A model generated the notes under the pieces. The model was not told the DNA's origin and did not search any database. It saw only the letters and a list, made by a program, of their open reading frames with translations. A DNA stretch of 59,842 nt from a virus, in IMG/VR virus record IMGVR_UViG_3300025132_000006, positions 1 to 59,842 of that record. One strand, 5' to 3'. Shown here piece after piece: positions 1 through 59,842 of the stretch (its first letter is position 1; each line of letters starts with the position of its first letter). The position numbers and the translations under genes were made by a program.

Positions 1-99
1 GACTGGTAATGGCATGAGGATTCAAACTTCTGATAACGCTGATATAAAATTTAGCTCTGGTACTGGTGATACTATTTTTGATTATGCTGGTGCTGGGGG
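1..99. repeat. 99-bp direct terminal repeat, left copy
   Basis: Bases 1-99 are identical to 59744-59842. An exact overlap of this length at both ends of a contig is what a k-mer assembler leaves when it closes a circle, and 99 is a common k value. The repeat lies inside an open reading frame that continues in phase across the joint. A circular or circularly permuted genome of 59,743 bp is therefore more likely than a physical terminal repeat. A genuine short terminal repeat cannot be excluded without reads. Confidence 0.95.
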
Positions 100-1561
100 A
101 AAGGTCGGTATCGGCACAACCTCGCCAAGTCACACACTACATGTGAAAGGTTCAGGTAATACCAATCAAAGTCTTTTTCTCATTACAGATAGCGATGATA
201 ATAGTCAATTTAGAATAGATACTTCATCTGCCGATGGTACTCCTCATATGAGATTGTATGACACAAGTGGCTCTTCAAAAGTAGTATTTAGCAGTAGTGG
301 CAATTCTAAAATTATGGGAGGCAATCTCGGTATCGGTACAGACTCGCCAACGCAAAAATTAGTTGTTTGGGGTCAAGTAATGATTGACAATTGGATTCGA
401 GGTTATGAAAATGCCACCAATCATACTTATGAACGATACTGGATGAGTTTTGATAGCGGTAGTCCAATATATAGAACTGGTGATAATGCTAAATATCATA
501 GGTTTCAAAATTATAGTGGTACGAATACTATGTCTGTTGGTGGCAGTAATAATAGGGTTGGTATCGGTGTAGACTCACCAACTAATAAACTTCATGTTTA
601 CGAGGAAGGAGCTACATCTGCAAGATTTTCTACAAACAATGTATTAAATTACATACACCTTACAAATAGTGGTGGTGCAAATCACTACATACAAACTAAT
701 CAACATACAGTAGCAATAAATGCTGATGGTAATAATACTCGTGGTAATGTTGCTTTAATGACTAGTAATACTACTAGATTAAATGTTGTTTCCGATGGAA
801 AAGTTGGAATTGGTATAAATGCACCAAGTGTTAAACTTCATGTTCAAAATGATGATTTAGCAAATTCAGTATATGATGCTAATTCAATAGTCGTTGCAGA
901 AAATGATGATTTTGCATTTTTTCAAACAGCATCTGCAACTAGAGGTGGTATCTTATTTGGAGATGCGGCTTCAGCTTCTGCTGGACATATAGTTTACGAC
1001 CACACCGACCAAGGTGCTGGTGCTAATGTAATGAAATTTTCTATTAATGGGACTACTAGAATGAGCCTAACTCAAAATGGTCCGAGCGTTTCTAATATTT
1101 ATACACCATCTATAGTCGCCGCTGGTGGTGACAATCTTACTCTTTTAGCATCTGGTCCTCAATTAAATATAGCCGCTGATTACGATAGTAGTTATGGACA
1201 AATTAATATGTTTCCAACTGGTAAAAATATTGGTACTGGAGCAACAGTAATATTCCATGATACTCATACAGATTTTACAGATAAACCTTTAAGATTTGCA
1301 GTAGCATCAGACCCAAGTGCAGTTGCAAATAATTGCCATTTATATGCAAAAGATGTTTCAAGTAGTGCAGAATTATTCGTTCAAGATGAGGCTGGTAATG
1401 TAACTCAGATTTCACCTCACGATGAAAATGGTGAATGGATATATAATTCAAAAAATATAAAAACAAAGATTCGTAAAAAAATACGAATGGAAAAATTAAT
1501 TAGAAAGCTTGAGGAATTTTTTGGTGAAGAATTTATCGAAGAAATCCTTGAAACAGCATAG
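1..1561 (+). CDS. Giant tail fibre, C-terminal part (continues from 54060)
   Basis: The frame is open from base 2 and matches the frame of the gene that starts at 54060 and runs off the right end. Joined through the 99-bp overlap they encode 2,414 residues. The ATG at 14 is internal. This part carries four more GIGT-x-SP-type repeat units, near 106, 330, 557 and 805, each followed by a K-L-H-V-like strand, as in the rest of the fibre. The last 90 or so residues switch to a short conserved-looking tip (SSAELFVQDEAGNVTQIS) and a charged helix ending in FIEEILETA. I see no S74 intramolecular chaperone (endosialidase type), which often ends fibres with this repeat. The protein should be a trimeric adhesin on the virion; its receptor is unknown. 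Confidence 0.85.
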   Translation, partial: TGNGMRIQTSDNADIKFSSGTGDTIFDYAGAGGKVGIGTTSPSHTLHVKGSGNTNQSLFLITDSDDNSQFRIDTSSADGTPHMRLYDTSGSSKVVFSSSGNSKIMGGNLGIGTDSPTQKLVVWGQVMIDNWIRGYENATNHTYERYWMSFDSGSPIYRTGDNAKYHRFQNYSGTNTMSVGGSNNRVGIGVDSPTNKLHVYEEGATSARFSTNNVLNYIHLTNSGGANHYIQTNQHTVAINADGNNTRGNVALMTSNTTRLNVVSDGKVGIGINAPSVKLHVQNDDLANSVYDANSIVVAENDDFAFFQTASATRGGILFGDAASASAGHIVYDHTDQGAGANVMKFSINGTTRMSLTQNGPSVSNIYTPSIVAAGGDNLTLLASGPQLNIAADYDSSYGQINMFPTGKNIGTGATVIFHDTHTDFTDKPLRFAVASDPSAVANNCHLYAKDVSSSAELFVQDEAGNVTQISPHDENGEWIYNSKNIKTKIRKKIRMEKLIRKLEEFFGEEFIEEILETA

Positions 1562-1626
1562 CGGTTGATAGTTGTCTGCTTATAAAAAACAACTTAAATT
1601 TAATACCAACTTAATGGAGAAATATC

Positions 1627-1869
1627 ATGGCTGATAAATTCACAAAGAAAGCAGTAGCCTCTTCTTCATCACCTGCTCCGGCAGCTGATGCATGGAAAGA
1701 TGCAATGGTTGAAAAAGAACATCAACCTGCTAAACAAAAATCTGATGTCTCTTACAGGCAACTCGAATCTGAAGTTGCAAGTATAGAACAGCAAGTAAAA
1801 TCTTTGGGTGACAGAAAAGCACTACTTCAAGCAGAAATGGCTGAAGTAAAGAAAGCTGCTCAAGGATAA
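1627..1869 (+). CDS. Small coiled-coil protein of unknown function
   Basis: This 80-residue protein has a GGAG ribosome site 8 bases before the ATG. Residues 8-22 are rich in Ala, Ser and Pro, and residues 42-78 form a heptad-like helix (LESEVASIEQQVKSLGDRKALL). There is no signal peptide or membrane segment. It is the first gene after the giant fibre and heads a run of small genes that ends in membrane proteins. It could be a fibre-associated trimerisation or attachment factor, or a minor virion protein; this is inference from position and coiled coil only. Confidence 0.65.
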   Translation: MADKFTKKAVASSSSPAPAADAWKDAMVEKEHQPAKQKSDVSYRQLESEVASIEQQVKSLGDRKALLQAEMAEVKKAAQG

Positions 1870-1890
1870 TAACAAGATAAAGGAGTTACT

Positions 1891-2085
1891 ATGTCAAAAA
1901 AGAATGGCGTACAACAGGAAGAAGCTCAATCTGCACCTGTCAATCTAGAAGACCAAATGAGAGCTATTGAAAGTCAAATAGCTGAACTTCGTGGTATTCA
2001 TAACTATCTAAACTCTTTAAAAGAGGGAGGATTTGATTTGATTCCACCATCTAGTGATGGCAAAGAGGCAGAAGCCCAGGGCTAA
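1891..2085 (+). CDS. Small coiled-coil protein of unknown function
   Basis: This 64-residue acidic protein has a strong site (AAGGAG) seven bases before the ATG. Residues 19-46 form a predicted coiled coil (LEDQMRAIESQIAELRGI) that resembles the coil of the preceding gene, so the two may be diverged duplicates or partners. No enzyme motif is visible. It belongs to the same plus-strand cluster as its neighbours. Confidence 0.65.
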   Translation: MSKKNGVQQEEAQSAPVNLEDQMRAIESQIAELRGIHNYLNSLKEGGFDLIPPSSDGKEAEAQG

Positions 2086-2107
2086 ACCTACAAAGAAAGG
2101 AGGGGTA

Positions 2108-2383
2108 GTGATTAGTTATGCTACAAAGTATACTAATACTACTCCTCTGATAAAGTGGGCTGTTCTCTTTTTTATATTACTCCTTCCATCTTGTAGGGGA
2201 GGATGGTCTGTTGGTGGTTTAGAAGTATCGCCACCTGATTCCCTAAATACAGATTTTATGATTATAACTGACCAAGATAGTGTCCAGCATTTTTATGTAA
2301 GGACAACTTCAGGGGGAGGTATTTTAGTTGGAGATAATTGGTGTCATAGACATGAAAAATGGGAGACAGTGGAGAAAAAGTGA
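2108..2383 (+). CDS. Small lipoprotein, possible outer-membrane spanin
   Basis: I start this gene at GTG 2108 because AAGGAGGGG sits just before it; the upstream in-frame GTG and ATG at 2054 and 2057 have no site. The product has 91 residues: a hydrophobic stretch (about residues 13-28), then LLPSC, an acceptable lipobox with Cys29 as the lipid-bearing residue. The mature part is small and soluble. A small lipoprotein followed by a membrane-anchored coiled-coil protein is the arrangement of Rz1/Rz spanin pairs that disrupt the outer membrane at lysis. This implies a Gram-negative host if correct. The mature part is not proline-rich as in Rz1, so the role is tentative. Confidence 0.55.
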   Translation: MISYATKYTNTTPLIKWAVLFFILLLPSCRGGWSVGGLEVSPPDSLNTDFMIITDQDSVQHFYVRTTSGGGILVGDNWCHRHEKWETVEKK

Positions 2384-2715
2384 ATGAGACAAGTAAACCT
2401 AAGACGGCAAGGTCTTACAGAGCAACTGTCGTTGGCGACAATACTGTTGTTAGCATTAATCTTAAATGGGCTGGGCAGGTACTTATACTTGTGGCTGGAC
2501 TTGTCTATTCGTACTTACAAGTTGAAAATAGAATTAGAGAACTTGAGCGAAGAGTGGAATTATCTGATACCGAAATTGAAGAACTTGTCAATAAACATAT
2601 TGTAGAAGAAGAAGCTAAAATTAGCAAGATGCAACAAGAACTTGATTGGTATGAAAAAGAATTAAATTTAAATCCTCTTAGTTGGGGAAAAAAGAAAAAG
2701 AGAAAGAAAAAGTAA
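2380..2715 (+). CDS. Membrane-anchored coiled-coil protein, possible inner-membrane spanin
   Basis: GTG 2380 is chosen because GGAG lies five bases upstream and the start overlaps the previous stop as GTGA. The ATG at 2359 would extend the protein by seven residues without a site. The 111-residue product has one membrane segment (about residues 27-44, WAGQVLILVAGLVYSYL), a heptad helix of some 45 residues and a lysine-rich tail. This N-in topology with a coil resembles Rz-type inner-membrane spanins and some holins. It lies directly after the putative lipoprotein and before a holin-like protein, which supports a lysis or envelope role, but no family match is certain. Confidence 0.5.
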   Translation: MNETSKPKTARSYRATVVGDNTVVSINLKWAGQVLILVAGLVYSYLQVENRIRELERRVELSDTEIEELVNKHIVEEEAKISKMQQELDWYEKELNLNPLSWGKKKKRKKK

Positions 2716-3035
2716 TGGATTTTTTAGCATTGTATGGTGAGGCAGGAATGATTGGTGTAGTTGGTGCAATGTGTGTATATCTAGTTGTCTCATTAACTAA
2801 TAAATCTAATAAACAACAAGAAAGTCTTGAAAATTTAAAAATAGAAAACGCAGGTCAATCAGAAACTCTTGAAAATATGGAAGGTATGATTATAAAACTT
2901 ATAAACAGATGGAATAAGAGTGATGATAAATTAGACAGAAAATTTGATGCAATAACAAAAGAAATAAATGATTTAGATAATCAAGTATCTGAAATAAAAG
3001 GAAGTTTAAGCAGGGTTAATGGAAAACATGGATAG
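2715..3035 (+). CDS. Holin-like membrane protein (BhlA/UviB type)
   Basis: The ATG at 2715 overlaps the preceding TAA by one base (TAATG); the TTG at 2682 is not needed. The 106 residues comprise a single N-terminal membrane segment (about 9-26, GMIGVVGAMCVYLVVSL) followed by a charged helical tail to the C-terminus. BhlA/UviB-like holins share this one-helix-plus-coil plan. Such a protein would permeabilise the inner membrane to release the M15 endolysin, which lies far away at 42.5 kb. The call rests on topology and neighbourhood. Confidence 0.5.
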   Translation: MDFLALYGEAGMIGVVGAMCVYLVVSLTNKSNKQQESLENLKIENAGQSETLENMEGMIIKLINRWNKSDDKLDRKFDAITKEINDLDNQVSEIKGSLSRVNGKHG

Positions 3036-3174
3036 TTTAAGAACAAGTAGTTTTAGTTTAGCACATGGCGTTATTTATTGGATGGATGTAATACCTGCGA
3101 TACTTATGTGTATTATGCTTTGCTTTAATATTTATTATTTATACATAAAAACAAAAAAGATAAAGGAGTCGTAA
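3019..3174 (+). CDS. 51-residue membrane protein
   Basis: The ATG at 3019 overlaps the previous gene by 17 bases; a second ATG lies at 3028. One strongly hydrophobic segment (about residues 22-41, with Met and Cys) is followed by a basic tail KTKKIKES. The stop forms TAATG with the next start. It is too small to classify. Its place among three other small membrane proteins suggests part of a holin or antiholin set. Confidence 0.55.
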   Translation: MENMDSLRTSSFSLAHGVIYWMDVIPAILMCIMLCFNIYYLYIKTKKIKES

Positions 3175-3335
3175 TGGACATATCTCAATTCTTAATAGAT
3201 AACTGGCAATTAGTTGCCTTAGTTATATTAGTAATAGATAAGGCAGTGGCTTTATCTCCAATGGAACAAGATGATTTAATATGGTCATCTATTAAAGGAG
3301 CTGTCTATAAATTGGCAGGAAAGGATAAATCATGA
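3174..3335 (+). CDS. 53-residue membrane protein
   Basis: The start overlaps the upstream stop by one base, and AAGGAG lies about 8 bases before it. The product has an N-terminal hydrophobic helix (about residues 12-24, QLVALVILVIDKA) and a short charged tail. The stop overlaps the next start as ATGA. It is probably a holin-like or antiholin-like protein; no family was recognised. Confidence 0.55.
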   Translation: MDISQFLIDNWQLVALVILVIDKAVALSPMEQDDLIWSSIKGAVYKLAGKDKS

Positions 3336-3592
3336 AACCGATAAGAGGAATAGCAAAAGCATGGATGAAAGTTGGTGGATTCGTTAAAAAGCAAAGAGAT
3401 AATATTGGATTTGCTAGATTAGTAATAGAATTCGCTGAGTTTGTAGCTAAACTTACTCCATCAAAAAAAGATGATAAATTTGTTGAAGATTTGAAAAAGA
3501 TGATAAACAAAGCTGATTCAAATTTAAGCAAAGTTGAAGCCGTAAAAGCAAAAGCTGAAGAAGTTGTGAAAAAAGCAAAGAAAAAGAAGTAA
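3332..3592 (+). CDS. Small basic helical protein
   Basis: This 86-residue protein is rich in lysine, about a quarter of its residues, with a poly-Lys/Ala tail (KAKAEEVVKKAKKKK). It is predicted to be entirely helical, with an amphipathic helix near residues 28-42. The start overlaps the previous stop (ATGA). A membrane-active or DNA-binding role is possible; I do not recognise the family. Confidence 0.6.
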   Translation: MKPIRGIAKAWMKVGGFVKKQRDNIGFARLVIEFAEFVAKLTPSKKDDKFVEDLKKMINKADSNLSKVEAVKAKAEEVVKKAKKKK

Positions 3593-3601
3593 TGACATCT
3601 G

Positions 3602-6421
3602 ATGCCAAAGCAATCTTTAAAAGTAGGAAGCTTTCATAGCGGTCTAAATACTAAAGCTGACGCTAGAGATATAAAAGATGATGAGTTAGCTCTTTCTGAT
3701 AATATATCTGTAGATAAAGTAGGTAAAATAGTTATGGCAGGAAATTCTCCTGAGATAACTACTATTACTATAAATGCTTTGGGGGAAATTAATAAAGGAC
3801 ACGGTCTCTTTAGATTTAGTTCAGATTATAATGCTAGTGGTTCTTTTGTACCAACAGATTATATAATAGTTTGGGATGACGCAGAGGGAAAGTTTTATTG
3901 GTCGCCTGATGGAGGTAATTTTGCAGAGGCTATTGATTTATCTAGTACTTGGGGAAATTCTGAGAATTCGATACCTATTTTTTATTATGTAGATGGTGCT
4001 TTAAGGATTGTAGATTCTAGTTTTCCTGCTACTGCTAATCCATCAATTTGGTTTGGAGTTGTAGATAGACTTCTATTCCCAGATGCTACCCACCCTGATG
4101 CAAGTACTCCTGCTGATAATGACTTTTTACTCTCTGGTTGGAAAAAAGGTTTTTCTGAATTAAAAACACCTACCGCAGGTAAAATATCAACTACTATTCC
4201 AGCTAACTCAGCTGCCCTTGAAACTGATTCTGTCTATTGGCACGTTAGGAATATGAGAGATGAAACTGTTCAATTATATGATTTCCCTACGACTAATTTA
4301 ACTAGTGATTATTCTAACGAAAGTGTTTATAATTTATCTAAACCATATCAAAATGGATATGAAAATTGGCAAACAATTCATGGAATTAATGAAGGATATA
4401 AAGGTGGGACTGCTCATCAATTTGGAATTGCTCTATTTGAAGAAGATGATAAAGAATACTCTACAAATAGAAATTGGGTATTAAATGATTTTCCTTCGGC
4501 TAATACTGAAGATTTTAAATCTGGAAAGTCTGTATATTTAGCATTTAGATTGCCAACCCAATCTTCTAGAGAAACATGGCTTGGGAGTTATCAATTATTA
4601 CAATCTTCAAATTCATCTAGTTCAGCTACTATTAATATTTCAGATGCATCAATTATATTAAAAGATTCAGGAGCTTCTGATATGATTTCTTTTAAAATTG
4701 ATTCTACAAAATTTACAGACATTACAACACCTGTTGGTCAATGGCATATTGTTGAATTTCCTTATGATGATTATTATCATTTAACTAGAAGTGATACTAA
4801 TTTCTATATTGACCAATTTGTCTTATCAATGGATTATTCAATTGAGGTTGTTGGCACTACCCTTTCAACCTCTGGAGGTAATAGTAATAATAATGCGGGG
4901 TTTGTATTTTTAGAATTATCTGATTTAAGAATAGGTGATTCTGATTTAGTCGGAGTAGATACTGTTGGCAGGCATAAATTTTTTATGAGTCACACATATG
5001 ATGATAAAGAAAATGAAAGCTTGTTAAAAGACCTCGGTGAAATTGAATTAAGCAGAACAACTTCAGAGTATTTAATTGGAATTACTGCTTATCACAAAGA
5101 GCCTAGTGCTTCATTCAATCCTAGAATCACTGGTTCAAATCTTTATATAGAAGATGAAGGAGTTCCATATAGAATTGCTGAATTAAGATATTTAAGAGGT
5201 TTAAGGGGTTCGTGGGAACAAGAATTTCCATCATCTAGTAGATTTAGTATATTTGATACAAATAACGCTAAGAGTAATACGATTAAAAATAATGGACTTC
5301 CTTTATTAGAAAGTTATGAGGCTATGAATGGATATACTCCTGAAATAGAATCAATTACTGCTGATTTTAAAGCATCTACATTGTTAAATAGGAGAGTTTA
5401 CGCTGGGAATATAAAACAAAATGGTAAGATTTACGGTGATAGAATGATAAAGACCGTTACCAATAATTTTGATGCATTCCCATCCGTTGGTAGAGAAATA
5501 GATGTTGTTATAAATGATGGAGATGAAATTATAGCATTAGAAACATATGCTGATAGAATACTTCAATTTAAGAAAAATACTATGTATTTAATTAATGCTA
5601 CTAAATCAAGTGAATATTTAGAAGATACCTATCAAGGTAAAGGAATTGCAACTGATATGGCTGTTTCTAAGACAGATATGGGGATAACGTGGGCAAATAA
5701 GAATGGTTGTTATTTATATGATGGTCAAAAAGTATATAATATATCTGATGGATTAATAGATGACGATGAATGGTCTACTCATATAGGAATAGATACAGAT
5801 GTCATGTATTCTCCTTTAAATAATAAGATTATAGTTAGTGGTGGTACAAATGGTATAGATGTATTTGAATTTTCTTTACAAACTAAAGGATGGTCTAAAG
5901 CTAAAAGTAAAATTCAAGCAACGAAAACAAATTCTGTATTGGATGTAGATGATACAATAAAATATTTGACAACTGATAAAATATATAATTGGCTAGATAC
6001 TCCTTCTAGTGGGGTTATTCGTATTCTAACTAAAGATTTTGATTTTGGAAATCCTGCTCAGAGAAAGAAATGTTTTAAGTTTTATGTCACATATAAATCA
6101 AGTGCGGCATCAAATGTTATGGTTTATTATGGCACAAATGGACAAACTCTAACTGATGTTCAAACTGGGACTCCTCTTCCATGTGGAAAGCAAATGAAAG
6201 CTTCTAATTTTGCTGGAACAAGTACTAGTGGTTATTCAGTTACAAATGGATTAGCTACTACTGGAGGAGAATGGAAACAAGTAGAATTAAAACCATCAAC
6301 TTCTATTAATAATAAATATTCTGTTCAGTTACATTTTATTACTAAGGCATCTGAAACCACTCCATCTAGTTTTGAGATTAATGATATAACAATAATTTAT
6401 AGACCAAAACCACTTAAATAA
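3602..6421 (+). CDS. Tail hub/nozzle-like structural protein
   Basis: The protein has 939 residues and is beta-rich. The N-terminus (SFHSGLNTKADARDIKDDE) and the central block resemble the propeller-like tail-hub or nozzle proteins of podoviruses, the P22 gp10 / T7 gp12 functional class. The central block has RVYAGNIKQNGK, then DRMIK, FPSVGREIDV and a later GITWANKNGCYLYDG turn repeat. The C-terminal 130 residues look like a beta-sandwich. It would close the tail and hold fibres. The stop overlaps the next fibre gene as TAATG, in keeping with joint assembly. Assignment rests on pattern and context; a distant homology search is needed for the family. Confidence 0.6.
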   Translation: MPKQSLKVGSFHSGLNTKADARDIKDDELALSDNISVDKVGKIVMAGNSPEITTITINALGEINKGHGLFRFSSDYNASGSFVPTDYIIVWDDAEGKFYWSPDGGNFAEAIDLSSTWGNSENSIPIFYYVDGALRIVDSSFPATANPSIWFGVVDRLLFPDATHPDASTPADNDFLLSGWKKGFSELKTPTAGKISTTIPANSAALETDSVYWHVRNMRDETVQLYDFPTTNLTSDYSNESVYNLSKPYQNGYENWQTIHGINEGYKGGTAHQFGIALFEEDDKEYSTNRNWVLNDFPSANTEDFKSGKSVYLAFRLPTQSSRETWLGSYQLLQSSNSSSSATINISDASIILKDSGASDMISFKIDSTKFTDITTPVGQWHIVEFPYDDYYHLTRSDTNFYIDQFVLSMDYSIEVVGTTLSTSGGNSNNNAGFVFLELSDLRIGDSDLVGVDTVGRHKFFMSHTYDDKENESLLKDLGEIELSRTTSEYLIGITAYHKEPSASFNPRITGSNLYIEDEGVPYRIAELRYLRGLRGSWEQEFPSSSRFSIFDTNNAKSNTIKNNGLPLLESYEAMNGYTPEIESITADFKASTLLNRRVYAGNIKQNGKIYGDRMIKTVTNNFDAFPSVGREIDVVINDGDEIIALETYADRILQFKKNTMYLINATKSSEYLEDTYQGKGIATDMAVSKTDMGITWANKNGCYLYDGQKVYNISDGLIDDDEWSTHIGIDTDVMYSPLNNKIIVSGGTNGIDVFEFSLQTKGWSKAKSKIQATKTNSVLDVDDTIKYLTTDKIYNWLDTPSSGVIRILTKDFDFGNPAQRKKCFKFYVTYKSSAASNVMVYYGTNGQTLTDVQTGTPLPCGKQMKASNFAGTSTSGYSVTNGLATTGGEWKQVELKPSTSINNKYSVQLHFITKASETTPSSFEINDITIIYRPKPLK

Positions 6422-9414
6422 TGTCTAAGAGAAGTCAAAGAAGAGCTAGGCATCAAAATGCAAGTCAAACAGGTATAGGAAGAGGTAATTTAGGTTCTTC
6501 TGATGGAAGAGTAGGCTCTCAAGAATTTAGAACTATAGCAGGTAAAGGTCTAGTCCATATGGTCAAAACTGAGACTGGATGGAAAGAAATGTCTAGTAGT
6601 CTTAGAGATACTACTAAGGGGAATACAACTGCTGATATATTAGCTGATTTAGTAGCTCCTGTTATAACTACTGCATCAAGTGGGGATGGAACTGGCACAA
6701 GTAATCATAGCGAGTTAGAAAGTCTAACTTCATCAGATGACCACACTCAATATGTTCATAACACTACTGTGAGAACTATAAGTGCTAATCATAATTTTAC
6801 AGGAAATCCAACATTTACAACTGGTACATTTACTGCTCCAGATATAAATGGGGGAACAATAGATGGTAGTACTATAGCTACTTCTAATATAACAGTAGGT
6901 AGTAGCAAGACATTAGATGTTCAAAATGGAACTTTAACATTAGGAGATAACCAAATAAGTGGAGATAAAGTAGAGGGAGGAACAATAGCAGCTACTACTA
7001 TTACTGCATTAACAACTGCAGGTATAACTGCTACTGCTAATATTGATATAGGAACTTTTGATTTAAGAGCTAATACACTTACTTCTGATATAGCAGATGG
7101 GACTTCTCCTCTTAATATAACTTCTACAACTGAAGTAACTAATTTAAATGCTGATTTGTGGGATGGGTATCAATTTAGTGACTATCTTAACCAAGCAGTT
7201 AAAACAGTTTCTACTCCTACATTTGCTTCAATAACAACTCCTACTATATTATCAGCTGGTGATATTACACTTAATCCAACAGGGAAAGATGTACTTCCGA
7301 ATAGCACTGTAGATATTGATTTAGGTGATTACAATAGAATGTGGAAAAGTTTATATGCTGCTGAACTTATTGTAGAAACATTAGTGGCTCAAGATGTGAT
7401 GGCTACTATTGGAGGTAGAATTATGGTAGCTCCGACTACTAAATTAATTTCAAATTTACAATCTAATGATACTGTAATAAATGTAGAACATAATAATATT
7501 AAAAATAAATATGTTATGTTAAAAACTGCTCCTTCAGGTGTTGCTCAAGTAGAGGTTATAAAAATAGAAAATTCTAATCCTACTTCGGTTACAGGTGGAT
7601 ATAGATATAATATACAATCAAGAAATTTAGATAATACAACTGCTAATGCTTGGCAAGAGGGAGATGCGGTATGTTCGTTAGGAGGCTCAGCTGGTGAAGG
7701 TTTTATAGATTTAACAAGTACATCTACTGTTCTTAATCACGCAGGTCCGACTATGGCTATATATTCTAGAACCGCAGCTACAAATTGGAATGATTTAAAA
7801 CCTACTGTTGCAGTCGGGCAATTGTCTAGTTTTGTTGATTATTCTAGTAATGATAAATTTGGAATCGCTATTGGAAATGATATTACATTAACTCCCACAA
7901 CTTCATTTAAGGGCTTAACTGCTGATAATACTAATGGCTTAAGAATGTTTAATACTCCTATTGAATTATATAATAGTACTGAAAAAAGAGTAAAAATAAC
8001 ATCTACAGGAACTGTGAAGATGGGAGAACATTTAGATAATACTGCGGGTAGTACAGAAAGTGCAAAATTCCATTGGGATGGTGCTGATTTAACTTTAACT
8101 GGTGCAATTACTGCTGATACAGGATATATAGGGGGAACATCAGGGTGGACAATATCATCTAGAAAATTGTATAACTCGTATCAAAATAATTATATAGGTC
8201 TTGTCCAACAAGGTTCTGCTAATGCAGATGTTGGAAGTCTTAGTGCTTTTTACGCTGGTGCTACATCAAGTACAGGTCAAAATGCAAAAATATCATTTGC
8301 TTCAGATGGAAAAATACGAGGCAATGGTATATATAGAAAGGATAATGTTGATTATCTTATAACGGCTTCAAGAATATTTGGTAATGGTAGTGATGGTGCT
8401 TTATCAACTAGTGGAACTATAAATTTAACTAGAGATAAGTATTATACATCTATTACTGTTGCGAATGGTCAAAATTTATATCTTAATCCACGAGGATTTA
8501 GAATATTTGTTAGAGACACTGTGACTCTTCTCGGAACTGGGAGACTTTATATTAGAAATAATGGAACAAATGGGGATAATGGAAGTCAAGGAGGTAATGA
8601 ATCTGGTGGAAGTGGAGGAAGCGGAGCAGGTATAGGTGGATTAGAAGGAAGTTTAAGAGGAGGAATTAATGGAGGAAATGGTGGAAATGGCGGAGGAGCT
8701 GGAATAGGTGCCGGAAATAGCGGGGGTTCAGGTAGTGCAGGTGCTAATGTTCCTGCCGTCAGTCCAGTTGTTAGAGAGTATTCCGTTTCTATTGGTAATG
8801 TTAATGATGGTGCAAAAGGAGGGGGTGGTCAAAATGGTGCTGCAGGCGCAGGGGGTACTGCAAATACACCAAATAATTCTAATACATCTTCTCAAGGTGC
8901 TATAAGTATTCAAAGTTCAGATTTAACCTTTATAATTGCAATGAGAGATATATTTGCCGTTGGAAATAATACTCCTTCTATTTATCCTGCCGCTGGTGCT
9001 TGCGGTGGAGGTGGTGGAGCAGGAGGTGGACCTGCTAGTAATGCATCTGGCGGGCAAGGTAAGTCTGGTGGCGGTGGAGGTCAAGGAGGAGGCTCAGGAG
9101 GTCACGTTATGTTATTAATGAGAGAATTTGTAGGGACACAAAGTCAATTATATTTAAGTGCAAATGGTGGTAATGGAGGTAATGGAGGTAGTCAAGGTAA
9201 TATAGGAAGTGGAGGAGCAGGGGGAAAAGGCGCAGGTGGTAATGGAGGCGATGGAGGATGTGTTACTGTTATATCTGGTCAAGATATTTCAGGTGCAACT
9301 ATAACTGTCACGAAAGGTTCAAAGGGGGCACCAGGCACCACAGGAAGCGCAGTAAATGAACCAGAGACTGCTTCTGATGGCTCAGATGGAACTATAATTA
9401 GAATTGAATGTTAG
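6421..9414 (+). CDS. Tail fibre/adhesin with glycine-rich tip
   Basis: This 997-residue protein opens with a basic stretch (KRSQRRARHQ) and an attachment-type region. A shaft follows with motifs common in phage fibres (DDHTQY near residue 103, LNADLWDGYQ near 240, MWKSLYAAEL near 302). Residues from about 720 to the end are dominated by Gly-Gly-Asn/Ser runs (GGNGGNGGGAG and similar), interrupted by short hydrophobic strands. Glycine-rich tips forming packed polyglycine helices are known from T-even-type gp38 adhesins, where variable loops bind the receptor. The same plan is inferred here. It is translated from a TAATG junction with the hub gene, so it may be the fibre attached to that hub. 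Confidence 0.75.
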   Translation: MSKRSQRRARHQNASQTGIGRGNLGSSDGRVGSQEFRTIAGKGLVHMVKTETGWKEMSSSLRDTTKGNTTADILADLVAPVITTASSGDGTGTSNHSELESLTSSDDHTQYVHNTTVRTISANHNFTGNPTFTTGTFTAPDINGGTIDGSTIATSNITVGSSKTLDVQNGTLTLGDNQISGDKVEGGTIAATTITALTTAGITATANIDIGTFDLRANTLTSDIADGTSPLNITSTTEVTNLNADLWDGYQFSDYLNQAVKTVSTPTFASITTPTILSAGDITLNPTGKDVLPNSTVDIDLGDYNRMWKSLYAAELIVETLVAQDVMATIGGRIMVAPTTKLISNLQSNDTVINVEHNNIKNKYVMLKTAPSGVAQVEVIKIENSNPTSVTGGYRYNIQSRNLDNTTANAWQEGDAVCSLGGSAGEGFIDLTSTSTVLNHAGPTMAIYSRTAATNWNDLKPTVAVGQLSSFVDYSSNDKFGIAIGNDITLTPTTSFKGLTADNTNGLRMFNTPIELYNSTEKRVKITSTGTVKMGEHLDNTAGSTESAKFHWDGADLTLTGAITADTGYIGGTSGWTISSRKLYNSYQNNYIGLVQQGSANADVGSLSAFYAGATSSTGQNAKISFASDGKIRGNGIYRKDNVDYLITASRIFGNGSDGALSTSGTINLTRDKYYTSITVANGQNLYLNPRGFRIFVRDTVTLLGTGRLYIRNNGTNGDNGSQGGNESGGSGGSGAGIGGLEGSLRGGINGGNGGNGGGAGIGAGNSGGSGSAGANVPAVSPVVREYSVSIGNVNDGAKGGGGQNGAAGAGGTANTPNNSNTSSQGAISIQSSDLTFIIAMRDIFAVGNNTPSIYPAAGACGGGGGAGGGPASNASGGQGKSGGGGGQGGGSGGHVMLLMREFVGTQSQLYLSANGGNGGNGGSQGNIGSGGAGGKGAGGNGGDGGCVTVISGQDISGATITVTKGSKGAPGTTGSAVNEPETASDGSDGTIIRIEC

Positions 9415-9472
9415 GGATTGGTTATGAAAAATATTATTATTAATAGTCTAAAAGCAGTAAATTAGGGTACTT

Positions 9473-10330
9473 ATGGCTTCATATGGTAAAATAGCACAAG
9501 CTCAAAAAAGAGTAGTAGACTCATCTTCTATGATTTCAGATAGAAGCAGTTTAATAGAGCATCAAGCTAAAATGGATAGTAATAGTGAAGTATTTGGCTA
9601 TGCTAATCAAATTTTATCTAGTTTAGGTACAGTGGCGGCTGGGTTTGATGCAAATAAAGAGTCATATCAAAATTTATCTACTGGTGCAACAGAGGCAGGT
9701 GTTGAGGGTATTAAAGAATGGGATGAGTTATCATTCGGAGATAAAACTAAAATAGGTTTTGGGTTAGGAAAAGATGCAACTGCAATTGAAGATTTAGACT
9801 CAACTTATTCAACAGATGAAGGTCATTTTAGCACAGCTAGTTTGATGGAAATAGGAAGAAAATCAAAAGCAGGTACTTTACAACCAAGCTTAGCAGGACC
9901 AGATGGTAAAAAACAGAGTGTTTGGAGTATATATGGACAAGATTCATCAGACGCAGACGGAACAATTATACCCGCAAGTGGTAAAGCACAATATTTAAAT
10001 AAAAATGATAACGAAAAATCTGATAGTAAAGGTTTTTTAGGGATTGGAGATGGAGTAAATCAAACTGGAAATCTTTTAAAAGCAGGCGGAGAAGCTATTA
10101 AAAATATGAGTGGTGAAGGAAGTTTACTTGAAAGTTTAGGGAAAACTGTCGGAGGTGCAACTAAGGCATTAGGCATTACAGATGATAAAGGATGGCTTCG
10201 GGGTACTAATAGTAAATGGGGATTTAAAGTTGGTGAGCATGTTGGTTTTGATAGAGATTCGAGTCCGTACAACCTTTCAAATATGTGGGATAACTATAAA
10301 AATAAAAAACAAGTAGCGTCAAATGATTAA
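9473..10330 (+). CDS. Internal virion (ejection) protein candidate
   Basis: This 285-residue protein has AGGG upstream of its ATG. It contains a short hydrophobic Gly/Ala segment (about residues 45-58) and Gly-rich middle and C-terminal stretches (GGEAIKNMSG, KTVGGATKALG). It has no signal peptide or enzyme motif. It opens a block of six consecutive genes of increasing size before the transcription convergence. In podoviruses this position holds proteins packaged in the head and ejected with DNA. In the 58 bases before it there is only a 13-codon open frame (from 9424), which I do not call. Confidence 0.55.
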   Translation: MASYGKIAQAQKRVVDSSSMISDRSSLIEHQAKMDSNSEVFGYANQILSSLGTVAAGFDANKESYQNLSTGATEAGVEGIKEWDELSFGDKTKIGFGLGKDATAIEDLDSTYSTDEGHFSTASLMEIGRKSKAGTLQPSLAGPDGKKQSVWSIYGQDSSDADGTIIPASGKAQYLNKNDNEKSDSKGFLGIGDGVNQTGNLLKAGGEAIKNMSGEGSLLESLGKTVGGATKALGITDDKGWLRGTNSKWGFKVGEHVGFDRDSSPYNLSNMWDNYKNKKQVASND

Positions 10331-10871
10331 TTTTAGAAAAAGATTAAGACCTCATAAAACCAAGTCTGTGAAAGACAAGTCGTCAGATGATGACGAGGTT
10401 GAGTGGGTTCAAGCAGCTGTAGCGGTTGCTGGTTTAGGTCTTTCTCTATGGGAAAAACACGAACAAGGCAAAGCTGATAAGCAACTTAAAAAGAGCTTAC
10501 AAGCTAAACAATCTCAAGTAGGCTCAGCTATGGGTGGTGTAGTAGACACTCTAGATGCTTCTTTAGGTTTATTTAAAGATAGAAAAGACGAAGATAAAAA
10601 GATTATGGGTGATAATTTGACTACTAAATTAAAAAATGATTTAGACCAAGTAAGAGATAAAGGTAGTTCTTTTGCAAATACAGGAACTGATAATACTATG
10701 GTGGCAAACATTGATAATAATCTATGGAGTGGTTATAATCAAGGTACTTTAAAGTTAGATAGGCAAGAAGAAAATGCTAAATTAGGTGCATATTCTACTG
10801 CATATAAAAGTAATGCTGATTTAAGAACACAAATGAATGAGCTTGAGTCTCAAATAGAATCGTTAAGCTAA
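10323..10871 (+). CDS. Internal virion (ejection) protein candidate with hydrophobic helix
   Basis: The start overlaps the previous gene by eight bases. The 182 residues have a basic N-terminus (RKRLRPHKTK), an acidic patch (SSDDDEVE), one hydrophobic helix (residues 28-43, WVQAAVAVAGLGLSLW) and a long polar helical region with an Asn-rich break. A membrane-inserting helix in a small internal protein fits the class that forms the DNA-ejection channel (compare T7 gp14 in role, not in sequence). The family is unknown. Confidence 0.55.
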   Translation: MINFRKRLRPHKTKSVKDKSSDDDEVEWVQAAVAVAGLGLSLWEKHEQGKADKQLKKSLQAKQSQVGSAMGGVVDTLDASLGLFKDRKDEDKKIMGDNLTTKLKNDLDQVRDKGSSFANTGTDNTMVANIDNNLWSGYNQGTLKLDRQEENAKLGAYSTAYKSNADLRTQMNELESQIESLS

Positions 10872-12241
10872 TGAATAGAAAACAAAGAAGAACATTGGGG
10901 GCAGTAGCTGATTTAACTACAGTGCTAGATAGTTTATATAGAATAGAGCATGAGAAAACAAAAAGTAAAGAAAGAATAGCTCTTCAAGATATTCGTGAGT
11001 CTGCTAATACAAAAAGGCAAATATTAAGAGATAAGGCTCAAACTAAATTGACACAAGATAGAGATGAAGCTCAACATAGAAGGTCATTATTAACAAAATA
11101 TGACCCACAAGATATATCAATAGATACAACAACTGGAGAATGGTTACCTAATGATGGAGCAGTTAGTAGAACTATTAAAGAAAAGAAGCAAGATTTAATG
11201 TATGGATTAACAGGGCTGAAGCTAGATTATGATAGTCCTGATATGTCTATGTATCAAGAAATATTACAATCATCAAATAATGCAAATGAACCTTCTTGGG
11301 AAGACGACCCTACTCCAGATGCTTTTACTCAAAGAGATATACCTCAATTAAATCAAAAAATATATGATGAGTATGAGAAAAAATATGGTAAAGAAACATT
11401 TTTCAATGAAAGTGCAATTAAAAATGTAATTGGAACTAGTACTAAAGCTCGTATAGGTAAAGATATAATGACTACAGCTGAGTATAATACTATGCATAAA
11501 GGCTTGGCTCAAGAAGATGTATATAGAGACCAAATTACAACTAATGCTAACACTCGTATGGGTGATGCAATAAAACAAGAATTAGCCGATAAAGACTATA
11601 TTAAAGAAACCTATCAAGAATCTCCTTTTAGTCGTGCTTATGTGAAAACCGAATTAGGAACGACGCAAGAGAGAGAAAATTGGGCATCTAGCAAAGAACA
11701 ATTATTTAAAGATTTAGAAAATGATGGTGTATCAGAGGCTGGGATGGTTCAATATCAAAATGCTATAAATCAAATATTTAATTTTAATAACGACCCTCGT
11801 GAATTTTTAAGTGCTTTTAAAAGGTGGGATAGACCCTCTAGAGATGGTGGAATGAGTATTACAGAAGATATTTATAATAGATTAGGTTTAACTAAAACTT
11901 CTTATATAGGTACAAAAGATTTAATTGAAGGTAGAAATGAAAAAGTTAAAGGAAAAAGATTAAAACCATTTGTTCAAGATATAGGTCAACCTAGAAAAGT
12001 TGATTTTTTTACTGAACAATTTGGAAACGAATCGAAGTTTATAGATATAGCATTAGATAGTGGTGCTATAGATATTATTAAAATAAGAAAGAACCAATAT
12101 AGTATAAAAGTTAAAAATAAAAATGATTTTCAAAGAGTAATGAAAACTTGGATAAAAAATGCTGAAAAATATCCAAAATTTAGAGAAGCTCTTCAAAGAT
12201 TTAAAATGTTCACAGAGCAAGGCAATATAGGGTTTGAATAA
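10871..12241 (+). CDS. Virion-associated helical protein, unknown
   Basis: This 456-residue charged, mostly helical protein begins MNRKQRRTLGAV and has an N-terminal basic coiled coil (residues 20-75). No catalytic motif is evident. It is joined to both neighbours by one-base TAATG overlaps, so it is coupled in translation with the surrounding ejection-protein candidates. The same operon and codon style as the 3,059-residue gene suggest a shared particle. Confidence 0.5.
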   Translation: MNRKQRRTLGAVADLTTVLDSLYRIEHEKTKSKERIALQDIRESANTKRQILRDKAQTKLTQDRDEAQHRRSLLTKYDPQDISIDTTTGEWLPNDGAVSRTIKEKKQDLMYGLTGLKLDYDSPDMSMYQEILQSSNNANEPSWEDDPTPDAFTQRDIPQLNQKIYDEYEKKYGKETFFNESAIKNVIGTSTKARIGKDIMTTAEYNTMHKGLAQEDVYRDQITTNANTRMGDAIKQELADKDYIKETYQESPFSRAYVKTELGTTQERENWASSKEQLFKDLENDGVSEAGMVQYQNAINQIFNFNNDPREFLSAFKRWDRPSRDGGMSITEDIYNRLGLTKTSYIGTKDLIEGRNEKVKGKRLKPFVQDIGQPRKVDFFTEQFGNESKFIDIALDSGAIDIIKIRKNQYSIKVKNKNDFQRVMKTWIKNAEKYPKFREALQRFKMFTEQGNIGFE

Positions 12242-13245
12242 TGAGTGATAAGAATAAACCTCAAAATATGCAAACTTTTTTTACATCAATGCTTGATAGT
12301 GCTTTTGCAGATACTTCCGATGGTAAATTGGGTGCGCAGTTATTATTAGATAATCAGCCTCCTAAGAAAAAGAAAGTTATAAAAGACACTACTAGTGTAG
12401 ACATTGAAAAAAAATTAGGTGGAGTAACAGGTTTATATGGTAAAATATCTAAATTTTTAGATGTTAATCAATTAGCAGTAGAAGCTGAAGAGTATATGAC
12501 AAGTGGGGGAGATTTAGCTAAAGAATGGTCTCCTGATACATGGGCTAGTGATAATTTAAATTTTAGAGGATTGGATAGCCCATATAGAAATGAAGCAATT
12601 AATATGGCTAGAGAAAGAGTTGAACAGCCTGGGTTTAAAACATATTTTACAGACAGAAGTAAAGAGGGTGCTTATAGCATTGCAGATGATTATTTTTATA
12701 ACTTAGCCTTAACTGATGTTTATCAAGGTGCTTATAATGAAGCAAAAAAAGCTCGACCTTTGGATATTGGCGATGAAATAGAAAGAAGTATAGGATTAGA
12801 GGTTCACAGGTGGGATTCATATAAACCTCGTTTAGATAAATGGGTTAGTAAAGAAGATATGGAAACTTTGACAGGACTAGCAAGAGAAAAAGCATCTGGT
12901 TGGGCGAGTTCATATAGAAAAGATTTAAAAACAAATATTAAAGGGACTGTTGACCAAATTAATAAAGGTGAGGTTTCTAAAAAAACTGGAATTTTAATTG
13001 ACTCATTAAATGATATGTTAAATAAAACAGAGTCGTTACAAACTCTATACAATACTAAAGAAGAAATACACTATGTACAAGGTGCAAGTGGAATTCAAAA
13101 TCCTGATGTAGATAAAATATTAAAAAGAATTGAAACTAGAACAAGAGCTAATTTAGAATCAGCAGGAAAACAAGCATCTAAGGTTTATGACCCTGAACTT
13201 ATTGGACATAAAGCATTAATAAATGCTACTAAAACAATTAAATAA
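12241..13245 (+). CDS. Virion-associated protein, unknown
   Basis: This 334-residue protein is helical and charged, with a short disordered N-terminus containing PPKKKK near residue 40. I recognise no domain. It starts at a TAATG junction and ends two bases before the giant 3,059-residue gene. It is a likely accessory or chaperone-like partner of the ejection proteins, inferred from synteny only. Confidence 0.5.
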   Translation: MSDKNKPQNMQTFFTSMLDSAFADTSDGKLGAQLLLDNQPPKKKKVIKDTTSVDIEKKLGGVTGLYGKISKFLDVNQLAVEAEEYMTSGGDLAKEWSPDTWASDNLNFRGLDSPYRNEAINMARERVEQPGFKTYFTDRSKEGAYSIADDYFYNLALTDVYQGAYNEAKKARPLDIGDEIERSIGLEVHRWDSYKPRLDKWVSKEDMETLTGLAREKASGWASSYRKDLKTNIKGTVDQINKGEVSKKTGILIDSLNDMLNKTESLQTLYNTKEEIHYVQGASGIQNPDVDKILKRIETRTRANLESAGKQASKVYDPELIGHKALINATKTIK

Positions 13246-13247
13246 TA

Positions 13248-16200
13248 ATGTCAGATATAAATAGCCTATTAGACTCGTTACAACAATCTATTGACGAAGA
13301 TTATCGTCATTCTATAACTCCTAAACCTTCTACTACGAATAGAAGTCTTCACAAATCATTAGATAATTTACAACAAGAAGAACTTCAAGATAGAACATCA
13401 ATTCAAAATCAAAGACCAACAGATGCTCCAAAAGGAACATTTGGAAGTCAATTTATATGGGGTGTTGCTGAATCGGCTATGGTTGCACCTGGTCTATGGG
13501 AATCACTAGGTAAGCAAACTGGAATTGCTCCAAATATACAAGAAGGAGATATAAGAAAATCTTTAGGAGGAGTAAAATGGGATGATGCTACTCAATTAGG
13601 TAAGGTTGGTCATGTATTTGGCGCTGGTGTAGGTATGTTAGCTCCTTTTGGTCTTGCAGGTAAACTTGTTGGTGGAGTACTTAGAGTTGGTGGGAAAGTA
13701 ATTCAAGGAGGACAAGCTTTAATGAAGTCCACTCCTTTCTTAGCAAGAGCCGCTTCAAAAGAATTAATAGAACGAGTTGGTAAAGTTACAGGTAAATCAG
13801 CTACTACCTTAAGTAAAGAAAATGCTAAAACTATAGTCAATTTAGCAGAAGATGTTATATCTAAACCATCAGTTTTAAATAAAATTAGAGGTCTTAAGCA
13901 TCATGATGAAATAGTCAAAGGACTAGGTCAAATTGAAATGAGAAATGTTATTAAGAATTCTATTCCTGATATTGCTGATGATGCAGTAGATGATATTTCT
14001 AGAATTGCAATTGAGGCAGTAAGTCATCATTCTGTTAAAAATGCACACGCTATACTTGAGTCAGCGGCAAGAGGCTTAATGAGTTTAGGTGGGAAAAGGC
14101 AAACTGGATTACCAACAGATTTATTAGCTGCTTATAGTTACGATGCACTACTTGGTGGTGTATTTGGATTTGGTAAATACGCTGCTGAACAATATTCTAA
14201 ACAAGCATGGCAAGATGAGACAGGTGTTCTTGAAGCAGGAAAATTTATACAAGATACAGATTGGTGGGAAGGTGCTAATCATATGTTAGAAGAAGGTGCT
14301 TGGTTAGGACTTTTAGGACCTGTTAGATATATAGCTGGTGGTACTGGTTCTCCATTGATAACTGTCCCTAGATTCTGGAATAAGAATCCCGGAAAAGTAA
14401 ACAAAATAATTGGCGGATTAGCTAAAAATTGGAAAAAAATTGATAATATAACTCCAAATGAAGCTAGGGCTACTATGCAAATGATGGATTCTGTGAGTAA
14501 TGGTGCAATAAGGCATTTTATAGATAAAGGTAAGATGCCAATTGTTAGTAAAGCTATGGAAAAAAATCCTTCTGCTTGGTGGCAATATTTTACAAAAAAT
14601 GGAGATGAAGCGATAGGTGCTTTAAATGAAATAAGAAGTACATTTGTTAGGAATGCACCTAGAATACTAGCAGGAGAGACTTTAAAAGATTTTGCTTATA
14701 GTTTACCTAGAATGGGAATGGGTGCATTTACGATGAATCTTCCTGTAATTCATGAGACATGGAAAAATGCTAAAGGAATGCCTACTGGAGAAAGATTTAA
14801 ATGGACTGCTGAAAATTCATTTGGAGAAACATGGGCTGATATAGGTGCTAATATAACAGTTGCTATGTTAATGACTCGTTCTGGGAGAGCTATACGAAGA
14901 TTTGATAAACCTGCATCTGGCTCTGCTAAAGACACTGGTATGCAATTAGGAATAAGTCGTGGTGAAATGCAAACTCATTTAACAGGAGCTGATAGATATA
15001 TAAAAGAAGTTCAAGCTGGTTTAGAAACTATGGGTCTTGCACCTTCTCAGCGACATCAATTAGCAATGAGATATTCACAACATAATGAATTTCCAGGTGA
15101 GTATGGTAATAGATTATCACAAGCAATTACTGAAACAGATGCTACATTTAAAGGAATAAATGAAAAAATAAACGAAAGAAGCTTAACTAAAGAAGAAATA
15201 TCTAAACTAGATATAGAAAAAATAGAATCTGAAGGTAGGCATATAGATATACAAGAAGCTTATAAGAAAGCTGCTAAAGAAAGAAATCTTAGTTCTGAAG
15301 AGATTGCTCAATGGAATAAAGATTTAGAAATTGCTAAAGCAGTTGAAAGATTTATGGAGTCTGAGTTAATAACTGGTGAGATTACTCATAAACCAATGAG
15401 TCCTAACGAAGCTAGAGAGTATGTTAAAGATTTAGCTAATACAAAAATTGATGGAGTTTCATTAACATCTGAAAACGTAATGCCTTTATTAAGAAAAGCT
15501 AGAAATCATGCAGTCGCTAAAGCTACAAAAGAATCTTATAATGAAATTATAATGACTTATAAAGATGTTGCTGAAGCTTTAGGATTAGAAGTTGTTTATG
15601 ATAAACAAAGAGGCGTTATATATGCACCTGAATCTTTGCAATTACCAATGCTTGGAAGAGTAGACGTAGCTAATCAAAAAAGCAGAGATAGAAATGCTAT
15701 GACTGAATCGTTTAATCATATACATAAATTGGGAATTCAATTAGGATGGATAAAGCCTCAAAAGAAAGTCTCATCAATGACAGCTGAAAATTTAACAGGA
15801 GAAGGTTATGATAAAGCTGTTAATATTTTTTCTGAAAGATTATTAAATCTTCATAAATATACTTATGGGCATGAGCATAATAGAGAAAGTTTAGAAGGTG
15901 GTCATAGTTGGAATGATTTTATGATGACATCTGATACTTGGCATTATGCTTATGGAGCAGGTAAAAGTTATTTACAAAGAGAGAATGTTAAATCTTTTCT
16001 ACGAGGTGATTATAAGAATGTAGATAGTCATTTAGGAGGAGATGAAATATCAAAATTTCATAGAGAATTAGAAAGTAGAATTGGTTCAAACTGGGTAGAA
16101 ATAAAAGACTTAGATAAGGTTACTAGCGATAAAAATGAGCAAAATGATATAAGAGCTTTTATTACAAACTTAAATAAAATTTATAGACTTGGCACTCCGT

Positions 16201-19200
16201 CTGAAAGAATAGAATCAAAAACAAAAGAGATAGAAGGAGTTGCTGCTTCTGAATTAAAACAAAAAACAGAAGAGTTGTTTGGTAATGCTTTTTCAGATAA
16301 AGATGTTTTAGGTAGGCTAGAAAGTGAAATACTACAAGAGGCAGTAGAAAGAATAGACCTAAAAAATACAGACAGAACTTATACTAAGTCAACTGTTTCT
16401 TTATTGACTAACCCAGAGTTTGCTGGTGGCACTATTAATTCATTAAGAAGTATTAAAGATATTCATGCATTTCTTGACTCTATGGCTAAAAATGGTAAGC
16501 CTACTGAAGAAGTTGATATGTTAAAGCAATTTTATGAAAATTTACATAGAGCTATAGAAAAATCTGAAAGTGGAGTTATAAAATTTAACAAAGAAACTTT
16601 ACCTGTTGATGGTCTTGAAAATAATTTATATCAGGCATTAAGAGAAGCAGAGCATTATTCAAGGCAAAGTTCATTAGATGCTCTTATATATGGTTCTCAA
16701 GAAATATCCAATTCTTTAAATAAATTAGTATTTGATACAACAAAAGAGATAGCAACAATCGTTAATACAGATACAAATATGCCTGAGCAAAATAGAAAAG
16801 AACTATTTGATACATTATTTAAAACTCAAAGACTTGGTCAATCTTTAATAGACCAAATTTCTATTGCAAAACGAGAAGGAAATTTAGTTGCCTTAAATAG
16901 CTTAAATAAAAGAAAAGTAGATTTAGATAAAAGTTTAACAGAGCTTACAAGTAATATTCAAAGTAAAACTGCTCACGAAAGTTATCAACAAGTATTAGCC
17001 GATATGGCTAGGGTTCAAGGTGAAATAAATTCAAAGCCATTAAATCATAGTGAAATTGAAACTATTTTTAATGAAAGATTGCAATATGAAATGAAATCTT
17101 CTAAAGCTCCTTCTATAGAACCTCCGAATACTATATCTTTAAATCAATTTGAATCTAAATATTTTGTAAAAATGAGTGACTACATTTTAATGGAAAGAGC
17201 ATTAAATGAACCAATACAAACTGGTAATAGTGCTATAGATTTATTAATAACTGCAAAAAGAAATATTAAAGTTAATCTCGGTACAGAGAGTGAGTCTATG
17301 GTTGCAGATGCTATGAGAATATTAGATAAGGGTATAGAAAACTTAAAAAATTTACAAGGTAAAAAAGTTTTAGAGCCTAAAGAAATGGTTGATTATATTC
17401 GTAAACCTATGATGGAGTACATAAAAACTCAATTATTTTCTGCTCAAAAACTTGGAATACTTGATAATGAAGCATTTGCAAAAAGATTATTAGAAGTTGA
17501 TAGTGATTTAAATCAGATTATGACTCAAGCATTTTCAACAAAACAGTTAAGAAGTCTTGAATTTCATAAAGGAGGATTCCTTTTAACAAAAGAAACTGTT
17601 CCTAATACAGATAAAACTGGGTTTTTAGCAGTTGAAAAACAATTAGGCATTGAAGGTAGAATGTTTTTATTAAAAAATAGTGGAGTAGATGCTGAAGGCA
17701 ATAGATTTCAAAGAGTTAATAAAGAAATGCGTGAAAATATTGAACTTGCGTTATCTAGTGATGTTGGAGCGACTGTAGTAAATAGAGACGCAGAAGCAGA
17801 TTTTTATAGAACTCAAGACCCTAAAATTATTGAAAAAGATGCAGACTTAGTTTCGAATAAAAGAAAACTTCAATTAATAACAATAGATGAGGGTGTTAAT
17901 TTATTAGTTGAAAATTCTCCAGAAGTAATTGCAAATATTAATGCTAATTATACATGGGATGCCTCATCTAAAGGAAAAAATAGTGAGATAATGCAAACAC
18001 TAGATAGAATTTTAGTGGATGGAAATAACGCAGATAACTTAGCTTTAACAGAGAAATTTAGAAATCCAAATATGAAGGGTGAAGATATAGCTAGTGCAAT
18101 ATTATTAACTAGAGCTATTTCTGATAGTAAAAGTCTTGTTTCTGACTTTTTAAAGAATACTGCAAATGATAAATTATTAAAAGCTGAGTGGAAGCGTCTA
18201 AAGATGTTTGAACATAGAAGTGGCTTTACTGGAACTAAGGATAATGTAAAATTTGTATATGAATTATTAAGAGAAACTGTTCGTGAGGGTATGTTTAAAC
18301 ACCAACACAAGCTTTCTTTAGAAAAATTAGAACAAGTATTTGGCAAGAACGGTGAAACACCTTTGGATTTAGTTGTTATAAATGATGAAACTGGTCCTGT
18401 TGAGGTAAATGGTAAGATGAATTATAATCCATTTGATTATAAACAAGGAGTTGCTGCTAGATTAAAAAAACAACTTCAAGAGCAGCTTGATTTAAAATCA
18501 ATTACCCAAGAACAGTTAAATGAGACTATGGATAAACTAGCAAAAGATAAAAGCGAAGTAGATAGTGTCACATATTTAAATAAAGATACATTTCAAGCTC
18601 TTATGACTTTTCTTGGAGTCAAAGACCAAATGATAGAATATAGACCTGATGGAAGTGCTATAATTAGAGCAGGTGCTATTAAACCAGTAATTACTCATAG
18701 TGAAATTTCAAAAGACGGTAGTTTGTTAGAATTTATTTTAAAAACTTCTTTTCAATATAGTCCGACTGTTGAAGGGATAATGCCTAAAAATGTAAATGGA
18801 ATAGCTTTTAAGAGTGGTGCAAAGAAATTTAAGACTAGACAAGGTAAAGGGGAAATGGTAGATAGTTATATGGCTCCTGATAGAGTTCCTGGAGATATTT
18901 TAAAGAATGCTAGTTTAGATAGAAAATTAGATATGACTTTTGAAAATGTTGATATATCAAATAGCGTTGCTAGTATTCCTTTATCTTCTATAAACCTTAA
19001 ACAAGCCTCTAGTGAACATACTGGCTTAGTAGCTGCTAATACTGGTGTTCATTTTAATAGAAGAGGTATGGAAGGAATGAGGAAATGGACAGGTATTGAT
19101 AGAAAGATGAGCGATTTTGGTAGAACTCAGCAAGAAGTTTGGTTAAATCCATATAAAAGAACTGCTGTTGCAAAAGAATTATTTGGGTATAGTCAAGAGA

Positions 19201-22200
19201 CTGGCGACCCTTTTATGCTAAATACTGGTCTTGACTTTATATTAGAAAATAGAGGTGTGCTTGTTCAAGATTGGATTCAACCAGTTATTGAAAGAAGTTT
19301 AATAAGCCATCATTTAAGTGGTGGGAATATAACTGCTAGAAAAATTTATGAATCTGAGACTGCAGTAATGACTCCAGATTCAGGTGGACTTCAATTACCA
19401 TTTAGAACAAAATTAAATGGGACTAGAGCTGTTCAAAGAATTTTTGGAGGTTCAAGAATATCAACATTCTTAGGAAACAAGCTCGTAAAGTTTGATGGTG
19501 AAGTAAATAGACATAATGACCAAGCTAGTGATACAGCCGCTAATATTGTTAAGTTTTCAGATGGTTTAGAAGGTATATTAGTTCATGGTTTAAATAATAA
19601 AAGCAAGGCAAGTAAAGAAGCTACTTTATATGTAGATGGTTATATGGTTACTCCTGAAGGTAAAATATATGATTTAAGCACAGGCATGAATAAAGAAGTT
19701 ACCTTACCAGAAGCTCAAAGAGTTGAATATATAAATAAACAAAAAGAAGCAAATGAATTAGGTAATCTTTTAAAAGAAAAACTTAATTTAAAAGAAAATG
19801 GAACTGCTACAATGTCTCAAGCTATGGGAGAAGCTGAGAGTGTTAGAAATTCTTTGAAAAAAGGTGATAATAGAGGCATATGGATGGCTTCTATAAGTGT
19901 AAGACAACCTAGAAACCAAGCTGGTGATATGATTGTTGAAAAATTGGAAGGGTTTACTAGAGGTCAAGGCAACGTAAAAGAAACAAATAGTATAGATGCA
20001 ATTCAAACTGCTGATGCTGATTTTGATTTAGATAAAATTACAACGTACACTGCTTCTAATAAAGAAGTATGGGGAGAAGTTGCTAGATTAGCTGGGCATA
20101 CAACATTTAATTCAGATGCTGATATACAGAATTACATAGAAAGAGAATTTTCATCTTTTGATAGCTTTAGAGACCATAATAACAATATTCAAGAAACTGC
20201 TTTTGTTCGCTCTAGGTTTGTAAAACTACATCAAACAATGACTTATTTAAAAAATATGCTTGGTGGGAATAGTATTGCAAATTTTAGATACGGTAAAGAG
20301 TTATACTCTATAAAATTAAAACAAGAAACAAGTGAGTTTTTAAATACAGAAGCAATTTTATCTCAAATGGCTAAAATGTATATAGATGTATATAATAATA
20401 CTCCTCGAATTAATTCTAATTTTGTTAACCATGCAATGAGAAAATTATTTTTTGGCGAGAATGGAATGTTCCAAGTTAAAGTTATAGATAAAGGTAAAGA
20501 ATTAGATAGTGATTTACAACTATGGCATAAAGATGGTACAAATAATCCTTATGGAGATATAAATACTAATTTTATAGACGTTATTCAAGCAATAGAAGGT
20601 AGGTTTATTAGTCCACTTGGTCAATATTTACAATATAACAGAGGAGTTACTCAATTAGATAGTAATTTTCAAAGGTCTTCTAGTATTCAAGATTTTTCTG
20701 GTGCTTATGAAAGAACATTATATTCATTTAATGACAGAGTAAAATGGAATGGGACTGAGTCTAAAACAGATATATTAGATTTAACACCTGGTTTAAAGGC
20801 TGCTCAAGCTTATTTTAGAGACTCTTCTAATCCATATGATATTGGAATGAGAGAAATGAATAATCTTAATGCTAAAAAACATAAGGAAATAAATATTTTT
20901 GAAGGCGATATGGGTAAATTAGTTACTGCTATAGAAGAAGGGGTTATCGATACTGGAGATTATCAACAACAATATAGAAATGCAGTCAATAATGCATATG
21001 ATAAGTTTATAAAGAATCAATTTAATATGGCTGAAGTAACTGCTTTATTAAGAAGACAATATGGAGTAGAGTCGCAAATGAATAGTTTAGAAATGAGATT
21101 TTCTAGAATGAACATTAAAGAGACTCCTGAATATATGGCTTTAGCAAAAAAACAAGAACGACTTTCAGAAGCAGTTGAGGGATTAAGACAAGTTATGGGA
21201 GCTGGGAGAGATTTTGAAATAGCTAAAGGAAATGAATTTTTTGATGAAATAAGATTAAAAAAGAATTTTAAGGAAAAGGAATATGTAAATACATCTAAAG
21301 CACCTATTGTAGTTAGGTCTGGAGATGGAAGCATGAAAGAAATTATTCGTGGAGGAGAAAGAAATCAACAGCGAATAGGGAAGAAAGATAGAGTATTTAA
21401 GCATGGTAGGAGATGGGAGTTTGCATCTGAAACTCAAATAGGGGCAGATATAAATAATATAGCCTTTGGAATGTTGCCATCTTATAATAGAGGTGGTGAT
21501 ACTTCAATAATGAGTGAAGGTCAATTTAAAAAATATCAAGATTGGAGAACTAGGCTTGAAATTAATTTAAGAGAAATTGAGAATAGTTTAACAGATAAAA
21601 GAGGGAGACAAGTAACTATGTTAACCTCTCAAGAAAACTCAATGATAACTGCTCAAAAAATGAGAGAATTGAATAATTTCATTCAAGAATTTAATTTTAA
21701 TGATGGTACAAATATACTTGATAAGTGGGCAATCGTTCATGCATTAATGCAACCAAAGGTAGATAAAAATGTAATGTTAGCAAAGCCAGTTACTGATGGA
21801 AAAGGCGTGAAAGGAATGTCTTTTGGAAATAAAGTATATATGCATAATTATGGTAGAACAGAAAAACTACTATGGGATTATTTAAATGAAGTAAGAAGTA
21901 CACATCACGAAAATTTTAAAGACTCAGGTATTAGTTCAGTAGAAGCAGCTGAGTTTATGAGAGCTATTATACAAAATCAAAAACAAGCATTATTAATACA
22001 TGAAAGACCTTATGGAGATATTAGAATGAATGTTGATGGCTTTTGGACTGAACCATCTAGAATTACTGAAAGCAACCATTTTAAACAAACTAATTTACAT
22101 GCAGAAGTTCATGAATTAGCTAGGTCTGCTAACGAACAAGTAAAAATGGCAGCTAATACTTTAATAAGATATTCAAGAGGAGAAGGTGGATTAGTAGACC

Positions 22201-22427
22201 CAATAACATTATATAAAGCTCAAAGAACTCTTGAAACAGAAGGTAATATACCAGCTGGTGAAACATTTATGATGGTTCAAGCAAAAGAACCAAATGTGGC
22301 TTTTGGGAATATGAACCTAGAAGGAATAAAAAATAATATTAATTATAATAGAAGAACTGGGACAGAAGGTGTTTTAAAAGAAAAACCATCTCAGTACTTA
22401 GAAGATGCGATAAGGTGTTTACAATGA
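13248..22427 (+). CDS. Giant virion protein, candidate two-barrel RNA polymerase (DFDLD motif)
   Basis: The gene takes up 15% of the genome and encodes 3,059 residues. The N-terminus is polar, then residues 115-165 are Gly-rich and hydrophobic (GVGMLAPFGLAGKLVGGVL), as in proteins that cross membranes during ejection. Most of residues 400-1800 is charged helix. Residues 2256-2262 read DADFDLD. About 38 residues earlier lies RQP, the spacing and order of R-x-P to DFDGD in the active-site barrel of cellular beta-prime subunits. crAss-like phage virion RNA polymerases carry the variant DFDID. A Lys-rich FKSGAKKFK at 1854-1862 could be the lysine-bearing first barrel, though this is weak. I see no T7/N4-type polymerase motifs. 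A large polyvalent protein without polymerase activity is the alternative. Confidence 0.45.
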   Translation: MSDINSLLDSLQQSIDEDYRHSITPKPSTTNRSLHKSLDNLQQEELQDRTSIQNQRPTDAPKGTFGSQFIWGVAESAMVAPGLWESLGKQTGIAPNIQEGDIRKSLGGVKWDDATQLGKVGHVFGAGVGMLAPFGLAGKLVGGVLRVGGKVIQGGQALMKSTPFLARAASKELIERVGKVTGKSATTLSKENAKTIVNLAEDVISKPSVLNKIRGLKHHDEIVKGLGQIEMRNVIKNSIPDIADDAVDDISRIAIEAVSHHSVKNAHAILESAARGLMSLGGKRQTGLPTDLLAAYSYDALLGGVFGFGKYAAEQYSKQAWQDETGVLEAGKFIQDTDWWEGANHMLEEGAWLGLLGPVRYIAGGTGSPLITVPRFWNKNPGKVNKIIGGLAKNWKKIDNITPNEARATMQMMDSVSNGAIRHFIDKGKMPIVSKAMEKNPSAWWQYFTKNGDEAIGALNEIRSTFVRNAPRILAGETLKDFAYSLPRMGMGAFTMNLPVIHETWKNAKGMPTGERFKWTAENSFGETWADIGANITVAMLMTRSGRAIRRFDKPASGSAKDTGMQLGISRGEMQTHLTGADRYIKEVQAGLETMGLAPSQRHQLAMRYSQHNEFPGEYGNRLSQAITETDATFKGINEKINERSLTKEEISKLDIEKIESEGRHIDIQEAYKKAAKERNLSSEEIAQWNKDLEIAKAVERFMESELITGEITHKPMSPNEAREYVKDLANTKIDGVSLTSENVMPLLRKARNHAVAKATKESYNEIIMTYKDVAEALGLEVVYDKQRGVIYAPESLQLPMLGRVDVANQKSRDRNAMTESFNHIHKLGIQLGWIKPQKKVSSMTAENLTGEGYDKAVNIFSERLLNLHKYTYGHEHNRESLEGGHSWNDFMMTSDTWHYAYGAGKSYLQRENVKSFLRGDYKNVDSHLGGDEISKFHRELESRIGSNWVEIKDLDKVTSDKNEQNDIRAFITNLNKIYRLGTPSERIESKTKEIEGVAASELKQKTEELFGNAFSDKDVLGRLESEILQEAVERIDLKNTDRTYTKSTVSLLTNPEFAGGTINSLRSIKDIHAFLDSMAKNGKPTEEVDMLKQFYENLHRAIEKSESGVIKFNKETLPVDGLENNLYQALREAEHYSRQSSLDALIYGSQEISNSLNKLVFDTTKEIATIVNTDTNMPEQNRKELFDTLFKTQRLGQSLIDQISIAKREGNLVALNSLNKRKVDLDKSLTELTSNIQSKTAHESYQQVLADMARVQGEINSKPLNHSEIETIFNERLQYEMKSSKAPSIEPPNTISLNQFESKYFVKMSDYILMERALNEPIQTGNSAIDLLITAKRNIKVNLGTESESMVADAMRILDKGIENLKNLQGKKVLEPKEMVDYIRKPMMEYIKTQLFSAQKLGILDNEAFAKRLLEVDSDLNQIMTQAFSTKQLRSLEFHKGGFLLTKETVPNTDKTGFLAVEKQLGIEGRMFLLKNSGVDAEGNRFQRVNKEMRENIELALSSDVGATVVNRDAEADFYRTQDPKIIEKDADLVSNKRKLQLITIDEGVNLLVENSPEVIANINANYTWDASSKGKNSEIMQTLDRILVDGNNADNLALTEKFRNPNMKGEDIASAILLTRAISDSKSLVSDFLKNTANDKLLKAEWKRLKMFEHRSGFTGTKDNVKFVYELLRETVREGMFKHQHKLSLEKLEQVFGKNGETPLDLVVINDETGPVEVNGKMNYNPFDYKQGVAARLKKQLQEQLDLKSITQEQLNETMDKLAKDKSEVDSVTYLNKDTFQALMTFLGVKDQMIEYRPDGSAIIRAGAIKPVITHSEISKDGSLLEFILKTSFQYSPTVEGIMPKNVNGIAFKSGAKKFKTRQGKGEMVDSYMAPDRVPGDILKNASLDRKLDMTFENVDISNSVASIPLSSINLKQASSEHTGLVAANTGVHFNRRGMEGMRKWTGIDRKMSDFGRTQQEVWLNPYKRTAVAKELFGYSQETGDPFMLNTGLDFILENRGVLVQDWIQPVIERSLISHHLSGGNITARKIYESETAVMTPDSGGLQLPFRTKLNGTRAVQRIFGGSRISTFLGNKLVKFDGEVNRHNDQASDTAANIVKFSDGLEGILVHGLNNKSKASKEATLYVDGYMVTPEGKIYDLSTGMNKEVTLPEAQRVEYINKQKEANELGNLLKEKLNLKENGTATMSQAMGEAESVRNSLKKGDNRGIWMASISVRQPRNQAGDMIVEKLEGFTRGQGNVKETNSIDAIQTADADFDLDKITTYTASNKEVWGEVARLAGHTTFNSDADIQNYIEREFSSFDSFRDHNNNIQETAFVRSRFVKLHQTMTYLKNMLGGNSIANFRYGKELYSIKLKQETSEFLNTEAILSQMAKMYIDVYNNTPRINSNFVNHAMRKLFFGENGMFQVKVIDKGKELDSDLQLWHKDGTNNPYGDINTNFIDVIQAIEGRFISPLGQYLQYNRGVTQLDSNFQRSSSIQDFSGAYERTLYSFNDRVKWNGTESKTDILDLTPGLKAAQAYFRDSSNPYDIGMREMNNLNAKKHKEINIFEGDMGKLVTAIEEGVIDTGDYQQQYRNAVNNAYDKFIKNQFNMAEVTALLRRQYGVESQMNSLEMRFSRMNIKETPEYMALAKKQERLSEAVEGLRQVMGAGRDFEIAKGNEFFDEIRLKKNFKEKEYVNTSKAPIVVRSGDGSMKEIIRGGERNQQRIGKKDRVFKHGRRWEFASETQIGADINNIAFGMLPSYNRGGDTSIMSEGQFKKYQDWRTRLEINLREIENSLTDKRGRQVTMLTSQENSMITAQKMRELNNFIQEFNFNDGTNILDKWAIVHALMQPKVDKNVMLAKPVTDGKGVKGMSFGNKVYMHNYGRTEKLLWDYLNEVRSTHHENFKDSGISSVEAAEFMRAIIQNQKQALLIHERPYGDIRMNVDGFWTEPSRITESNHFKQTNLHAEVHELARSANEQVKMAANTLIRYSRGEGGLVDPITLYKAQRTLETEGNIPAGETFMMVQAKEPNVAFGNMNLEGIKNNINYNRRTGTEGVLKEKPSQYLEDAIRCLQ

Positions 22428-25400
22428 GTTGGATTACTTGTAATAAATTATTTAGACGTAAAGGCGGTATGTCTGATTCTAAAAGAAAAAAATTATCTGA
22501 TAGATTGCGTTCAGCAGTTGCGTCATATGAAAGCAATCCAATGTTTATAAAAACTAAGTATGCTAATGATACTGAAACTATGTTGTGGCTTTGGAATAAA
22601 TTTACAAAGAAAGAGTTGGATTTTGATTTTAATCCTATAAAAATGTCTGATGTTAGAAAATTTGAACATGGTATAAAATGGTTTGAAAAAAATCTAACAA
22701 ACAAAGCTAATGGTAAAGGTAAATTTTTTGATATGTTTAAAGTAGGAGATGCTTTAACAAGAAAATTTCCAGAGCTTCAAGCATTTCAAGAAAATCTTTC
22801 TCAAGAGACAGGTCATTATCGTAATGTTACTATTAAAGGCAGTCAACTATCTGACGAAATTGTAAAAGGATGGGTTCACCTTGCTAAACAAAAAGGTGGT
22901 GATGTGAAAAAATTAAGATTATTAGAAGGTAATCTTGAAAAAGAATTATCAAAGCCTAAAAATCTACAAGACAAAACATATATAAATACAACAGAAAAAG
23001 AAATACAAAAATTTCTAAATGAAGAAAGTTCTAGTAGAATTTTTAGAGATTTTAATTTAGTTATGAATGGCTTAGATGTAGAACAACTAAATGTTGGAGG
23101 TGGAGACCGATATGTACACGATGGTAAAGAATATAATAAAGAGCGTTATAACTCAGAAGATATGAAAGTATGGAGAACTATTGATTCCAATATGAAAGAA
23201 ATGAGAACTATGGGTGTCAAAGTTCTAGGGCAATCAATTAATAAAGTTTTAGCAACTGCTAAAATACTTGATAAGAGAGAACAAGGTACAAGGAATTTAG
23301 AAGCTACTGTTAGAAATGCAGTAGATATGATAAAAAGATTAGAGTTCCAATCTGAAGTTGATGCAGGTCCTGGATTAACATCTAAAGAAATGAAATGGTT
23401 TGATGAGTTAAGTGCCTTTGGTTTTAGGAAAGGTGAAGATGCAGCTATATTAAAAAAATATATGCCATTATATGTAATAGGTGCTACTAAGTTATTAAGA
23501 CAAATGTCATTAGAAATGAGAAAGAATACTATTGACAATTCTTCTTTAGACCAAGTATTAAAAGACCAAATTGATGGATTTAGAAGAACTAGTACTAGGA
23601 TTTTAGAAAGAGGTAATATACAAGATGGTAGATATACTATAGACCCAGCTTATTTCTTAAAAAAATATGTTCATGATGTTTCTACATTTAATTTTACAAC
23701 ACACTTAGAAAATAGTTATTGGAAGCACGCAGAAAAACTACTTGATATGCATGCCAAAGCTAAACATGACAACGATAAAGAAGTTATGAATTTAGCTGAA
23801 AGTCTTATTAAACAAATGAATGAGATGAAAGATGTTGTTACTAGCGTAGACCCAAATAACGATACTATGATTAATGATTTAAGTAGATTAATGACATCCG
23901 TTACATATTTAAGACTTATGGGTGGAAACTTAAGGTCTGCTCTTAGAAACGGTACTCAGAGAATATATGAGGTAATGGAGTTTGGAGTTGGTGCTTCATG
24001 GAATGCTAGACAATGGAGAAAAAAAGCTGAAAACCAAGAATTAGTAAATAAACAAGCAAAAAGATTTGGATTAAGTTGGTATGTCAATGAAGGGGCTGGA
24101 TTACTTGGAAGAAGTCGTGATTTACCAATAGAACAAGCAACAAGAGGTGCTATAGCTGAATCTAATAGAGTTCCAGAAGGAATGAAAATAAACGAATTAG
24201 GTGAGATGGTAAAGTCCGATTCAGCAGTTAGGGGTATAACTAAAGGAACTGCAGATGTCGCTTCTTGGGTAGCAGGTAAATTAGGTAAAGCTCATACTAT
24301 AGTAGAGGATTGGAATAGAGCTGGGACATTTGGGACTGCATTCGCATTGCAATATCAAAAAATGCAAGTAGCTCCTAAACCTTGGTTAATGAAAAAGATG
24401 GGTTGGAGAAAGGGTCAAAAGACTCCAAGTGATGATGCAATAGAAAGATTTAGACAAAATAAAGCTGGTAGAATGGCTTATAATTTAACAACAGACTTAC
24501 ATTTTGAATACTCTAAGTGGGCTAAATCAAAAGCATTTGGAGGAGCAAGTGGAATGGCAGGAGCTGCTGGTCAAATAGGTGGACAGTTTATGCATTATAG
24601 ATTATCAATGTTTAATATGATGCAAAGATGGGTAAAAGAAGGTTTACTATCTATGAAGACGGGAGATTTTACAAGTGAAGAAGTTTGGAAACTTGCAAGA
24701 GCTGGAATGATTTTCTATTTAATTGAAGGAATGAGTATGGCTTCAAATATGAATTTAAGTCAATTAGCTCAAAACGATGTTGTAGATACTTTAGAAAAAA
24801 CATGGAATTTCTTTGCATTAGATAGAGATAATCCTGCAGAGAAAAAAGAACTAGACAAAGAGCTGTATGGTCAAGGTGCTTGGTCTTTTGCAGGTCCTAA
24901 TATATTATACGCAGCTAATATTGGCGAAGCAGCTGGTTTTTGGCATTTAGGTGAAAATAGTTATTTTAAGAGTCAAAACATAGTTGAGGGGAATGAAAAT
25001 TTTACTCGACAACAAAAATGGAAATCTAGAGCATTAATCAATAGCCAGCTTGCAAGATTTACTAGTTATACAATGCCACTTCTTGTTAAGAGGGGATTTT
25101 GGGACGCTGCTAGATTTGAACTTGGTCTTATGCCTGATAAAAAATGGAAAAATATGAGGGGTTGGATTGGTCATAATTTTAAAAAAGAAATTCCTTATAA
25201 ATTGAGAAAACAAGTTGCATTAACTGGTATAAGAAAAGATATTCAACGAGGGTTTAAGGATAGAAGTGTTCTTGATACTAGAGATATGTTAACTGATTTA
25301 GATGTTCTACAAGGGAGAATAACTCCATCACAATCTCTGAATCGTAGAAAACGGAGGACTACGAGAGGTGGATATAAAAATCAGAAAAATGTGATGGAGG

Positions 25401-25429
25401 CATTAACATTTATGGAATCTCTTCCTTAG
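22424..25429 (+). CDS. Large internal virion protein
   Basis: The ATG at 22424 overlaps the previous stop as ATGA; a GTG at 22415 would add three residues. The product has 1,001 residues. It is helical and basic, with an Ala/Gly-rich amphipathic segment (GGASGMAGAAGQIGGQFM, about residues 704-721) and a following hydrophobic patch that could touch membrane. The C-terminus is strongly basic (NRRKRRTTRGGYK). It is the last gene of the plus unit, and its stop overlaps the end of a minus-strand gene by four bases. By size and position it should be ejected with the 3,059-residue protein. No domain was recognised. Confidence 0.6.
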   Translation: MSWITCNKLFRRKGGMSDSKRKKLSDRLRSAVASYESNPMFIKTKYANDTETMLWLWNKFTKKELDFDFNPIKMSDVRKFEHGIKWFEKNLTNKANGKGKFFDMFKVGDALTRKFPELQAFQENLSQETGHYRNVTIKGSQLSDEIVKGWVHLAKQKGGDVKKLRLLEGNLEKELSKPKNLQDKTYINTTEKEIQKFLNEESSSRIFRDFNLVMNGLDVEQLNVGGGDRYVHDGKEYNKERYNSEDMKVWRTIDSNMKEMRTMGVKVLGQSINKVLATAKILDKREQGTRNLEATVRNAVDMIKRLEFQSEVDAGPGLTSKEMKWFDELSAFGFRKGEDAAILKKYMPLYVIGATKLLRQMSLEMRKNTIDNSSLDQVLKDQIDGFRRTSTRILERGNIQDGRYTIDPAYFLKKYVHDVSTFNFTTHLENSYWKHAEKLLDMHAKAKHDNDKEVMNLAESLIKQMNEMKDVVTSVDPNNDTMINDLSRLMTSVTYLRLMGGNLRSALRNGTQRIYEVMEFGVGASWNARQWRKKAENQELVNKQAKRFGLSWYVNEGAGLLGRSRDLPIEQATRGAIAESNRVPEGMKINELGEMVKSDSAVRGITKGTADVASWVAGKLGKAHTIVEDWNRAGTFGTAFALQYQKMQVAPKPWLMKKMGWRKGQKTPSDDAIERFRQNKAGRMAYNLTTDLHFEYSKWAKSKAFGGASGMAGAAGQIGGQFMHYRLSMFNMMQRWVKEGLLSMKTGDFTSEEVWKLARAGMIFYLIEGMSMASNMNLSQLAQNDVVDTLEKTWNFFALDRDNPAEKKELDKELYGQGAWSFAGPNILYAANIGEAAGFWHLGENSYFKSQNIVEGNENFTRQQKWKSRALINSQLARFTSYTMPLLVKRGFWDAARFELGLMPDKKWKNMRGWIGHNFKKEIPYKLRKQVALTGIRKDIQRGFKDRSVLDTRDMLTDLDVLQGRITPSQSLNRRKRRTTRGGYKNQKNVMEALTFMESLP

Positions 25430-25602
25430 TCTTTTTTTGTTTCTCTGTTACATAATGTAATAACATATTGAGCTTGTTTTGTAGTCTCAAATATAATATC
25501 TTTGTAATCAACAGCTGATTCTATTGAATTGATATAATTGTTTGCATTATTTAATAATTTTTTTCTATCGTAATCTGATACTTTGTAGTGTAATTTAACC
25601 AT
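25426..25602 (-). CDS. 58-residue protein, last gene of the early operon
   Basis: AAGGAG lies seven bases before the ATG (base 25602), and the start overlaps the resolvase stop. The product is small and mixed-charge (MVKLHYKVSDYDRKKLL...), with no motif. Its 3' end overlaps the convergent plus-strand gene by four bases, so there is no room for a terminator between the two transcription units. It fills what would otherwise look like a 165-bp gap. Confidence 0.65.
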   Translation of the reverse strand: MVKLHYKVSDYDRKKLLNNANNYINSIESAVDYKDIIFETTKQAQYVITLCNRETKKD

Positions 25603-26056
25603 TATCTTTCTCCTTTAAATATCTAGCAATTAAAATAGCATCTGCTGTTGCTAGAGTTACGTTAACCATATAATTACTGGCAATTTCCTTTAACTTTCTT
25701 TTCTTTTTAACGTATTCTTTTGGTATATCATGCTCTTCTTTGTATAAAGTTTGCCACTCTTGAGGTCTAATAAATTGAGGTTCTATATTTAAACAACCTA
25801 ATATTCCTTGCCACATACCATAATTTGTACCAAATGTAAATGCACTTACTTTCCCATCTGTTGGGAATACATTGACCTTTTCAATACAAACTAAAGAATT
25901 GTAGTTTAGTTTACTACACTTGTTTAAGTATTCTCTTATTATATCAGACATTTCTTTTGCAGTTTTTGGACACTTGTATGATTCTATATTGTTTGGATAT
26001 ATTATAGCTACTGCACCATTTTTTCCAGGGTCAATCCCTAAGTATGCTGTTTTCAT
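25595..26056 (-). CDS. RuvC-like Holliday junction resolvase
   Basis: This 153-residue protein has the RNase H-fold signature of RuvC: GIDPGKNGA with Asp9, CIEK with Glu59, and the C-terminal TADAILIA with Asp139 as metal ligands. It should cleave four-way junctions or branched replication intermediates before packaging. Its length matches the phage and bacterial RuvC group. GGAG precedes the start, which overlaps the upstream stop. Together with the helicase, annealing protein and nuclease of the same operon it supports recombination-linked replication. Confidence 0.85.
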   Translation of the reverse strand: MKTAYLGIDPGKNGAVAIIYPNNIESYKCPKTAKEMSDIIREYLNKCSKLNYNSLVCIEKVNVFPTDGKVSAFTFGTNYGMWQGILGCLNIEPQFIRPQEWQTLYKEEHDIPKEYVKKKRKLKEIASNYMVNVTLATADAILIARYLKEKDNG

Positions 26057-26250
26057 ATTATTTCTCCATCAAATTTATCAATTATCATTTTTATTATACC
26101 ACTAGGCTCTATATTGTTTTTTCTTTTGTATAATTTACAACCTTTATCAATAATGTTTTTTGGAATTATTTTCTTAGGTTGAAACCACGAACAGCTACTA
26201 CGACCATCATATAAAAGACAACCGTAGCAACTTTGTGGCTTGTTTTTCAT
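26053..26250 (-). CDS. Small cysteine-rich protein
   Basis: The product has 65 residues with Cys8-x2-Cys11, Cys20 and Cys38, spaced as for one zinc or iron-sulphur site (CYGCLLY, SSCSWF, KGCKLYK). It starts at a TAATG junction with the helicase stop and overlaps the resolvase start. The tight coupling between helicase and resolvase suggests a DNA-transaction accessory role; the family is unknown. Confidence 0.65.
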   Translation of the reverse strand: MKNKPQSCYGCLLYDGRSSCSWFQPKKIIPKNIIDKGCKLYKRKNNIEPSGIIKMIIDKFDGEII

Positions 26251-27560
26251 TAAGCTAAGTTTAAAGCCTCTGATTCAGAAATGTAAAACTTACATTTGTT
26301 ACCATTGAAACCAACTGTACCTTCTCCTGTTAATCCATACCTTGCTTTAGCAGATATAATATTAACTGAATGAGGACTAAACTTTTCATCATCATACTGA
26401 TATGGATAATAAACAAATAAAGCAGCTTCTGCAGTTTGTTCTATTACACCACTTTCAGCGAAATCAGACAATTTAGGTTTAGGGTCAAATCTACGTTCAA
26501 TTTCTCTATTAAGTTGAGAAACTAAAATAGCTGAACAATTTTCTTTTTTACATATCCATTTATAATCATTCATAATTACCTCTAATTGAAATCTTCTATC
26601 TAACGATGAAGGCATTTGTATTAGTTGTATATAATCATCAATAATTACATCAGGTTTGAACTTTGTAACTTCACCCATAGCTTCATCAAGACTCCTAAGA
26701 TTATCAAACATCTTAAGCTTCTTATACTTTTTTGCTATGTCTTCAATTATCCCATTTTGTAGTATATCTTTGTGTGCTTCTTCTACTTGATTTTCTCTTA
26801 AGTCATTATATGTCATATTAGATTCTAATACTAGTAGCTTTCTCATCATTTCTGTATTATTCATTTCTCTATTGAGTAGTAGAACTTTCCTACCATCTTC
26901 AATAAGTTTCTGAACAATGTTTACAATGAGAGTAGTTTTACCATGTCCTGGTCTACCACCTACAACAGTAACTTCACCTCTTGTCATTCCGCCTGCAAAT
27001 TCATCAAGTGGAGGAAAATTATAACTAATCATCGAATTACCTTTGACAATCTTATCTACTGTTTGCTCTGCAATGGAGGTTATGTCCGTTGTTTTTGAGG
27101 GCATTAAAGCTCTTAAGGTATCTACACTTCTGCCATGTTCTTCTAATATCTGTCTAGTCTTATCAATAGGTAGATAACTTGAGTTTAATAGCTTATTAGC
27201 TGTTCTAATTACTTCTCTTTGTACATGTTTCTCCCAAACTATTTTAGCATGAGAACCTATAAATGAAGCACCTATAGATTTTTCGGTTAATCCCGTTAGC
27301 CAAAAGCTTGTTATTGTATTATTTTTCTTTTTACACTCGTCTCTAATATTTATTATGTGGTATTCTATTTCTTCTCTTCTTAGTCTTTTAAGAGCCTGCC
27401 ATAGATGCTTACACTCATGACTATAGAAAGCATCATCATCTTGAATGATTTTCTCTGCATCATCTAGTGCTTTAAATCCATTAGCCATTACTTCTGCTAA
27501 TAAATTTTCTTCAGCATCTATATCTGACGGAGGCAGCTTTATATCATCTATTGGTTTCAT
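26250..27560 (-). CDS. dnaB: Replicative DNA helicase, DnaB family
   Basis: I start at the ATG at 27560 because GGAG is six bases upstream. An ATG at 27575 lies inside the methylase gene and has no site. The protein has 436 residues. The N-terminal half is the DnaB primase-interacting type of helical domain (near residues 13-110). The RecA-like half has Walker A GGRPGHGKTT at 201-210, Walker B IIDDY at 306-310, SQLNRE at 348-353 and the FAESGVIEQTAE loop typical of hexameric DnaB. It unwinds DNA at the fork. No phage primase or polymerase is visible, so host enzymes must be recruited. Confidence 0.92.
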   Translation of the reverse strand: MKPIDDIKLPPSDIDAEENLLAEVMANGFKALDDAEKIIQDDDAFYSHECKHLWQALKRLRREEIEYHIINIRDECKKKNNTITSFWLTGLTEKSIGASFIGSHAKIVWEKHVQREVIRTANKLLNSSYLPIDKTRQILEEHGRSVDTLRALMPSKTTDITSIAEQTVDKIVKGNSMISYNFPPLDEFAGGMTRGEVTVVGGRPGHGKTTLIVNIVQKLIEDGRKVLLLNREMNNTEMMRKLLVLESNMTYNDLRENQVEEAHKDILQNGIIEDIAKKYKKLKMFDNLRSLDEAMGEVTKFKPDVIIDDYIQLIQMPSSLDRRFQLEVIMNDYKWICKKENCSAILVSQLNREIERRFDPKPKLSDFAESGVIEQTAEAALFVYYPYQYDDEKFSPHSVNIISAKARYGLTGEGTVGFNGNKCKFYISESEALNLA

Positions 27561-27561
27561 T

Positions 27562-28404
27562 TTATACTCCATCAAATATTGTTTGTTGTACTGCTGGTGG
27601 TTCGTAATTAGTAATGACTATTTCATTCTTATAATCACGCTTTGTTGTTTGTCCTGAGTAGATAACCGGTATTTTTTCTATATTATAGTTTTTGTATAGT
27701 TCGTGTACTTTTGGGTTATCATCGTAACTCACCATAAACCTTCCACCGAAAGCATTTATTTTATCACAAATATCAAATAAATCCAAATGGTCTTGATGTG
27801 TAAATGTATGTATATAATAGTCTTTACGTTTGGATGCCACGAAATATGGAGGGTCTAAATACCATAAGTCATTTTTATTTGGTTGATACTTATCAATCAG
27901 TACTCTGAAATCTAAGTTTTCAACTGTAACATTATTAAGGTATTGCCTAGATACTTCAAGGTCTTTAATAAATGTGTCTGTATTCCAGTCTTTAGAGTTT
28001 TTAGAAAATGTGCCTTGAGGATTATTGTTAAAGGAACACTTTACTAGGTAATAATATCTAGCAGCTCTTTTAGGGTCTGGGATTTCTGTTTCTTTTGTAT
28101 TGTATATGTAGTCTTTATATATTTTATGTTGTGTTCTGCTTTTTATATACCAACCTATATGTTCGCAAAATGAATCAAATTCTTCTGCTAATGTAGCATA
28201 TAGATTAACTAGGTTATTATCTTTGTCATTAACAATATTTTCTTCAACTTTTCTTTTTCTGAAGAACATCGATAATCCACCAGCAAACACTTCTATATAT
28301 CTTTTGTGTTTTGGTAGTTTTGGTATTAATTGTCTACTTAACTGGAATTTCCCGCCATAATAAGGTATTACGACGGGACAATCCTTCCATTGATGGTCTG
28401 ACAT
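27562..28404 (-). CDS. D12-class DNA N6-adenine methyltransferase
   Basis: The 280-residue product has motifs in D12 order: PYYGGKF (14-20, SAM-binding N-terminus), EVFAGGLS (38-45) and catalytic DPPY (184-187). Length and order match the Dam/DpnM group. It would methylate adenine in a short palindrome. No cognate restriction enzyme is nearby, so it is an orphan protecting the phage from host nucleases or marking DNA. By eye, the whole window has no GATC, the usual Dam target, so the specificity is open. The start is joined to the previous gene by TAATG. Confidence 0.88.
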   Translation of the reverse strand: MSDHQWKDCPVVIPYYGGKFQLSRQLIPKLPKHKRYIEVFAGGLSMFFRKRKVEENIVNDKDNNLVNLYATLAEEFDSFCEHIGWYIKSRTQHKIYKDYIYNTKETEIPDPKRAARYYYLVKCSFNNNPQGTFSKNSKDWNTDTFIKDLEVSRQYLNNVTVENLDFRVLIDKYQPNKNDLWYLDPPYFVASKRKDYYIHTFTHQDHLDLFDICDKINAFGGRFMVSYDDNPKVHELYKNYNIEKIPVIYSGQTTKRDYKNEIVITNYEPPAVQQTIFDGV

Positions 28405-29171
28405 TAAGCTTTTGCTACCATTTTAGCCCACTTATCTATAGTAGGATAAATTTGTTTTTCAAACTTATGTGTCGTATTCCAATTTCTGTTCATATGATGT
28501 GTATTAACCCATGTAGCAGCGTTAAACAAGTCCCAATATGTTTCGGGTTTCTCTGCAATTAAATGCTGAACAAACGGTTCCATAACATGATTTGGTACTA
28601 AGTCTATCATCTTCTTTATATGAGATTGTCTTACTTTTGTATCTTTTAATCGTGGAAAATCAGAATTAAATACTTCTTTTGTAGATTCAATTGTACTAAT
28701 GATTTGTTCTTCTATCTCATTTAATCTAGGATTATGTATACTATGTTTATTTCTTTTCTTATTAAGAATGATTCCTATTACCATACCATTAAGACATATT
28801 AATCTAAATGCACCTGACATTATTCCTAACTCCCAACTACCATCGTAGGAATTTTTAATAATTATTTCAGGCGTACAAATATCATCTTTACTAATAGGTA
28901 TTTTTAAATCAGGTAAATTAAACTTATAAACAGTTCTTTTACCATCACTAAGAATCTTAGCCTCTCTAGGTTTAGCACCAACTTTATCTAATATAGGTAA
29001 AGCAGTGTCCATAATATCTTTATTTGTAACTAACTTGTATTCATCTGTCATGCAACTTAGTATTTCACCAGTGTCTTCTCTCATTATAAACTTATGTCCT
29101 GTTTTTGTAATAATATCTGCTCCAAGTTGAGCTGGTACTTCTCTTACTGGAAATAATGTTTCATTTATCAT
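28404..29171 (-). CDS. DUF932-family protein
   Basis: The product has 255 residues. The central motif SYDGSWELG followed by FRLICLNGM is the hallmark of DUF932 proteins, common in phages and plasmids and of unsettled function. They are often near recombination or replication genes, as here between the methylase and a run of small genes. AAGGAG precedes the ATG, and the stop overlaps the methylase start. No catalytic residues can be named. Confidence 0.75.
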   Translation of the reverse strand: MINETLFPVREVPAQLGADIITKTGHKFIMREDTGEILSCMTDEYKLVTNKDIMDTALPILDKVGAKPREAKILSDGKRTVYKFNLPDLKIPISKDDICTPEIIIKNSYDGSWELGIMSGAFRLICLNGMVIGIILNKKRNKHSIHNPRLNEIEEQIISTIESTKEVFNSDFPRLKDTKVRQSHIKKMIDLVPNHVMEPFVQHLIAEKPETYWDLFNAATWVNTHHMNRNWNTTHKFEKQIYPTIDKWAKMVAKA

Positions 29172-29556
29172 ATCCTAACTCCTTTTTTTTATTTTTTATA
29201 CTTTTAGGTGATTTACCTAACATTTTTAATTCTGCATCTCTTTTTAACTTTAATTCTTCAGCCCCATTTTGTATCATAGCTCTGAGATAAGCATATCCCT
29301 TACCTTTTTTAAATTCTTGTTTAAGCATATAAGCTTTAACAGAATGTTCAACAAATTCATCTTCATATTTTTGTATACCATATAAGAATGCATATTCTTT
29401 ATAACTTTTCTTTTCTGTTGTTATTGTATTCTTTATATTCTTAATTGCCGTATTAAGCAGTTTTCTTGTTTTATCACTTCTTTGAAATTTCAATCTTGTT
29501 ATCTCTGTAGTACCTACTTTTGTATATTCATAACCACAAGCAATACATTTACTCAT
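29161..29556 (-). CDS. Helical protein with one CxxC
   Basis: The product has 131 residues. The N-terminus has a single Cys4-x2-Cys7 pair, half a zinc knuckle, followed by helical and basic regions ending in KNKKKELGYDK. A DNA-binding or replication-accessory role is possible from charge and position. The start and stop overlap both neighbours by a few bases. The family was not recognised. Confidence 0.6.
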   Translation of the reverse strand: MSKCIACGYEYTKVGTTEITRLKFQRSDKTRKLLNTAIKNIKNTITTEKKSYKEYAFLYGIQKYEDEFVEHSVKAYMLKQEFKKGKGYAYLRAMIQNGAEELKLKRDAELKMLGKSPKSIKNKKKELGYDK

Positions 29557-29744
29557 TCTTCTTCATCCAATTGCATTTCATCATGTATTTCATTGAGTTT
29601 AGCATAAGCAGGGTCATTACTTCTTTGTCTCATTTCTTCGTGAGCAACCATAAATCCTATAGCCATATTTTTATTACCTACAAAATCTATTAAAGATTCT
29701 AAATCTCCATTTTCACAAAGTTGAGATATTTTATTCATCATCAT
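29553..29744 (-). CDS. Small acidic protein
   Basis: The product has 63 residues and begins with three Met codons. AAGGA seven bases before the first favours 29744. It is acidic at the end (MQLDEEE), helical and without a motif. The start overlaps the upstream stop by 14 bases. Function is unknown. Confidence 0.6.
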   Translation of the reverse strand: MMMNKISQLCENGDLESLIDFVGNKNMAIGFMVAHEEMRQRSNDPAYAKLNEIHDEMQLDEEE

Positions 29745-30030
29745 ATATTTCCTTTACTTCTGTTGTAGCTCCTATTATATGTTTACCTAAATAGTAATTT
29801 CTATCTTCTGTTGGAATATTAGGAACTTCTGTTATTATTACTTTAGCATTAGTTTCACATTCTATTAATATACCTTTCATTAGATTAGGTGTTATAAAAT
29901 ATGAACCTATTGGAATATCTTTTAAGAATTTATATCCTTTAGCTGGTTTTATTTTAAAATTGTCTTTTAATGCTTTATTCGCAAGTTTGGCAATTTTCCG
30001 GTGCTTGATAGCTAGTGGGTTTCTCTTCAT
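29731..30030 (-). CDS. Conserved-looking small protein, unknown
   Basis: The product has 99 residues: a basic N-terminus (KRNPLAIKHRKIAKLANKA) and a beta-rich second half (IGSYFITPNLMKGILIE). A clear AGGAAGGA precedes the ATG even though the gene overlaps its upstream neighbour by 56 bases. That site argues that this out-of-frame overlap is real. Function is unknown. Confidence 0.6.
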   Translation of the reverse strand: MKRNPLAIKHRKIAKLANKALKDNFKIKPAKGYKFLKDIPIGSYFITPNLMKGILIECETNAKVIITEVPNIPTEDRNYYLGKHIIGATTEVKEIYDDE

Positions 30031-30250
30031 ATCCTTCCTCTTTTCTTATTAAATCATCTTTTATTTTTATAATATCTTTTCTTATTTTTTCAAAAGGTTT
30101 AGCATAATCAAAATTACTTAAGGTTCTTGCAGAGTTTTCAGCTAACACAAGTGCTATTATAATATTCTGCATTTCTTCTTTACTAAACCTTATTAAAGCA
30201 GTTGATTTTTTTAACCATTCTGTTTCTTTATATACATCTCTTGTCATCAT
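29975..30250 (-). CDS. Small helical protein, unknown
   Basis: The product has 91 residues, mostly helical, ending with ENCQTCE (a lone CxxC). The 3' end overlaps the next gene by 56 bases in another frame, and the ATG overlaps the previous stop. Function is unknown; it belongs to the early operon. Confidence 0.55.
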   Translation of the reverse strand: MMTRDVYKETEWLKKSTALIRFSKEEMQNIIIALVLAENSARTLSNFDYAKPFEKIRKDIIKIKDDLIRKEEGYEEKPTSYQAPENCQTCE

Positions 30251-30510
30251 TCTTCCTCATCATTTTTCATAGAAACAGCAGGCATTACTTGTATCATAAA
30301 CTCTTCAAATATTTCATTAGCTACTTGATGTTTGAAAGCATCACTTTCTACATTAGCATTTTTATATTTAGATAATACCATTTTAACAATATCTGTGACT
30401 GTTACTCGATAAAATTCATAATCAATATCTTCTGGCATATCACTTAAGTCTATTTTTTTCTTTCTTCCATCTATGATAGGTGGATTATTTAATCTATCTA
30501 TAACTTTCAT
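30247..30510 (-). CDS. Small protein, unknown
   Basis: The product has 87 residues and a helical middle (VTVTDIVKMVLSKY) with an acidic end (KNDEEE). AAGGA lies upstream of the ATG. It is the first gene after the structured non-coding stretch at 30.5-30.8 kb, so that RNA forms or borders its 5' leader. Confidence 0.6.
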   Translation of the reverse strand: MKVIDRLNNPPIIDGRKKKIDLSDMPEDIDYEFYRVTVTDIVKMVLSKYKNANVESDAFKHQVANEIFEEFMIQVMPAVSMKNDEEE

Positions 30511-30538
30511 AATGTTTTCCTTATATTAGTTAATTCAT

Positions 30539-30827
30539 AGGCAGTCTCAGAAAAGAATGGTTCGCCAACCATAGTCAATCTCTTTTTATAAATCGCTCTT
30601 GTGAACATAACACTCACAGTATTAATTGTTAAAAGAAAATAGTATTCTTCTGAAACTGCCTAAATTAGAAAAGGTTGAGTGGTTAAGCCTAAGATGGTAT
30701 ATGGAAGGTGTATAAGCTGTAGATATATTGACGTTAACCACTCTTCTTAATTTAAAACAGAAAGAGGGTAAGAAACAAACAAGAAGGAACTTGTATGAAT
30801 ATAGATTCGACACTATTCCTACCCTCT
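30539..30827 (-). ncRNA. Three tandem structured RNA domains between SSB-like gene and 30247-30510
   Basis: The 327-bp gap 30511-30837 has no credible gene but three adjacent blocks, each closed by a long stem. Block 1: 30763-30770 pairs with 30820-30827 (8 bp), with an inner ACAAG/CTTGT hairpin. Block 2: 30677-30686 pairs with 30734-30743 (10 bp, perfect), extended by AT-rich flanks. Block 3: 30539-30558 pairs with 30644-30661 (about 17 pairs) and encloses the hairpin ATGGTT/AACCAT at 30557-30572 and a TGTGA/TCACA hairpin. In blocks 2 and 3 positions that mismatch on the plus strand (A-C) are G-U pairs on the minus strand, so the RNA is read with the operon. The class is unknown: it could be a regulatory leader, processing signals or an independent small RNA. 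Confidence 0.6.
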
Positions 30828-30837
30828 CTCATTTTAT

Positions 30838-31410
30838 TTAGAATGGCACGTCACTATCAAACTCACTAGCATCTTTTCTTTCGCCATTTTGCCAAGGATA
30901 AACTTGAAATACTTTCCAAGCTTTTCTTGTGCTACCATCTTGAGCCTTGTATTCTTCTTGACCAATCTTGATTAAGCAAGGTAATCCAATTACATCAGAT
31001 TCTTCTACTTGACCTAATACAGTATCGTTATTGTCATCTACTTGGAATACAACGCCAATGGATTCAAACCATTGTTTATACTTCCGGTTCTTCCATTTTT
31101 CATCACCTGGTTTAGGAGTAAGCCATATGCCATTACTTCTAAATTCCTTAGATGCTAGATATGAACCACTTATCTTTTGTGGGTTTCCATCAGCATCTAC
31201 AACTTTAACAAGCTCACCATTTTCAATAGTTTGCTTATCAATAGATACTTTTTCAACTTCGTTAGCAACAGTAAAAATCATGTTATAAACGACACTATCG
31301 TTCCATTCTTTTATATCTATTTTGCTTACGTGAGCAGGATAAGTTCCAGGTATGATAGGTAAAGATTTTTCATCTCCTTTACCTAATGTAGTATTTTCTA
31401 ATGTTTTCAC
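30838..31410 (-). CDS. Single-stranded DNA-binding protein-like (DUF669-like)
   Basis: The product has 190 residues. The beta-rich body (GTYPAHVSKIDIKEWND, then IGLPCLIKIGQEEY) is of the type found in phage SSB-like and DUF669 proteins. The last residues, DSDVPF, match the acidic tip by which SSBs recruit partner enzymes. It should coat single strands during recombination and replication, next to the annealing protein and nuclease of the operon. The fold is inferred; the tail is the firm evidence. Confidence 0.7.
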   Translation of the reverse strand: MKTLENTTLGKGDEKSLPIIPGTYPAHVSKIDIKEWNDSVVYNMIFTVANEVEKVSIDKQTIENGELVKVVDADGNPQKISGSYLASKEFRSNGIWLTPKPGDEKWKNRKYKQWFESIGVVFQVDDNNDTVLGQVEESDVIGLPCLIKIGQEEYKAQDGSTRKAWKVFQVYPWQNGERKDASEFDSDVPF

Positions 31411-31421
31411 TAGTATTCTCC

Positions 31422-31694
31422 TTATTTGGTTGATTTGGTTGTTGTGTACTTTTCCATTAACTTATTAAACTCGCTACGAAACTCAAGCATTTTTTTACTT
31501 GGCTCTGCTCCATTGCGACCTTGAAAGTATAATTGAGGACTTACAAAACTACCTGTTTTGGTTTTCATAAACCTACGAGTATTGTGTCTACGAGTACTAG
31601 CAAAGCCAGATTCTTGTAGTTCTTTAACTGTCTTATCAGTTAGAACACCATTTTTATTTAGGTCTTCTATTTCTTTAAGAGTTAATTTACCCAT
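31422..31694 (-). CDS. Small basic protein, unknown
   Basis: The ATG at 31694 has GGAG six bases upstream and lies beyond the previous stop, so I prefer it to the ATG at 31724. The product has 90 residues: a short helix (LTLKEIEDLNKNGVLTDKTV) then a basic stretch with RRHNTRRFMKTKTG, suggesting nucleic-acid binding. Function is unknown. Confidence 0.6.
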   Translation of the reverse strand: MGKLTLKEIEDLNKNGVLTDKTVKELQESGFASTRRHNTRRFMKTKTGSFVSPQLYFQGRNGAEPSKKMLEFRSEFNKLMEKYTTTKSTK

Positions 31695-31707
31695 TATATT
31701 CTCCTTT

Positions 31708-31944
31708 TTAATAATCTCCATCAATATATCTAGGTTCTTCTTCTTTATCCATTTCTATGGTAAAAGCATAATAACTAGGATTAATAGAGATGTTTTTGTT
31801 ATTGTGTGTTTTAAAGCACATCATTGGCTTTCCATTAAGTAACTTATATCCTTTAAATACAACTTGACGGAATTCTTTTCCATCATTTGTACCTATAACA
31901 TATTTATCGTTTACTTCTAGGATTCCATCATCATTTAGATTCAT
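31708..31944 (-). CDS. Small beta-rich protein, unknown
   Basis: The product has 78 residues of alternating short strands (KYVIGTNDGKEFRQVVFKGY) and an acidic end. AGGAG precedes the ATG by 9 bases, and the gene overlaps the annealing-protein gene by 14 bases. No family was recognised. Confidence 0.6.
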   Translation of the reverse strand: MNLNDDGILEVNDKYVIGTNDGKEFRQVVFKGYKLLNGKPMMCFKTHNNKNISINPSYYAFTIEMDKEEEPRYIDGDY

Positions 31945-32503
31945 TTTCTAATCTCCTCTTTAGTGATGCATATGTAACTTCAAAATTATCTGCGTGAACT
32001 AATTCCTTATCAATTCCATCGCTAACTTCTTTATGTTTACTTGCTCCTAGCTTTTCAGCAACAACTAGAAGTGCTTTTTTCTGCTCTTTAGTCAAAGGAG
32101 TAGTATGAGGTAAGTCTTCACCTGCATATATATATAATCCTAATCCATGTAGAGCAATCGCTTTAGCTAAACATCTAGCATGTGATGTATTTATTTGAAA
32201 AGCATTAGGTTTCTCAATAGTCTGATTTCTGTTGTCTAGTACAGGATGAGTTTGTGTTCTTGAAAGCCCATTAACTGTTACGCTTACCTTTACAAAATAT
32301 CCAGTATCTGTCTTCATGTATGGTTGAGAACCTCCATTGCCATCACTGTATTCAAATACATGCCATGTAGCGTCAGGTGCTATTTTTAACAACTCTCTAA
32401 TTGCCCAAGCCCAACTAAGATATGTAAAATTACCTTTTTTCTCAGTATACTCATTTACATTTATACTATTTAGTGTTTCAAAAGTATTAATTTCATTTGG
32501 CAT
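31931..32503 (-). CDS. Single-strand annealing protein, Sak/DUF1071 type
   Basis: The product has 190 residues. The N-terminal YLSWAWAIRELLKIAPDA, the strand FVKVSVTVNGL and the block NTSHARCLAKAIALHGLGLY are characteristic of DUF1071/Sak-type phage recombinases. These bind ssDNA and anneal complementary strands. AGGAGG precedes the start. The Cas4-like nuclease upstream and the SSB-like gene downstream complete an exonuclease, annealase and SSB set comparable in role to lambda Red. Confidence 0.8.
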   Translation of the reverse strand: MPNEINTFETLNSINVNEYTEKKGNFTYLSWAWAIRELLKIAPDATWHVFEYSDGNGGSQPYMKTDTGYFVKVSVTVNGLSRTQTHPVLDNRNQTIEKPNAFQINTSHARCLAKAIALHGLGLYIYAGEDLPHTTPLTKEQKKALLVVAEKLGASKHKEVSDGIDKELVHADNFEVTYASLKRRLENESK

Positions 32504-32515
32504 ATTGCCTCCTAT

Positions 32516-32797
32516 TTAGTTTTCATTCATCCATGTATAATACCATAAGTCGCCAGTGTCTTCATCCTCAAATTCTAATTCATTGATAGGATAAACAGTA
32601 CTGACATCTTTTATGCAAGAAATAGGTTTCCAATAGGCATATCGTATACCTGTCTCCCTAAATTCTAGTTCATTTGTATTATAACCTTTTTCTTTCATTA
32701 GTTTTGCTATCTTATTTCTTTTATTTTTATCAACTGGACATGAATTATGATATTTATATCCCCATTGATTATCTGTGTTGTGTGGTACTCCTGCCAT
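32516..32797 (-). CDS. Small protein between nuclease and annealase, unknown
   Basis: The product has 93 residues with many aromatic residues (WGYKYHNSC, IRYAYWKPIS, LWYYTWMNEN) and two Cys. AAGGAG precedes the ATG. It is encoded between the nuclease and the annealing protein, so an accessory role in recombination is possible. The family was not recognised. Confidence 0.6.
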   Translation of the reverse strand: MAGVPHNTDNQWGYKYHNSCPVDKNKRNKIAKLMKEKGYNTNELEFRETGIRYAYWKPISCIKDVSTVYPINELEFEDEDTGDLWYYTWMNEN

Positions 32798-32798
32798 T

Positions 32799-33536
32799 TT
32801 ATACTCCTTGACATTCTATTTTATGAAATGGACAATATTTACATTCCCAATTATATACTGGAGTGTTATGACTACCTATATCTGGTAATCCTTCTTCATC
32901 TAATGTTTCATTTAACTCGACCCAGTAATAAAATGCATTCTTTATCCATTCGTTACTAATAATTTGAGTTTTCATCATACTATCATCTTTACGATACCAT
33001 ATTAAACCAAGCTCAACACTACTTGCTTCTTCTTCTCTGCCTAAATGATTAAGCATACCTAATGCATATGTACCTAATTGAAGCTCATAGTTAACAGAAG
33101 GATTAGGGTCTCTATTAAAAGCTCTTCCAAATAATTTTTTCCATTTAAATGAATGAGCAGTCTTAACATCGTATACAAATAGTTTTTCTTCATTGTCAAT
33201 AGCTAAATCTAAATGACCAACTACATTTAAATCTGGTAGCTTAATTCGAAACTCAGAATAGATAGTAATATTATGTTCTTCATCTTTATTTAAGTTATTG
33301 TATTCTAATATTGCTTCTTCTAAGTCTTTATGAACTAAAGTACCTAACCTCATAACTCTCATAGGTCTTTCAGTTGGTGCTATCTCATCATATCCTTCTT
33401 TTTTATACCATTGTTTTCTAAAACATGAACCTGCAGTAGATGCACTAAACCATCCTTTAAACTTTTCATATTTTTCTTTATGTTTTTTACCTTGATTTAA
33501 TAAATAGTCATGGTAAATATTTTCTATATTAATCAT
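32799..33536 (-). CDS. Cas4/RecB-like PD-(D/E)XK exonuclease with iron-sulphur cysteines
   Basis: I start at the ATG at 33536, which overlaps the previous stop and has AAGGA upstream; the ATG at 33563 would overlap by 35 bases. The product has 245 residues. Motifs in order: SCFRKQW with Cys38, His69, GHLD with Asp109, YDVKT with Asp123 and Lys125, QLGTY with Gln153, and CKYCPFHKIEC with Cys232, Cys235, Cys242. One early plus three late Cys around a RecB nuclease core is the Cas4/AddB-type 4Fe-4S arrangement. It should resect DNA ends for the annealing protein. No CRISPR array is present. Confidence 0.85.
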   Translation of the reverse strand: MINIENIYHDYLLNQGKKHKEKYEKFKGWFSASTAGSCFRKQWYKKEGYDEIAPTERPMRVMRLGTLVHKDLEEAILEYNNLNKDEEHNITIYSEFRIKLPDLNVVGHLDLAIDNEEKLFVYDVKTAHSFKWKKLFGRAFNRDPNPSVNYELQLGTYALGMLNHLGREEEASSVELGLIWYRKDDSMMKTQIISNEWIKNAFYYWVELNETLDEEGLPDIGSHNTPVYNWECKYCPFHKIECQGV

Positions 33537-33693
33537 TTCCCCATTCCTTATTATATTCATCATAGTTCTTCATAATGTTTATCCATTGTAGTTTAGTCAA
33601 TGATGTTAGTTCTCTTGCTCTACGGTCAAACATATTAAATGAACCATTTCTACGAACAACTTCGTATTCTTTAAATTGTTTTTTTGTAATCAT
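33529..33693 (-). CDS. 54-residue basic protein
   Basis: AGGAGG lies just before the ATG (33693). The product MITKKQFKEYEVVRRNGSFN... is basic, with RRARELTSLTKLQW in the middle; a small conserved-type early phage protein. It overlaps the nuclease start by eight bases. Function is unknown. Confidence 0.65.
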   Translation of the reverse strand: MITKKQFKEYEVVRRNGSFNMFDRRARELTSLTKLQWINIMKNYDEYNKEWGND

Positions 33694-33742
33694 ATATCCT
33701 CCTAAAATTACATATTGTTACACTTACATAAAAGCTTAATGA

Positions 33743-33852
33743 GGGATACTGCATAATTGAAAAGAAGATTTCCCAATAAACCAACAATTATACATGGGTT
33801 GTATCCCCCATTTGTGCATCCACATGAACTAGCAGAGTCCTGCGTTTCACGT
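33743..33852 (-). ncRNA. Structured leader RNA upstream of 33529-33693
   Basis: The 165-bp gap 33694-33858 holds two structures. Reading the minus strand, 33846-33852 pairs with 33822-33828 (7 bp including a G-U that is a mismatch on the plus strand), enclosing GCAG/CTGC. Then 33801-33807 pairs with 33743-33749 (7 bp perfect), and inside it 33785-33791 pairs with 33753-33759 (7 bp perfect). A CCCA near the first strand of the outer stem could pair with TGGG in the inner loop. It may be a regulatory leader or processing element; it does not fit a tRNA. Confidence 0.5.
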
Positions 33853-33858
33853 AAGGTA

Positions 33859-34083
33859 CTACTTAACTACTGCCTCTAGTTTATAAGAAGCGTAAGTCTT
33901 ACCTTGTCTAGTTATTTTCTTAGTCTTTATCTTATGACCATCTGCTCTTAAATTAAATATTACAGCTGCTAATCTAAAGCATCCATATTGTTCAAGTGCA
34001 TCAAGTGGTGTAATAGAACCTACTTTTTTTAAATGATTAAGTATATTCTTTTGTTGACTAGTATATCTACCTGCATTTAACAT
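33859..34083 (-). CDS. Winged-helix DNA-binding protein
   Basis: The product has 74 residues. The pattern ILNHLKKVGSITPLDALEQYGCFRLAAVI followed by a beta wing (KIKTKKITRQGKTYASYKL) is that of small phage helix-turn-helix proteins. It probably regulates transcription or helps initiate replication. It overlaps the previous gene by seven bases and is followed by the structured leader. Confidence 0.7.
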   Translation of the reverse strand: MLNAGRYTSQQKNILNHLKKVGSITPLDALEQYGCFRLAAVIFNLRADGHKIKTKKITRQGKTYASYKLEAVVK

Positions 34084-34679
34084 ATTTCAAACCCTCCAGA
34101 TTGTTCACAAAACTCAGCAAAATCAATTATACTTTCTTTAGAAAATGGATAATAGCCATTCCAATCCTTCTTTCTATATACTTCATCCCATATTTCTTTC
34201 CAATTTCTAGGATAGTCAGCAGGAACTATATCTTTATCACCAGTTTCTTCTTGAACCATCTCATTAACTTTATCAAGTAGTAATGTAATCTTTTTATTGT
34301 GCCTTCGAGCTGTTTCATATATTTCATATTTTACATCTGCGTATTTATCTAAAGTACCATCTTTATGTAATCTTCTTATTCTGGCAGCTACTTTCTTAGC
34401 TTTTGTCTTACCTATTTTCTTACCATCATTAAAGTCACCTTTCTCTAAGTCTCTTTCTGATAGTATATCACTACAAAAATCACTCACGAAAGTCCATATA
34501 GGTCTCCATCCCCATACATTTGCTCTAAAATAATGACCTGGAACTGCATTTTCAAACTCGGTTAGCTCCTTAAAATAGTCTTCTTTTTCTTTTTCTGTAT
34601 TCTCCTCACTCCAATTTATTGTTGGTTGTGTAAGATTTTTAGGGTTATTAGGGTTTACTCCATATAAATCAAATCCCAT
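34077..34679 (-). CDS. Conserved phage protein (MGFDLYG type), unknown function
   Basis: The product has 200 residues. It begins MGFDLYGVNPNNP and has GHYFRANVWGWRPIWTFV, a pattern I recognise from uncharacterised phage proteins, usually in early gene blocks. The middle is helical and basic. It starts at a TAATG junction with the 57-residue gene. No biochemical function can be assigned. Confidence 0.65.
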   Translation of the reverse strand: MGFDLYGVNPNNPKNLTQPTINWSEENTEKEKEDYFKELTEFENAVPGHYFRANVWGWRPIWTFVSDFCSDILSERDLEKGDFNDGKKIGKTKAKKVAARIRRLHKDGTLDKYADVKYEIYETARRHNKKITLLLDKVNEMVQEETGDKDIVPADYPRNWKEIWDEVYRKKDWNGYYPFSKESIIDFAEFCEQSGGFEIC

Positions 34680-34852
34680 TATTTACCTCTCTTTCTATCT
34701 ATTTGTTGTTGTATTATTGTATCTATTTGCGATTCTAAATAATCACAATAGTCTTGTTTTAAACATGCTACTACTTCATCTGCTTTTATACCATCATCAC
34801 CAATTACTAAAGTAACAGTTTCTCTTATTTGATTTAAGTCAAACTTTAGCAT
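34679..34852 (-). CDS. 57-residue acidic helical protein
   Basis: The ATG at 34852 follows an AAGGAGATGTA site. The product MLKFDLNQIRETVTLVIGDD... is helical, with two Cys and a basic tail QIDRKRGK. The stop overlaps the next start (TAATG). It fills most of a stretch that looks empty if only longer frames are considered. Function is unknown. Confidence 0.6.
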   Translation of the reverse strand: MLKFDLNQIRETVTLVIGDDGIKADEVVACLKQDYCDYLESQIDTIIQQQIDRKRGK

Positions 34853-34867
34853 TACATCTCCTTATAA

Positions 34868-34899
34868 AAGACAGGGTAGGAAAGGAACTACCCCGTCTT
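34868..34899 (-). terminator. 12-bp hairpin with U-rich tail after the ParB-like gene
   Basis: On the minus strand AAGACGGGGTAG pairs with CTACCCTGTCTT around an eight-base loop, and TTTTAT follows. The single non-Watson-Crick pair is G-U on this strand and A-C on the other, so the hairpin belongs to minus-strand RNA. It lies right after the ParB-like gene and before the ribosome site of the next gene. This fits a (possibly leaky) intrinsic terminator or an mRNA processing and stability hairpin. Confidence 0.6.
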
Positions 34900-34907
34900 G
34901 TTGCGTG

Positions 34908-35666
34908 TTATAAGAAACGCACTTTCTTACCTCTTGATTGATAATTATATATATCTTCAAGAAGAGTCATATACGTTTCAGTATCTGGACAACGAACTAA
35001 TTTGGTACTTTGATATTCAACTTTCTGCATCATTGTATCATGATTATAGTCCTCTACTGTTTCTATAATCTTAAGTAATGCATTAATAAATCCTCTTTGT
35101 TTATACCATTTAAACCAATTAGAGAACTCATTAATTTGTTCAATGATTGCATTAACTTCGTTGACTGTTCTTAAGAACTCAAGACCACCTGTCTTAAATG
35201 CTATTTGAGAACCTTTAGTATTCCCCATAAATAACATTATCAATGAGTTATGACTCCATCCACTTCTTCGCTTAATACCACAATACATTTTATAGTTCTT
35301 GTGACCTAAGTTAGCATAGTGTTTAGCGTAATCATCATAATTCCATCTGTTTTGTTGTTGTATAGAAGCCACATTCCACGGCTTTAACCTTTCATGTTCA
35401 TCAACAACATAATGAATAGACTCACCAAGTTCTTTACAAGCAGTGAATCTGTACTGCCCATCATATACAGGATGCTTACCATTTGGATACTCATCATCTT
35501 TATAAGCTGGGTTAAGTGGTAATACAATAACTGGATTAACATCAGTTAAATTACCTATAGCTTTAATATTGTTAACTATCTCAGCTAAGTGATTAGGCTT
35601 TATGTCTCTATTCCAGTCCTCAAGAGTAAATAGACCATAATCCTTTGTTTTACGTATTCTAGGCAT
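34908..35666 (-). CDS. ParB/Srx-fold nuclease-like protein
   Basis: The ATG at 35666 has AGGGAGG upstream, so the ATG at 35681 is discarded. The product has 252 residues. Residues 68-80 (YDGQYRFTACKEL) match the DGxHR-type core of ParB N-terminal domains. The rest is helical, with VRCPDTETYMTLLEDIY near the end. ParB-like phage proteins can be nucleases, CTP-binding clamps or regulators. No partner ParA is present, so partitioning is unlikely. The substrate is unknown. Confidence 0.7.
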   Translation of the reverse strand: MPRIRKTKDYGLFTLEDWNRDIKPNHLAEIVNNIKAIGNLTDVNPVIVLPLNPAYKDDEYPNGKHPVYDGQYRFTACKELGESIHYVVDEHERLKPWNVASIQQQNRWNYDDYAKHYANLGHKNYKMYCGIKRRSGWSHNSLIMLFMGNTKGSQIAFKTGGLEFLRTVNEVNAIIEQINEFSNWFKWYKQRGFINALLKIIETVEDYNHDTMMQKVEYQSTKLVRCPDTETYMTLLEDIYNYQSRGKKVRFL

Positions 35667-35709
35667 AGTGCCTCCCTTCATCTTTTTGTTAGAGTCGCTA
35701 TCTCTTTAA

Positions 35710-35847
35710 TTATCTAAGTCCAATATACTCCATAGCTCTATAAACAGGCGACTGTCTACAATAGTTTAACCACGCATTTAATATAATATCAGCTTTAATC
35801 TTTTGCTCACCAATACTATTCTTAGATTGTTTTATCTTTTTGTTCAT
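35710..35847 (-). CDS. 45-residue basic protein
   Basis: I start at the ATG at 35847, preceded by AAGGAAAGGGAAG; the ATG at 35898 has no site and would overlap more. The product is basic (MNKKIKQSKNSIGEQKIKADI) with one aromatic C-terminal helix. It overlaps the AbrB-like gene's end by 26 bases. Function is unknown. Confidence 0.5.
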   Translation of the reverse strand: MNKKIKQSKNSIGEQKIKADIILNAWLNYCRQSPVYRAMEYIGLR

Positions 35848-36016
35848 TTTCTTCCCTTTCCTTGTCAAATACAAGTCTTGCAGTATTCTTTGAACCATTT
35901 ACTGCTTGAAGATATACCATAGTATACTCACACAGTCCATTAGCGTCAAGAAATGATTTAGGTAGTGTTAACCTGCCTCTATCATCTATTCTGCATCTAG
36001 TTATATACATACTCAT
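35822..36016 (-). CDS. AbrB/MraZ-like swapped-hairpin DNA-binding protein
   Basis: The product has 64 residues. RIDDRGRLTLPKSFLDANGL (residues 9-28) is the classical AbrB/SpoVT signature, an obligate dimer that binds DNA and regulates transcription. GAGG lies seven bases before the ATG. The C-terminus is charged (EREENEQKDK). It lies next to the large structured non-coding stretch and may regulate this early region. Confidence 0.75.
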   Translation of the reverse strand: MSMYITRCRIDDRGRLTLPKSFLDANGLCEYTMVYLQAVNGSKNTARLVFDKEREENEQKDKTI

Positions 36017-36029
36017 TTATTACCTCTTT

Positions 36030-36107
36030 CTACTCTTTTAATTGATAATGATTAAATATTCCCCATGCAACTAAGCATGTACCTACAATAATCCATGATT
36101 CTATCAT
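36030..36107 (-). CDS. 25-residue single-span membrane peptide
   Basis: The frame reads MIESWIIVGTCLVAWGIFNH plus YQLKE. AGGAG lies eight bases before the ATG, and the stop is close to the AbrB-like gene's own ribosome site. The hydrophobic core of about 14 residues is enough for one membrane helix. It is a plausible membrane micropeptide at the 3' side of the structured RNA. Chance cannot be excluded at this length. Confidence 0.4.
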   Translation of the reverse strand: MIESWIIVGTCLVAWGIFNHYQLKE

Positions 36108-36889
36108 TTATTTACTCTCCTATTTTAAAAATTTAGAGGCAACTACGAAGTAAAGGTTACTCCCATCGTATTAGTAACTTCAGCTCGAGCTTGGGAACTA
36201 GACTCGTTATCATTGCCTCTTTAAAGTTAGAATTGCACCTGTCCCCGTTGGTTAGATATACCCGTTACGGTCTTAATATAACAATGCACCCTTTAGCACG
36301 GTGTTTACATTGCGTAGGATAACTTATAGTAAGTGTTAGCTAAACAAATCTATAAGCGATTATAATCCTCCGATACATGGCTCTTCAGCTTCTTCGGTAA
36401 TAGAGAATATATATTATACGACCTAACGATAGCTTAACATTGCTTGTATGAACCACATCTCTTTAGGAGACCCTGTTACACATACTACAGTCACTACAAC
36501 TGTTATCGTTCTTATGCATACCAATATATTAGTGGCAATAGCATAAATAGGAAGGTACTAAAGATAGTTCTTATAGTACTCTACTATATTAAGATGGTTA
36601 CACATATCAAGTGCAATTCATTAAAATTTATAGGCAGAATAAGGCGATGTAATTGCGACCACTTTTACATTCTTATATTATGGTTACCTTGCTCATATAT
36701 GACTGTTGGACTCTATATCTATGTTTTACCATGAATGCCACCAGAATTTCATAAGTACTGCCTAAATACTCTTGTACTATACAAATAATAAATATTATCT
36801 CTTGCTCTGGTTTAGATTAAGTTGAAGCTCTTACAACACACAAGAGGTAAATTGAGAGTTTATCCTATACTACTCACAAGGTTTTAAAA
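36108..36889 (-). ncRNA. Large ornate non-coding RNA candidate, about 780 nt
   Basis: No credible gene lies here. G+C in the low-coordinate half is about 40-45% by hand count of lines, against about one third overall. Hairpins tile the stretch: 36135-36142 with 36213-36220 (8 bp) enclosing 36156-36161/36173-36178 and a possible TCCCA/TGGGA pseudoknot; 36282-36312 with two stacked stems; 36322-36334; 36487-36503; 36512-36517/36541-36546; 36555-36579; 36613-36618/36651-36656; 36731-36752; 36754-36778; 36796-36804/36841-36849. Size and style recall the GOLLD and ROOL RNAs of phages, but I cannot test their consensus. Orientation is assumed from the flanking operon; one stem fits the plus strand better. 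An origin of replication is an alternative. Confidence 0.55.
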
Positions 36890-37111
36890 TCAATAGTCCA
36901 GTACTAACAAAGGAACACCTGGATGCCTACGCAGATGATTGGAAATCTGCTTCATCGTATCATCGTAATCACAGGTTATCTGCACTACATAGTTGTCCTT
37001 TAACATGAATCTAGTACCTATCATACCATTGTCAAATGTAAGACTACGAATAGCCTGTACATTGCCCAGATTAATGGTGTAAGTATGTGATTTAAGTAGA
37101 ATATTGGTCAT
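36890..37111 (-). CDS. Small beta-rich protein, unknown
   Basis: The product has 73 residues with an AAGGAGGGAAC site before the ATG, one of the strongest in the genome. The strand-rich body (YTINLGNVQAIRSLTFDN) ends PGVPLLVLDY. It lies immediately upstream of the ornate RNA, so transcription through this gene would produce that RNA. The family was not recognised. Confidence 0.65.
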   Translation of the reverse strand: MTNILLKSHTYTINLGNVQAIRSLTFDNGMIGTRFMLKDNYVVQITCDYDDTMKQISNHLRRHPGVPLLVLDY

Positions 37112-37193
37112 GTTCCCTCCTTTTTAAGTTTATGCCCAAGTTATATGTAATTTTATACTAATAATAGAGTATTTATATCTTTCCATTATCTGC

Positions 37194-37206
37194 TTGTATT
37201 ATACAA
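37194..37206 (-). promoter_or_regulatory. Palindromic -10-like element upstream of 36890-37111
   Basis: TTGTATTATACAA is a perfect 6-1-6 palindrome, and on the minus strand it contains TATAAT, the bacterial -10 consensus, about 85 bases before the gene. No good -35 hexamer stands at 17 bases. It may be a promoter needing an activator, or an operator for a dimeric regulator such as the AbrB-like protein. Confidence 0.35.
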
Positions 37207-37235
37207 TAAACATAAGAATAACATCATAATAACAA

Positions 37236-37265
37236 GGACAGAACAGCCATAAGACTGCTCTGCCC
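37236..37265 (-). terminator. 11-bp hairpin downstream of 37346-37600
   Basis: On the minus strand GGGCAGAGCAG pairs with CTGTTCTGTCC around eight bases, with two G-U pairs that would be A-C mismatches on the other strand. A T-rich stretch follows. It stands about 80 bases after the stop of the first early gene and before the -10-like palindrome. It therefore could end that short transcript, or form part of a structured leader with 37266-37343, which can fold by TGAACG/CGTTTCA and CTATC/GGTAG pairings. Confidence 0.5.
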
Positions 37266-37345
37266 AAACAAACCACGTGAAACGTCAAGAGATGCACTAC
37301 CATATTAAAGATAGGTTTCCTCTGCGTTCAATGGATGCCATAAAG

Positions 37346-37600
37346 TTATTTCTTGTCTCCTCCTACCATCTCTAGTAAGTGACCGACAACTGCTGTCAAC
37401 TCTTCAATTGGTTGAGATATGTTAGCATTACTATTCACACCTGCCCATAGAGCGGCGACGTCTTCAAATGAACCTTGACTCGCGGCTTTGGCTAGCATGA
37501 TAGCAGATAGAGTATCCATACTCTTCTTATCTACACTCTTTAGACCATTGAGGTTGATACGTGTTGGGAAGTCTCTGCCTCCCTGTATTCTTAAACTCAT
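37346..37600 (-). CDS. First early gene, unknown function
   Basis: The product has 84 residues with CGGAGG before the ATG. It is helical and alanine-rich in the middle (TLSAIMLAKAASQGSFEDVAAL), with no motif. It opens the minus-strand unit next to the divergent intergenic region, the place where very early host-takeover proteins are often encoded. Codon use is less A/T-biased than in most of the genome. Confidence 0.6.
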   Translation of the reverse strand: MSLRIQGGRDFPTRINLNGLKSVDKKSMDTLSAIMLAKAASQGSFEDVAALWAGVNSNANISQPIEELTAVVGHLLEMVGGDKK

Positions 37601-37688
37601 GTTTCCTCCGTTAATTAATCATCAAAAAGTAAATTCTTAAAAATCAATTACAACGTAAATCCTAATAAGGAAAAACCCTTACTAGGGG
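37601..37688. promoter_or_regulatory. Divergent intergenic region between early and late units
   Basis: This is the only point where genes diverge, so promoters for both units should lie here or in the first leader. It is very AT-rich. A 9-bp inverted repeat (37662-37670 with 37677-37685, one position off) flanks AAAAAC; on the minus strand the odd pair is G-U. No standard -35/-10 pair is convincing on either strand, which would fit a phage-specific polymerase or factor. Confidence 0.5.
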
Positions 37689-37976
37689 GTGTACAAGATA
37701 AATAAGAGGGAGTATCAAAATCCTACAATTTTTCTTGAAAAGAACCTGGGCATAGGTATATATTCGCCTATGAGTTATATTACATCTAAACAATTATCAG
37801 GAAAAGAGGCAACTACGGGAGTCGCTAGGACAGAGAAAAAAGCCCGTGAAGAAAATCAAAATGAAGTAGTAATTCTGGCAAGAAAAATGGCTGATGAAAT
37901 CATAAAGAAAGAAAAAGAAAAAAAGAAAAGTAATATAAAAGAAAAAAAGAAAAAGAAAGAAATAGATACAATTTAA
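37689..37976 (+). CDS. Small basic protein, unknown
   Basis: The frame opens with GTG at 37689 after GGGG; the first ATG, at 37770, lacks a site, so the start is unsure. The product has up to 95 residues. The last 40 are nearly all Lys and Glu (KKEKEKKKSNIKEKKKKKE). It is the first gene of the packaging unit. Function is unknown; nucleic-acid binding is possible from charge. Confidence 0.5.
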   Translation: MYKINKREYQNPTIFLEKNLGIGIYSPMSYITSKQLSGKEATTGVARTEKKAREENQNEVVILARKMADEIIKKEKEKKKSNIKEKKKKKEIDTI

Positions 37977-37987
37977 AGATTAAATAG

Positions 37988-38197
37988 ATGTCAGAAGTTA
38001 TGGAAAATATTACAAATTTATCAGTTGAAGAACAGGATAAGGTTTTAACTAAACTGGCTAGTATTACAAATTTAGAATCAATCGAAGTGGATGGTGTGGT
38101 ATATCACATCCCAAAGCCTGTGTCTGAGCTAATTGATAGTATTTGGTTACAACTTCAAGATAAAAGATTAAAACTAGGTGAAATCAAAAAAGATTAA
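37988..38197 (+). CDS. Small acidic protein, unknown
   Basis: The product has 69 residues (MSEVMENITNLSVEEQDKVL...), with helices around a short strand pair (IEVDGVVYHIPKPV). It overlaps the following small-terminase gene by 20 bases. A similar small gene just before the terminase is common in phages. The family is unknown. Confidence 0.6.
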   Translation: MSEVMENITNLSVEEQDKVLTKLASITNLESIEVDGVVYHIPKPVSELIDSIWLQLQDKRLKLGEIKKD

Positions 38198-38945
38198 GGA
38201 CATAGAACATATCGTTTACGATAGTGTCCAAGACTTCAAAGAACATAACCCAACTTCTGAATTATCCAATGATTGGAAAAATGCAAAAGAAGGTGAATGG
38301 GTATTATCAGATGATAATCGAGTTGTTCAACTTTTAAAGGTATCCCACAAAATCAATCATCCCTCAGATAGAAAAAATTACACATATGCCAAAGGATGGG
38401 TAAGAACAATCGTTGGGACATTCCTCATTCACAAAAATACATTTATGGATACAGATTTTGACCTACATCCAAATAGATACACATTCAGTAAAAATATAAA
38501 AGATACCAACAAAAGAGTTAAGCAAAGAGCGAATGTAACTAAAAAAGAAAAACTATTTGCTACAAATGTTGCCGTAGGTATGGGGGCAGTTAAATCCTAT
38601 ATGGATGCCTATGGAGAATTAAACCATAACAAAGCTAAAAATAAAGCTGCTGTGCTTTTAAAGCAGGAGAGAGTAATGAAAGAAGTAGAAAAGAGTGTAA
38701 TGGATGTCGCCAAAGAGCTTGGTGTAGACCATGAATACATTTTTAGAAATCTTAAAATATTAGCTGAAACTTCTACTGACGAGAATATTGCCTTGCAATC
38801 CTTAAAGGAACTTGGAAAAGCAATTGGTACGTTAGGAGGAGGAGTAAAGAAAGTTGAACAAGGTGTTGTTGGTCTATTTAGTGGATTCACTCCAGACCAA
38901 ATAGCAAATGTTGAGCGTAAAATGATTGCGGAGAAAAAAGAATAA
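38178..38945 (+). CDS. terS: Terminase small subunit
   Basis: The product has 255 residues from a GTG start. The middle TKKEKLFATNVAVGMGAVKSY continues as a repeated helix pattern with MDVAKELGVDHEYIFRNLKIL. This matches the helix-turn-helix of Terminase_2-type small subunits that recognise phage DNA and start packaging. An extra N-terminal domain of about 100 residues (SDDNRVVQLLKVSHKIN) is unusual. The large subunit follows four genes later. Confidence 0.7.
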   Translation: MKSKKIKDIEHIVYDSVQDFKEHNPTSELSNDWKNAKEGEWVLSDDNRVVQLLKVSHKINHPSDRKNYTYAKGWVRTIVGTFLIHKNTFMDTDFDLHPNRYTFSKNIKDTNKRVKQRANVTKKEKLFATNVAVGMGAVKSYMDAYGELNHNKAKNKAAVLLKQERVMKEVEKSVMDVAKELGVDHEYIFRNLKILAETSTDENIALQSLKELGKAIGTLGGGVKKVEQGVVGLFSGFTPDQIANVERKMIAEKKE

Positions 38946-40024
38946 TGGCTATAGATGATTTTACAAAAGATGACGATGGTCGTTTAATAGCTTGTCCAAA
39001 GCCGACTTGTGGAGGTAGAGCTATGAGGAAAGACGGTTGGCAATATTGGAAAAATTCTAAAAAACAACGATGGTTTTGCTATTCTTGTTATAAAAAAACA
39101 CTAAATCCTAAAATAATTCACGAAGCTGAGTTTGAAGTAAAAGAATACCATGATGAAGACCCTGAAGTGCCAATTGACACTCTCATTGATTGGAGAAAGC
39201 AAAAATTTCAAAGAACTATAGAAAATAAGACTAAAAAGACTCTTATAGACATTGAAATTGGAACAAAAGGTCCGATAGGCATTGCACACTTTGGAGACCC
39301 TCATGTAGACGATGATGGAACAGATATAGCACAAATTCTACACTATACAGACATAATTAACCAAACGGAAGGTATGTTTGCAGGGAATTTAGGTGATATA
39401 CAAAATAATTGGATTGGAAGACTAGCTAGGCTTTATTCAGCTCAATCAACTACCGCTAAAGAGTCTTGGAGGCTTACTGAGTACTTTGTAAGTAAGGTTC
39501 AATGGCTCTATTTGGTAGCAGGAAACCACGATGTCTGGTCAGGTGATGGTGACCCTCTAGAATTTATAATGAGAGACCATAAGGGCGTATTTGAGCGTCA
39601 TGGTGCTAGAATGAATTTAAAATTTCCTAATGGAAAAGAGATTCGTATCAATGCTCGTCACACTTTTAAGGGAAATAGTATGTGGAATACTGCTCATGGA
39701 GTTTCTAAAGCAATTCAAATGGGTTGGCGTGACCATATACTTACTTCTGGGCATACTCATGTTTCGGGTTATCAAGTTCTTAAAGACCCTGCTAGTGGAA
39801 TAATTAGTCATGGACTACAAGTCGCTTCTTTTAAAATTATAGATGAATATGCTGATAGGCTTGGTCTTGACGATAAAAATATATTCAATTGCCCAGTAAC
39901 AATTATTGACCCACAATATGCTGACGATGATAATAGATTAATTACTACAATATTTAATCCTGAAAATGCTTGTGAATATTTAACATACTTGAGGAAGAAA
40001 TGGAAAGAATCAACGAAAAAGTAA
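38945..40024 (+). CDS. Zinc-ribbon plus metallophosphoesterase protein
   Basis: The product has 359 residues. Cys17, Cys22, Cys45 and Cys48 form a zinc ribbon of the kind at the head of IS1-type transposase and recombinase proteins (GGRAMRKDGWQYWKNSKKQRWFC is its core, here split by the limit on quoting: GGRAMRKDG, then QRWFCYSC). A calcineurin-type phosphoesterase follows: DPH at 118-120, GD at 150-151, GNHD at 193-196, His239 and GHTH at 269-272. All metal ligands are present, so it should be an active nuclease or phosphatase. It sits between the terminase subunits with a TAATG start, suggesting a role in DNA processing for packaging. Confidence 0.8.
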   Translation: MAIDDFTKDDDGRLIACPKPTCGGRAMRKDGWQYWKNSKKQRWFCYSCYKKTLNPKIIHEAEFEVKEYHDEDPEVPIDTLIDWRKQKFQRTIENKTKKTLIDIEIGTKGPIGIAHFGDPHVDDDGTDIAQILHYTDIINQTEGMFAGNLGDIQNNWIGRLARLYSAQSTTAKESWRLTEYFVSKVQWLYLVAGNHDVWSGDGDPLEFIMRDHKGVFERHGARMNLKFPNGKEIRINARHTFKGNSMWNTAHGVSKAIQMGWRDHILTSGHTHVSGYQVLKDPASGIISHGLQVASFKIIDEYADRLGLDDKNIFNCPVTIIDPQYADDDNRLITTIFNPENACEYLTYLRKKWKESTKK

Positions 40025-40212
40025 TGAAAAAAATAAAATCTCGTTTAGACGAGGGTGCTAAGAAATATGGTGAAGAAATATTAATAAATGATGATAGAGA
40101 ATTTGTAAATGAGGCACTTGAAGAATTATTAGATGCTTGTGTTTATCTTTCTTGTAAAATAATTCAATTGGAAAATAAGTTCAAAGGAATACAAAATGAC
40201 CCAGAATGCTAA
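40000..40212 (+). CDS. Small helical protein, MazG-like fragment
   Basis: The product has 70 residues with GAGGAAG before the ATG, inside the end of the previous gene. RLDEGAKKYGEEI and EALEELLDACVYLS resemble the helices of all-alpha NTP pyrophosphatases (MazG-like), with acidic residues that could bind metal. It is short for a complete enzyme, so an oligomer or a degenerate form is possible. Confidence 0.5.
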   Translation: MERINEKVMKKIKSRLDEGAKKYGEEILINDDREFVNEALEELLDACVYLSCKIIQLENKFKGIQNDPEC

Positions 40213-40315
40213 TTATGTTAAAAGAAAAAAAGGGAAAAAAACAAGACAAGGTTCTGGTCGAGGTACAAAAAAAAGTTATAAATCTTATAGAGGACAAGGA
40301 GGTCGTAAAAGATGA
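40196..40315 (+). CDS. 39-residue very basic protein
   Basis: The frame from ATG 40196 overlaps both neighbours and encodes a peptide of mostly Lys, Arg, Gly and Ser (KRKKGKKTRQGSGRGTKK). Twenty of 39 residues are Lys, Arg or Gly. AAAGGAATAC lies upstream, and the stop overlaps the next start as ATGA. It is likely a nucleic-acid-binding micropeptide. Similar short basic genes precede terminases in other phages, by recollection of the pattern. Confidence 0.55.
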   Translation: MTQNANYVKRKKGKKTRQGSGRGTKKSYKSYRGQGGRKR

Positions 40316-40509
40316 TAAAACGTAAAGGTATTACAAAAGGTGAGATTGTAAAAGCAATTCAAGGATTAGTTAATCATACTCAAATAATGTCTTCTAGACT
40401 TGATGATATAGATAGAGTTGTTGGTGATTATATAACCTACAAAGGTGACATAAAAAAGTTTGGTGATTTTTTAGATGAAAAATATAAACCTAATGATGAA
40501 GAAGAATAA
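40312..40509 (+). CDS. Small protein before TerL, unknown
   Basis: The product has 65 residues: a helical body with LVNHTQIMSSRLDDIDRVVGDYI (a coiled-coil pattern; its core is SSRLDDIDRVV) and an acidic end. GGAGG lies upstream. It is joined to TerL by a TAATG overlap. It may be a coiled-coil partner of the packaging motor; the family is unknown. Confidence 0.6.
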   Translation: MIKRKGITKGEIVKAIQGLVNHTQIMSSRLDDIDRVVGDYITYKGDIKKFGDFLDEKYKPNDEEE

Positions 40510-42077
40510 TGGCTAATATAAATTCAAGAAATATAAGTCAAGCTGAAGAAGCATTGCAACTTGCACATAGTGACTTGATTGCATTTGGTAAATTATTTTT
40601 ACCTGACGATTTCCTGAGAAGTGAAACTCCTGCATTTCATTATGAGATGGCAGATTCTATTGATGACCATAATACAAAACAATTAGCAATTATTTTACCT
40701 AGAGGACATGGTAAAACTGTCCTTACTAAATGTTCTATTATAAAAGATTTCGTATTTACTGAAAAAGACGATATGCATTTCTATGCTTGGGTAGCTGCTA
40801 CTCAAAAATTATCTGTAGGTAATATGGATTATATCAAGTATCATTTTGAATATAATGAAAGTATTAAATATTATTTTGGTGCTTTGAAAGGAAGAAAATG
40901 GACAGAAGAAGATATAGAGTTAAGCAATGGGTGTAAACTCATTTCCAAGAGTAATGTCGCTGGGATACGGGGAGGAGCGAAATTGCATAGAAGATACGAC
41001 CTCATCATCCTCGATGACTTTGAACACGAACAAAACACAATCACGGCTGAAGCTAGAGCTAAAAATGCTAATCTTGTTACCGCTGTTGTTTATCCCGCCC
41101 TTGAGCCTCATACTGGTAGGCTTCGTGTTAATGGGACTCCTGTTCATTACGATAGTTTTATCAATAATCTTATTATTAATTACGAAAGAGCCAAAAAAGG
41201 AAAAGTTGATAAAGAGTTCTCTTGGAGAGTAATTACTTATAAAGCTATTCAAAAAGATGGCACTCCCCTATGGGATTCATGGTTTCCTATAAAAAAACTA
41301 GAAGAAAAAAAGAAATTCTACCAAGATTCAGGTACACCATCTAAATTCTATCAAGAATATATGATGGAGGTACAATCAGCAGAGGATTCTGTATGGTTAA
41401 GAGAACACATAAAAGATTGGGAAGGATATTATAGAAATGAAGAGGGAATCAATTATATTGTCATTAACGGCGAAAGTACTCCGGTTAATACGTTCATTGG
41501 ATGCGACCCAGCAACAGATATTGACACAAAAGAAAGTGATTTTAGTGTTATTATGGTTATTGCTGTCGATGTTGATAATAATCTCTATGTGCTTGAGTAC
41601 GAGCGACACCGAAGTATCCCAACTATTGGAGCTAAAAAAGTTAGTGGCGACTTAATGGATAAAAAAGGGGTCGTAGACTATATCATAGATTTGTACGATA
41701 AGTACAAATGTTCATCTGCGACCGTAGAAGATGTTGCTATGAACCGAAGTATATTTCAAGCTTTAAATGATGAAAGAAGAAGATTAAATAGATTTGATAT
41801 AGCAGTAATTCCTGAAAAACCTGGTGGCACTAATAAAAGAAATCGCATTTATAGTGGTTTAAGCGGTAGATTTAGCATGGGAACTGTACATATAAGGGAA
41901 AATATGTTTGATTTAAGCAATGAAATTGTTACTTTTGGTCCGAGAATGGCACATGATGACACCATAGAAAGCCTTTATTATGCAAATTTGCACTCATATC
42001 CGCCTAATTATCAACAAGATAAGGAAAGAAAGTGGATAAAACCAAAAAGAAAAGCTAAAAGCTGGATTGTAGCGTAA
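40509..42077 (+). CDS. terL: Terminase large subunit
   Basis: The product has 522 residues. The ATPase has Walker A PRGHGKT (64-70), Walker B LIILDD (165-170) followed by FEHE, and a coupling-type segment VNGTP (208-211). The nuclease has Asp333 in FIGCDPATD, Glu407 in TVEDVA and Asp483/Asp484 in MAHDDT. These are all the catalytic residues expected for a packaging motor that pumps and cuts DNA. The stretch 40920-41150 uses unusually many C-ending codons and has higher G+C than its flanks, a possible recombination patch covering Walker B. Confidence 0.93.
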   Translation: MANINSRNISQAEEALQLAHSDLIAFGKLFLPDDFLRSETPAFHYEMADSIDDHNTKQLAIILPRGHGKTVLTKCSIIKDFVFTEKDDMHFYAWVAATQKLSVGNMDYIKYHFEYNESIKYYFGALKGRKWTEEDIELSNGCKLISKSNVAGIRGGAKLHRRYDLIILDDFEHEQNTITAEARAKNANLVTAVVYPALEPHTGRLRVNGTPVHYDSFINNLIINYERAKKGKVDKEFSWRVITYKAIQKDGTPLWDSWFPIKKLEEKKKFYQDSGTPSKFYQEYMMEVQSAEDSVWLREHIKDWEGYYRNEEGINYIVINGESTPVNTFIGCDPATDIDTKESDFSVIMVIAVDVDNNLYVLEYERHRSIPTIGAKKVSGDLMDKKGVVDYIIDLYDKYKCSSATVEDVAMNRSIFQALNDERRRLNRFDIAVIPEKPGGTNKRNRIYSGLSGRFSMGTVHIRENMFDLSNEIVTFGPRMAHDDTIESLYYANLHSYPPNYQQDKERKWIKPKRKAKSWIVA

Positions 42078-42463
42078 TGGACCCGGAATTAAGAAATATA
42101 GAAGGTATTATAAAAAATTTAGATATAACATCTAATGAATCTGTTCTAAACTTTCAAAAGAAGGTAAATGCCTACACAAATGACTCTACTGGGATTGGAA
42201 TGTACCCAGATAGAGATTTATTAAAAGAAGATGGGATATATGGTGGACATAGTAGAACTAGGCTAGGTAGAATGAAAGAATTTATAAATGATAGAAGAGC
42301 TGATTCTTTATTTGATGCTAATGAAAAAGCAAAAAAAGATTTTTATAGAGATTATATGTGGACTATACCAGAAGATACTTTAGGTGTTCAAGGTGCTAAG
42401 AAATATAGAGCAACTGAAATGTTAAAAGCTAAAACTAAAGAATACAATAAAGGAAGTCGATAA
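42077..42463 (+). CDS. Unknown protein between TerL and endolysin
   Basis: The product has 128 residues from a TAATG start. It is charged, with LGRMKEFINDRRADSLFDAN and FYRDYMWTIPEDTLG as the most distinctive stretches. I see no signal, membrane segment or enzyme motif. It ends next to the M15 peptidase gene. Function is unknown. Confidence 0.6.
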   Translation: MDPELRNIEGIIKNLDITSNESVLNFQKKVNAYTNDSTGIGMYPDRDLLKEDGIYGGHSRTRLGRMKEFINDRRADSLFDANEKAKKDFYRDYMWTIPEDTLGVQGAKKYRATEMLKAKTKEYNKGSR

Positions 42464-42844
42464 ATGCCTAGATTTGGGAAAAGGTCTAAAAAAAGACTCG
42501 AAGGAGTAGATAATTCATTAGTTAAAATTTTGAATAAGCTCATAAAAATTATGGATGTAACAATTATTGAAGGTCTTAGAACAAAAGAAAGGCAAGAAGA
42601 ATTAGTTAAAAAAGGAGCGAGTAAGACAAAATACTCTAAACATCTAAAAGGAAAAGCAGTTGATGTAGCTCCTTACCCAATTGATTGGGAAGATAGAGAA
42701 AGATTTCATTACATGGGAGGTATGCTTAGAGGAATTGCTTATGAAATGGGTGTTAAAATTCGTTGGGGCGGCGACTGGGATAGCGATGGCGAAATTGCAG
42801 ATAATTCATTTGACGATTTAGTCCATGTGGAGTTGATAGACTAA
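42464..42844 (+). CDS. Endolysin, M15-type L-alanyl-D-glutamate or D-Ala peptidase
   Basis: The product has 126 residues. SKHLKGKAVDVAP gives His60 and Asp67, and DDLVHVELI gives His121, the zinc ligands of M15 (VanY/phage peptidase) enzymes; IIEGLRTKERQEELV is the usual preceding helix. It cuts peptide bridges of the cell wall. There is no signal peptide, so release needs a holin. The likely membrane partners lie at 2.1-3.3 kb, far from this gene. An alternative is a virion-borne wall hydrolase. Confidence 0.88.
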   Translation: MPRFGKRSKKRLEGVDNSLVKILNKLIKIMDVTIIEGLRTKERQEELVKKGASKTKYSKHLKGKAVDVAPYPIDWEDRERFHYMGGMLRGIAYEMGVKIRWGGDWDSDGEIADNSFDDLVHVELID

Positions 42845-42936
42845 TGCCAATGCCTTTTCATTGTATTGAATGTGATAAACCAATATCTCAAGCATTAAAT
42901 GGTGTTTGCGATGAATGTAAACAAGAGGAAGAGTAA
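42844..42936 (+). CDS. 30-residue zinc-knuckle protein
   Basis: The frame from the TAATG start encodes a peptide with CIEC (Cys7, Cys10) and CDEC (Cys23, Cys26), a complete four-cysteine zinc site in 30 residues. It ends with QEEE. The gene fits exactly between the endolysin and the portal start, with its Glu codons supplying the portal ribosome site. Function is unknown. Confidence 0.6.
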   Translation: MPMPFHCIECDKPISQALNGVCDECKQEEE

Positions 42937-42938
42937 AG

Positions 42939-45200
42939 GTGGCAAGAAAAAGTCTTAAAGTTAAAGCAGGTGAAAATCATGCATTATGGGAGCGTTCTAA
43001 TACTGCTCAAAGAAATAAATGGCAACACGTTGCTCAACAAGGATATGATTTTTATTTAAACGAACAATTATCTACAGAGGAAAAAGACGCTTTAAGAGAC
43101 TCTGGGATGCCAGATTTTATTATTAATCGTATAACACCGATTATTGAAATAATGAAATACTTTGTAACTGCAAATAGTCCTAAATGGAAAGCAGTTGGAG
43201 CTGAAGGTAGTGATGCTGATATTGCTCAAGTTCATTCTGATATTGCAGAGTATTGTTGGTATCTTTCAAATGGAAAATCAATCTATAGCAATGTAATACT
43301 CGATGCATTAACTAAAGGTGTTGGTTATTTTATGGTCGATATTGACCAAAATGCTGATTTAGGTAAAGGTGAAGTATCATTTAAAAGAGTAGAACCTTTT
43401 GATGTATTTGTAGACCCAATGAGTAGAGACTTCTTAATGAGAGATGCTACTTTTTTAATTATTCGTAAAAACTTATCTAAAACACAATTAAAACTTTTAT
43501 TACCTGATTATAAAGCTAAAATAGAAAAAGCAGCGGGTAGAAGTGACCAAATGAGTTTTTCAAAAACTGATTTTGGTGATAGAGATAGTATTATCTCAGA
43601 AGATGTAGATAGTACATATGTTCCATCTGGTGAAGATGATGAAGTTTTACCTTTTTATGAGTGCTATAAAAAAATAAGAGTTCCATTTTATAATTTACTT
43701 ATGCTTGTTCCTCCTACTGAAGAAGAAATGAAGCAAATACAAGCTGATGTTCAAAGTCAATTAGGTGAATTTAAAGCTGAAATGGAAGTTCAAATCCAAG
43801 AAAAATCAAATGAACTAGACGAAGCTGTTCAAAGAGGAGAAATAATTCCTGAAAGAGCAGAGTTAGAAAAACAAAAAATATTAAAGGATATCCAAGAAGC
43901 AATAGCACAACAAGAAATGCAACTAATGTCTCAAATGCAGGAGGCGGCATCACGAACAGAAACTAATATTGTAAGTGAAGAGGAATATAAGATATTAGTT
44001 AAGAATAAAGAAGTAGCTAAACAAATTATTGAAGAAAATAGATTTCATCAAATTAGAATAGAGCTTACTTGTAGTGTTGGAGAAGATACTTTCTTATATG
44101 AGTATGTATTACCTATTTCTGAGTATCCTATTATTCCATTTTCATATATGTATACTGGGACACCATATCCAATGTCAGCAGTTGTCCCTTTAATTGGTAA
44201 ACAACAAGAAGTGAATAAAGCACATCAAATTATGATTCATAATGCTAATCTCGCTTCTAATCTTAGATGGATTTATCAAGAGGGTTCTATCCCTGAGGAG
44301 GAGTGGGAACAATATTCATCTTCTGCAGGTGCATTACTTAAATATAGACAAGGATTTGAAGCTCCAACTCCTGTTCAACCAGCAGCTATTAATAATGCTT
44401 TCTATACAATTACTCAAGAGGGTAAGCAAGATATGGAATATATTAGTGGTATTTATTCATCAATGATGGGTAATACTAAAGAGCAACCTGATACATATAG
44501 AGGGTTACTAGCTAATGATGAGTATGGTACTAGAAGAATTAAAGCTTGGATGACTAATATTGTAGAACCTTGTTTAGAGCATTTAGGAAGAGTATTTAAA
44601 GAAATAGCTCAAAAAACCTATACTGCTAATAAAGTATTTAGAATTGTTCAACCAGAAGCTGGTCAAGCTGCGGATGCCGCTAAAGAGAAAGATGTTGAAA
44701 TTAATATTCCAATTTATAACGATTATGGTGAAGCAGTTGGGAAATGGATGGATTATGAAGGAGCTAAATTTGATATTCGTGTAGTGGCTGGTTCTTCATT
44801 ACCTCTTAATAGGTGGGCATTGTTAGAAGAATACTTCAGATGGTTTCAAGCTGGTCTTATTGACGATATTGCAATGTTAGGAGAAACAGATGTGCGAAAT
44901 AAGAAGAATATTGCAAAGAGAAAATCTTTATATGCACAACTAAAAGGTCAATTAGAACAAATGGAAGAAGCAGTTAAAGATAAAGATGGAACTATTGAAA
45001 CTCTAGAACGTCAATTAGTACAAGCAGGTATAAAAGACAAAATCAAAACTGGGGAAATGGAAGTTCGTAAGGATGTATTAAATACAGAGGCTCAACAAAA
45101 ATTATTACGAGGAATGATGCAAACTGAAATGGATACATTTAGAAAAGACATGAGAAGAGAGATGGATAAGGCAAAAGATTCTTCAAAACCTAAAGAATAG
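42939..45200 (+). CDS. Portal protein
   Basis: The product has 753 residues from a GTG start after AGAGGAAGAG. The N-terminal WQHVAQQGYDFYLNEQLS, NRITPIIEIMKYF and VEPFDVFVDPMSRD are patterns of P22/T7-type portals. A long Gln/Glu coiled coil at about 265-350 is an insertion, and the C-terminus (residues 660-750) is another coil, as in barrel-bearing portals. It forms the dodecameric packaging channel. It sits between terminase and scaffold as usual. Confidence 0.85.
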   Translation: MARKSLKVKAGENHALWERSNTAQRNKWQHVAQQGYDFYLNEQLSTEEKDALRDSGMPDFIINRITPIIEIMKYFVTANSPKWKAVGAEGSDADIAQVHSDIAEYCWYLSNGKSIYSNVILDALTKGVGYFMVDIDQNADLGKGEVSFKRVEPFDVFVDPMSRDFLMRDATFLIIRKNLSKTQLKLLLPDYKAKIEKAAGRSDQMSFSKTDFGDRDSIISEDVDSTYVPSGEDDEVLPFYECYKKIRVPFYNLLMLVPPTEEEMKQIQADVQSQLGEFKAEMEVQIQEKSNELDEAVQRGEIIPERAELEKQKILKDIQEAIAQQEMQLMSQMQEAASRTETNIVSEEEYKILVKNKEVAKQIIEENRFHQIRIELTCSVGEDTFLYEYVLPISEYPIIPFSYMYTGTPYPMSAVVPLIGKQQEVNKAHQIMIHNANLASNLRWIYQEGSIPEEEWEQYSSSAGALLKYRQGFEAPTPVQPAAINNAFYTITQEGKQDMEYISGIYSSMMGNTKEQPDTYRGLLANDEYGTRRIKAWMTNIVEPCLEHLGRVFKEIAQKTYTANKVFRIVQPEAGQAADAAKEKDVEINIPIYNDYGEAVGKWMDYEGAKFDIRVVAGSSLPLNRWALLEEYFRWFQAGLIDDIAMLGETDVRNKKNIAKRKSLYAQLKGQLEQMEEAVKDKDGTIETLERQLVQAGIKDKIKTGEMEVRKDVLNTEAQQKLLRGMMQTEMDTFRKDMRREMDKAKDSSKPKE

Positions 45201-45253
45201 CATTGATTATAACAGGTGAAAAGTTTTAAATTAAAGAAAAGGAGCAGATAATA

Positions 45254-46141
45254 ATGGAAAAAACTGAACAGGACAACACTCAACAAGAGTCCCCTGAAGT
45301 AGACATTATGCAATTAGAAACATCAGAAACAGCGCCAGACGACTCCAATGCCTTTTTTGAGGCACTTGACAGAGGTACGAATGGTGCAATATATGATGAA
45401 CCCTCAACACAGAGAACCTCCGAAGGTGGCAATAACAAGCCAACCGAGAGTCCTGTCGAGAGTGCTGAAGCACAAGCATCTAATAACACAGAAGCAGACA
45501 ATCTTCAGCAAAGGTATTCGGCATCTAGTAGGGAAGCGAAGCGTCTAAATGGTCGCTTATCCGAAATAGAACCGTATATGCCTATATTAGACGCAATGAA
45601 AGAAGACCCTAATTTAATTCAACATGTGAGGAATTATTTTGAGGGTGGTGGAAACGCACCAACTAGTATGAAAGAACAACTGCAATTAGATGAAGATTTT
45701 ATCTTTGATGGCAACGAAGCCTTTGATAATCCAAGCTCTGATTCTGCTCGTGTTCTTAATGCGACAATAGATGGTATGGTTCAAAGAAGGTTGTCAGATT
45801 TTTCATCAAAACAACGCTCCGAAAATCAAAGACTTACTAGTGAGAGTGATTTTAGGCAAAGACATGATATGTCCCAAGAAGAATGGGAAGATTTAGTAGG
45901 ATTTGCTAAAGATAAGAAACTCGATTTAGAAGACATTTATTACCTTAAGAACAGAGAAAATAGAGATAAGAATATAAGACAAAATGCTCAACAAGAGGTT
46001 GCAAACCAAGTGCGAAATGTACAAGGAAGACCTCAATCGTTAGCATCTACAGGCGGAGCAGCCACAGAAGAAAAATCAGCAGATGATGCAGTGTTCGACC
46101 AATTACTAGGCGGTGAGTCAATTAACCGTCTACTTGGCTAA
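45254..46141 (+). CDS. Scaffolding protein
   Basis: The product has 295 residues with AAGGAG upstream. The N-terminal third is acidic and disordered (SPEVDIMQLETSETAPDDSN), then come helices, a coiled coil and an Ala/Gln-rich C-terminal helix ending ESINRLLG. Composition and position, between portal and capsid genes, are those of scaffolding proteins that shape the procapsid. No protease motif is seen. The first 300 bases use more G/C-ending codons than the flanking genes. Confidence 0.75.
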   Translation: MEKTEQDNTQQESPEVDIMQLETSETAPDDSNAFFEALDRGTNGAIYDEPSTQRTSEGGNNKPTESPVESAEAQASNNTEADNLQQRYSASSREAKRLNGRLSEIEPYMPILDAMKEDPNLIQHVRNYFEGGGNAPTSMKEQLQLDEDFIFDGNEAFDNPSSDSARVLNATIDGMVQRRLSDFSSKQRSENQRLTSESDFRQRHDMSQEEWEDLVGFAKDKKLDLEDIYYLKNRENRDKNIRQNAQQEVANQVRNVQGRPQSLASTGGAATEEKSADDAVFDQLLGGESINRLLG

Positions 46142-46188
46142 AAGTCGAACAGCCATAGAGTAGACATAAAACACAAAAGGTACACACT

Positions 46189-47718
46189 ATGGCACAATCA
46201 GATGCCACCTATCCGGGTGACCATCCCTTACATTTAAAACATAGTTCGGGATTAGACGAAGGATATGGTGTATTTAATGGTTCTTCACTTTCCACAGGTG
46301 ACCTTCGGAGAAAATATAATTTTGCTGAAAGATTCAGCGAATTGGCTATTGACCAAACACCTTTTTTCCGATTGGTATCCAAGGTAGGTAAAAGACCAAC
46401 TGACGACCCTTCGTTTAAATTTACGGAGAAACGTCAATCATGGATGAAACGCTACTGTTATGTAGTAGCTCAAATCAAAACAGGCTCAACAAAAGTCTAT
46501 GACGATGCTACATTAACAGCTCATGGCGGTGATGCATCAATGGCAGTAGGTGATACTGTGAAACTATATATGGCTACTGATTATGAATCAGCTGGTAATA
46601 TACAGAATATTCACGGACAATCATCTGGTGCTATTGCAATTGGAGCGGCTGGAACAGCTCCTGAATTCCTATTACCAAACCAAATAATCCAAGTTAATCT
46701 ATCAGCTACGACTGGTGGTGGAACTGCAGTAAGTGATTATACTCTGATTAAAATATCATCAGTAGGTGCACAAGAAGCAATTACTGGTGTAGCAGAGGCA
46801 AAGTTGGTAACAGGTACTGTAGTTAAAGCAGCTAGCGGTGAGTTTACTTCTTTTTCAAGTAACGCACCAGTCTTACAAGCTTATGACAAAATTATTTCTA
46901 GCGATTTAGAAGCTAAGAGATGTTATGTTGTAGGTAACTCATATGAAGAAGGTTCTTCTTTAATGGGTAAGACATGGAAAGATAATCCATATAGTACTGG
47001 TTATGGACAGACTCAAATCTTTAGGTCTGAGTTTGGTATGACCAATACTGCTCGTGCAACTGTCCTTAAATACGAACCTAATGAATGGGCTCGTGTTTGG
47101 AGAGACAAACTTATCGAGCATAAGTGGGAAATCGAACAGACTGCTCTCTTCGGTTCACAATATACAGATGGTAGTGGAGTACAACATACTCAAGGAGCTG
47201 TTGATTATATTGTTAATTATGGAAACGTATTCTCATGGTCTACAAGTAAAAATGTAGACAATTTCATGGATGATATGTCTTCATACATTGACCCTAGATA
47301 TAATAGCTCAAAAGCTACTGTTTACTTTTGTGATACAGAAGTCTACAACTGGTTACATAAACTAGGTGGTTACTTCTCGCAAAACGTGAGTATTGATTCT
47401 CAGTTTAGCGCAGACTTAGCTATCACTGGTCGTAAGAAAGTCTTAGGACTTGATGTTACTACCATTAGTACTCCATTAGGAAGTATGAATGTAACTAGGA
47501 ATGTTGCACTTGATAGAAGCAATGTTAAGATTCTAGGAGTTAACATGAATAACGTCAGATACCGTCCTCTAGTTGGAAACGGCATTAATCGTGATACATC
47601 GATTTATGTTGGAGTACAATCTCTAGAGAATACTGGAACTGATAAACGTGTTGATATGATTCTTACAGAAGCTGGATTCGAGTGGAAGATGCCAGAATCA
47701 CACGCAGTTTGGAAATAA
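46189..47718 (+). CDS. Major capsid protein (HK97 fold, DUF5309/SU10-like)
   Basis: The product has 509 residues with AAGG upstream. The segment QIFRSEFGMTNTARA, followed by an arm of KLIEHKWEIEQTALFG, resembles DUF5309/SU10-type capsid proteins. A variable insertion of about 120 residues (GSTKVYDDATLTAHG to about VTGTVVK) may be a surface domain. Codon use is among the least A/T-biased in the genome, as expected for the most abundant protein. It is followed by a structured intergenic element. Confidence 0.82.
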   Translation: MAQSDATYPGDHPLHLKHSSGLDEGYGVFNGSSLSTGDLRRKYNFAERFSELAIDQTPFFRLVSKVGKRPTDDPSFKFTEKRQSWMKRYCYVVAQIKTGSTKVYDDATLTAHGGDASMAVGDTVKLYMATDYESAGNIQNIHGQSSGAIAIGAAGTAPEFLLPNQIIQVNLSATTGGGTAVSDYTLIKISSVGAQEAITGVAEAKLVTGTVVKAASGEFTSFSSNAPVLQAYDKIISSDLEAKRCYVVGNSYEEGSSLMGKTWKDNPYSTGYGQTQIFRSEFGMTNTARATVLKYEPNEWARVWRDKLIEHKWEIEQTALFGSQYTDGSGVQHTQGAVDYIVNYGNVFSWSTSKNVDNFMDDMSSYIDPRYNSSKATVYFCDTEVYNWLHKLGGYFSQNVSIDSQFSADLAITGRKKVLGLDVTTISTPLGSMNVTRNVALDRSNVKILGVNMNNVRYRPLVGNGINRDTSIYVGVQSLENTGTDKRVDMILTEAGFEWKMPESHAVWK

Positions 47719-47732
47719 TCCAATCTAGTAAT

Positions 47733-47790
47733 ATACGGGGATGGGTCGTGAGTTTATTCGCCTCCTTTCTGCTTACGCCCTGACCCGTAT
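47733..47790 (+). promoter_or_regulatory. Two-stem RNA hairpin between capsid gene and repeat-protein gene
   Basis: 47733-47739 pairs with 47784-47790 (7 bp perfect), and inside it 47747-47752 pairs with 47772-47777 (6 bp with one G-U on the plus strand). No U-run follows, so it is not a standard terminator. It could attenuate transcription after the capsid gene, or protect the capsid mRNA end. The next gene's ribosome site (GAGG) follows within four bases. Confidence 0.5.
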
Positions 47791-47801
47791 TGTGAGGTAA
47801 T

Positions 47802-50800
47802 ATGAAAATTTGGGAAAGAGTTAATAACATTACGGGCAACAATACAAAAGCTCGTTTTCTTGTTGAATATGTAAACGCAGGTGCTAAGTTTATACTAGCA
47901 GCCTTACCTGAGAAATTCTTATGGACTGTAGCTACAGAGACAGAAATCGTAGGTAGGGATTCTAGTGGAGTAAATAAAATAGGCAAGGGTTCTACTATTG
48001 CATATGATAAGATTTTAGCAGTATATAGATGGGATGGCACAGATGCCAATGGAAATCCTAAAAAAAGAGTAGCTGAAGAATCACCTGACAATAGTATACA
48101 TATATTTGATGAATCTAATAGTTTATTAAAAGCTACAAGCATATTTCCTAAGTTTTATAAGTTAGGAGGAAAGATTTTTATTAAACCAGACCCTGATTAT
48201 AATGATGGAGTTGGTACTTATACATATACAAAGTTAGGTGAGTCATCTACTACTACAGTTAATTCTGGGACTGGAGATAAAGGAGTAATAGTATATTCTG
48301 CTCCACCTATTATAGATGAAAATGATGATTCTTGGATATTAACTGAGTATGAAAATATTGCTATTTTTTATGCAGGGTCGTTAGACTTCTTAAGATTAAG
48401 TAGTGTATATAGAGATTTATGTAAAACAGAGATAGACGAAGTAGTTAGTGCAACAGGGTTATTAAAGAATTATAGAGATAAGGTTACTGCTTCTTCTTTT
48501 GACCCTACAAAAGCAACTGATGGTTCATCTACTATTAATATTCCTAATAAAGTACTCTCATTTAGTGTAGGCACTAGTTTACCTACATTTAGTTTTAGTG
48601 GTTCTCTTCCGTCTGATTTCGTTATTTCTTCATTATTACCTAGTAATATAACACTAACTAAAGAGCTTCCAAGTTTTTCAATAGCTGATTCTCTACCAAG
48701 TGATTTTAGTATAAGTGAAACTTTGCCAAGTAGTAATATTTCTGTTGGTTCTTCGTTACCTTCATTTTCATTTGTTGAAGCATTGCCATCTTCTTTTGTA
48801 AGTCCTTCAACTAGTCTACCTTCATTTAGTTTCTCAGGTAGTCTTCCAACTTCTATTAATGTATCTACATCTTTACCATCAGGTTCTTTTTCTAAATCAT
48901 TACCTAGTATATCGATAAATGCAGTTCCTCCAAGTGATATTAATGTAACAGAATCTCTTCCAACATTTAGTTTTACAAAAGAATTACCTTCAGAAATGGT
49001 AATAGGAGAATCTCTACCTGATGATATTGTTGTTTCATCTCCTTTACCATCTTTTAATGTAGCTTCTTCTCTTCCATCGGATTTTAATATAGAGTCTTCA
49101 TTACCTTCTAATTTTATAGTTTCAACATCTTTGCCTAGTGCTATTAATGTTGAGACTCCATTACCAAATGATTTTGCACCAGCTGAAACATTACCATCAG
49201 ATTTTAATATATCTCAAACTATTCCTACTTTTTCAGAACTTAGTCATAGTATGGTTCTATCTGGAGCCGATGACGCTATGGATAAGGCTGAGAAATTAAT
49301 AGATGGTAGTGAATTAAGTAATGAGATTGATAATGCTCAAGGATGGATAGACGATGAAGATGTTGAAATGGCTTCAGTTGTTATAAATACCGCGGCTCAA
49401 GAAATAAATAGAGCTTCAGCTTCTATTAACAAAGAAAAAACTAAATTAGAAGAATTTTCTACTAAAGTGAATCAAAAAGTAAATAAATATCAAAATGATA
49501 TAGCTAATTATAGTAATGAAGTCCAAAAAGAGCGTAATAGAATGCAATCTCAAATGGAAAAATATACTCAAGCAATTCAGAAGGAACAAGTAAGGGTTGG
49601 TTCTTCAATAGAAAAATATCAAGCAGAGTTACAAAAAGAATTTCAAAGAGTATCAAGTGAAACTCAAAAATATCAGAATGAGGTTCAAAAAGAAGCTGAA
49701 AGAGTTCAAATAGAACTAGGAAAGTATAAACAAGAAGTAGATAAAGAAACACAAAGAGTTAAAAATGGTCTTGAAAAACATCAAGCGGAAGTTACTAAAC
49801 AAGCTCAAAAGTCTAAAACTGAGGCTGATGCATATGGTGCAGAGCTTCAAAAAGAAACTCAAAAAGCAACATCAAAAATTAATAAATATCAACAAAATGT
49901 TTCTAAAGAGTCTCAAAGAGTCCAAACAGAAGTTTCTAAGTACTCTAATGAACTACAGAAAGAAGTTGCATCTTCTCAGAGACAAGCTGAAAAATATAAT
50001 CTACAATTACAAACAGAAATTAATAGAGTATCTTCTGGTTTAAATAAATTTCAACAAGAAATTGCTAAAGATATACAATCTTATCAAAAAGAAATAGAAG
50101 TTTACACTGCTGAGATACAAGGAGAGGCTGCTAAAGCAAATATAGATATAAATAACTATCAAGCTGAATTAGCTAAAGAAACTCAACGTCAAAACTCAGA
50201 ATTAGCTAAATATCAAGCTGATTTACAAAAATCTATACAAGTTTTTACTCTAGACCTTAATAAATATGCATCAGAGGTTCAAAAAGAATCTGCAAGATTA
50301 AATGCTGATGTATCAAGATATGCACAAGCTAATAATAAAGAAATTGCAAGATATAATGGTGAGTTGCAAAAGTATCAAGCAGATTTAGCAAAAGAAGTTC
50401 AATTATTTAATACTCAAGTTGCTTCTTATCAAGCTGATGTACAAAAGGAATCTTCTAGAGTTAGCTCTGGCGTAGCAAAATATAATTCTTCTCTTCAGAA
50501 AGAATCTCAAAGAGTTAGTATGGAAATAAATTCCTATCAAGCTGAATTAGGTAAAGAATCACAAAGAATTGGGACTGATGTACAAAAATATGGTGCAGAA
50601 GTTCAAAAAGAAACTCAGAAAATAAATTCAGGAATTGCCAAGTATCAAGCTGAGCTTCAGAAAGAAACTTCAGAATTTGGAACAAAGATTCAAAAGTTCA
50701 ATGCTGACCTTCAAAAAGAATCAACTAAATTACAAAAAGATATACAACAATTTACTCTTGATATAAATAATTATTCCAGTTTAATACAAGCTAAAAGCGG

Positions 50801-51023
50801 TAAGTTTCAACTAGATATGACAGAAGCTAATTCATATTTGCAGGAAGCAGGTACTAAAATACAAGCATCTCAATTATATGCACAAAAAAGTCAAGTTTCT
50901 ATTAGCTCATCTAGGGATTATTACCAGAGAGCAGTATCTGAATTATCAGCAATTACTGGTGCAGTAGTAGCTCCAGAACAACAACAAGCTAGTCAAAGAC
51001 GAGAGCAAGGGAAAACTTCATGA
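47802..51023 (+). CDS. Head-tail adaptor-like protein with Leu-Pro repeats and 18-residue helical repeats
   Basis: The product has 1,073 residues in four parts. Residues 1-250 are compact, with a helix-rich start (VEYVNAGAKFILAALPEKFLW is the core; the key part is FILAALPEKFLW), and resemble adaptor or connector domains at this gene position. Residues 259-480 are 23 repeats of about 9-10 residues of type S-L-P-S-x-F-x-[FIV]-S. Residues 569-982 are 23 consecutive repeats of exactly 18 residues (type KYQAELQKESQRVSSGIN) without gaps, predicted to be one very long helix or coil. Residues 983-1073 form a helical end. It is a structural component at the head-tail junction or an internal/tail filament; no enzyme motif. 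Confidence 0.7.
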   Translation: MKIWERVNNITGNNTKARFLVEYVNAGAKFILAALPEKFLWTVATETEIVGRDSSGVNKIGKGSTIAYDKILAVYRWDGTDANGNPKKRVAEESPDNSIHIFDESNSLLKATSIFPKFYKLGGKIFIKPDPDYNDGVGTYTYTKLGESSTTTVNSGTGDKGVIVYSAPPIIDENDDSWILTEYENIAIFYAGSLDFLRLSSVYRDLCKTEIDEVVSATGLLKNYRDKVTASSFDPTKATDGSSTINIPNKVLSFSVGTSLPTFSFSGSLPSDFVISSLLPSNITLTKELPSFSIADSLPSDFSISETLPSSNISVGSSLPSFSFVEALPSSFVSPSTSLPSFSFSGSLPTSINVSTSLPSGSFSKSLPSISINAVPPSDINVTESLPTFSFTKELPSEMVIGESLPDDIVVSSPLPSFNVASSLPSDFNIESSLPSNFIVSTSLPSAINVETPLPNDFAPAETLPSDFNISQTIPTFSELSHSMVLSGADDAMDKAEKLIDGSELSNEIDNAQGWIDDEDVEMASVVINTAAQEINRASASINKEKTKLEEFSTKVNQKVNKYQNDIANYSNEVQKERNRMQSQMEKYTQAIQKEQVRVGSSIEKYQAELQKEFQRVSSETQKYQNEVQKEAERVQIELGKYKQEVDKETQRVKNGLEKHQAEVTKQAQKSKTEADAYGAELQKETQKATSKINKYQQNVSKESQRVQTEVSKYSNELQKEVASSQRQAEKYNLQLQTEINRVSSGLNKFQQEIAKDIQSYQKEIEVYTAEIQGEAAKANIDINNYQAELAKETQRQNSELAKYQADLQKSIQVFTLDLNKYASEVQKESARLNADVSRYAQANNKEIARYNGELQKYQADLAKEVQLFNTQVASYQADVQKESSRVSSGVAKYNSSLQKESQRVSMEINSYQAELGKESQRIGTDVQKYGAEVQKETQKINSGIAKYQAELQKETSEFGTKIQKFNADLQKESTKLQKDIQQFTLDINNYSSLIQAKSGKFQLDMTEANSYLQEAGTKIQASQLYAQKSQVSISSSRDYYQRAVSELSAITGAVVAPEQQQASQRREQGKTS
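48576..49241 (+). repeat. 23 coding repeats of Leu-Pro type (9-11 codons)
   Basis: Encoded units begin with S/E/T-L-P-S/T, then alternate small and hydrophobic residues (SLPTFSFSG, SLPSDFVISS, ELPSFSIAD and so on). Unit lengths are 9 to 11. Alternation suggests short beta strands with a proline turn, that is a beta-spiral or beta-solenoid shaft. DNA copies differ widely, so the array is old. Confidence 0.85.
49506..50747 (+). repeat. 23 coding repeats of exactly 18 codons
   Basis: Starting at residue 569 every 18th residue is Tyr- or Phe-preceded by Lys or similar (NYSNEVQKE, KYTQAIQKE, KYQAELQKE ...), 23 times with no insertion or deletion. Eighteen residues equal five alpha-helical turns, so each unit places the same face on one side. 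If a single helix, 414 residues span about 62 nm. Confidence 0.9.
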
Positions 51024-51298
51024 CAATATTAGAAATTATGGAAAGAGCAAATTCTAGAGATACGAATCTTGTAATAGCTTTTGTAAAAGATGCAGTTATG
51101 AGGATACAATCTAACTCAGAAGAAAATTTAAAAGTTGCTAAACAAACTATTACTAAAAATACTAGAGATTATGACTTACCTACTGATTTAGTTGCTTTAA
51201 AAAGTGTTAGTATATTAGATACTGAAGATGATGATAAATATAAAAGAATTGCTAGATTAACAGGAGAACCTAACGTAACTGAGGATACAAATCCGTAA
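51020..51298 (+). CDS. Small head-tail connector candidate
   Basis: The product has 92 residues; the ATG overlaps the previous stop (ATGA). A helical N-terminus (ILEIMERANSRDTNLVIAF) precedes a strand region. The length and order, just before a second connector-like gene, fit head-completion proteins of podoviruses. The stop overlaps the next start as TAATG. The family was not recognised. Confidence 0.5.
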   Translation: MTILEIMERANSRDTNLVIAFVKDAVMRIQSNSEENLKVAKQTITKNTRDYDLPTDLVALKSVSILDTEDDDKYKRIARLTGEPNVTEDTNP

Positions 51299-51753
51299 TG
51301 AGTTTTGATACCGCTAGAAATTTTGTTTATAGACTTCATGGGAAAACATTAAGACTATGGAGATATAGGAGAACTCCAGCTAAAGATACAGATACAGAAG
51401 GAAGAATAAGTACTTCTGGTTGGCATTCAATAGTATATCCTGATGAAACAATAACAAATGGATTAAGAATTGAATATACGGCTATTAATAAGCCTTTTGT
51501 TCAAGAAGACCCTGATTCAAATTCTAGTCTTACTGAGGTTACGAATCCGACAGAATCTAGTCATGTAAATCTTAATAGAATGTTATCTTTAGCAGTAGTA
51601 GATTATGTAAAAGCTTATTTAGCAGAAAGAGAAGGAAATCTTCAAGCTAAAGAGTATTTTATGAGAGAATTTTTTAATAAATTGGCTGACAATGAAAGTA
51701 ATAAAAATCATGCATATGTTGCTCAGGCAGTCAGCCCATATGCAGTAAAATAG
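51298..51753 (+). CDS. Head-tail connector or completion protein candidate
   Basis: The product has 151 residues with mixed fold and a C-terminal helix pair (MLSLAVVDYVKAYLAEREGN, EYFMREFFNKLADN). This pattern occurs in head-completion adaptors that bind the portal. It is placed after the repeat protein and before fibre-base genes. No finer assignment is possible. Confidence 0.5.
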   Translation: MSFDTARNFVYRLHGKTLRLWRYRRTPAKDTDTEGRISTSGWHSIVYPDETITNGLRIEYTAINKPFVQEDPDSNSSLTEVTNPTESSHVNLNRMLSLAVVDYVKAYLAEREGNLQAKEYFMREFFNKLADNESNKNHAYVAQAVSPYAVK

Positions 51754-51762
51754 GGAAATATT

Positions 51763-52215
51763 ATGGCAAGAATAGATTATGCGGTAAGTGTAACTCCTAT
51801 ACAATCCACAACATATGAGGGTCAAACTTTAGATGTTGTCGACCAAGAAATTGGAAGAAGTTTAGGAGGAGGAAGTTCTTCTACGGCTTGGGATGGTAGT
51901 GCAGTGGCAACACCGAATTGGGAAGCTGGGAAAGCTGATGCTTATCAAAGTGGTGATAGTTCAAATACTTTTGCAGTCGATAGTGGTGCTCAAGGTCTTT
52001 GGATAAAGCACACTGGTTTTAATTATGACGCTTCTGCTACAAATAAAATTGGAGCTACGGCAAACGATGTCTTAGTTACTGTTACTGGTGCTAATGATAT
52101 AATTTGTAAATTAAAGGGTGGAGAGGCAATATTTTTACCAATGCCTAAAAACCAAACTATTACATTTTCAGACGCAGGAACAGCAGCAGCTATGGAAGTT
52201 GTTGTATTAACTTAA
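51763..52215 (+). CDS. Virion structural protein, unknown
   Basis: The product has 150 residues, beta-rich, Gly/Ser/Thr-rich (GRSLGGGSSSTAW) and acidic. VTVTGANDIICKLKGGEAIFLPMP suggests a small jelly-roll or immunoglobulin-like fold (core strand: EAIFLPMP). It is a likely minor head or tail decoration protein. The family was not recognised. Confidence 0.5.
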   Translation: MARIDYAVSVTPIQSTTYEGQTLDVVDQEIGRSLGGGSSSTAWDGSAVATPNWEAGKADAYQSGDSSNTFAVDSGAQGLWIKHTGFNYDASATNKIGATANDVLVTVTGANDIICKLKGGEAIFLPMPKNQTITFSDAGTAAAMEVVVLT

Positions 52216-52227
52216 TAGGAGAATACT

Positions 52228-52428
52228 ATGGCAAATTTCGCAGTAATAACTAAGGTTATTGTCCATAACAAAGTGGATAGTAGCGCTGATACTATTGCAG
52301 GTTCATATGCTAAAGAGGTTTCTGATTACTTAGAGAGTGTAGTTAATACGAAAACTATTCGTTCAATACATTCTTGTGAATTAGCTTCTTCTGGCGCAGT
52401 AATGACAGTAATAATACATGATTCATAA
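52228..52428 (+). CDS. Small protein, unknown
   Basis: The product has 66 residues with a clear AGGAG site. It has short strands and a helix (AKEVSDYLESVVN), with one Cys. It overlaps the next gene by 11 bases. It is located among tail or fibre-base genes; function is unknown. Confidence 0.6.
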   Translation: MANFAVITKVIVHNKVDSSADTIAGSYAKEVSDYLESVVNTKTIRSIHSCELASSGAVMTVIIHDS

Positions 52429-52870
52429 TGAAACATATCAAGATATTCAAATCTTACAAGGTCACAACTTTGAGAATATAGTAACTTTTGATAGTACTCA
52501 TATAATGTCTGCTACAATGTCTTATGTCGCTATTATAGTAAAAGACAAAAGTAGGAGTACATTTACAGGTCCTAAAAAAACTACTGGGACTTTAGGTACG
52601 AGAGGAGGAAGTGATGCTTGGCAATCTAATGACTCAATAACTGCAATACATTGTGATATTGTAGCTGATAGAAGTGAGAATACTGTTAATATCAAATTGC
52701 CTGCTGAAGCTACTCAACACTTTACTGATTCATTTGAGGGATATTGGGAATTACTTGAAAAAGATACAAGTACAGACCCAGATACATATGTAAGACAAAT
52801 ACAAGGAGATGTAGTTATATCTAACGCGGCTACTTCGCTAACAGATACATTTACTACATCAGTCGCATAA
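52418..52870 (+). CDS. Beta-sandwich virion protein, fibre-base type
   Basis: The product has 150 residues. An early DIQILQGHNFENIVTF strand pair, a middle MSYVAIIVKDKSR, and a late YVRQIQGDVVIS resemble the N-terminal sandwich of baseplate- or neck-fibre proteins that anchor fibres in many phages. It is joined to the fibre-like 52870 gene by TAATG. The role is inferred. Confidence 0.55.
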   Translation: MIHNETYQDIQILQGHNFENIVTFDSTHIMSATMSYVAIIVKDKSRSTFTGPKKTTGTLGTRGGSDAWQSNDSITAIHCDIVADRSENTVNIKLPAEATQHFTDSFEGYWELLEKDTSTDPDTYVRQIQGDVVISNAATSLTDTFTTSVA

Positions 52871-54060
52871 TGGCTATAACCGCTAAAGTAACAAATGCTA
52901 GTTCTACTAAAGCAGTAGGCACTCAAAATGCTACTAAAACTCAAGATAGTTTTAATGTAAAAGCAGGGGCAATTTCAGTTGATTTAACTGGTAGAATTTC
53001 TACTGCTAGAAATGTTAATGATGCTTTACAACTATTAGATGCAAGAACAGCGGCTCAAACATCTGCTCCAAATCCGATGACTGAGGGAGATATATGGTAT
53101 AAGACAGATACAGATGAATTATATATAAGAACAGATAGTACTTGGAATGAAATAGTAGTTAGTGGAGTTTCAGGTACAATTTATGGAGGAACTGACACAA
53201 CTCCTTTAAATAGGAACACAATTAAAAGGTCTGCTTATAATGCATCTAATGTTCCCTCAAATAATAGTATTTTAGCAGGTGAACTTAATTTTATACAAGG
53301 AAGCAAAAAGCTTTATATTGGAAGGGAAAATGATGGTACTGGGACTATTGAAGCTTATCATATCCCTCTAGCAACAGATTTATTACCTAATTCTACTAGT
53401 TTTACATTATCAGATAATAGTGGAAATGCAAACGATAATAGTCAAGTACTTGCATTGGCTAGTGGAGTCGCAGGTAATGGATTAAGTCTATCAAATCACG
53501 CTTTATCGGTAAATCCTGATAATGATAGTATTGAACTAAATAGTGATGCATTAAGAATTAAACCTTCAAAAGTTTTAGTAAATGTAAGTGATGGTAGCAA
53601 TTCCACGGGGATTACATTAGGAAATACTGCCACATTCTCAGGAACTGCAAATGAGACAACTGTAGCAGAGAATAACGGAACGATTACTGTTGGTCTGCCT
53701 GATAATGTTACAATACAAGGTAATTTAACTGTTGGTGGGACAACTACTACAATTAATTCATCTACTGTAACTATTGATGACCCTATCTTTACATTAGGGG
53801 GAGATACAAATCCCTCTTCGGATGACAATAAGGACAGAGGAATAGAATTTAAATGGCATAATGGTAGCTCTCATAAATTAGGTTTTTTTGGAATGGATGA
53901 TAGTGATGGAAAATTTAAGTATATACCAGATGCTACAAATAGTAGTGAAGTATTCTCAGGTTCTGTTGGTAGTGCAGTATTCAACGATGTAGCAATATCA
54001 ACAATTAATGGAAACGCAGTATTTGATAGTAACTCAACTGTGGATGGTGGGACTTTCTAA
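52870..54060 (+). CDS. Fibre-like structural protein
   Basis: The product has 396 residues. GDIWYKTDTDELYIR is the common fibre strand pattern, and IQGNLTVGGTTTTINSS followed by TIDDPIFTLGG is a pattern well known in fibres of aquatic phages. The N-terminus SFNVKAGAISVDLTGRI may attach to the base. It ends in a TAATG overlap with the giant fibre, so the two products may form one fibre complex. Confidence 0.75.
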   Translation: MAITAKVTNASSTKAVGTQNATKTQDSFNVKAGAISVDLTGRISTARNVNDALQLLDARTAAQTSAPNPMTEGDIWYKTDTDELYIRTDSTWNEIVVSGVSGTIYGGTDTTPLNRNTIKRSAYNASNVPSNNSILAGELNFIQGSKKLYIGRENDGTGTIEAYHIPLATDLLPNSTSFTLSDNSGNANDNSQVLALASGVAGNGLSLSNHALSVNPDNDSIELNSDALRIKPSKVLVNVSDGSNSTGITLGNTATFSGTANETTVAENNGTITVGLPDNVTIQGNLTVGGTTTTINSSTVTIDDPIFTLGGDTNPSSDDNKDRGIEFKWHNGSSHKLGFFGMDDSDGKFKYIPDATNSSEVFSGSVGSAVFNDVAISTINGNAVFDSNSTVDGGTF

Positions 54061-57000
54061 TGGCTAATACTATTAAAATTAAAAGAAGTGGAACTTCTGG
54101 AGATTCTCCAACTTCAGGAGAACTACAACATGGTGAATTAGGGATTAATTATGCAGATGGTAAATTATTCTTTAAAAACTCTAGTAATGTAGTACAAGAA
54201 TTATTAACAAGTCCAGGTACTTCAAATGGGCAATTATTATTTGCTAATTCTAGTAGTAATTTTGAAGGGGATAGTAATTTATTTTGGGATAACACGAATA
54301 AAAGACTTGGTATAGGTACAGCCTCTCCCACAGAAAAACTTCATGTAGAAGGAGCAATACAACAAACTAAGATAAAAATTTATAATAGTGGTAATAGTGG
54401 TAATATAGAACAGACTGGTGCTTTTGGTGGTGGAACAATGTTTTTTAAACAACTTGGTTCTAACCACGATATAAGATTTCAAACCAATAAAGCTGGTTCA
54501 ACTACAACTGCTTTAGCTATTGATGGTTTAACACATAATATTGGTATAGGGACAGAATCGCCTAGCTTGTCCTATGGTGGCGGTTTGCATATAAAAAATG
54601 CAAGTAATGTAGCAAATTTAAAAGTTAGTAGTGGTAGCTCAACTGGGTTTGATTTATGGCAAGATACTGGCGGTAATGCTTATGTAATTAATCACGATAA
54701 TGCTGGGATATTATTTAAGACTAATGGTGGAGATAGGCTTTATATTAAAAGTGATGGCGATGTTGGTATTGGTACATCCTCTCCGACAAAAGGGAAATTA
54801 GAAGTTTATGGTAATGGAGCAGATACTACATTAGCAATACATGAAGATGGAGGAAGTCATAAAGCACAATTACACCTTAGAAGTGGTGGCAATGATGTAA
54901 AATTACATACAAGTGCATCTGATAGTAAATTTTATATAGATACAGAAAATGTATCAAAAGCATTTACTATAGCAACTGATGGAAAGACTGGCATAGGCAC
55001 AGACTCTCCTACTCATGGGAAACTACAAGTAAATCCAGGTTCAAATAGTACTACTGGTCTTGCAATATGGGGTGCAAATGATGGTATAAAAATTCAAAGA
55101 GCTAATGGTTCTAATGACGGAGCGTTTGGTCACATTACTTTTACAACTAATGATTGGATTCACCTAAAAACATATTCAGAAACCAAAGGTATTGGTGCAG
55201 ATATAATTGGTGGAGCTAACAGCGGTATCAATCCAGCTAACAATTACATTCACTTTAGTGGCTATGATAAAATATTTAGTCGTGTAGGCACTACTCAGTT
55301 GACAATGGGCAATGGTAAAGTTTATTTTGAAAATGTTAATGTCGGCATAAATACATCTTCTCCTACTCTTAGTAAATTACAAATAAATACATCCTCTAGC
55401 ACAAGAGGATTAGTAATAAATGCTACTGATAGCAATGCTTCTTACATGCAGTTTTCAAATTCAACAACTGGAACTGGTACAAGTCAAGGACTTCAAGTGG
55501 GTTTACAAGTAGATGAATCTGCTTTTATAGACTTAAAGTATTCAAGCCATTTAGCAATTAAGACATCTGGTGCTGAAAGAATGAGAATTACTTCAACAGG
55601 AAGCGTCGGTATCGGTACAACCTCACCAACAACAATACACCATGTTCACAATTCAGGAGCAACTACTGGTTGGACACATTATACAAATTCAAGTACTGGA
55701 ACGACTGGGAATGATGGTACTCATATAGGTACTAATGGAGTACACGCTTATTTATGGAATAGAGAAGCTGGTGATATTTATTTTGGAACTCAAGCTACTA
55801 CAAGAATGCTTGTTCAAAGTGGTGGTAATGTTGGAATTGGCACAACTTCGCCTAGTAATACGCTCCATGTTAATGGAACTGTTAGAGTTGACAGTTTATT
55901 ATCTTTTAGTGGCAATAGTTATATACAAGATGTAAGTAATAATTATTTAAAGCTAAGAATAGCTAATGGAGATTATTTTGCTATTCATGGTGGTGCATCT
56001 GATGCAGAATATATGAGAGTTGCTAACGATGGTAAAGTCGGCATCGGAACAGACTCTCCTGTTGCTAATTTACATATTTATAAGGATACTACTACTAATA
56101 ACGACAAGTTATTTAGAATATATAATGGCAGTGGATTGCAGTGGGAAATACAAGGCGATGGTAGCATGAGTGGCTATCTTGGTAATCCTATAGATAGTGT
56201 TACAATGATTAGAGGTCCATGGCAAACTGATTTATCAGTATCAGGTGGTAGTGCTAGTAGTGAAGCTGCTGCTGGTAATGTAGTTTTTAAAACAAATGAT
56301 GTTGAAAAAATGAGGCTTACTAAGACTGGACTACTCGGTATTGGTACATCCTCGCCTCAAGAAAAATTAGATATTTCTGCTGGTAATATAAGATTAGATA
56401 ATCAGCAACTTTTGACATTCGCAACTACAGATGCTAATAGTGGAAGAGTAGCTATTCAAGGCGATGAAGGAAGTGACTTTTTAAGATTTAGAACTGATAA
56501 TGCTAATAGAATGGCAATTACGAATACTGGTGTTGGTATTGGGACAATTTCTCCTAGTGTACCTCTTCACATTTCAACAACAAGTACAAATCCACTTTTA
56601 TTAGAAAATACTACTCAAGATGCTAGTGGCGGTGCAATACTAAATAAAATTTCTTTTAAACACAACGCTACATTAAATACAAGTTTAGAACATGGTTCGA
56701 TTGGCTACTATGCTGGTGAAACATGGGATGATACAAAATTTTATCAAACAATAAATAACGGAAATAGCGCACAAGTTGTAGCTGAAAATGTTCGTGGTAA
56801 TACTTGGAAATGGTATACTGGCGGAACTTCAAGAATGGTTATTGATTCGTCAGGCAAGGTCGGTCTAGGCACAGCCTCGCCTACTGCACCATTGCATATT
56901 AAAACAGCAATGTCTACTAACACAAACACAGATGCTTTAAAAGTAGAAGGTAATTATTTACTTGCAATATTAGGTGGAGATGACGCTCTATATAACGCTG

Positions 57001-59842
57001 GTAAATTAGAATTATATCAAGATGGTAGTACAAAAAATGTTCATTTAAGTGGAACTGCAAGTGATTCTTACCCAAGTTATATTTTAGGTCGTCTTGGCAT
57101 CGGCACATCCTCGCCTCTGCAAAAATTACATGTAAATGGCATTATACAAACTCAATATGAACTAAGGTCGTCAAGTGGTAATGGACTATACCTTCAAGCA
57201 TTAGGCTCAAGTGGAGGATTTACACATAGGTTTCAAGATAATGGAACTGATAGAGTAACTATGAGCGGTGATGGAATACAACTTCCATTAAAAGCTAGTG
57301 ACACTAGTCACAAATTAAAATTTACTGCTTCAACATCTGCTGAAATATATGCAACTGGGTATGGAGATTTAAATTTAATTGGTGGGTTAAGTAATGCTAT
57401 TAAATCTAGAGATAGTACAATTTTTGGCGATTCAGCTAATGCTAGAAGAGTCTATATTAACCATCAAACTACTGATAATAGTTCAGTTAGAAATATTCTT
57501 AGTACTATGCCAAAATTTTCTATGTATAGTGGGACTAGTGGGCATTTTGGATTTTATACTTATGGAAGTAGTGGTGCTTATAATGCTATTACAAATGTAC
57601 ATACTGATAACAATACTAGTGGATTAAAATTAAATTATAGAACTGGTGGTAATGATACTGAAGCAATGGAAATTGGTAGTGATGGTAAAATTAATATTGG
57701 TAATTCAACTGTAACTGCTTCAGGTGGTGTTGCTCAGACTGCAAGTCTTCGTGCAAAAGGTATAGATATTGATGAGCTAGTTTTTTCAGGAGGTTCTCCT
57801 AGATATGCTAATCATGTATGGAAGTCTAATAGTTCTGACCCCAATACTTTAGATTTGGTTGGCAGAACATTTGGTGGGTCTACAATCACTTATGGTAAAA
57901 TGATACTTGGTCAAAATGCTTCTGATTTACATCAGATATTTGGTCTTGGTGGTTCTAATGTAGGCATAGGAACTGAAACTCCTAGTGCTAATACAAAGCT
58001 TGATGCATCAGGTCCAATACAAGCTCCTTCTTTTTATATAGGTGCTAATCCATATCATGGAGTAATAAAACATATAGCCAATGGCAATATTGAACATCAT
58101 CCAAGAGCTAGTTATGATATAAACTTTGTAATGGGTACTAATAATGCTTTTACTGTTAGTACTTCTTCATTGCAAAATGGAGCAGATGGCATTGGTAACA
58201 CATCAAAAAATTTAGGTGGACTGCCAGTTCGTATTTATTCTAGTGAACCTTCTTTTATTATTGATGGACATGTTACTGCTGACCAATACTGGGGAACAAG
58301 GTCTGGCGGTACTAATGAAAAATTAATGAGTATGCAGATGAGCAACGACCAAAAGATGAGTTGGAAAGCATGGAATGATAATGGTACTGTAAAATATGAT
58401 GATATGCTTCTTCTTGATGGTGGTACTGGTAAAGTTGGGATTGGAACAGATTCTCCTAGTGCTACTGTAACTATGAAAGGCAGTAATTCTAATCTGTTAC
58501 ATTTTGACCCAGCTAATGCCTCTATTTATAGTAGTACTGCTGGTATTTATATAAGCGGAAATAATGGAAATTCTGCGTTAATTGTTGGTAGTAGTGGTGC
58601 AACTCCTACATTACAAGCCAATAGTGGTGGTAATATCGGAGTGCTTTCTAATCTTGGTATTGGAACAACCTCACCTGCAAAAGCACTTCATGTTTCTCAA
58701 ACTGGAACTGGAGATTTAGCAAGATTTGAATCAACTGGAGAGAGCTTTAGCATTCAGATGTTAGCTGATGATTCAGGTACACCAGTTAATTACCAATTGA
58801 CACATACTGGTGACAAGTTTGTTCATTATAATAATGGTAATGTTGTTCACTCTAGTTTAAAGACTGGAGAGGTTGGCATAGGTACAGCCTCGCCTAGTGC
58901 TAAGCTTGATGTTGCTGGAGATGCAAATATTGACACAAAACTATGGTTAGGTAATACTCATACTGGTGGTCAAACTTGGGCTAGTATGGGTAATAAAGGT
59001 AATGAGTTAGTAATTGATGGTGGTGCAGATTCAGGTATGACAATAGTAACTGGGACATCAAACGCTGGTTATATTAACCATAACAATTATAATAATGGTA
59101 ACTATCAACATATAAAATTTGATGCGGCTAATGCTGGAATATTTTTTAAAACTGCGGGAACACTTGAAACTGCAGTTATAGATAACAATACTTCTTTTTC
59201 TTTTAATAGAGCAACTGTAGTTGATAATAATTTTTTAGGACATATAGAATTTAAAGGCAATAATGGAACTGAAACGCATACTTATTCCAAGATTTCTGCA
59301 CAATGTTTAAACTTTGAAGATGGTGCTGAATATTCAGATGTAAAAATATATGGTTCAAATGGTAGTAATGGTCTTGAAGAAATAGCCAAGTTTTATGCTA
59401 GACAATTTCTTATGACTAATAGTGGTTCAAAGGTTGGTATCCGAACAGCATCTCCTAGTACTGCTCTTCATGTGGCTAGTGGTGCTATAAGATTAGATAG
59501 TAGTCAGCAATTACAATTTGGTGGTGCTTCTACTCACATTGATGGCGATAGTGGGCATATGTCTTTTGATGTTAATTCAGCATTAAGACTAAAAATTGAT
59601 TCTGTAGGGCGAGTTGGAATTGGGACTGGTTCACCTAATTATAAATTAGATATTATTCATGATGCAGATGAACAATTTAGAGTAGGTAGGTCAGGTGGTA
59701 AATATGTAGCTATCAGAGATGATGTAATGCAGTTTACTGGTATGACTGGTAATGGCATGAGGATTCAAACTTCTGATAACGCTGATATAAAATTTAGCTC
59801 TGGTACTGGTGATACTATTTTTGATTATGCTGGTGCTGGGGG
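54060..59842 (+). CDS. Giant tail fibre, N-terminal part (continues at 1-1561)
   Basis: The ATG at 54060 overlaps the previous stop by one base. The frame is open to the right end and continues in phase at base 2 through the terminal repeat, for 2,414 residues in all. The N-terminus (MANTIKIKRSGTSGDSPT, then GELGINYADGKLFFKN) is the usual attachment domain of this fibre class. GIGT-x-SP units follow near 54302, 54540, 54765, 54988, 55343, 55606, 55829, 56038, 56335, 56532, 56860, 57090, 57960, 58436, 58653, 58873, 59432 and 59612, about 60-110 residues apart with variable inserts. It is probably trimeric and receptor-binding; there is no S74 tail. Confidence 0.88.
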   Translation, partial: MANTIKIKRSGTSGDSPTSGELQHGELGINYADGKLFFKNSSNVVQELLTSPGTSNGQLLFANSSSNFEGDSNLFWDNTNKRLGIGTASPTEKLHVEGAIQQTKIKIYNSGNSGNIEQTGAFGGGTMFFKQLGSNHDIRFQTNKAGSTTTALAIDGLTHNIGIGTESPSLSYGGGLHIKNASNVANLKVSSGSSTGFDLWQDTGGNAYVINHDNAGILFKTNGGDRLYIKSDGDVGIGTSSPTKGKLEVYGNGADTTLAIHEDGGSHKAQLHLRSGGNDVKLHTSASDSKFYIDTENVSKAFTIATDGKTGIGTDSPTHGKLQVNPGSNSTTGLAIWGANDGIKIQRANGSNDGAFGHITFTTNDWIHLKTYSETKGIGADIIGGANSGINPANNYIHFSGYDKIFSRVGTTQLTMGNGKVYFENVNVGINTSSPTLSKLQINTSSSTRGLVINATDSNASYMQFSNSTTGTGTSQGLQVGLQVDESAFIDLKYSSHLAIKTSGAERMRITSTGSVGIGTTSPTTIHHVHNSGATTGWTHYTNSSTGTTGNDGTHIGTNGVHAYLWNREAGDIYFGTQATTRMLVQSGGNVGIGTTSPSNTLHVNGTVRVDSLLSFSGNSYIQDVSNNYLKLRIANGDYFAIHGGASDAEYMRVANDGKVGIGTDSPVANLHIYKDTTTNNDKLFRIYNGSGLQWEIQGDGSMSGYLGNPIDSVTMIRGPWQTDLSVSGGSASSEAAAGNVVFKTNDVEKMRLTKTGLLGIGTSSPQEKLDISAGNIRLDNQQLLTFATTDANSGRVAIQGDEGSDFLRFRTDNANRMAITNTGVGIGTISPSVPLHISTTSTNPLLLENTTQDASGGAILNKISFKHNATLNTSLEHGSIGYYAGETWDDTKFYQTINNGNSAQVVAENVRGNTWKWYTGGTSRMVIDSSGKVGLGTASPTAPLHIKTAMSTNTNTDALKVEGNYLLAILGGDDALYNAGKLELYQDGSTKNVHLSGTASDSYPSYILGRLGIGTSSPLQKLHVNGIIQTQYELRSSSGNGLYLQALGSSGGFTHRFQDNGTDRVTMSGDGIQLPLKASDTSHKLKFTASTSAEIYATGYGDLNLIGGLSNAIKSRDSTIFGDSANARRVYINHQTTDNSSVRNILSTMPKFSMYSGTSGHFGFYTYGSSGAYNAITNVHTDNNTSGLKLNYRTGGNDTEAMEIGSDGKINIGNSTVTASGGVAQTASLRAKGIDIDELVFSGGSPRYANHVWKSNSSDPNTLDLVGRTFGGSTITYGKMILGQNASDLHQIFGLGGSNVGIGTETPSANTKLDASGPIQAPSFYIGANPYHGVIKHIANGNIEHHPRASYDINFVMGTNNAFTVSTSSLQNGADGIGNTSKNLGGLPVRIYSSEPSFIIDGHVTADQYWGTRSGGTNEKLMSMQMSNDQKMSWKAWNDNGTVKYDDMLLLDGGTGKVGIGTDSPSATVTMKGSNSNLLHFDPANASIYSSTAGIYISGNNGNSALIVGSSGATPTLQANSGGNIGVLSNLGIGTTSPAKALHVSQTGTGDLARFESTGESFSIQMLADDSGTPVNYQLTHTGDKFVHYNNGNVVHSSLKTGEVGIGTASPSAKLDVAGDANIDTKLWLGNTHTGGQTWASMGNKGNELVIDGGADSGMTIVTGTSNAGYINHNNYNNGNYQHIKFDAANAGIFFKTAGTLETAVIDNNTSFSFNRATVVDNNFLGHIEFKGNNGTETHTYSKISAQCLNFEDGAEYSDVKIYGSNGSNGLEEIAKFYARQFLMTNSGSKVGIRTASPSTALHVASGAIRLDSSQQLQFGGASTHIDGDSGHMSFDVNSALRLKIDSVGRVGIGTGSPNYKLDIIHDADEQFRVGRSGGKYVAIRDDVMQFTGMTGNGMRIQTSDNADIKFSSGTGDTIFDYAGAG
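59744..59842. repeat. 99-bp direct terminal repeat, right copy
   Basis: Identical to bases 1-99. The reading frame of the giant fibre crosses the joint without a shift, which confirms that the ends are neighbours in the real molecule. Confidence 0.95.

Follow-up and report, generated by a model that had tools for sequence, protein, structure and literature searches.

The DNA analysed here, hereafter the window, is the whole stretch of 59,842 nucleotides of IMG/VR record IMGVR_UViG_3300025132_000006, a virus contig which, by gene content, corresponds to a podovirus-like phage. Its genes include those for a P22-like portal, an SU10-type capsid protein, a terminase, a DnaB-like helicase and an endolysin, together with tail-fibre-like genes. 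An open frame of 1,936 codons (54033-59840, plus strand) continues past the 3' end of the contig and, in consequence, the genome is incomplete and 59.8 kb is a minimum; the original prediction had spoken of a 60-kb phage, a statement that is thus insecure. The features of interest are collected in Table 1.

Table 1. Features of the ejection block in the window, with their positions and the basis of each assignment.
Feature	Position	Strand	Basis or remark
Four presumed ejection proteins of 285, 182, 456 and 334 aa, all Cys-free	9473..13245	+	Upstream of the giant gene
Giant virion RNA polymerase gene (predicted), 3,059 aa	13248..22427	+	N-terminal ejection part of ~900-1,600 aa plus crass-type two-barrel core
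Hydrophobicity maximum of the giant protein (residues ~120-145)	13605..13682	+	Hydropathy; candidate membrane-interacting segment (putative role)
RNA polymerase core (predicted), residues 1630-2480	18135..20687	+	AlphaFold model; best PDB match 6VR4
First-barrel (DPBB-B) region with conserved K1812, K1832 and K1859	18681..18824	+	Barrel assigned by alignment
R-Q-P, residues 2219-2221, the R-x-P of DPBB-A	19902..19910	+	Translation, alignments
D2258-F-D2260-L-D2262, predicted catalytic metal-binding triad	20019..20033	+	Translation, alignments
D2380, invariant, after DPBB-A, where the bridge helix is expected (putative assignment)	20385..20387	+	Alignment
C3057 (third-last residue), sole cysteine codon of the giant gene	22416..22418	+	
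Downstream partner protein, 1,001 aa, start ATG overlapping the stop of the giant gene	22424..25429	+	Position equivalent to crassvirus gp49
C6, sole cysteine codon of the partner protein (MSWITC...)	22439..22441	+	

The motifs first claimed for the giant protein, i.e. RQP at residues 2219-2221 and DADFDLD at residues 2256-2262 of a 3,059-aa open reading frame, are indeed present in the translation. The combination R-x-P-(25-50)-DxDxD was looked for in all open frames longer than 900 aa, in 13 related contigs as well as in the window, and is found only in the protein of ~3,000 aa at this position. The gene had also been placed in an ejection-protein block, a label that fits, as the four proteins encoded directly upstream are Cys-free and the gene order is like that of other podovirus ejection modules.

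When the giant protein or its core served as a direct query, no convincing match was obtained in Pfam, PHROGs, the PDB or deposited phages and, for this reason, relatives were reached via the terminase and a conserved tail protein. There are at least 599 terminase relatives in IMG/VR, whilst no close ones were found among 50,697 deposited phage records; in a search for the host, terminase relatives were absent from bacterial genome contigs. Whole contigs of these relatives encode, at the equivalent position, a protein of 2,700-3,250 aa that carries R-x-P together with D[FYWMH]D[ILFGA]D, some of these proteins being just ~16% identical over the core. The conserved tail protein, used as query, added about 30 contigs, and short-peptide scans using the fast-evolving polymerase core yielded few loci.

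The terminase (40509-42077 in the window) is 76-97% identical among relatives, and the identity of the polymerase protein of those same relatives can drop below 20%. Compared with the packaging genes, the ejection module changes, by evolution or exchange, at a far higher rate. Contigs G010 (L085, L121) and G023 (L246, L247) were considered as phages with two polymerases and rejected: in each, the terminase, the capsid gene and the ejection module are all present twice, which suggests that the genomes of two phages have been joined in the contig. A more distant giant protein of 3,057 aa is encoded in contig G025 (L249:7676-16847, minus strand), with RNP...DKDAD at residues 1209-1252 and ~1,800 aa beyond. 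It contains zero Cys and is the last gene of its operon, with no long same-strand gene after it; in this sister lineage, the polymerase and the partner are perhaps fused.

The core was aligned in 36 sequences from marine IMG/VR contigs, which are 13-67% identical to the window protein. D2258, D2260, D2262, P2221, D2380, G1790, K1812 and P2012 are invariant in this alignment. Regarding the R-x-P motif, the proline is kept in 36/36 sequences and R2219 in 33/36. K1832 and K1859 show full or almost full conservation, according to the alignment used, and D2250 and a few other positions are likewise invariant or near-invariant. Two expectations attached to the original prediction were thereby borne out: the Asp triad is conserved in all 36 homologues, and the lysines sought in the first barrel (K1812, K1832 and K1859) are conserved and aligned with crassvirus lysines. 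As read from the alignment, the pattern of conservation is that of a predicted active site, not of chance. Two homologues (L238 and L241) have other residues in place of R-x-P and a triad of the form D[NH]DGD, and retain the terminal Cys pair (see below).

The marine family was compared by HHalign with a crassvirus polymerase profile, built as a nine-member alignment with phi14:2 gp66 first. The match reached a probability of 98.3%, with an E-value of 1.5e-13 that refers to a one-against-one comparison, and was colinear over 741 columns; other settings gave 96.4% (E 1e-9, on the same one-against-one basis), and 11 control pairs gave 5.1% or less. The motifs coincide, with YRIPTxxxxS...GdTI...DFDID falling on xRxPxTxxxS...GN...DFDID, and the core is ~9% identical to the crassvirus polymerase in the profile alignment.

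An AlphaFold model of residues 1630-2480 built from the 36 sequences had a pLDDT of 75 and a pTM of 0.77, while an earlier model from 13 sequences had a pLDDT of 59 and gave weak RNA polymerase matches only. The original prediction had named phi14:2 gp66 among the proteins to compare. In a Foldseek search of 350,542 PDB chains, the structure of this very protein, the phi14:2 virion RNA polymerase 6VR4, was the best match (E 1.5e-8, probability 1.00) and the only chain at E<=0.001, followed in rank by the largest subunits of cellular RNA polymerases and by QDE-1. The TM-score to 6VR4, calculated over a partial model, was low (0.29), modest scores being as expected for a partial and divergent model. 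In a viral structure library, nameless entries rank first, followed by crassvirus polymerase proteins. The PDB fold matches are two-barrel enzymes, not the T7-type single-subunit polymerase of the Schitoviridae (N4). Going by the fold match of the model, the three Asp would converge in a double-psi barrel. Judged from sequence and model, the giant protein is almost certainly an RNA polymerase, and the two-barrel identity proposed for it is supported by the conserved active site, the crassvirus profile match and the 6VR4 fold match. Among the crass-type virion polymerases it represents a new member, in fused form, from a marine lineage without close deposited relatives.

Several known systems can be compared with this protein. 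The closest solved fold is that of the crassvirus RNA polymerases (phi14:2 gp66, 6VR4; crAss001 gp50), which share R-x-P, DFDxD and the lysines with it. In phi14:2 gp66, as in the protein of the window, DxDxD lies ~800 residues from the C-terminus, and these crassvirus polymerases and that of the window have the same terminal-Cys joint to the following protein. But, unlike phi14:2 gp66, the window polymerase has a fused N-terminal part, to reach 3,059 aa overall. By description, P23-45 gp96 is alike in being a two-barrel virion polymerase fused to a virion protein; nevertheless, its polymerase forms the N-terminal part of a tape measure of 5,002 aa, with DFDGD at residues 779-783 and no clamp (PMC10770324). 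Moreover, gp96 contains no cysteine, unlike the giant protein of the window. N4 (Schitoviridae) gp50 is, like the window protein, a very large injected polymerase (~3,500 aa) encoded beside ejection proteins in a podovirus, and the shortage of cysteine is shared as well, the N4 ejection block being cysteine-free. But terminal cysteines are absent in N4, and gp50 lacks the D[FYWMH]DxD signature of the window giant. In fact, N4 gp50 is a T7-type single-subunit polymerase, not a two-barrel one. Finally, QDE-1 (a eukaryotic RNA-interference polymerase) and the largest subunits of cellular RNA polymerases share the fold according to Foldseek, but they are remote and are not virion proteins.

The distribution of cysteine in the ejection block is peculiar. 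At the rate of the other genes, 31 Cys would be expected in the 5,317 aa of the block in the window, versus the 2 that are present. All of the 32 clusters of complete giant proteins, made at 70% identity, have exactly one Cys, located 1-11 residues from the C-terminus, and this residue is as conserved as the catalytic Asp. Since giant proteins contain on average 30.6 Trp and 44.5 His, the single Cys does not reflect a general lack of rare residues. In turn, all partner proteins found carry a single Cys, close to the start, and lack any beyond residue 46 of the open frame. The rule of facing cysteines was first seen in 15 modules and then held in new marine loci and in crassviruses.

In phi14:2, the trio of consecutive cargo proteins contains the following cysteines and no others: (i) C1797, the last residue, in g067; (ii) C3 and C2179 in g066; and (iii) C3 in g065. 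The same pattern is observed in crAss001 gp47 (C2339), gp50 (C5 and C2404) and gp49 (C5), with one additional internal Cys in gp50; together, the three crAss001 proteins amount to ~694 kDa. In other crassviruses some of these proteins are fused. A single chain comprising gp47 and the polymerase is encoded by the Suoliviridae and by Flavobacterium phage Fpv20, where the Cys pair is present at the second joint only; in the Intestiviridae, the polymerase and gp49 form one chain and the pair is present at the first joint only. The fused or unfused state was deduced from protein lengths, motif position and annotation, and the fusions independently give the order gp47-polymerase-gp49.

Terminal-cysteine pairs mark each unfused joint of the polymerase cargo chain in crassvirus loci L126, L127, L131-L137 and L260-L267. 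Across the gp47-RNAP-gp49 chain of 16 crassvirus genomes, a Cys located <=12 residues from the protein end is found at 41/41 neighbour-facing ends versus 0/31 other ends, a difference (Fisher p 4e-21) that is uncorrected for relatedness, the species compared not being independent. For this count, the crAss002 polymerase was taken to begin at an ATG (MSC...) lying within the annotated frame, 32 codons after the annotated start; cr114 and cr4 use a recoded stop. At profile level, no sequence homology was detectable between the partner and N-terminal part of the window giant and crassvirus gp49 and gp47, and the window terminase and portal gave no match to crassviruses by tblastn. As the flanking proteins lack detectable homology, the equivalence of the marine and crassvirus modules rests on order, size and Cys pattern.

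The pattern of cysteines suggests that the injected proteins may be coupled end to end through their facing terminal cysteines. Since Cys is present at both sides of a break and at neither where the proteins are fused, neighbours are best explained as joined by Cys, and a direct Cys-Cys bond between the C-terminus of the polymerase and the N-terminus of the next protein is rather probable. The simplest bond for facing cysteines is probably a disulfide; crassvirus virions contain disulfides between other proteins (PMC10172136). Specifically, it is here proposed that, in both the Crassvirales and the marine lineage, a pair of terminal cysteines dedicated to this purpose links each ejected protein, head to tail, with the next, a reversible disulfide taking the place of the peptide bond. 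The polymerase train pulled into the cell would then have a fixed order and a fixed stoichiometry, and the reducing cytoplasm would uncouple it. A probability of roughly 55% is given to this reading, which is drawn from sequence comparison.

One Cys per side could also join other ligands, and the terminal cysteines might jointly bind a metal or cofactor, or each might bind a third virion component (the portal or a channel protein), thereby marking docking ends. Two proteins of the cargo block in the Intestiviridae, Carjivirus gp47 (L131:3588-6161; C856 of 857) and crAss002 gp30 (L132:1393-3066; C550 of 557), have a lone C-terminal Cys and a next neighbour without a matching N-terminal one, as docking would allow. 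But the count of 41/41 versus 0/31 and the loss of both cysteines upon fusion point to the neighbour as the partner. As for a metal, two cysteines alone would bind it poorly, and the visible C-termini contain neither a conserved His nor another Cys beside the terminal one. Docking or metal binding is, then, unlikely, though it deserves consideration.

Coupling of this kind concerns proteins that travel in the particle. The polymerase of the window is, by analogy with its homologues and from its gene position, very likely virion-borne and injected: the phi14:2 and crAss001 polymerase proteins are present in virions (PMC10172136, PMC7886860), and early transcription by the phi14:2 polymerase is supported by work summarised in PMC10136315. 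Early transcription by the marine polymerase, in turn, is suggested by its homology to the phi14:2 enzyme and its gene position. In P23-45, a single phage has both an injected and a non-virion polymerase (PMC10770324), and the marine enzyme might, like P23-45 gp64, be made and used after infection. This is improbable for a gene located inside the ejection and structural block beside Cys-free proteins, as occurs with the crassvirus RNA polymerases found in virions (PMC10172136), and for a protein that is extended at its N-terminus and purged of cysteines, as would suit transit through a tail. The original prediction had seen no convincing sigma-type promoter, and this holds between 25.4 and 38.3 kb, where sigma-70-like, consensus-like sites are not commoner than in shuffled sequence (61 versus 68.8); their absence is weakly compatible with an injected polymerase. 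A promoter motif was sought in the window and none was established.

Cysteine purging suits proteins that cross an oxidising periplasm unfolded. From this it might be argued that the near-absence of Cys reflects only unfolding and the oxidising periplasm, the terminal cysteines being neutral leftovers. Certainly, the injected polymerases of N4, DSS3P2 and P23-45 have zero Cys, and cysteine-poor ejected proteins lacking a Cys pair occur in N4, a roseophage, P23-45 and T7, which weighs against coupling as well. Nonetheless, neutral leftovers would not persist at facing ends in sequences that are <20% identical, nor would they mark both joints of the three-part crassvirus modules yet vanish at the fused ones, which makes this explanation a poor one. 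Poorer still is the idea that the giant is a structural or ejection protein with an RNA polymerase fold and lost catalysis: although the evidence consists of folds and motifs, and two homologues (the D[NH]DGD types) lack the Arg of R-x-P, an invariant Asp triad and conserved lysines in homologues <20% identical would be unexpected without catalysis.

Under the favoured reading, the DNA-dependent RNA polymerase, a single-chain enzyme with two barrels and an ejection-protein part at its N-terminus, would be packed in the phage head. A disulfide with the following protein would be made in the particle or the periplasm. The polymerase and the other ejection proteins would then be threaded through the tail into the cell, entering as an ordered chain; upon reduction of the disulfide in the cytoplasm, they would separate on arrival. 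There the polymerase would refold and transcribe the early genes before the host RNA polymerase is needed. Reduced and non-reduced samples of crAss001 virions have already been analysed by mass spectrometry (PMC10172136).

A crass-type, very likely injected RNA polymerase is thus assigned to marine phages of wide distribution, apparently beyond the gut-associated order in which such enzymes are best known. The terminal-cysteine rule is more surprising than the polymerase alone. As far as searched, it is undescribed: no such coupling is described in the crassvirus structure paper, a crassvirus review, the N4 polymerase preprint or the results of literature searches. Reversible coupling, if true, would be a simple answer to the question of how a megadalton protein cargo keeps its order on leaving the phage and then comes apart within the cell.
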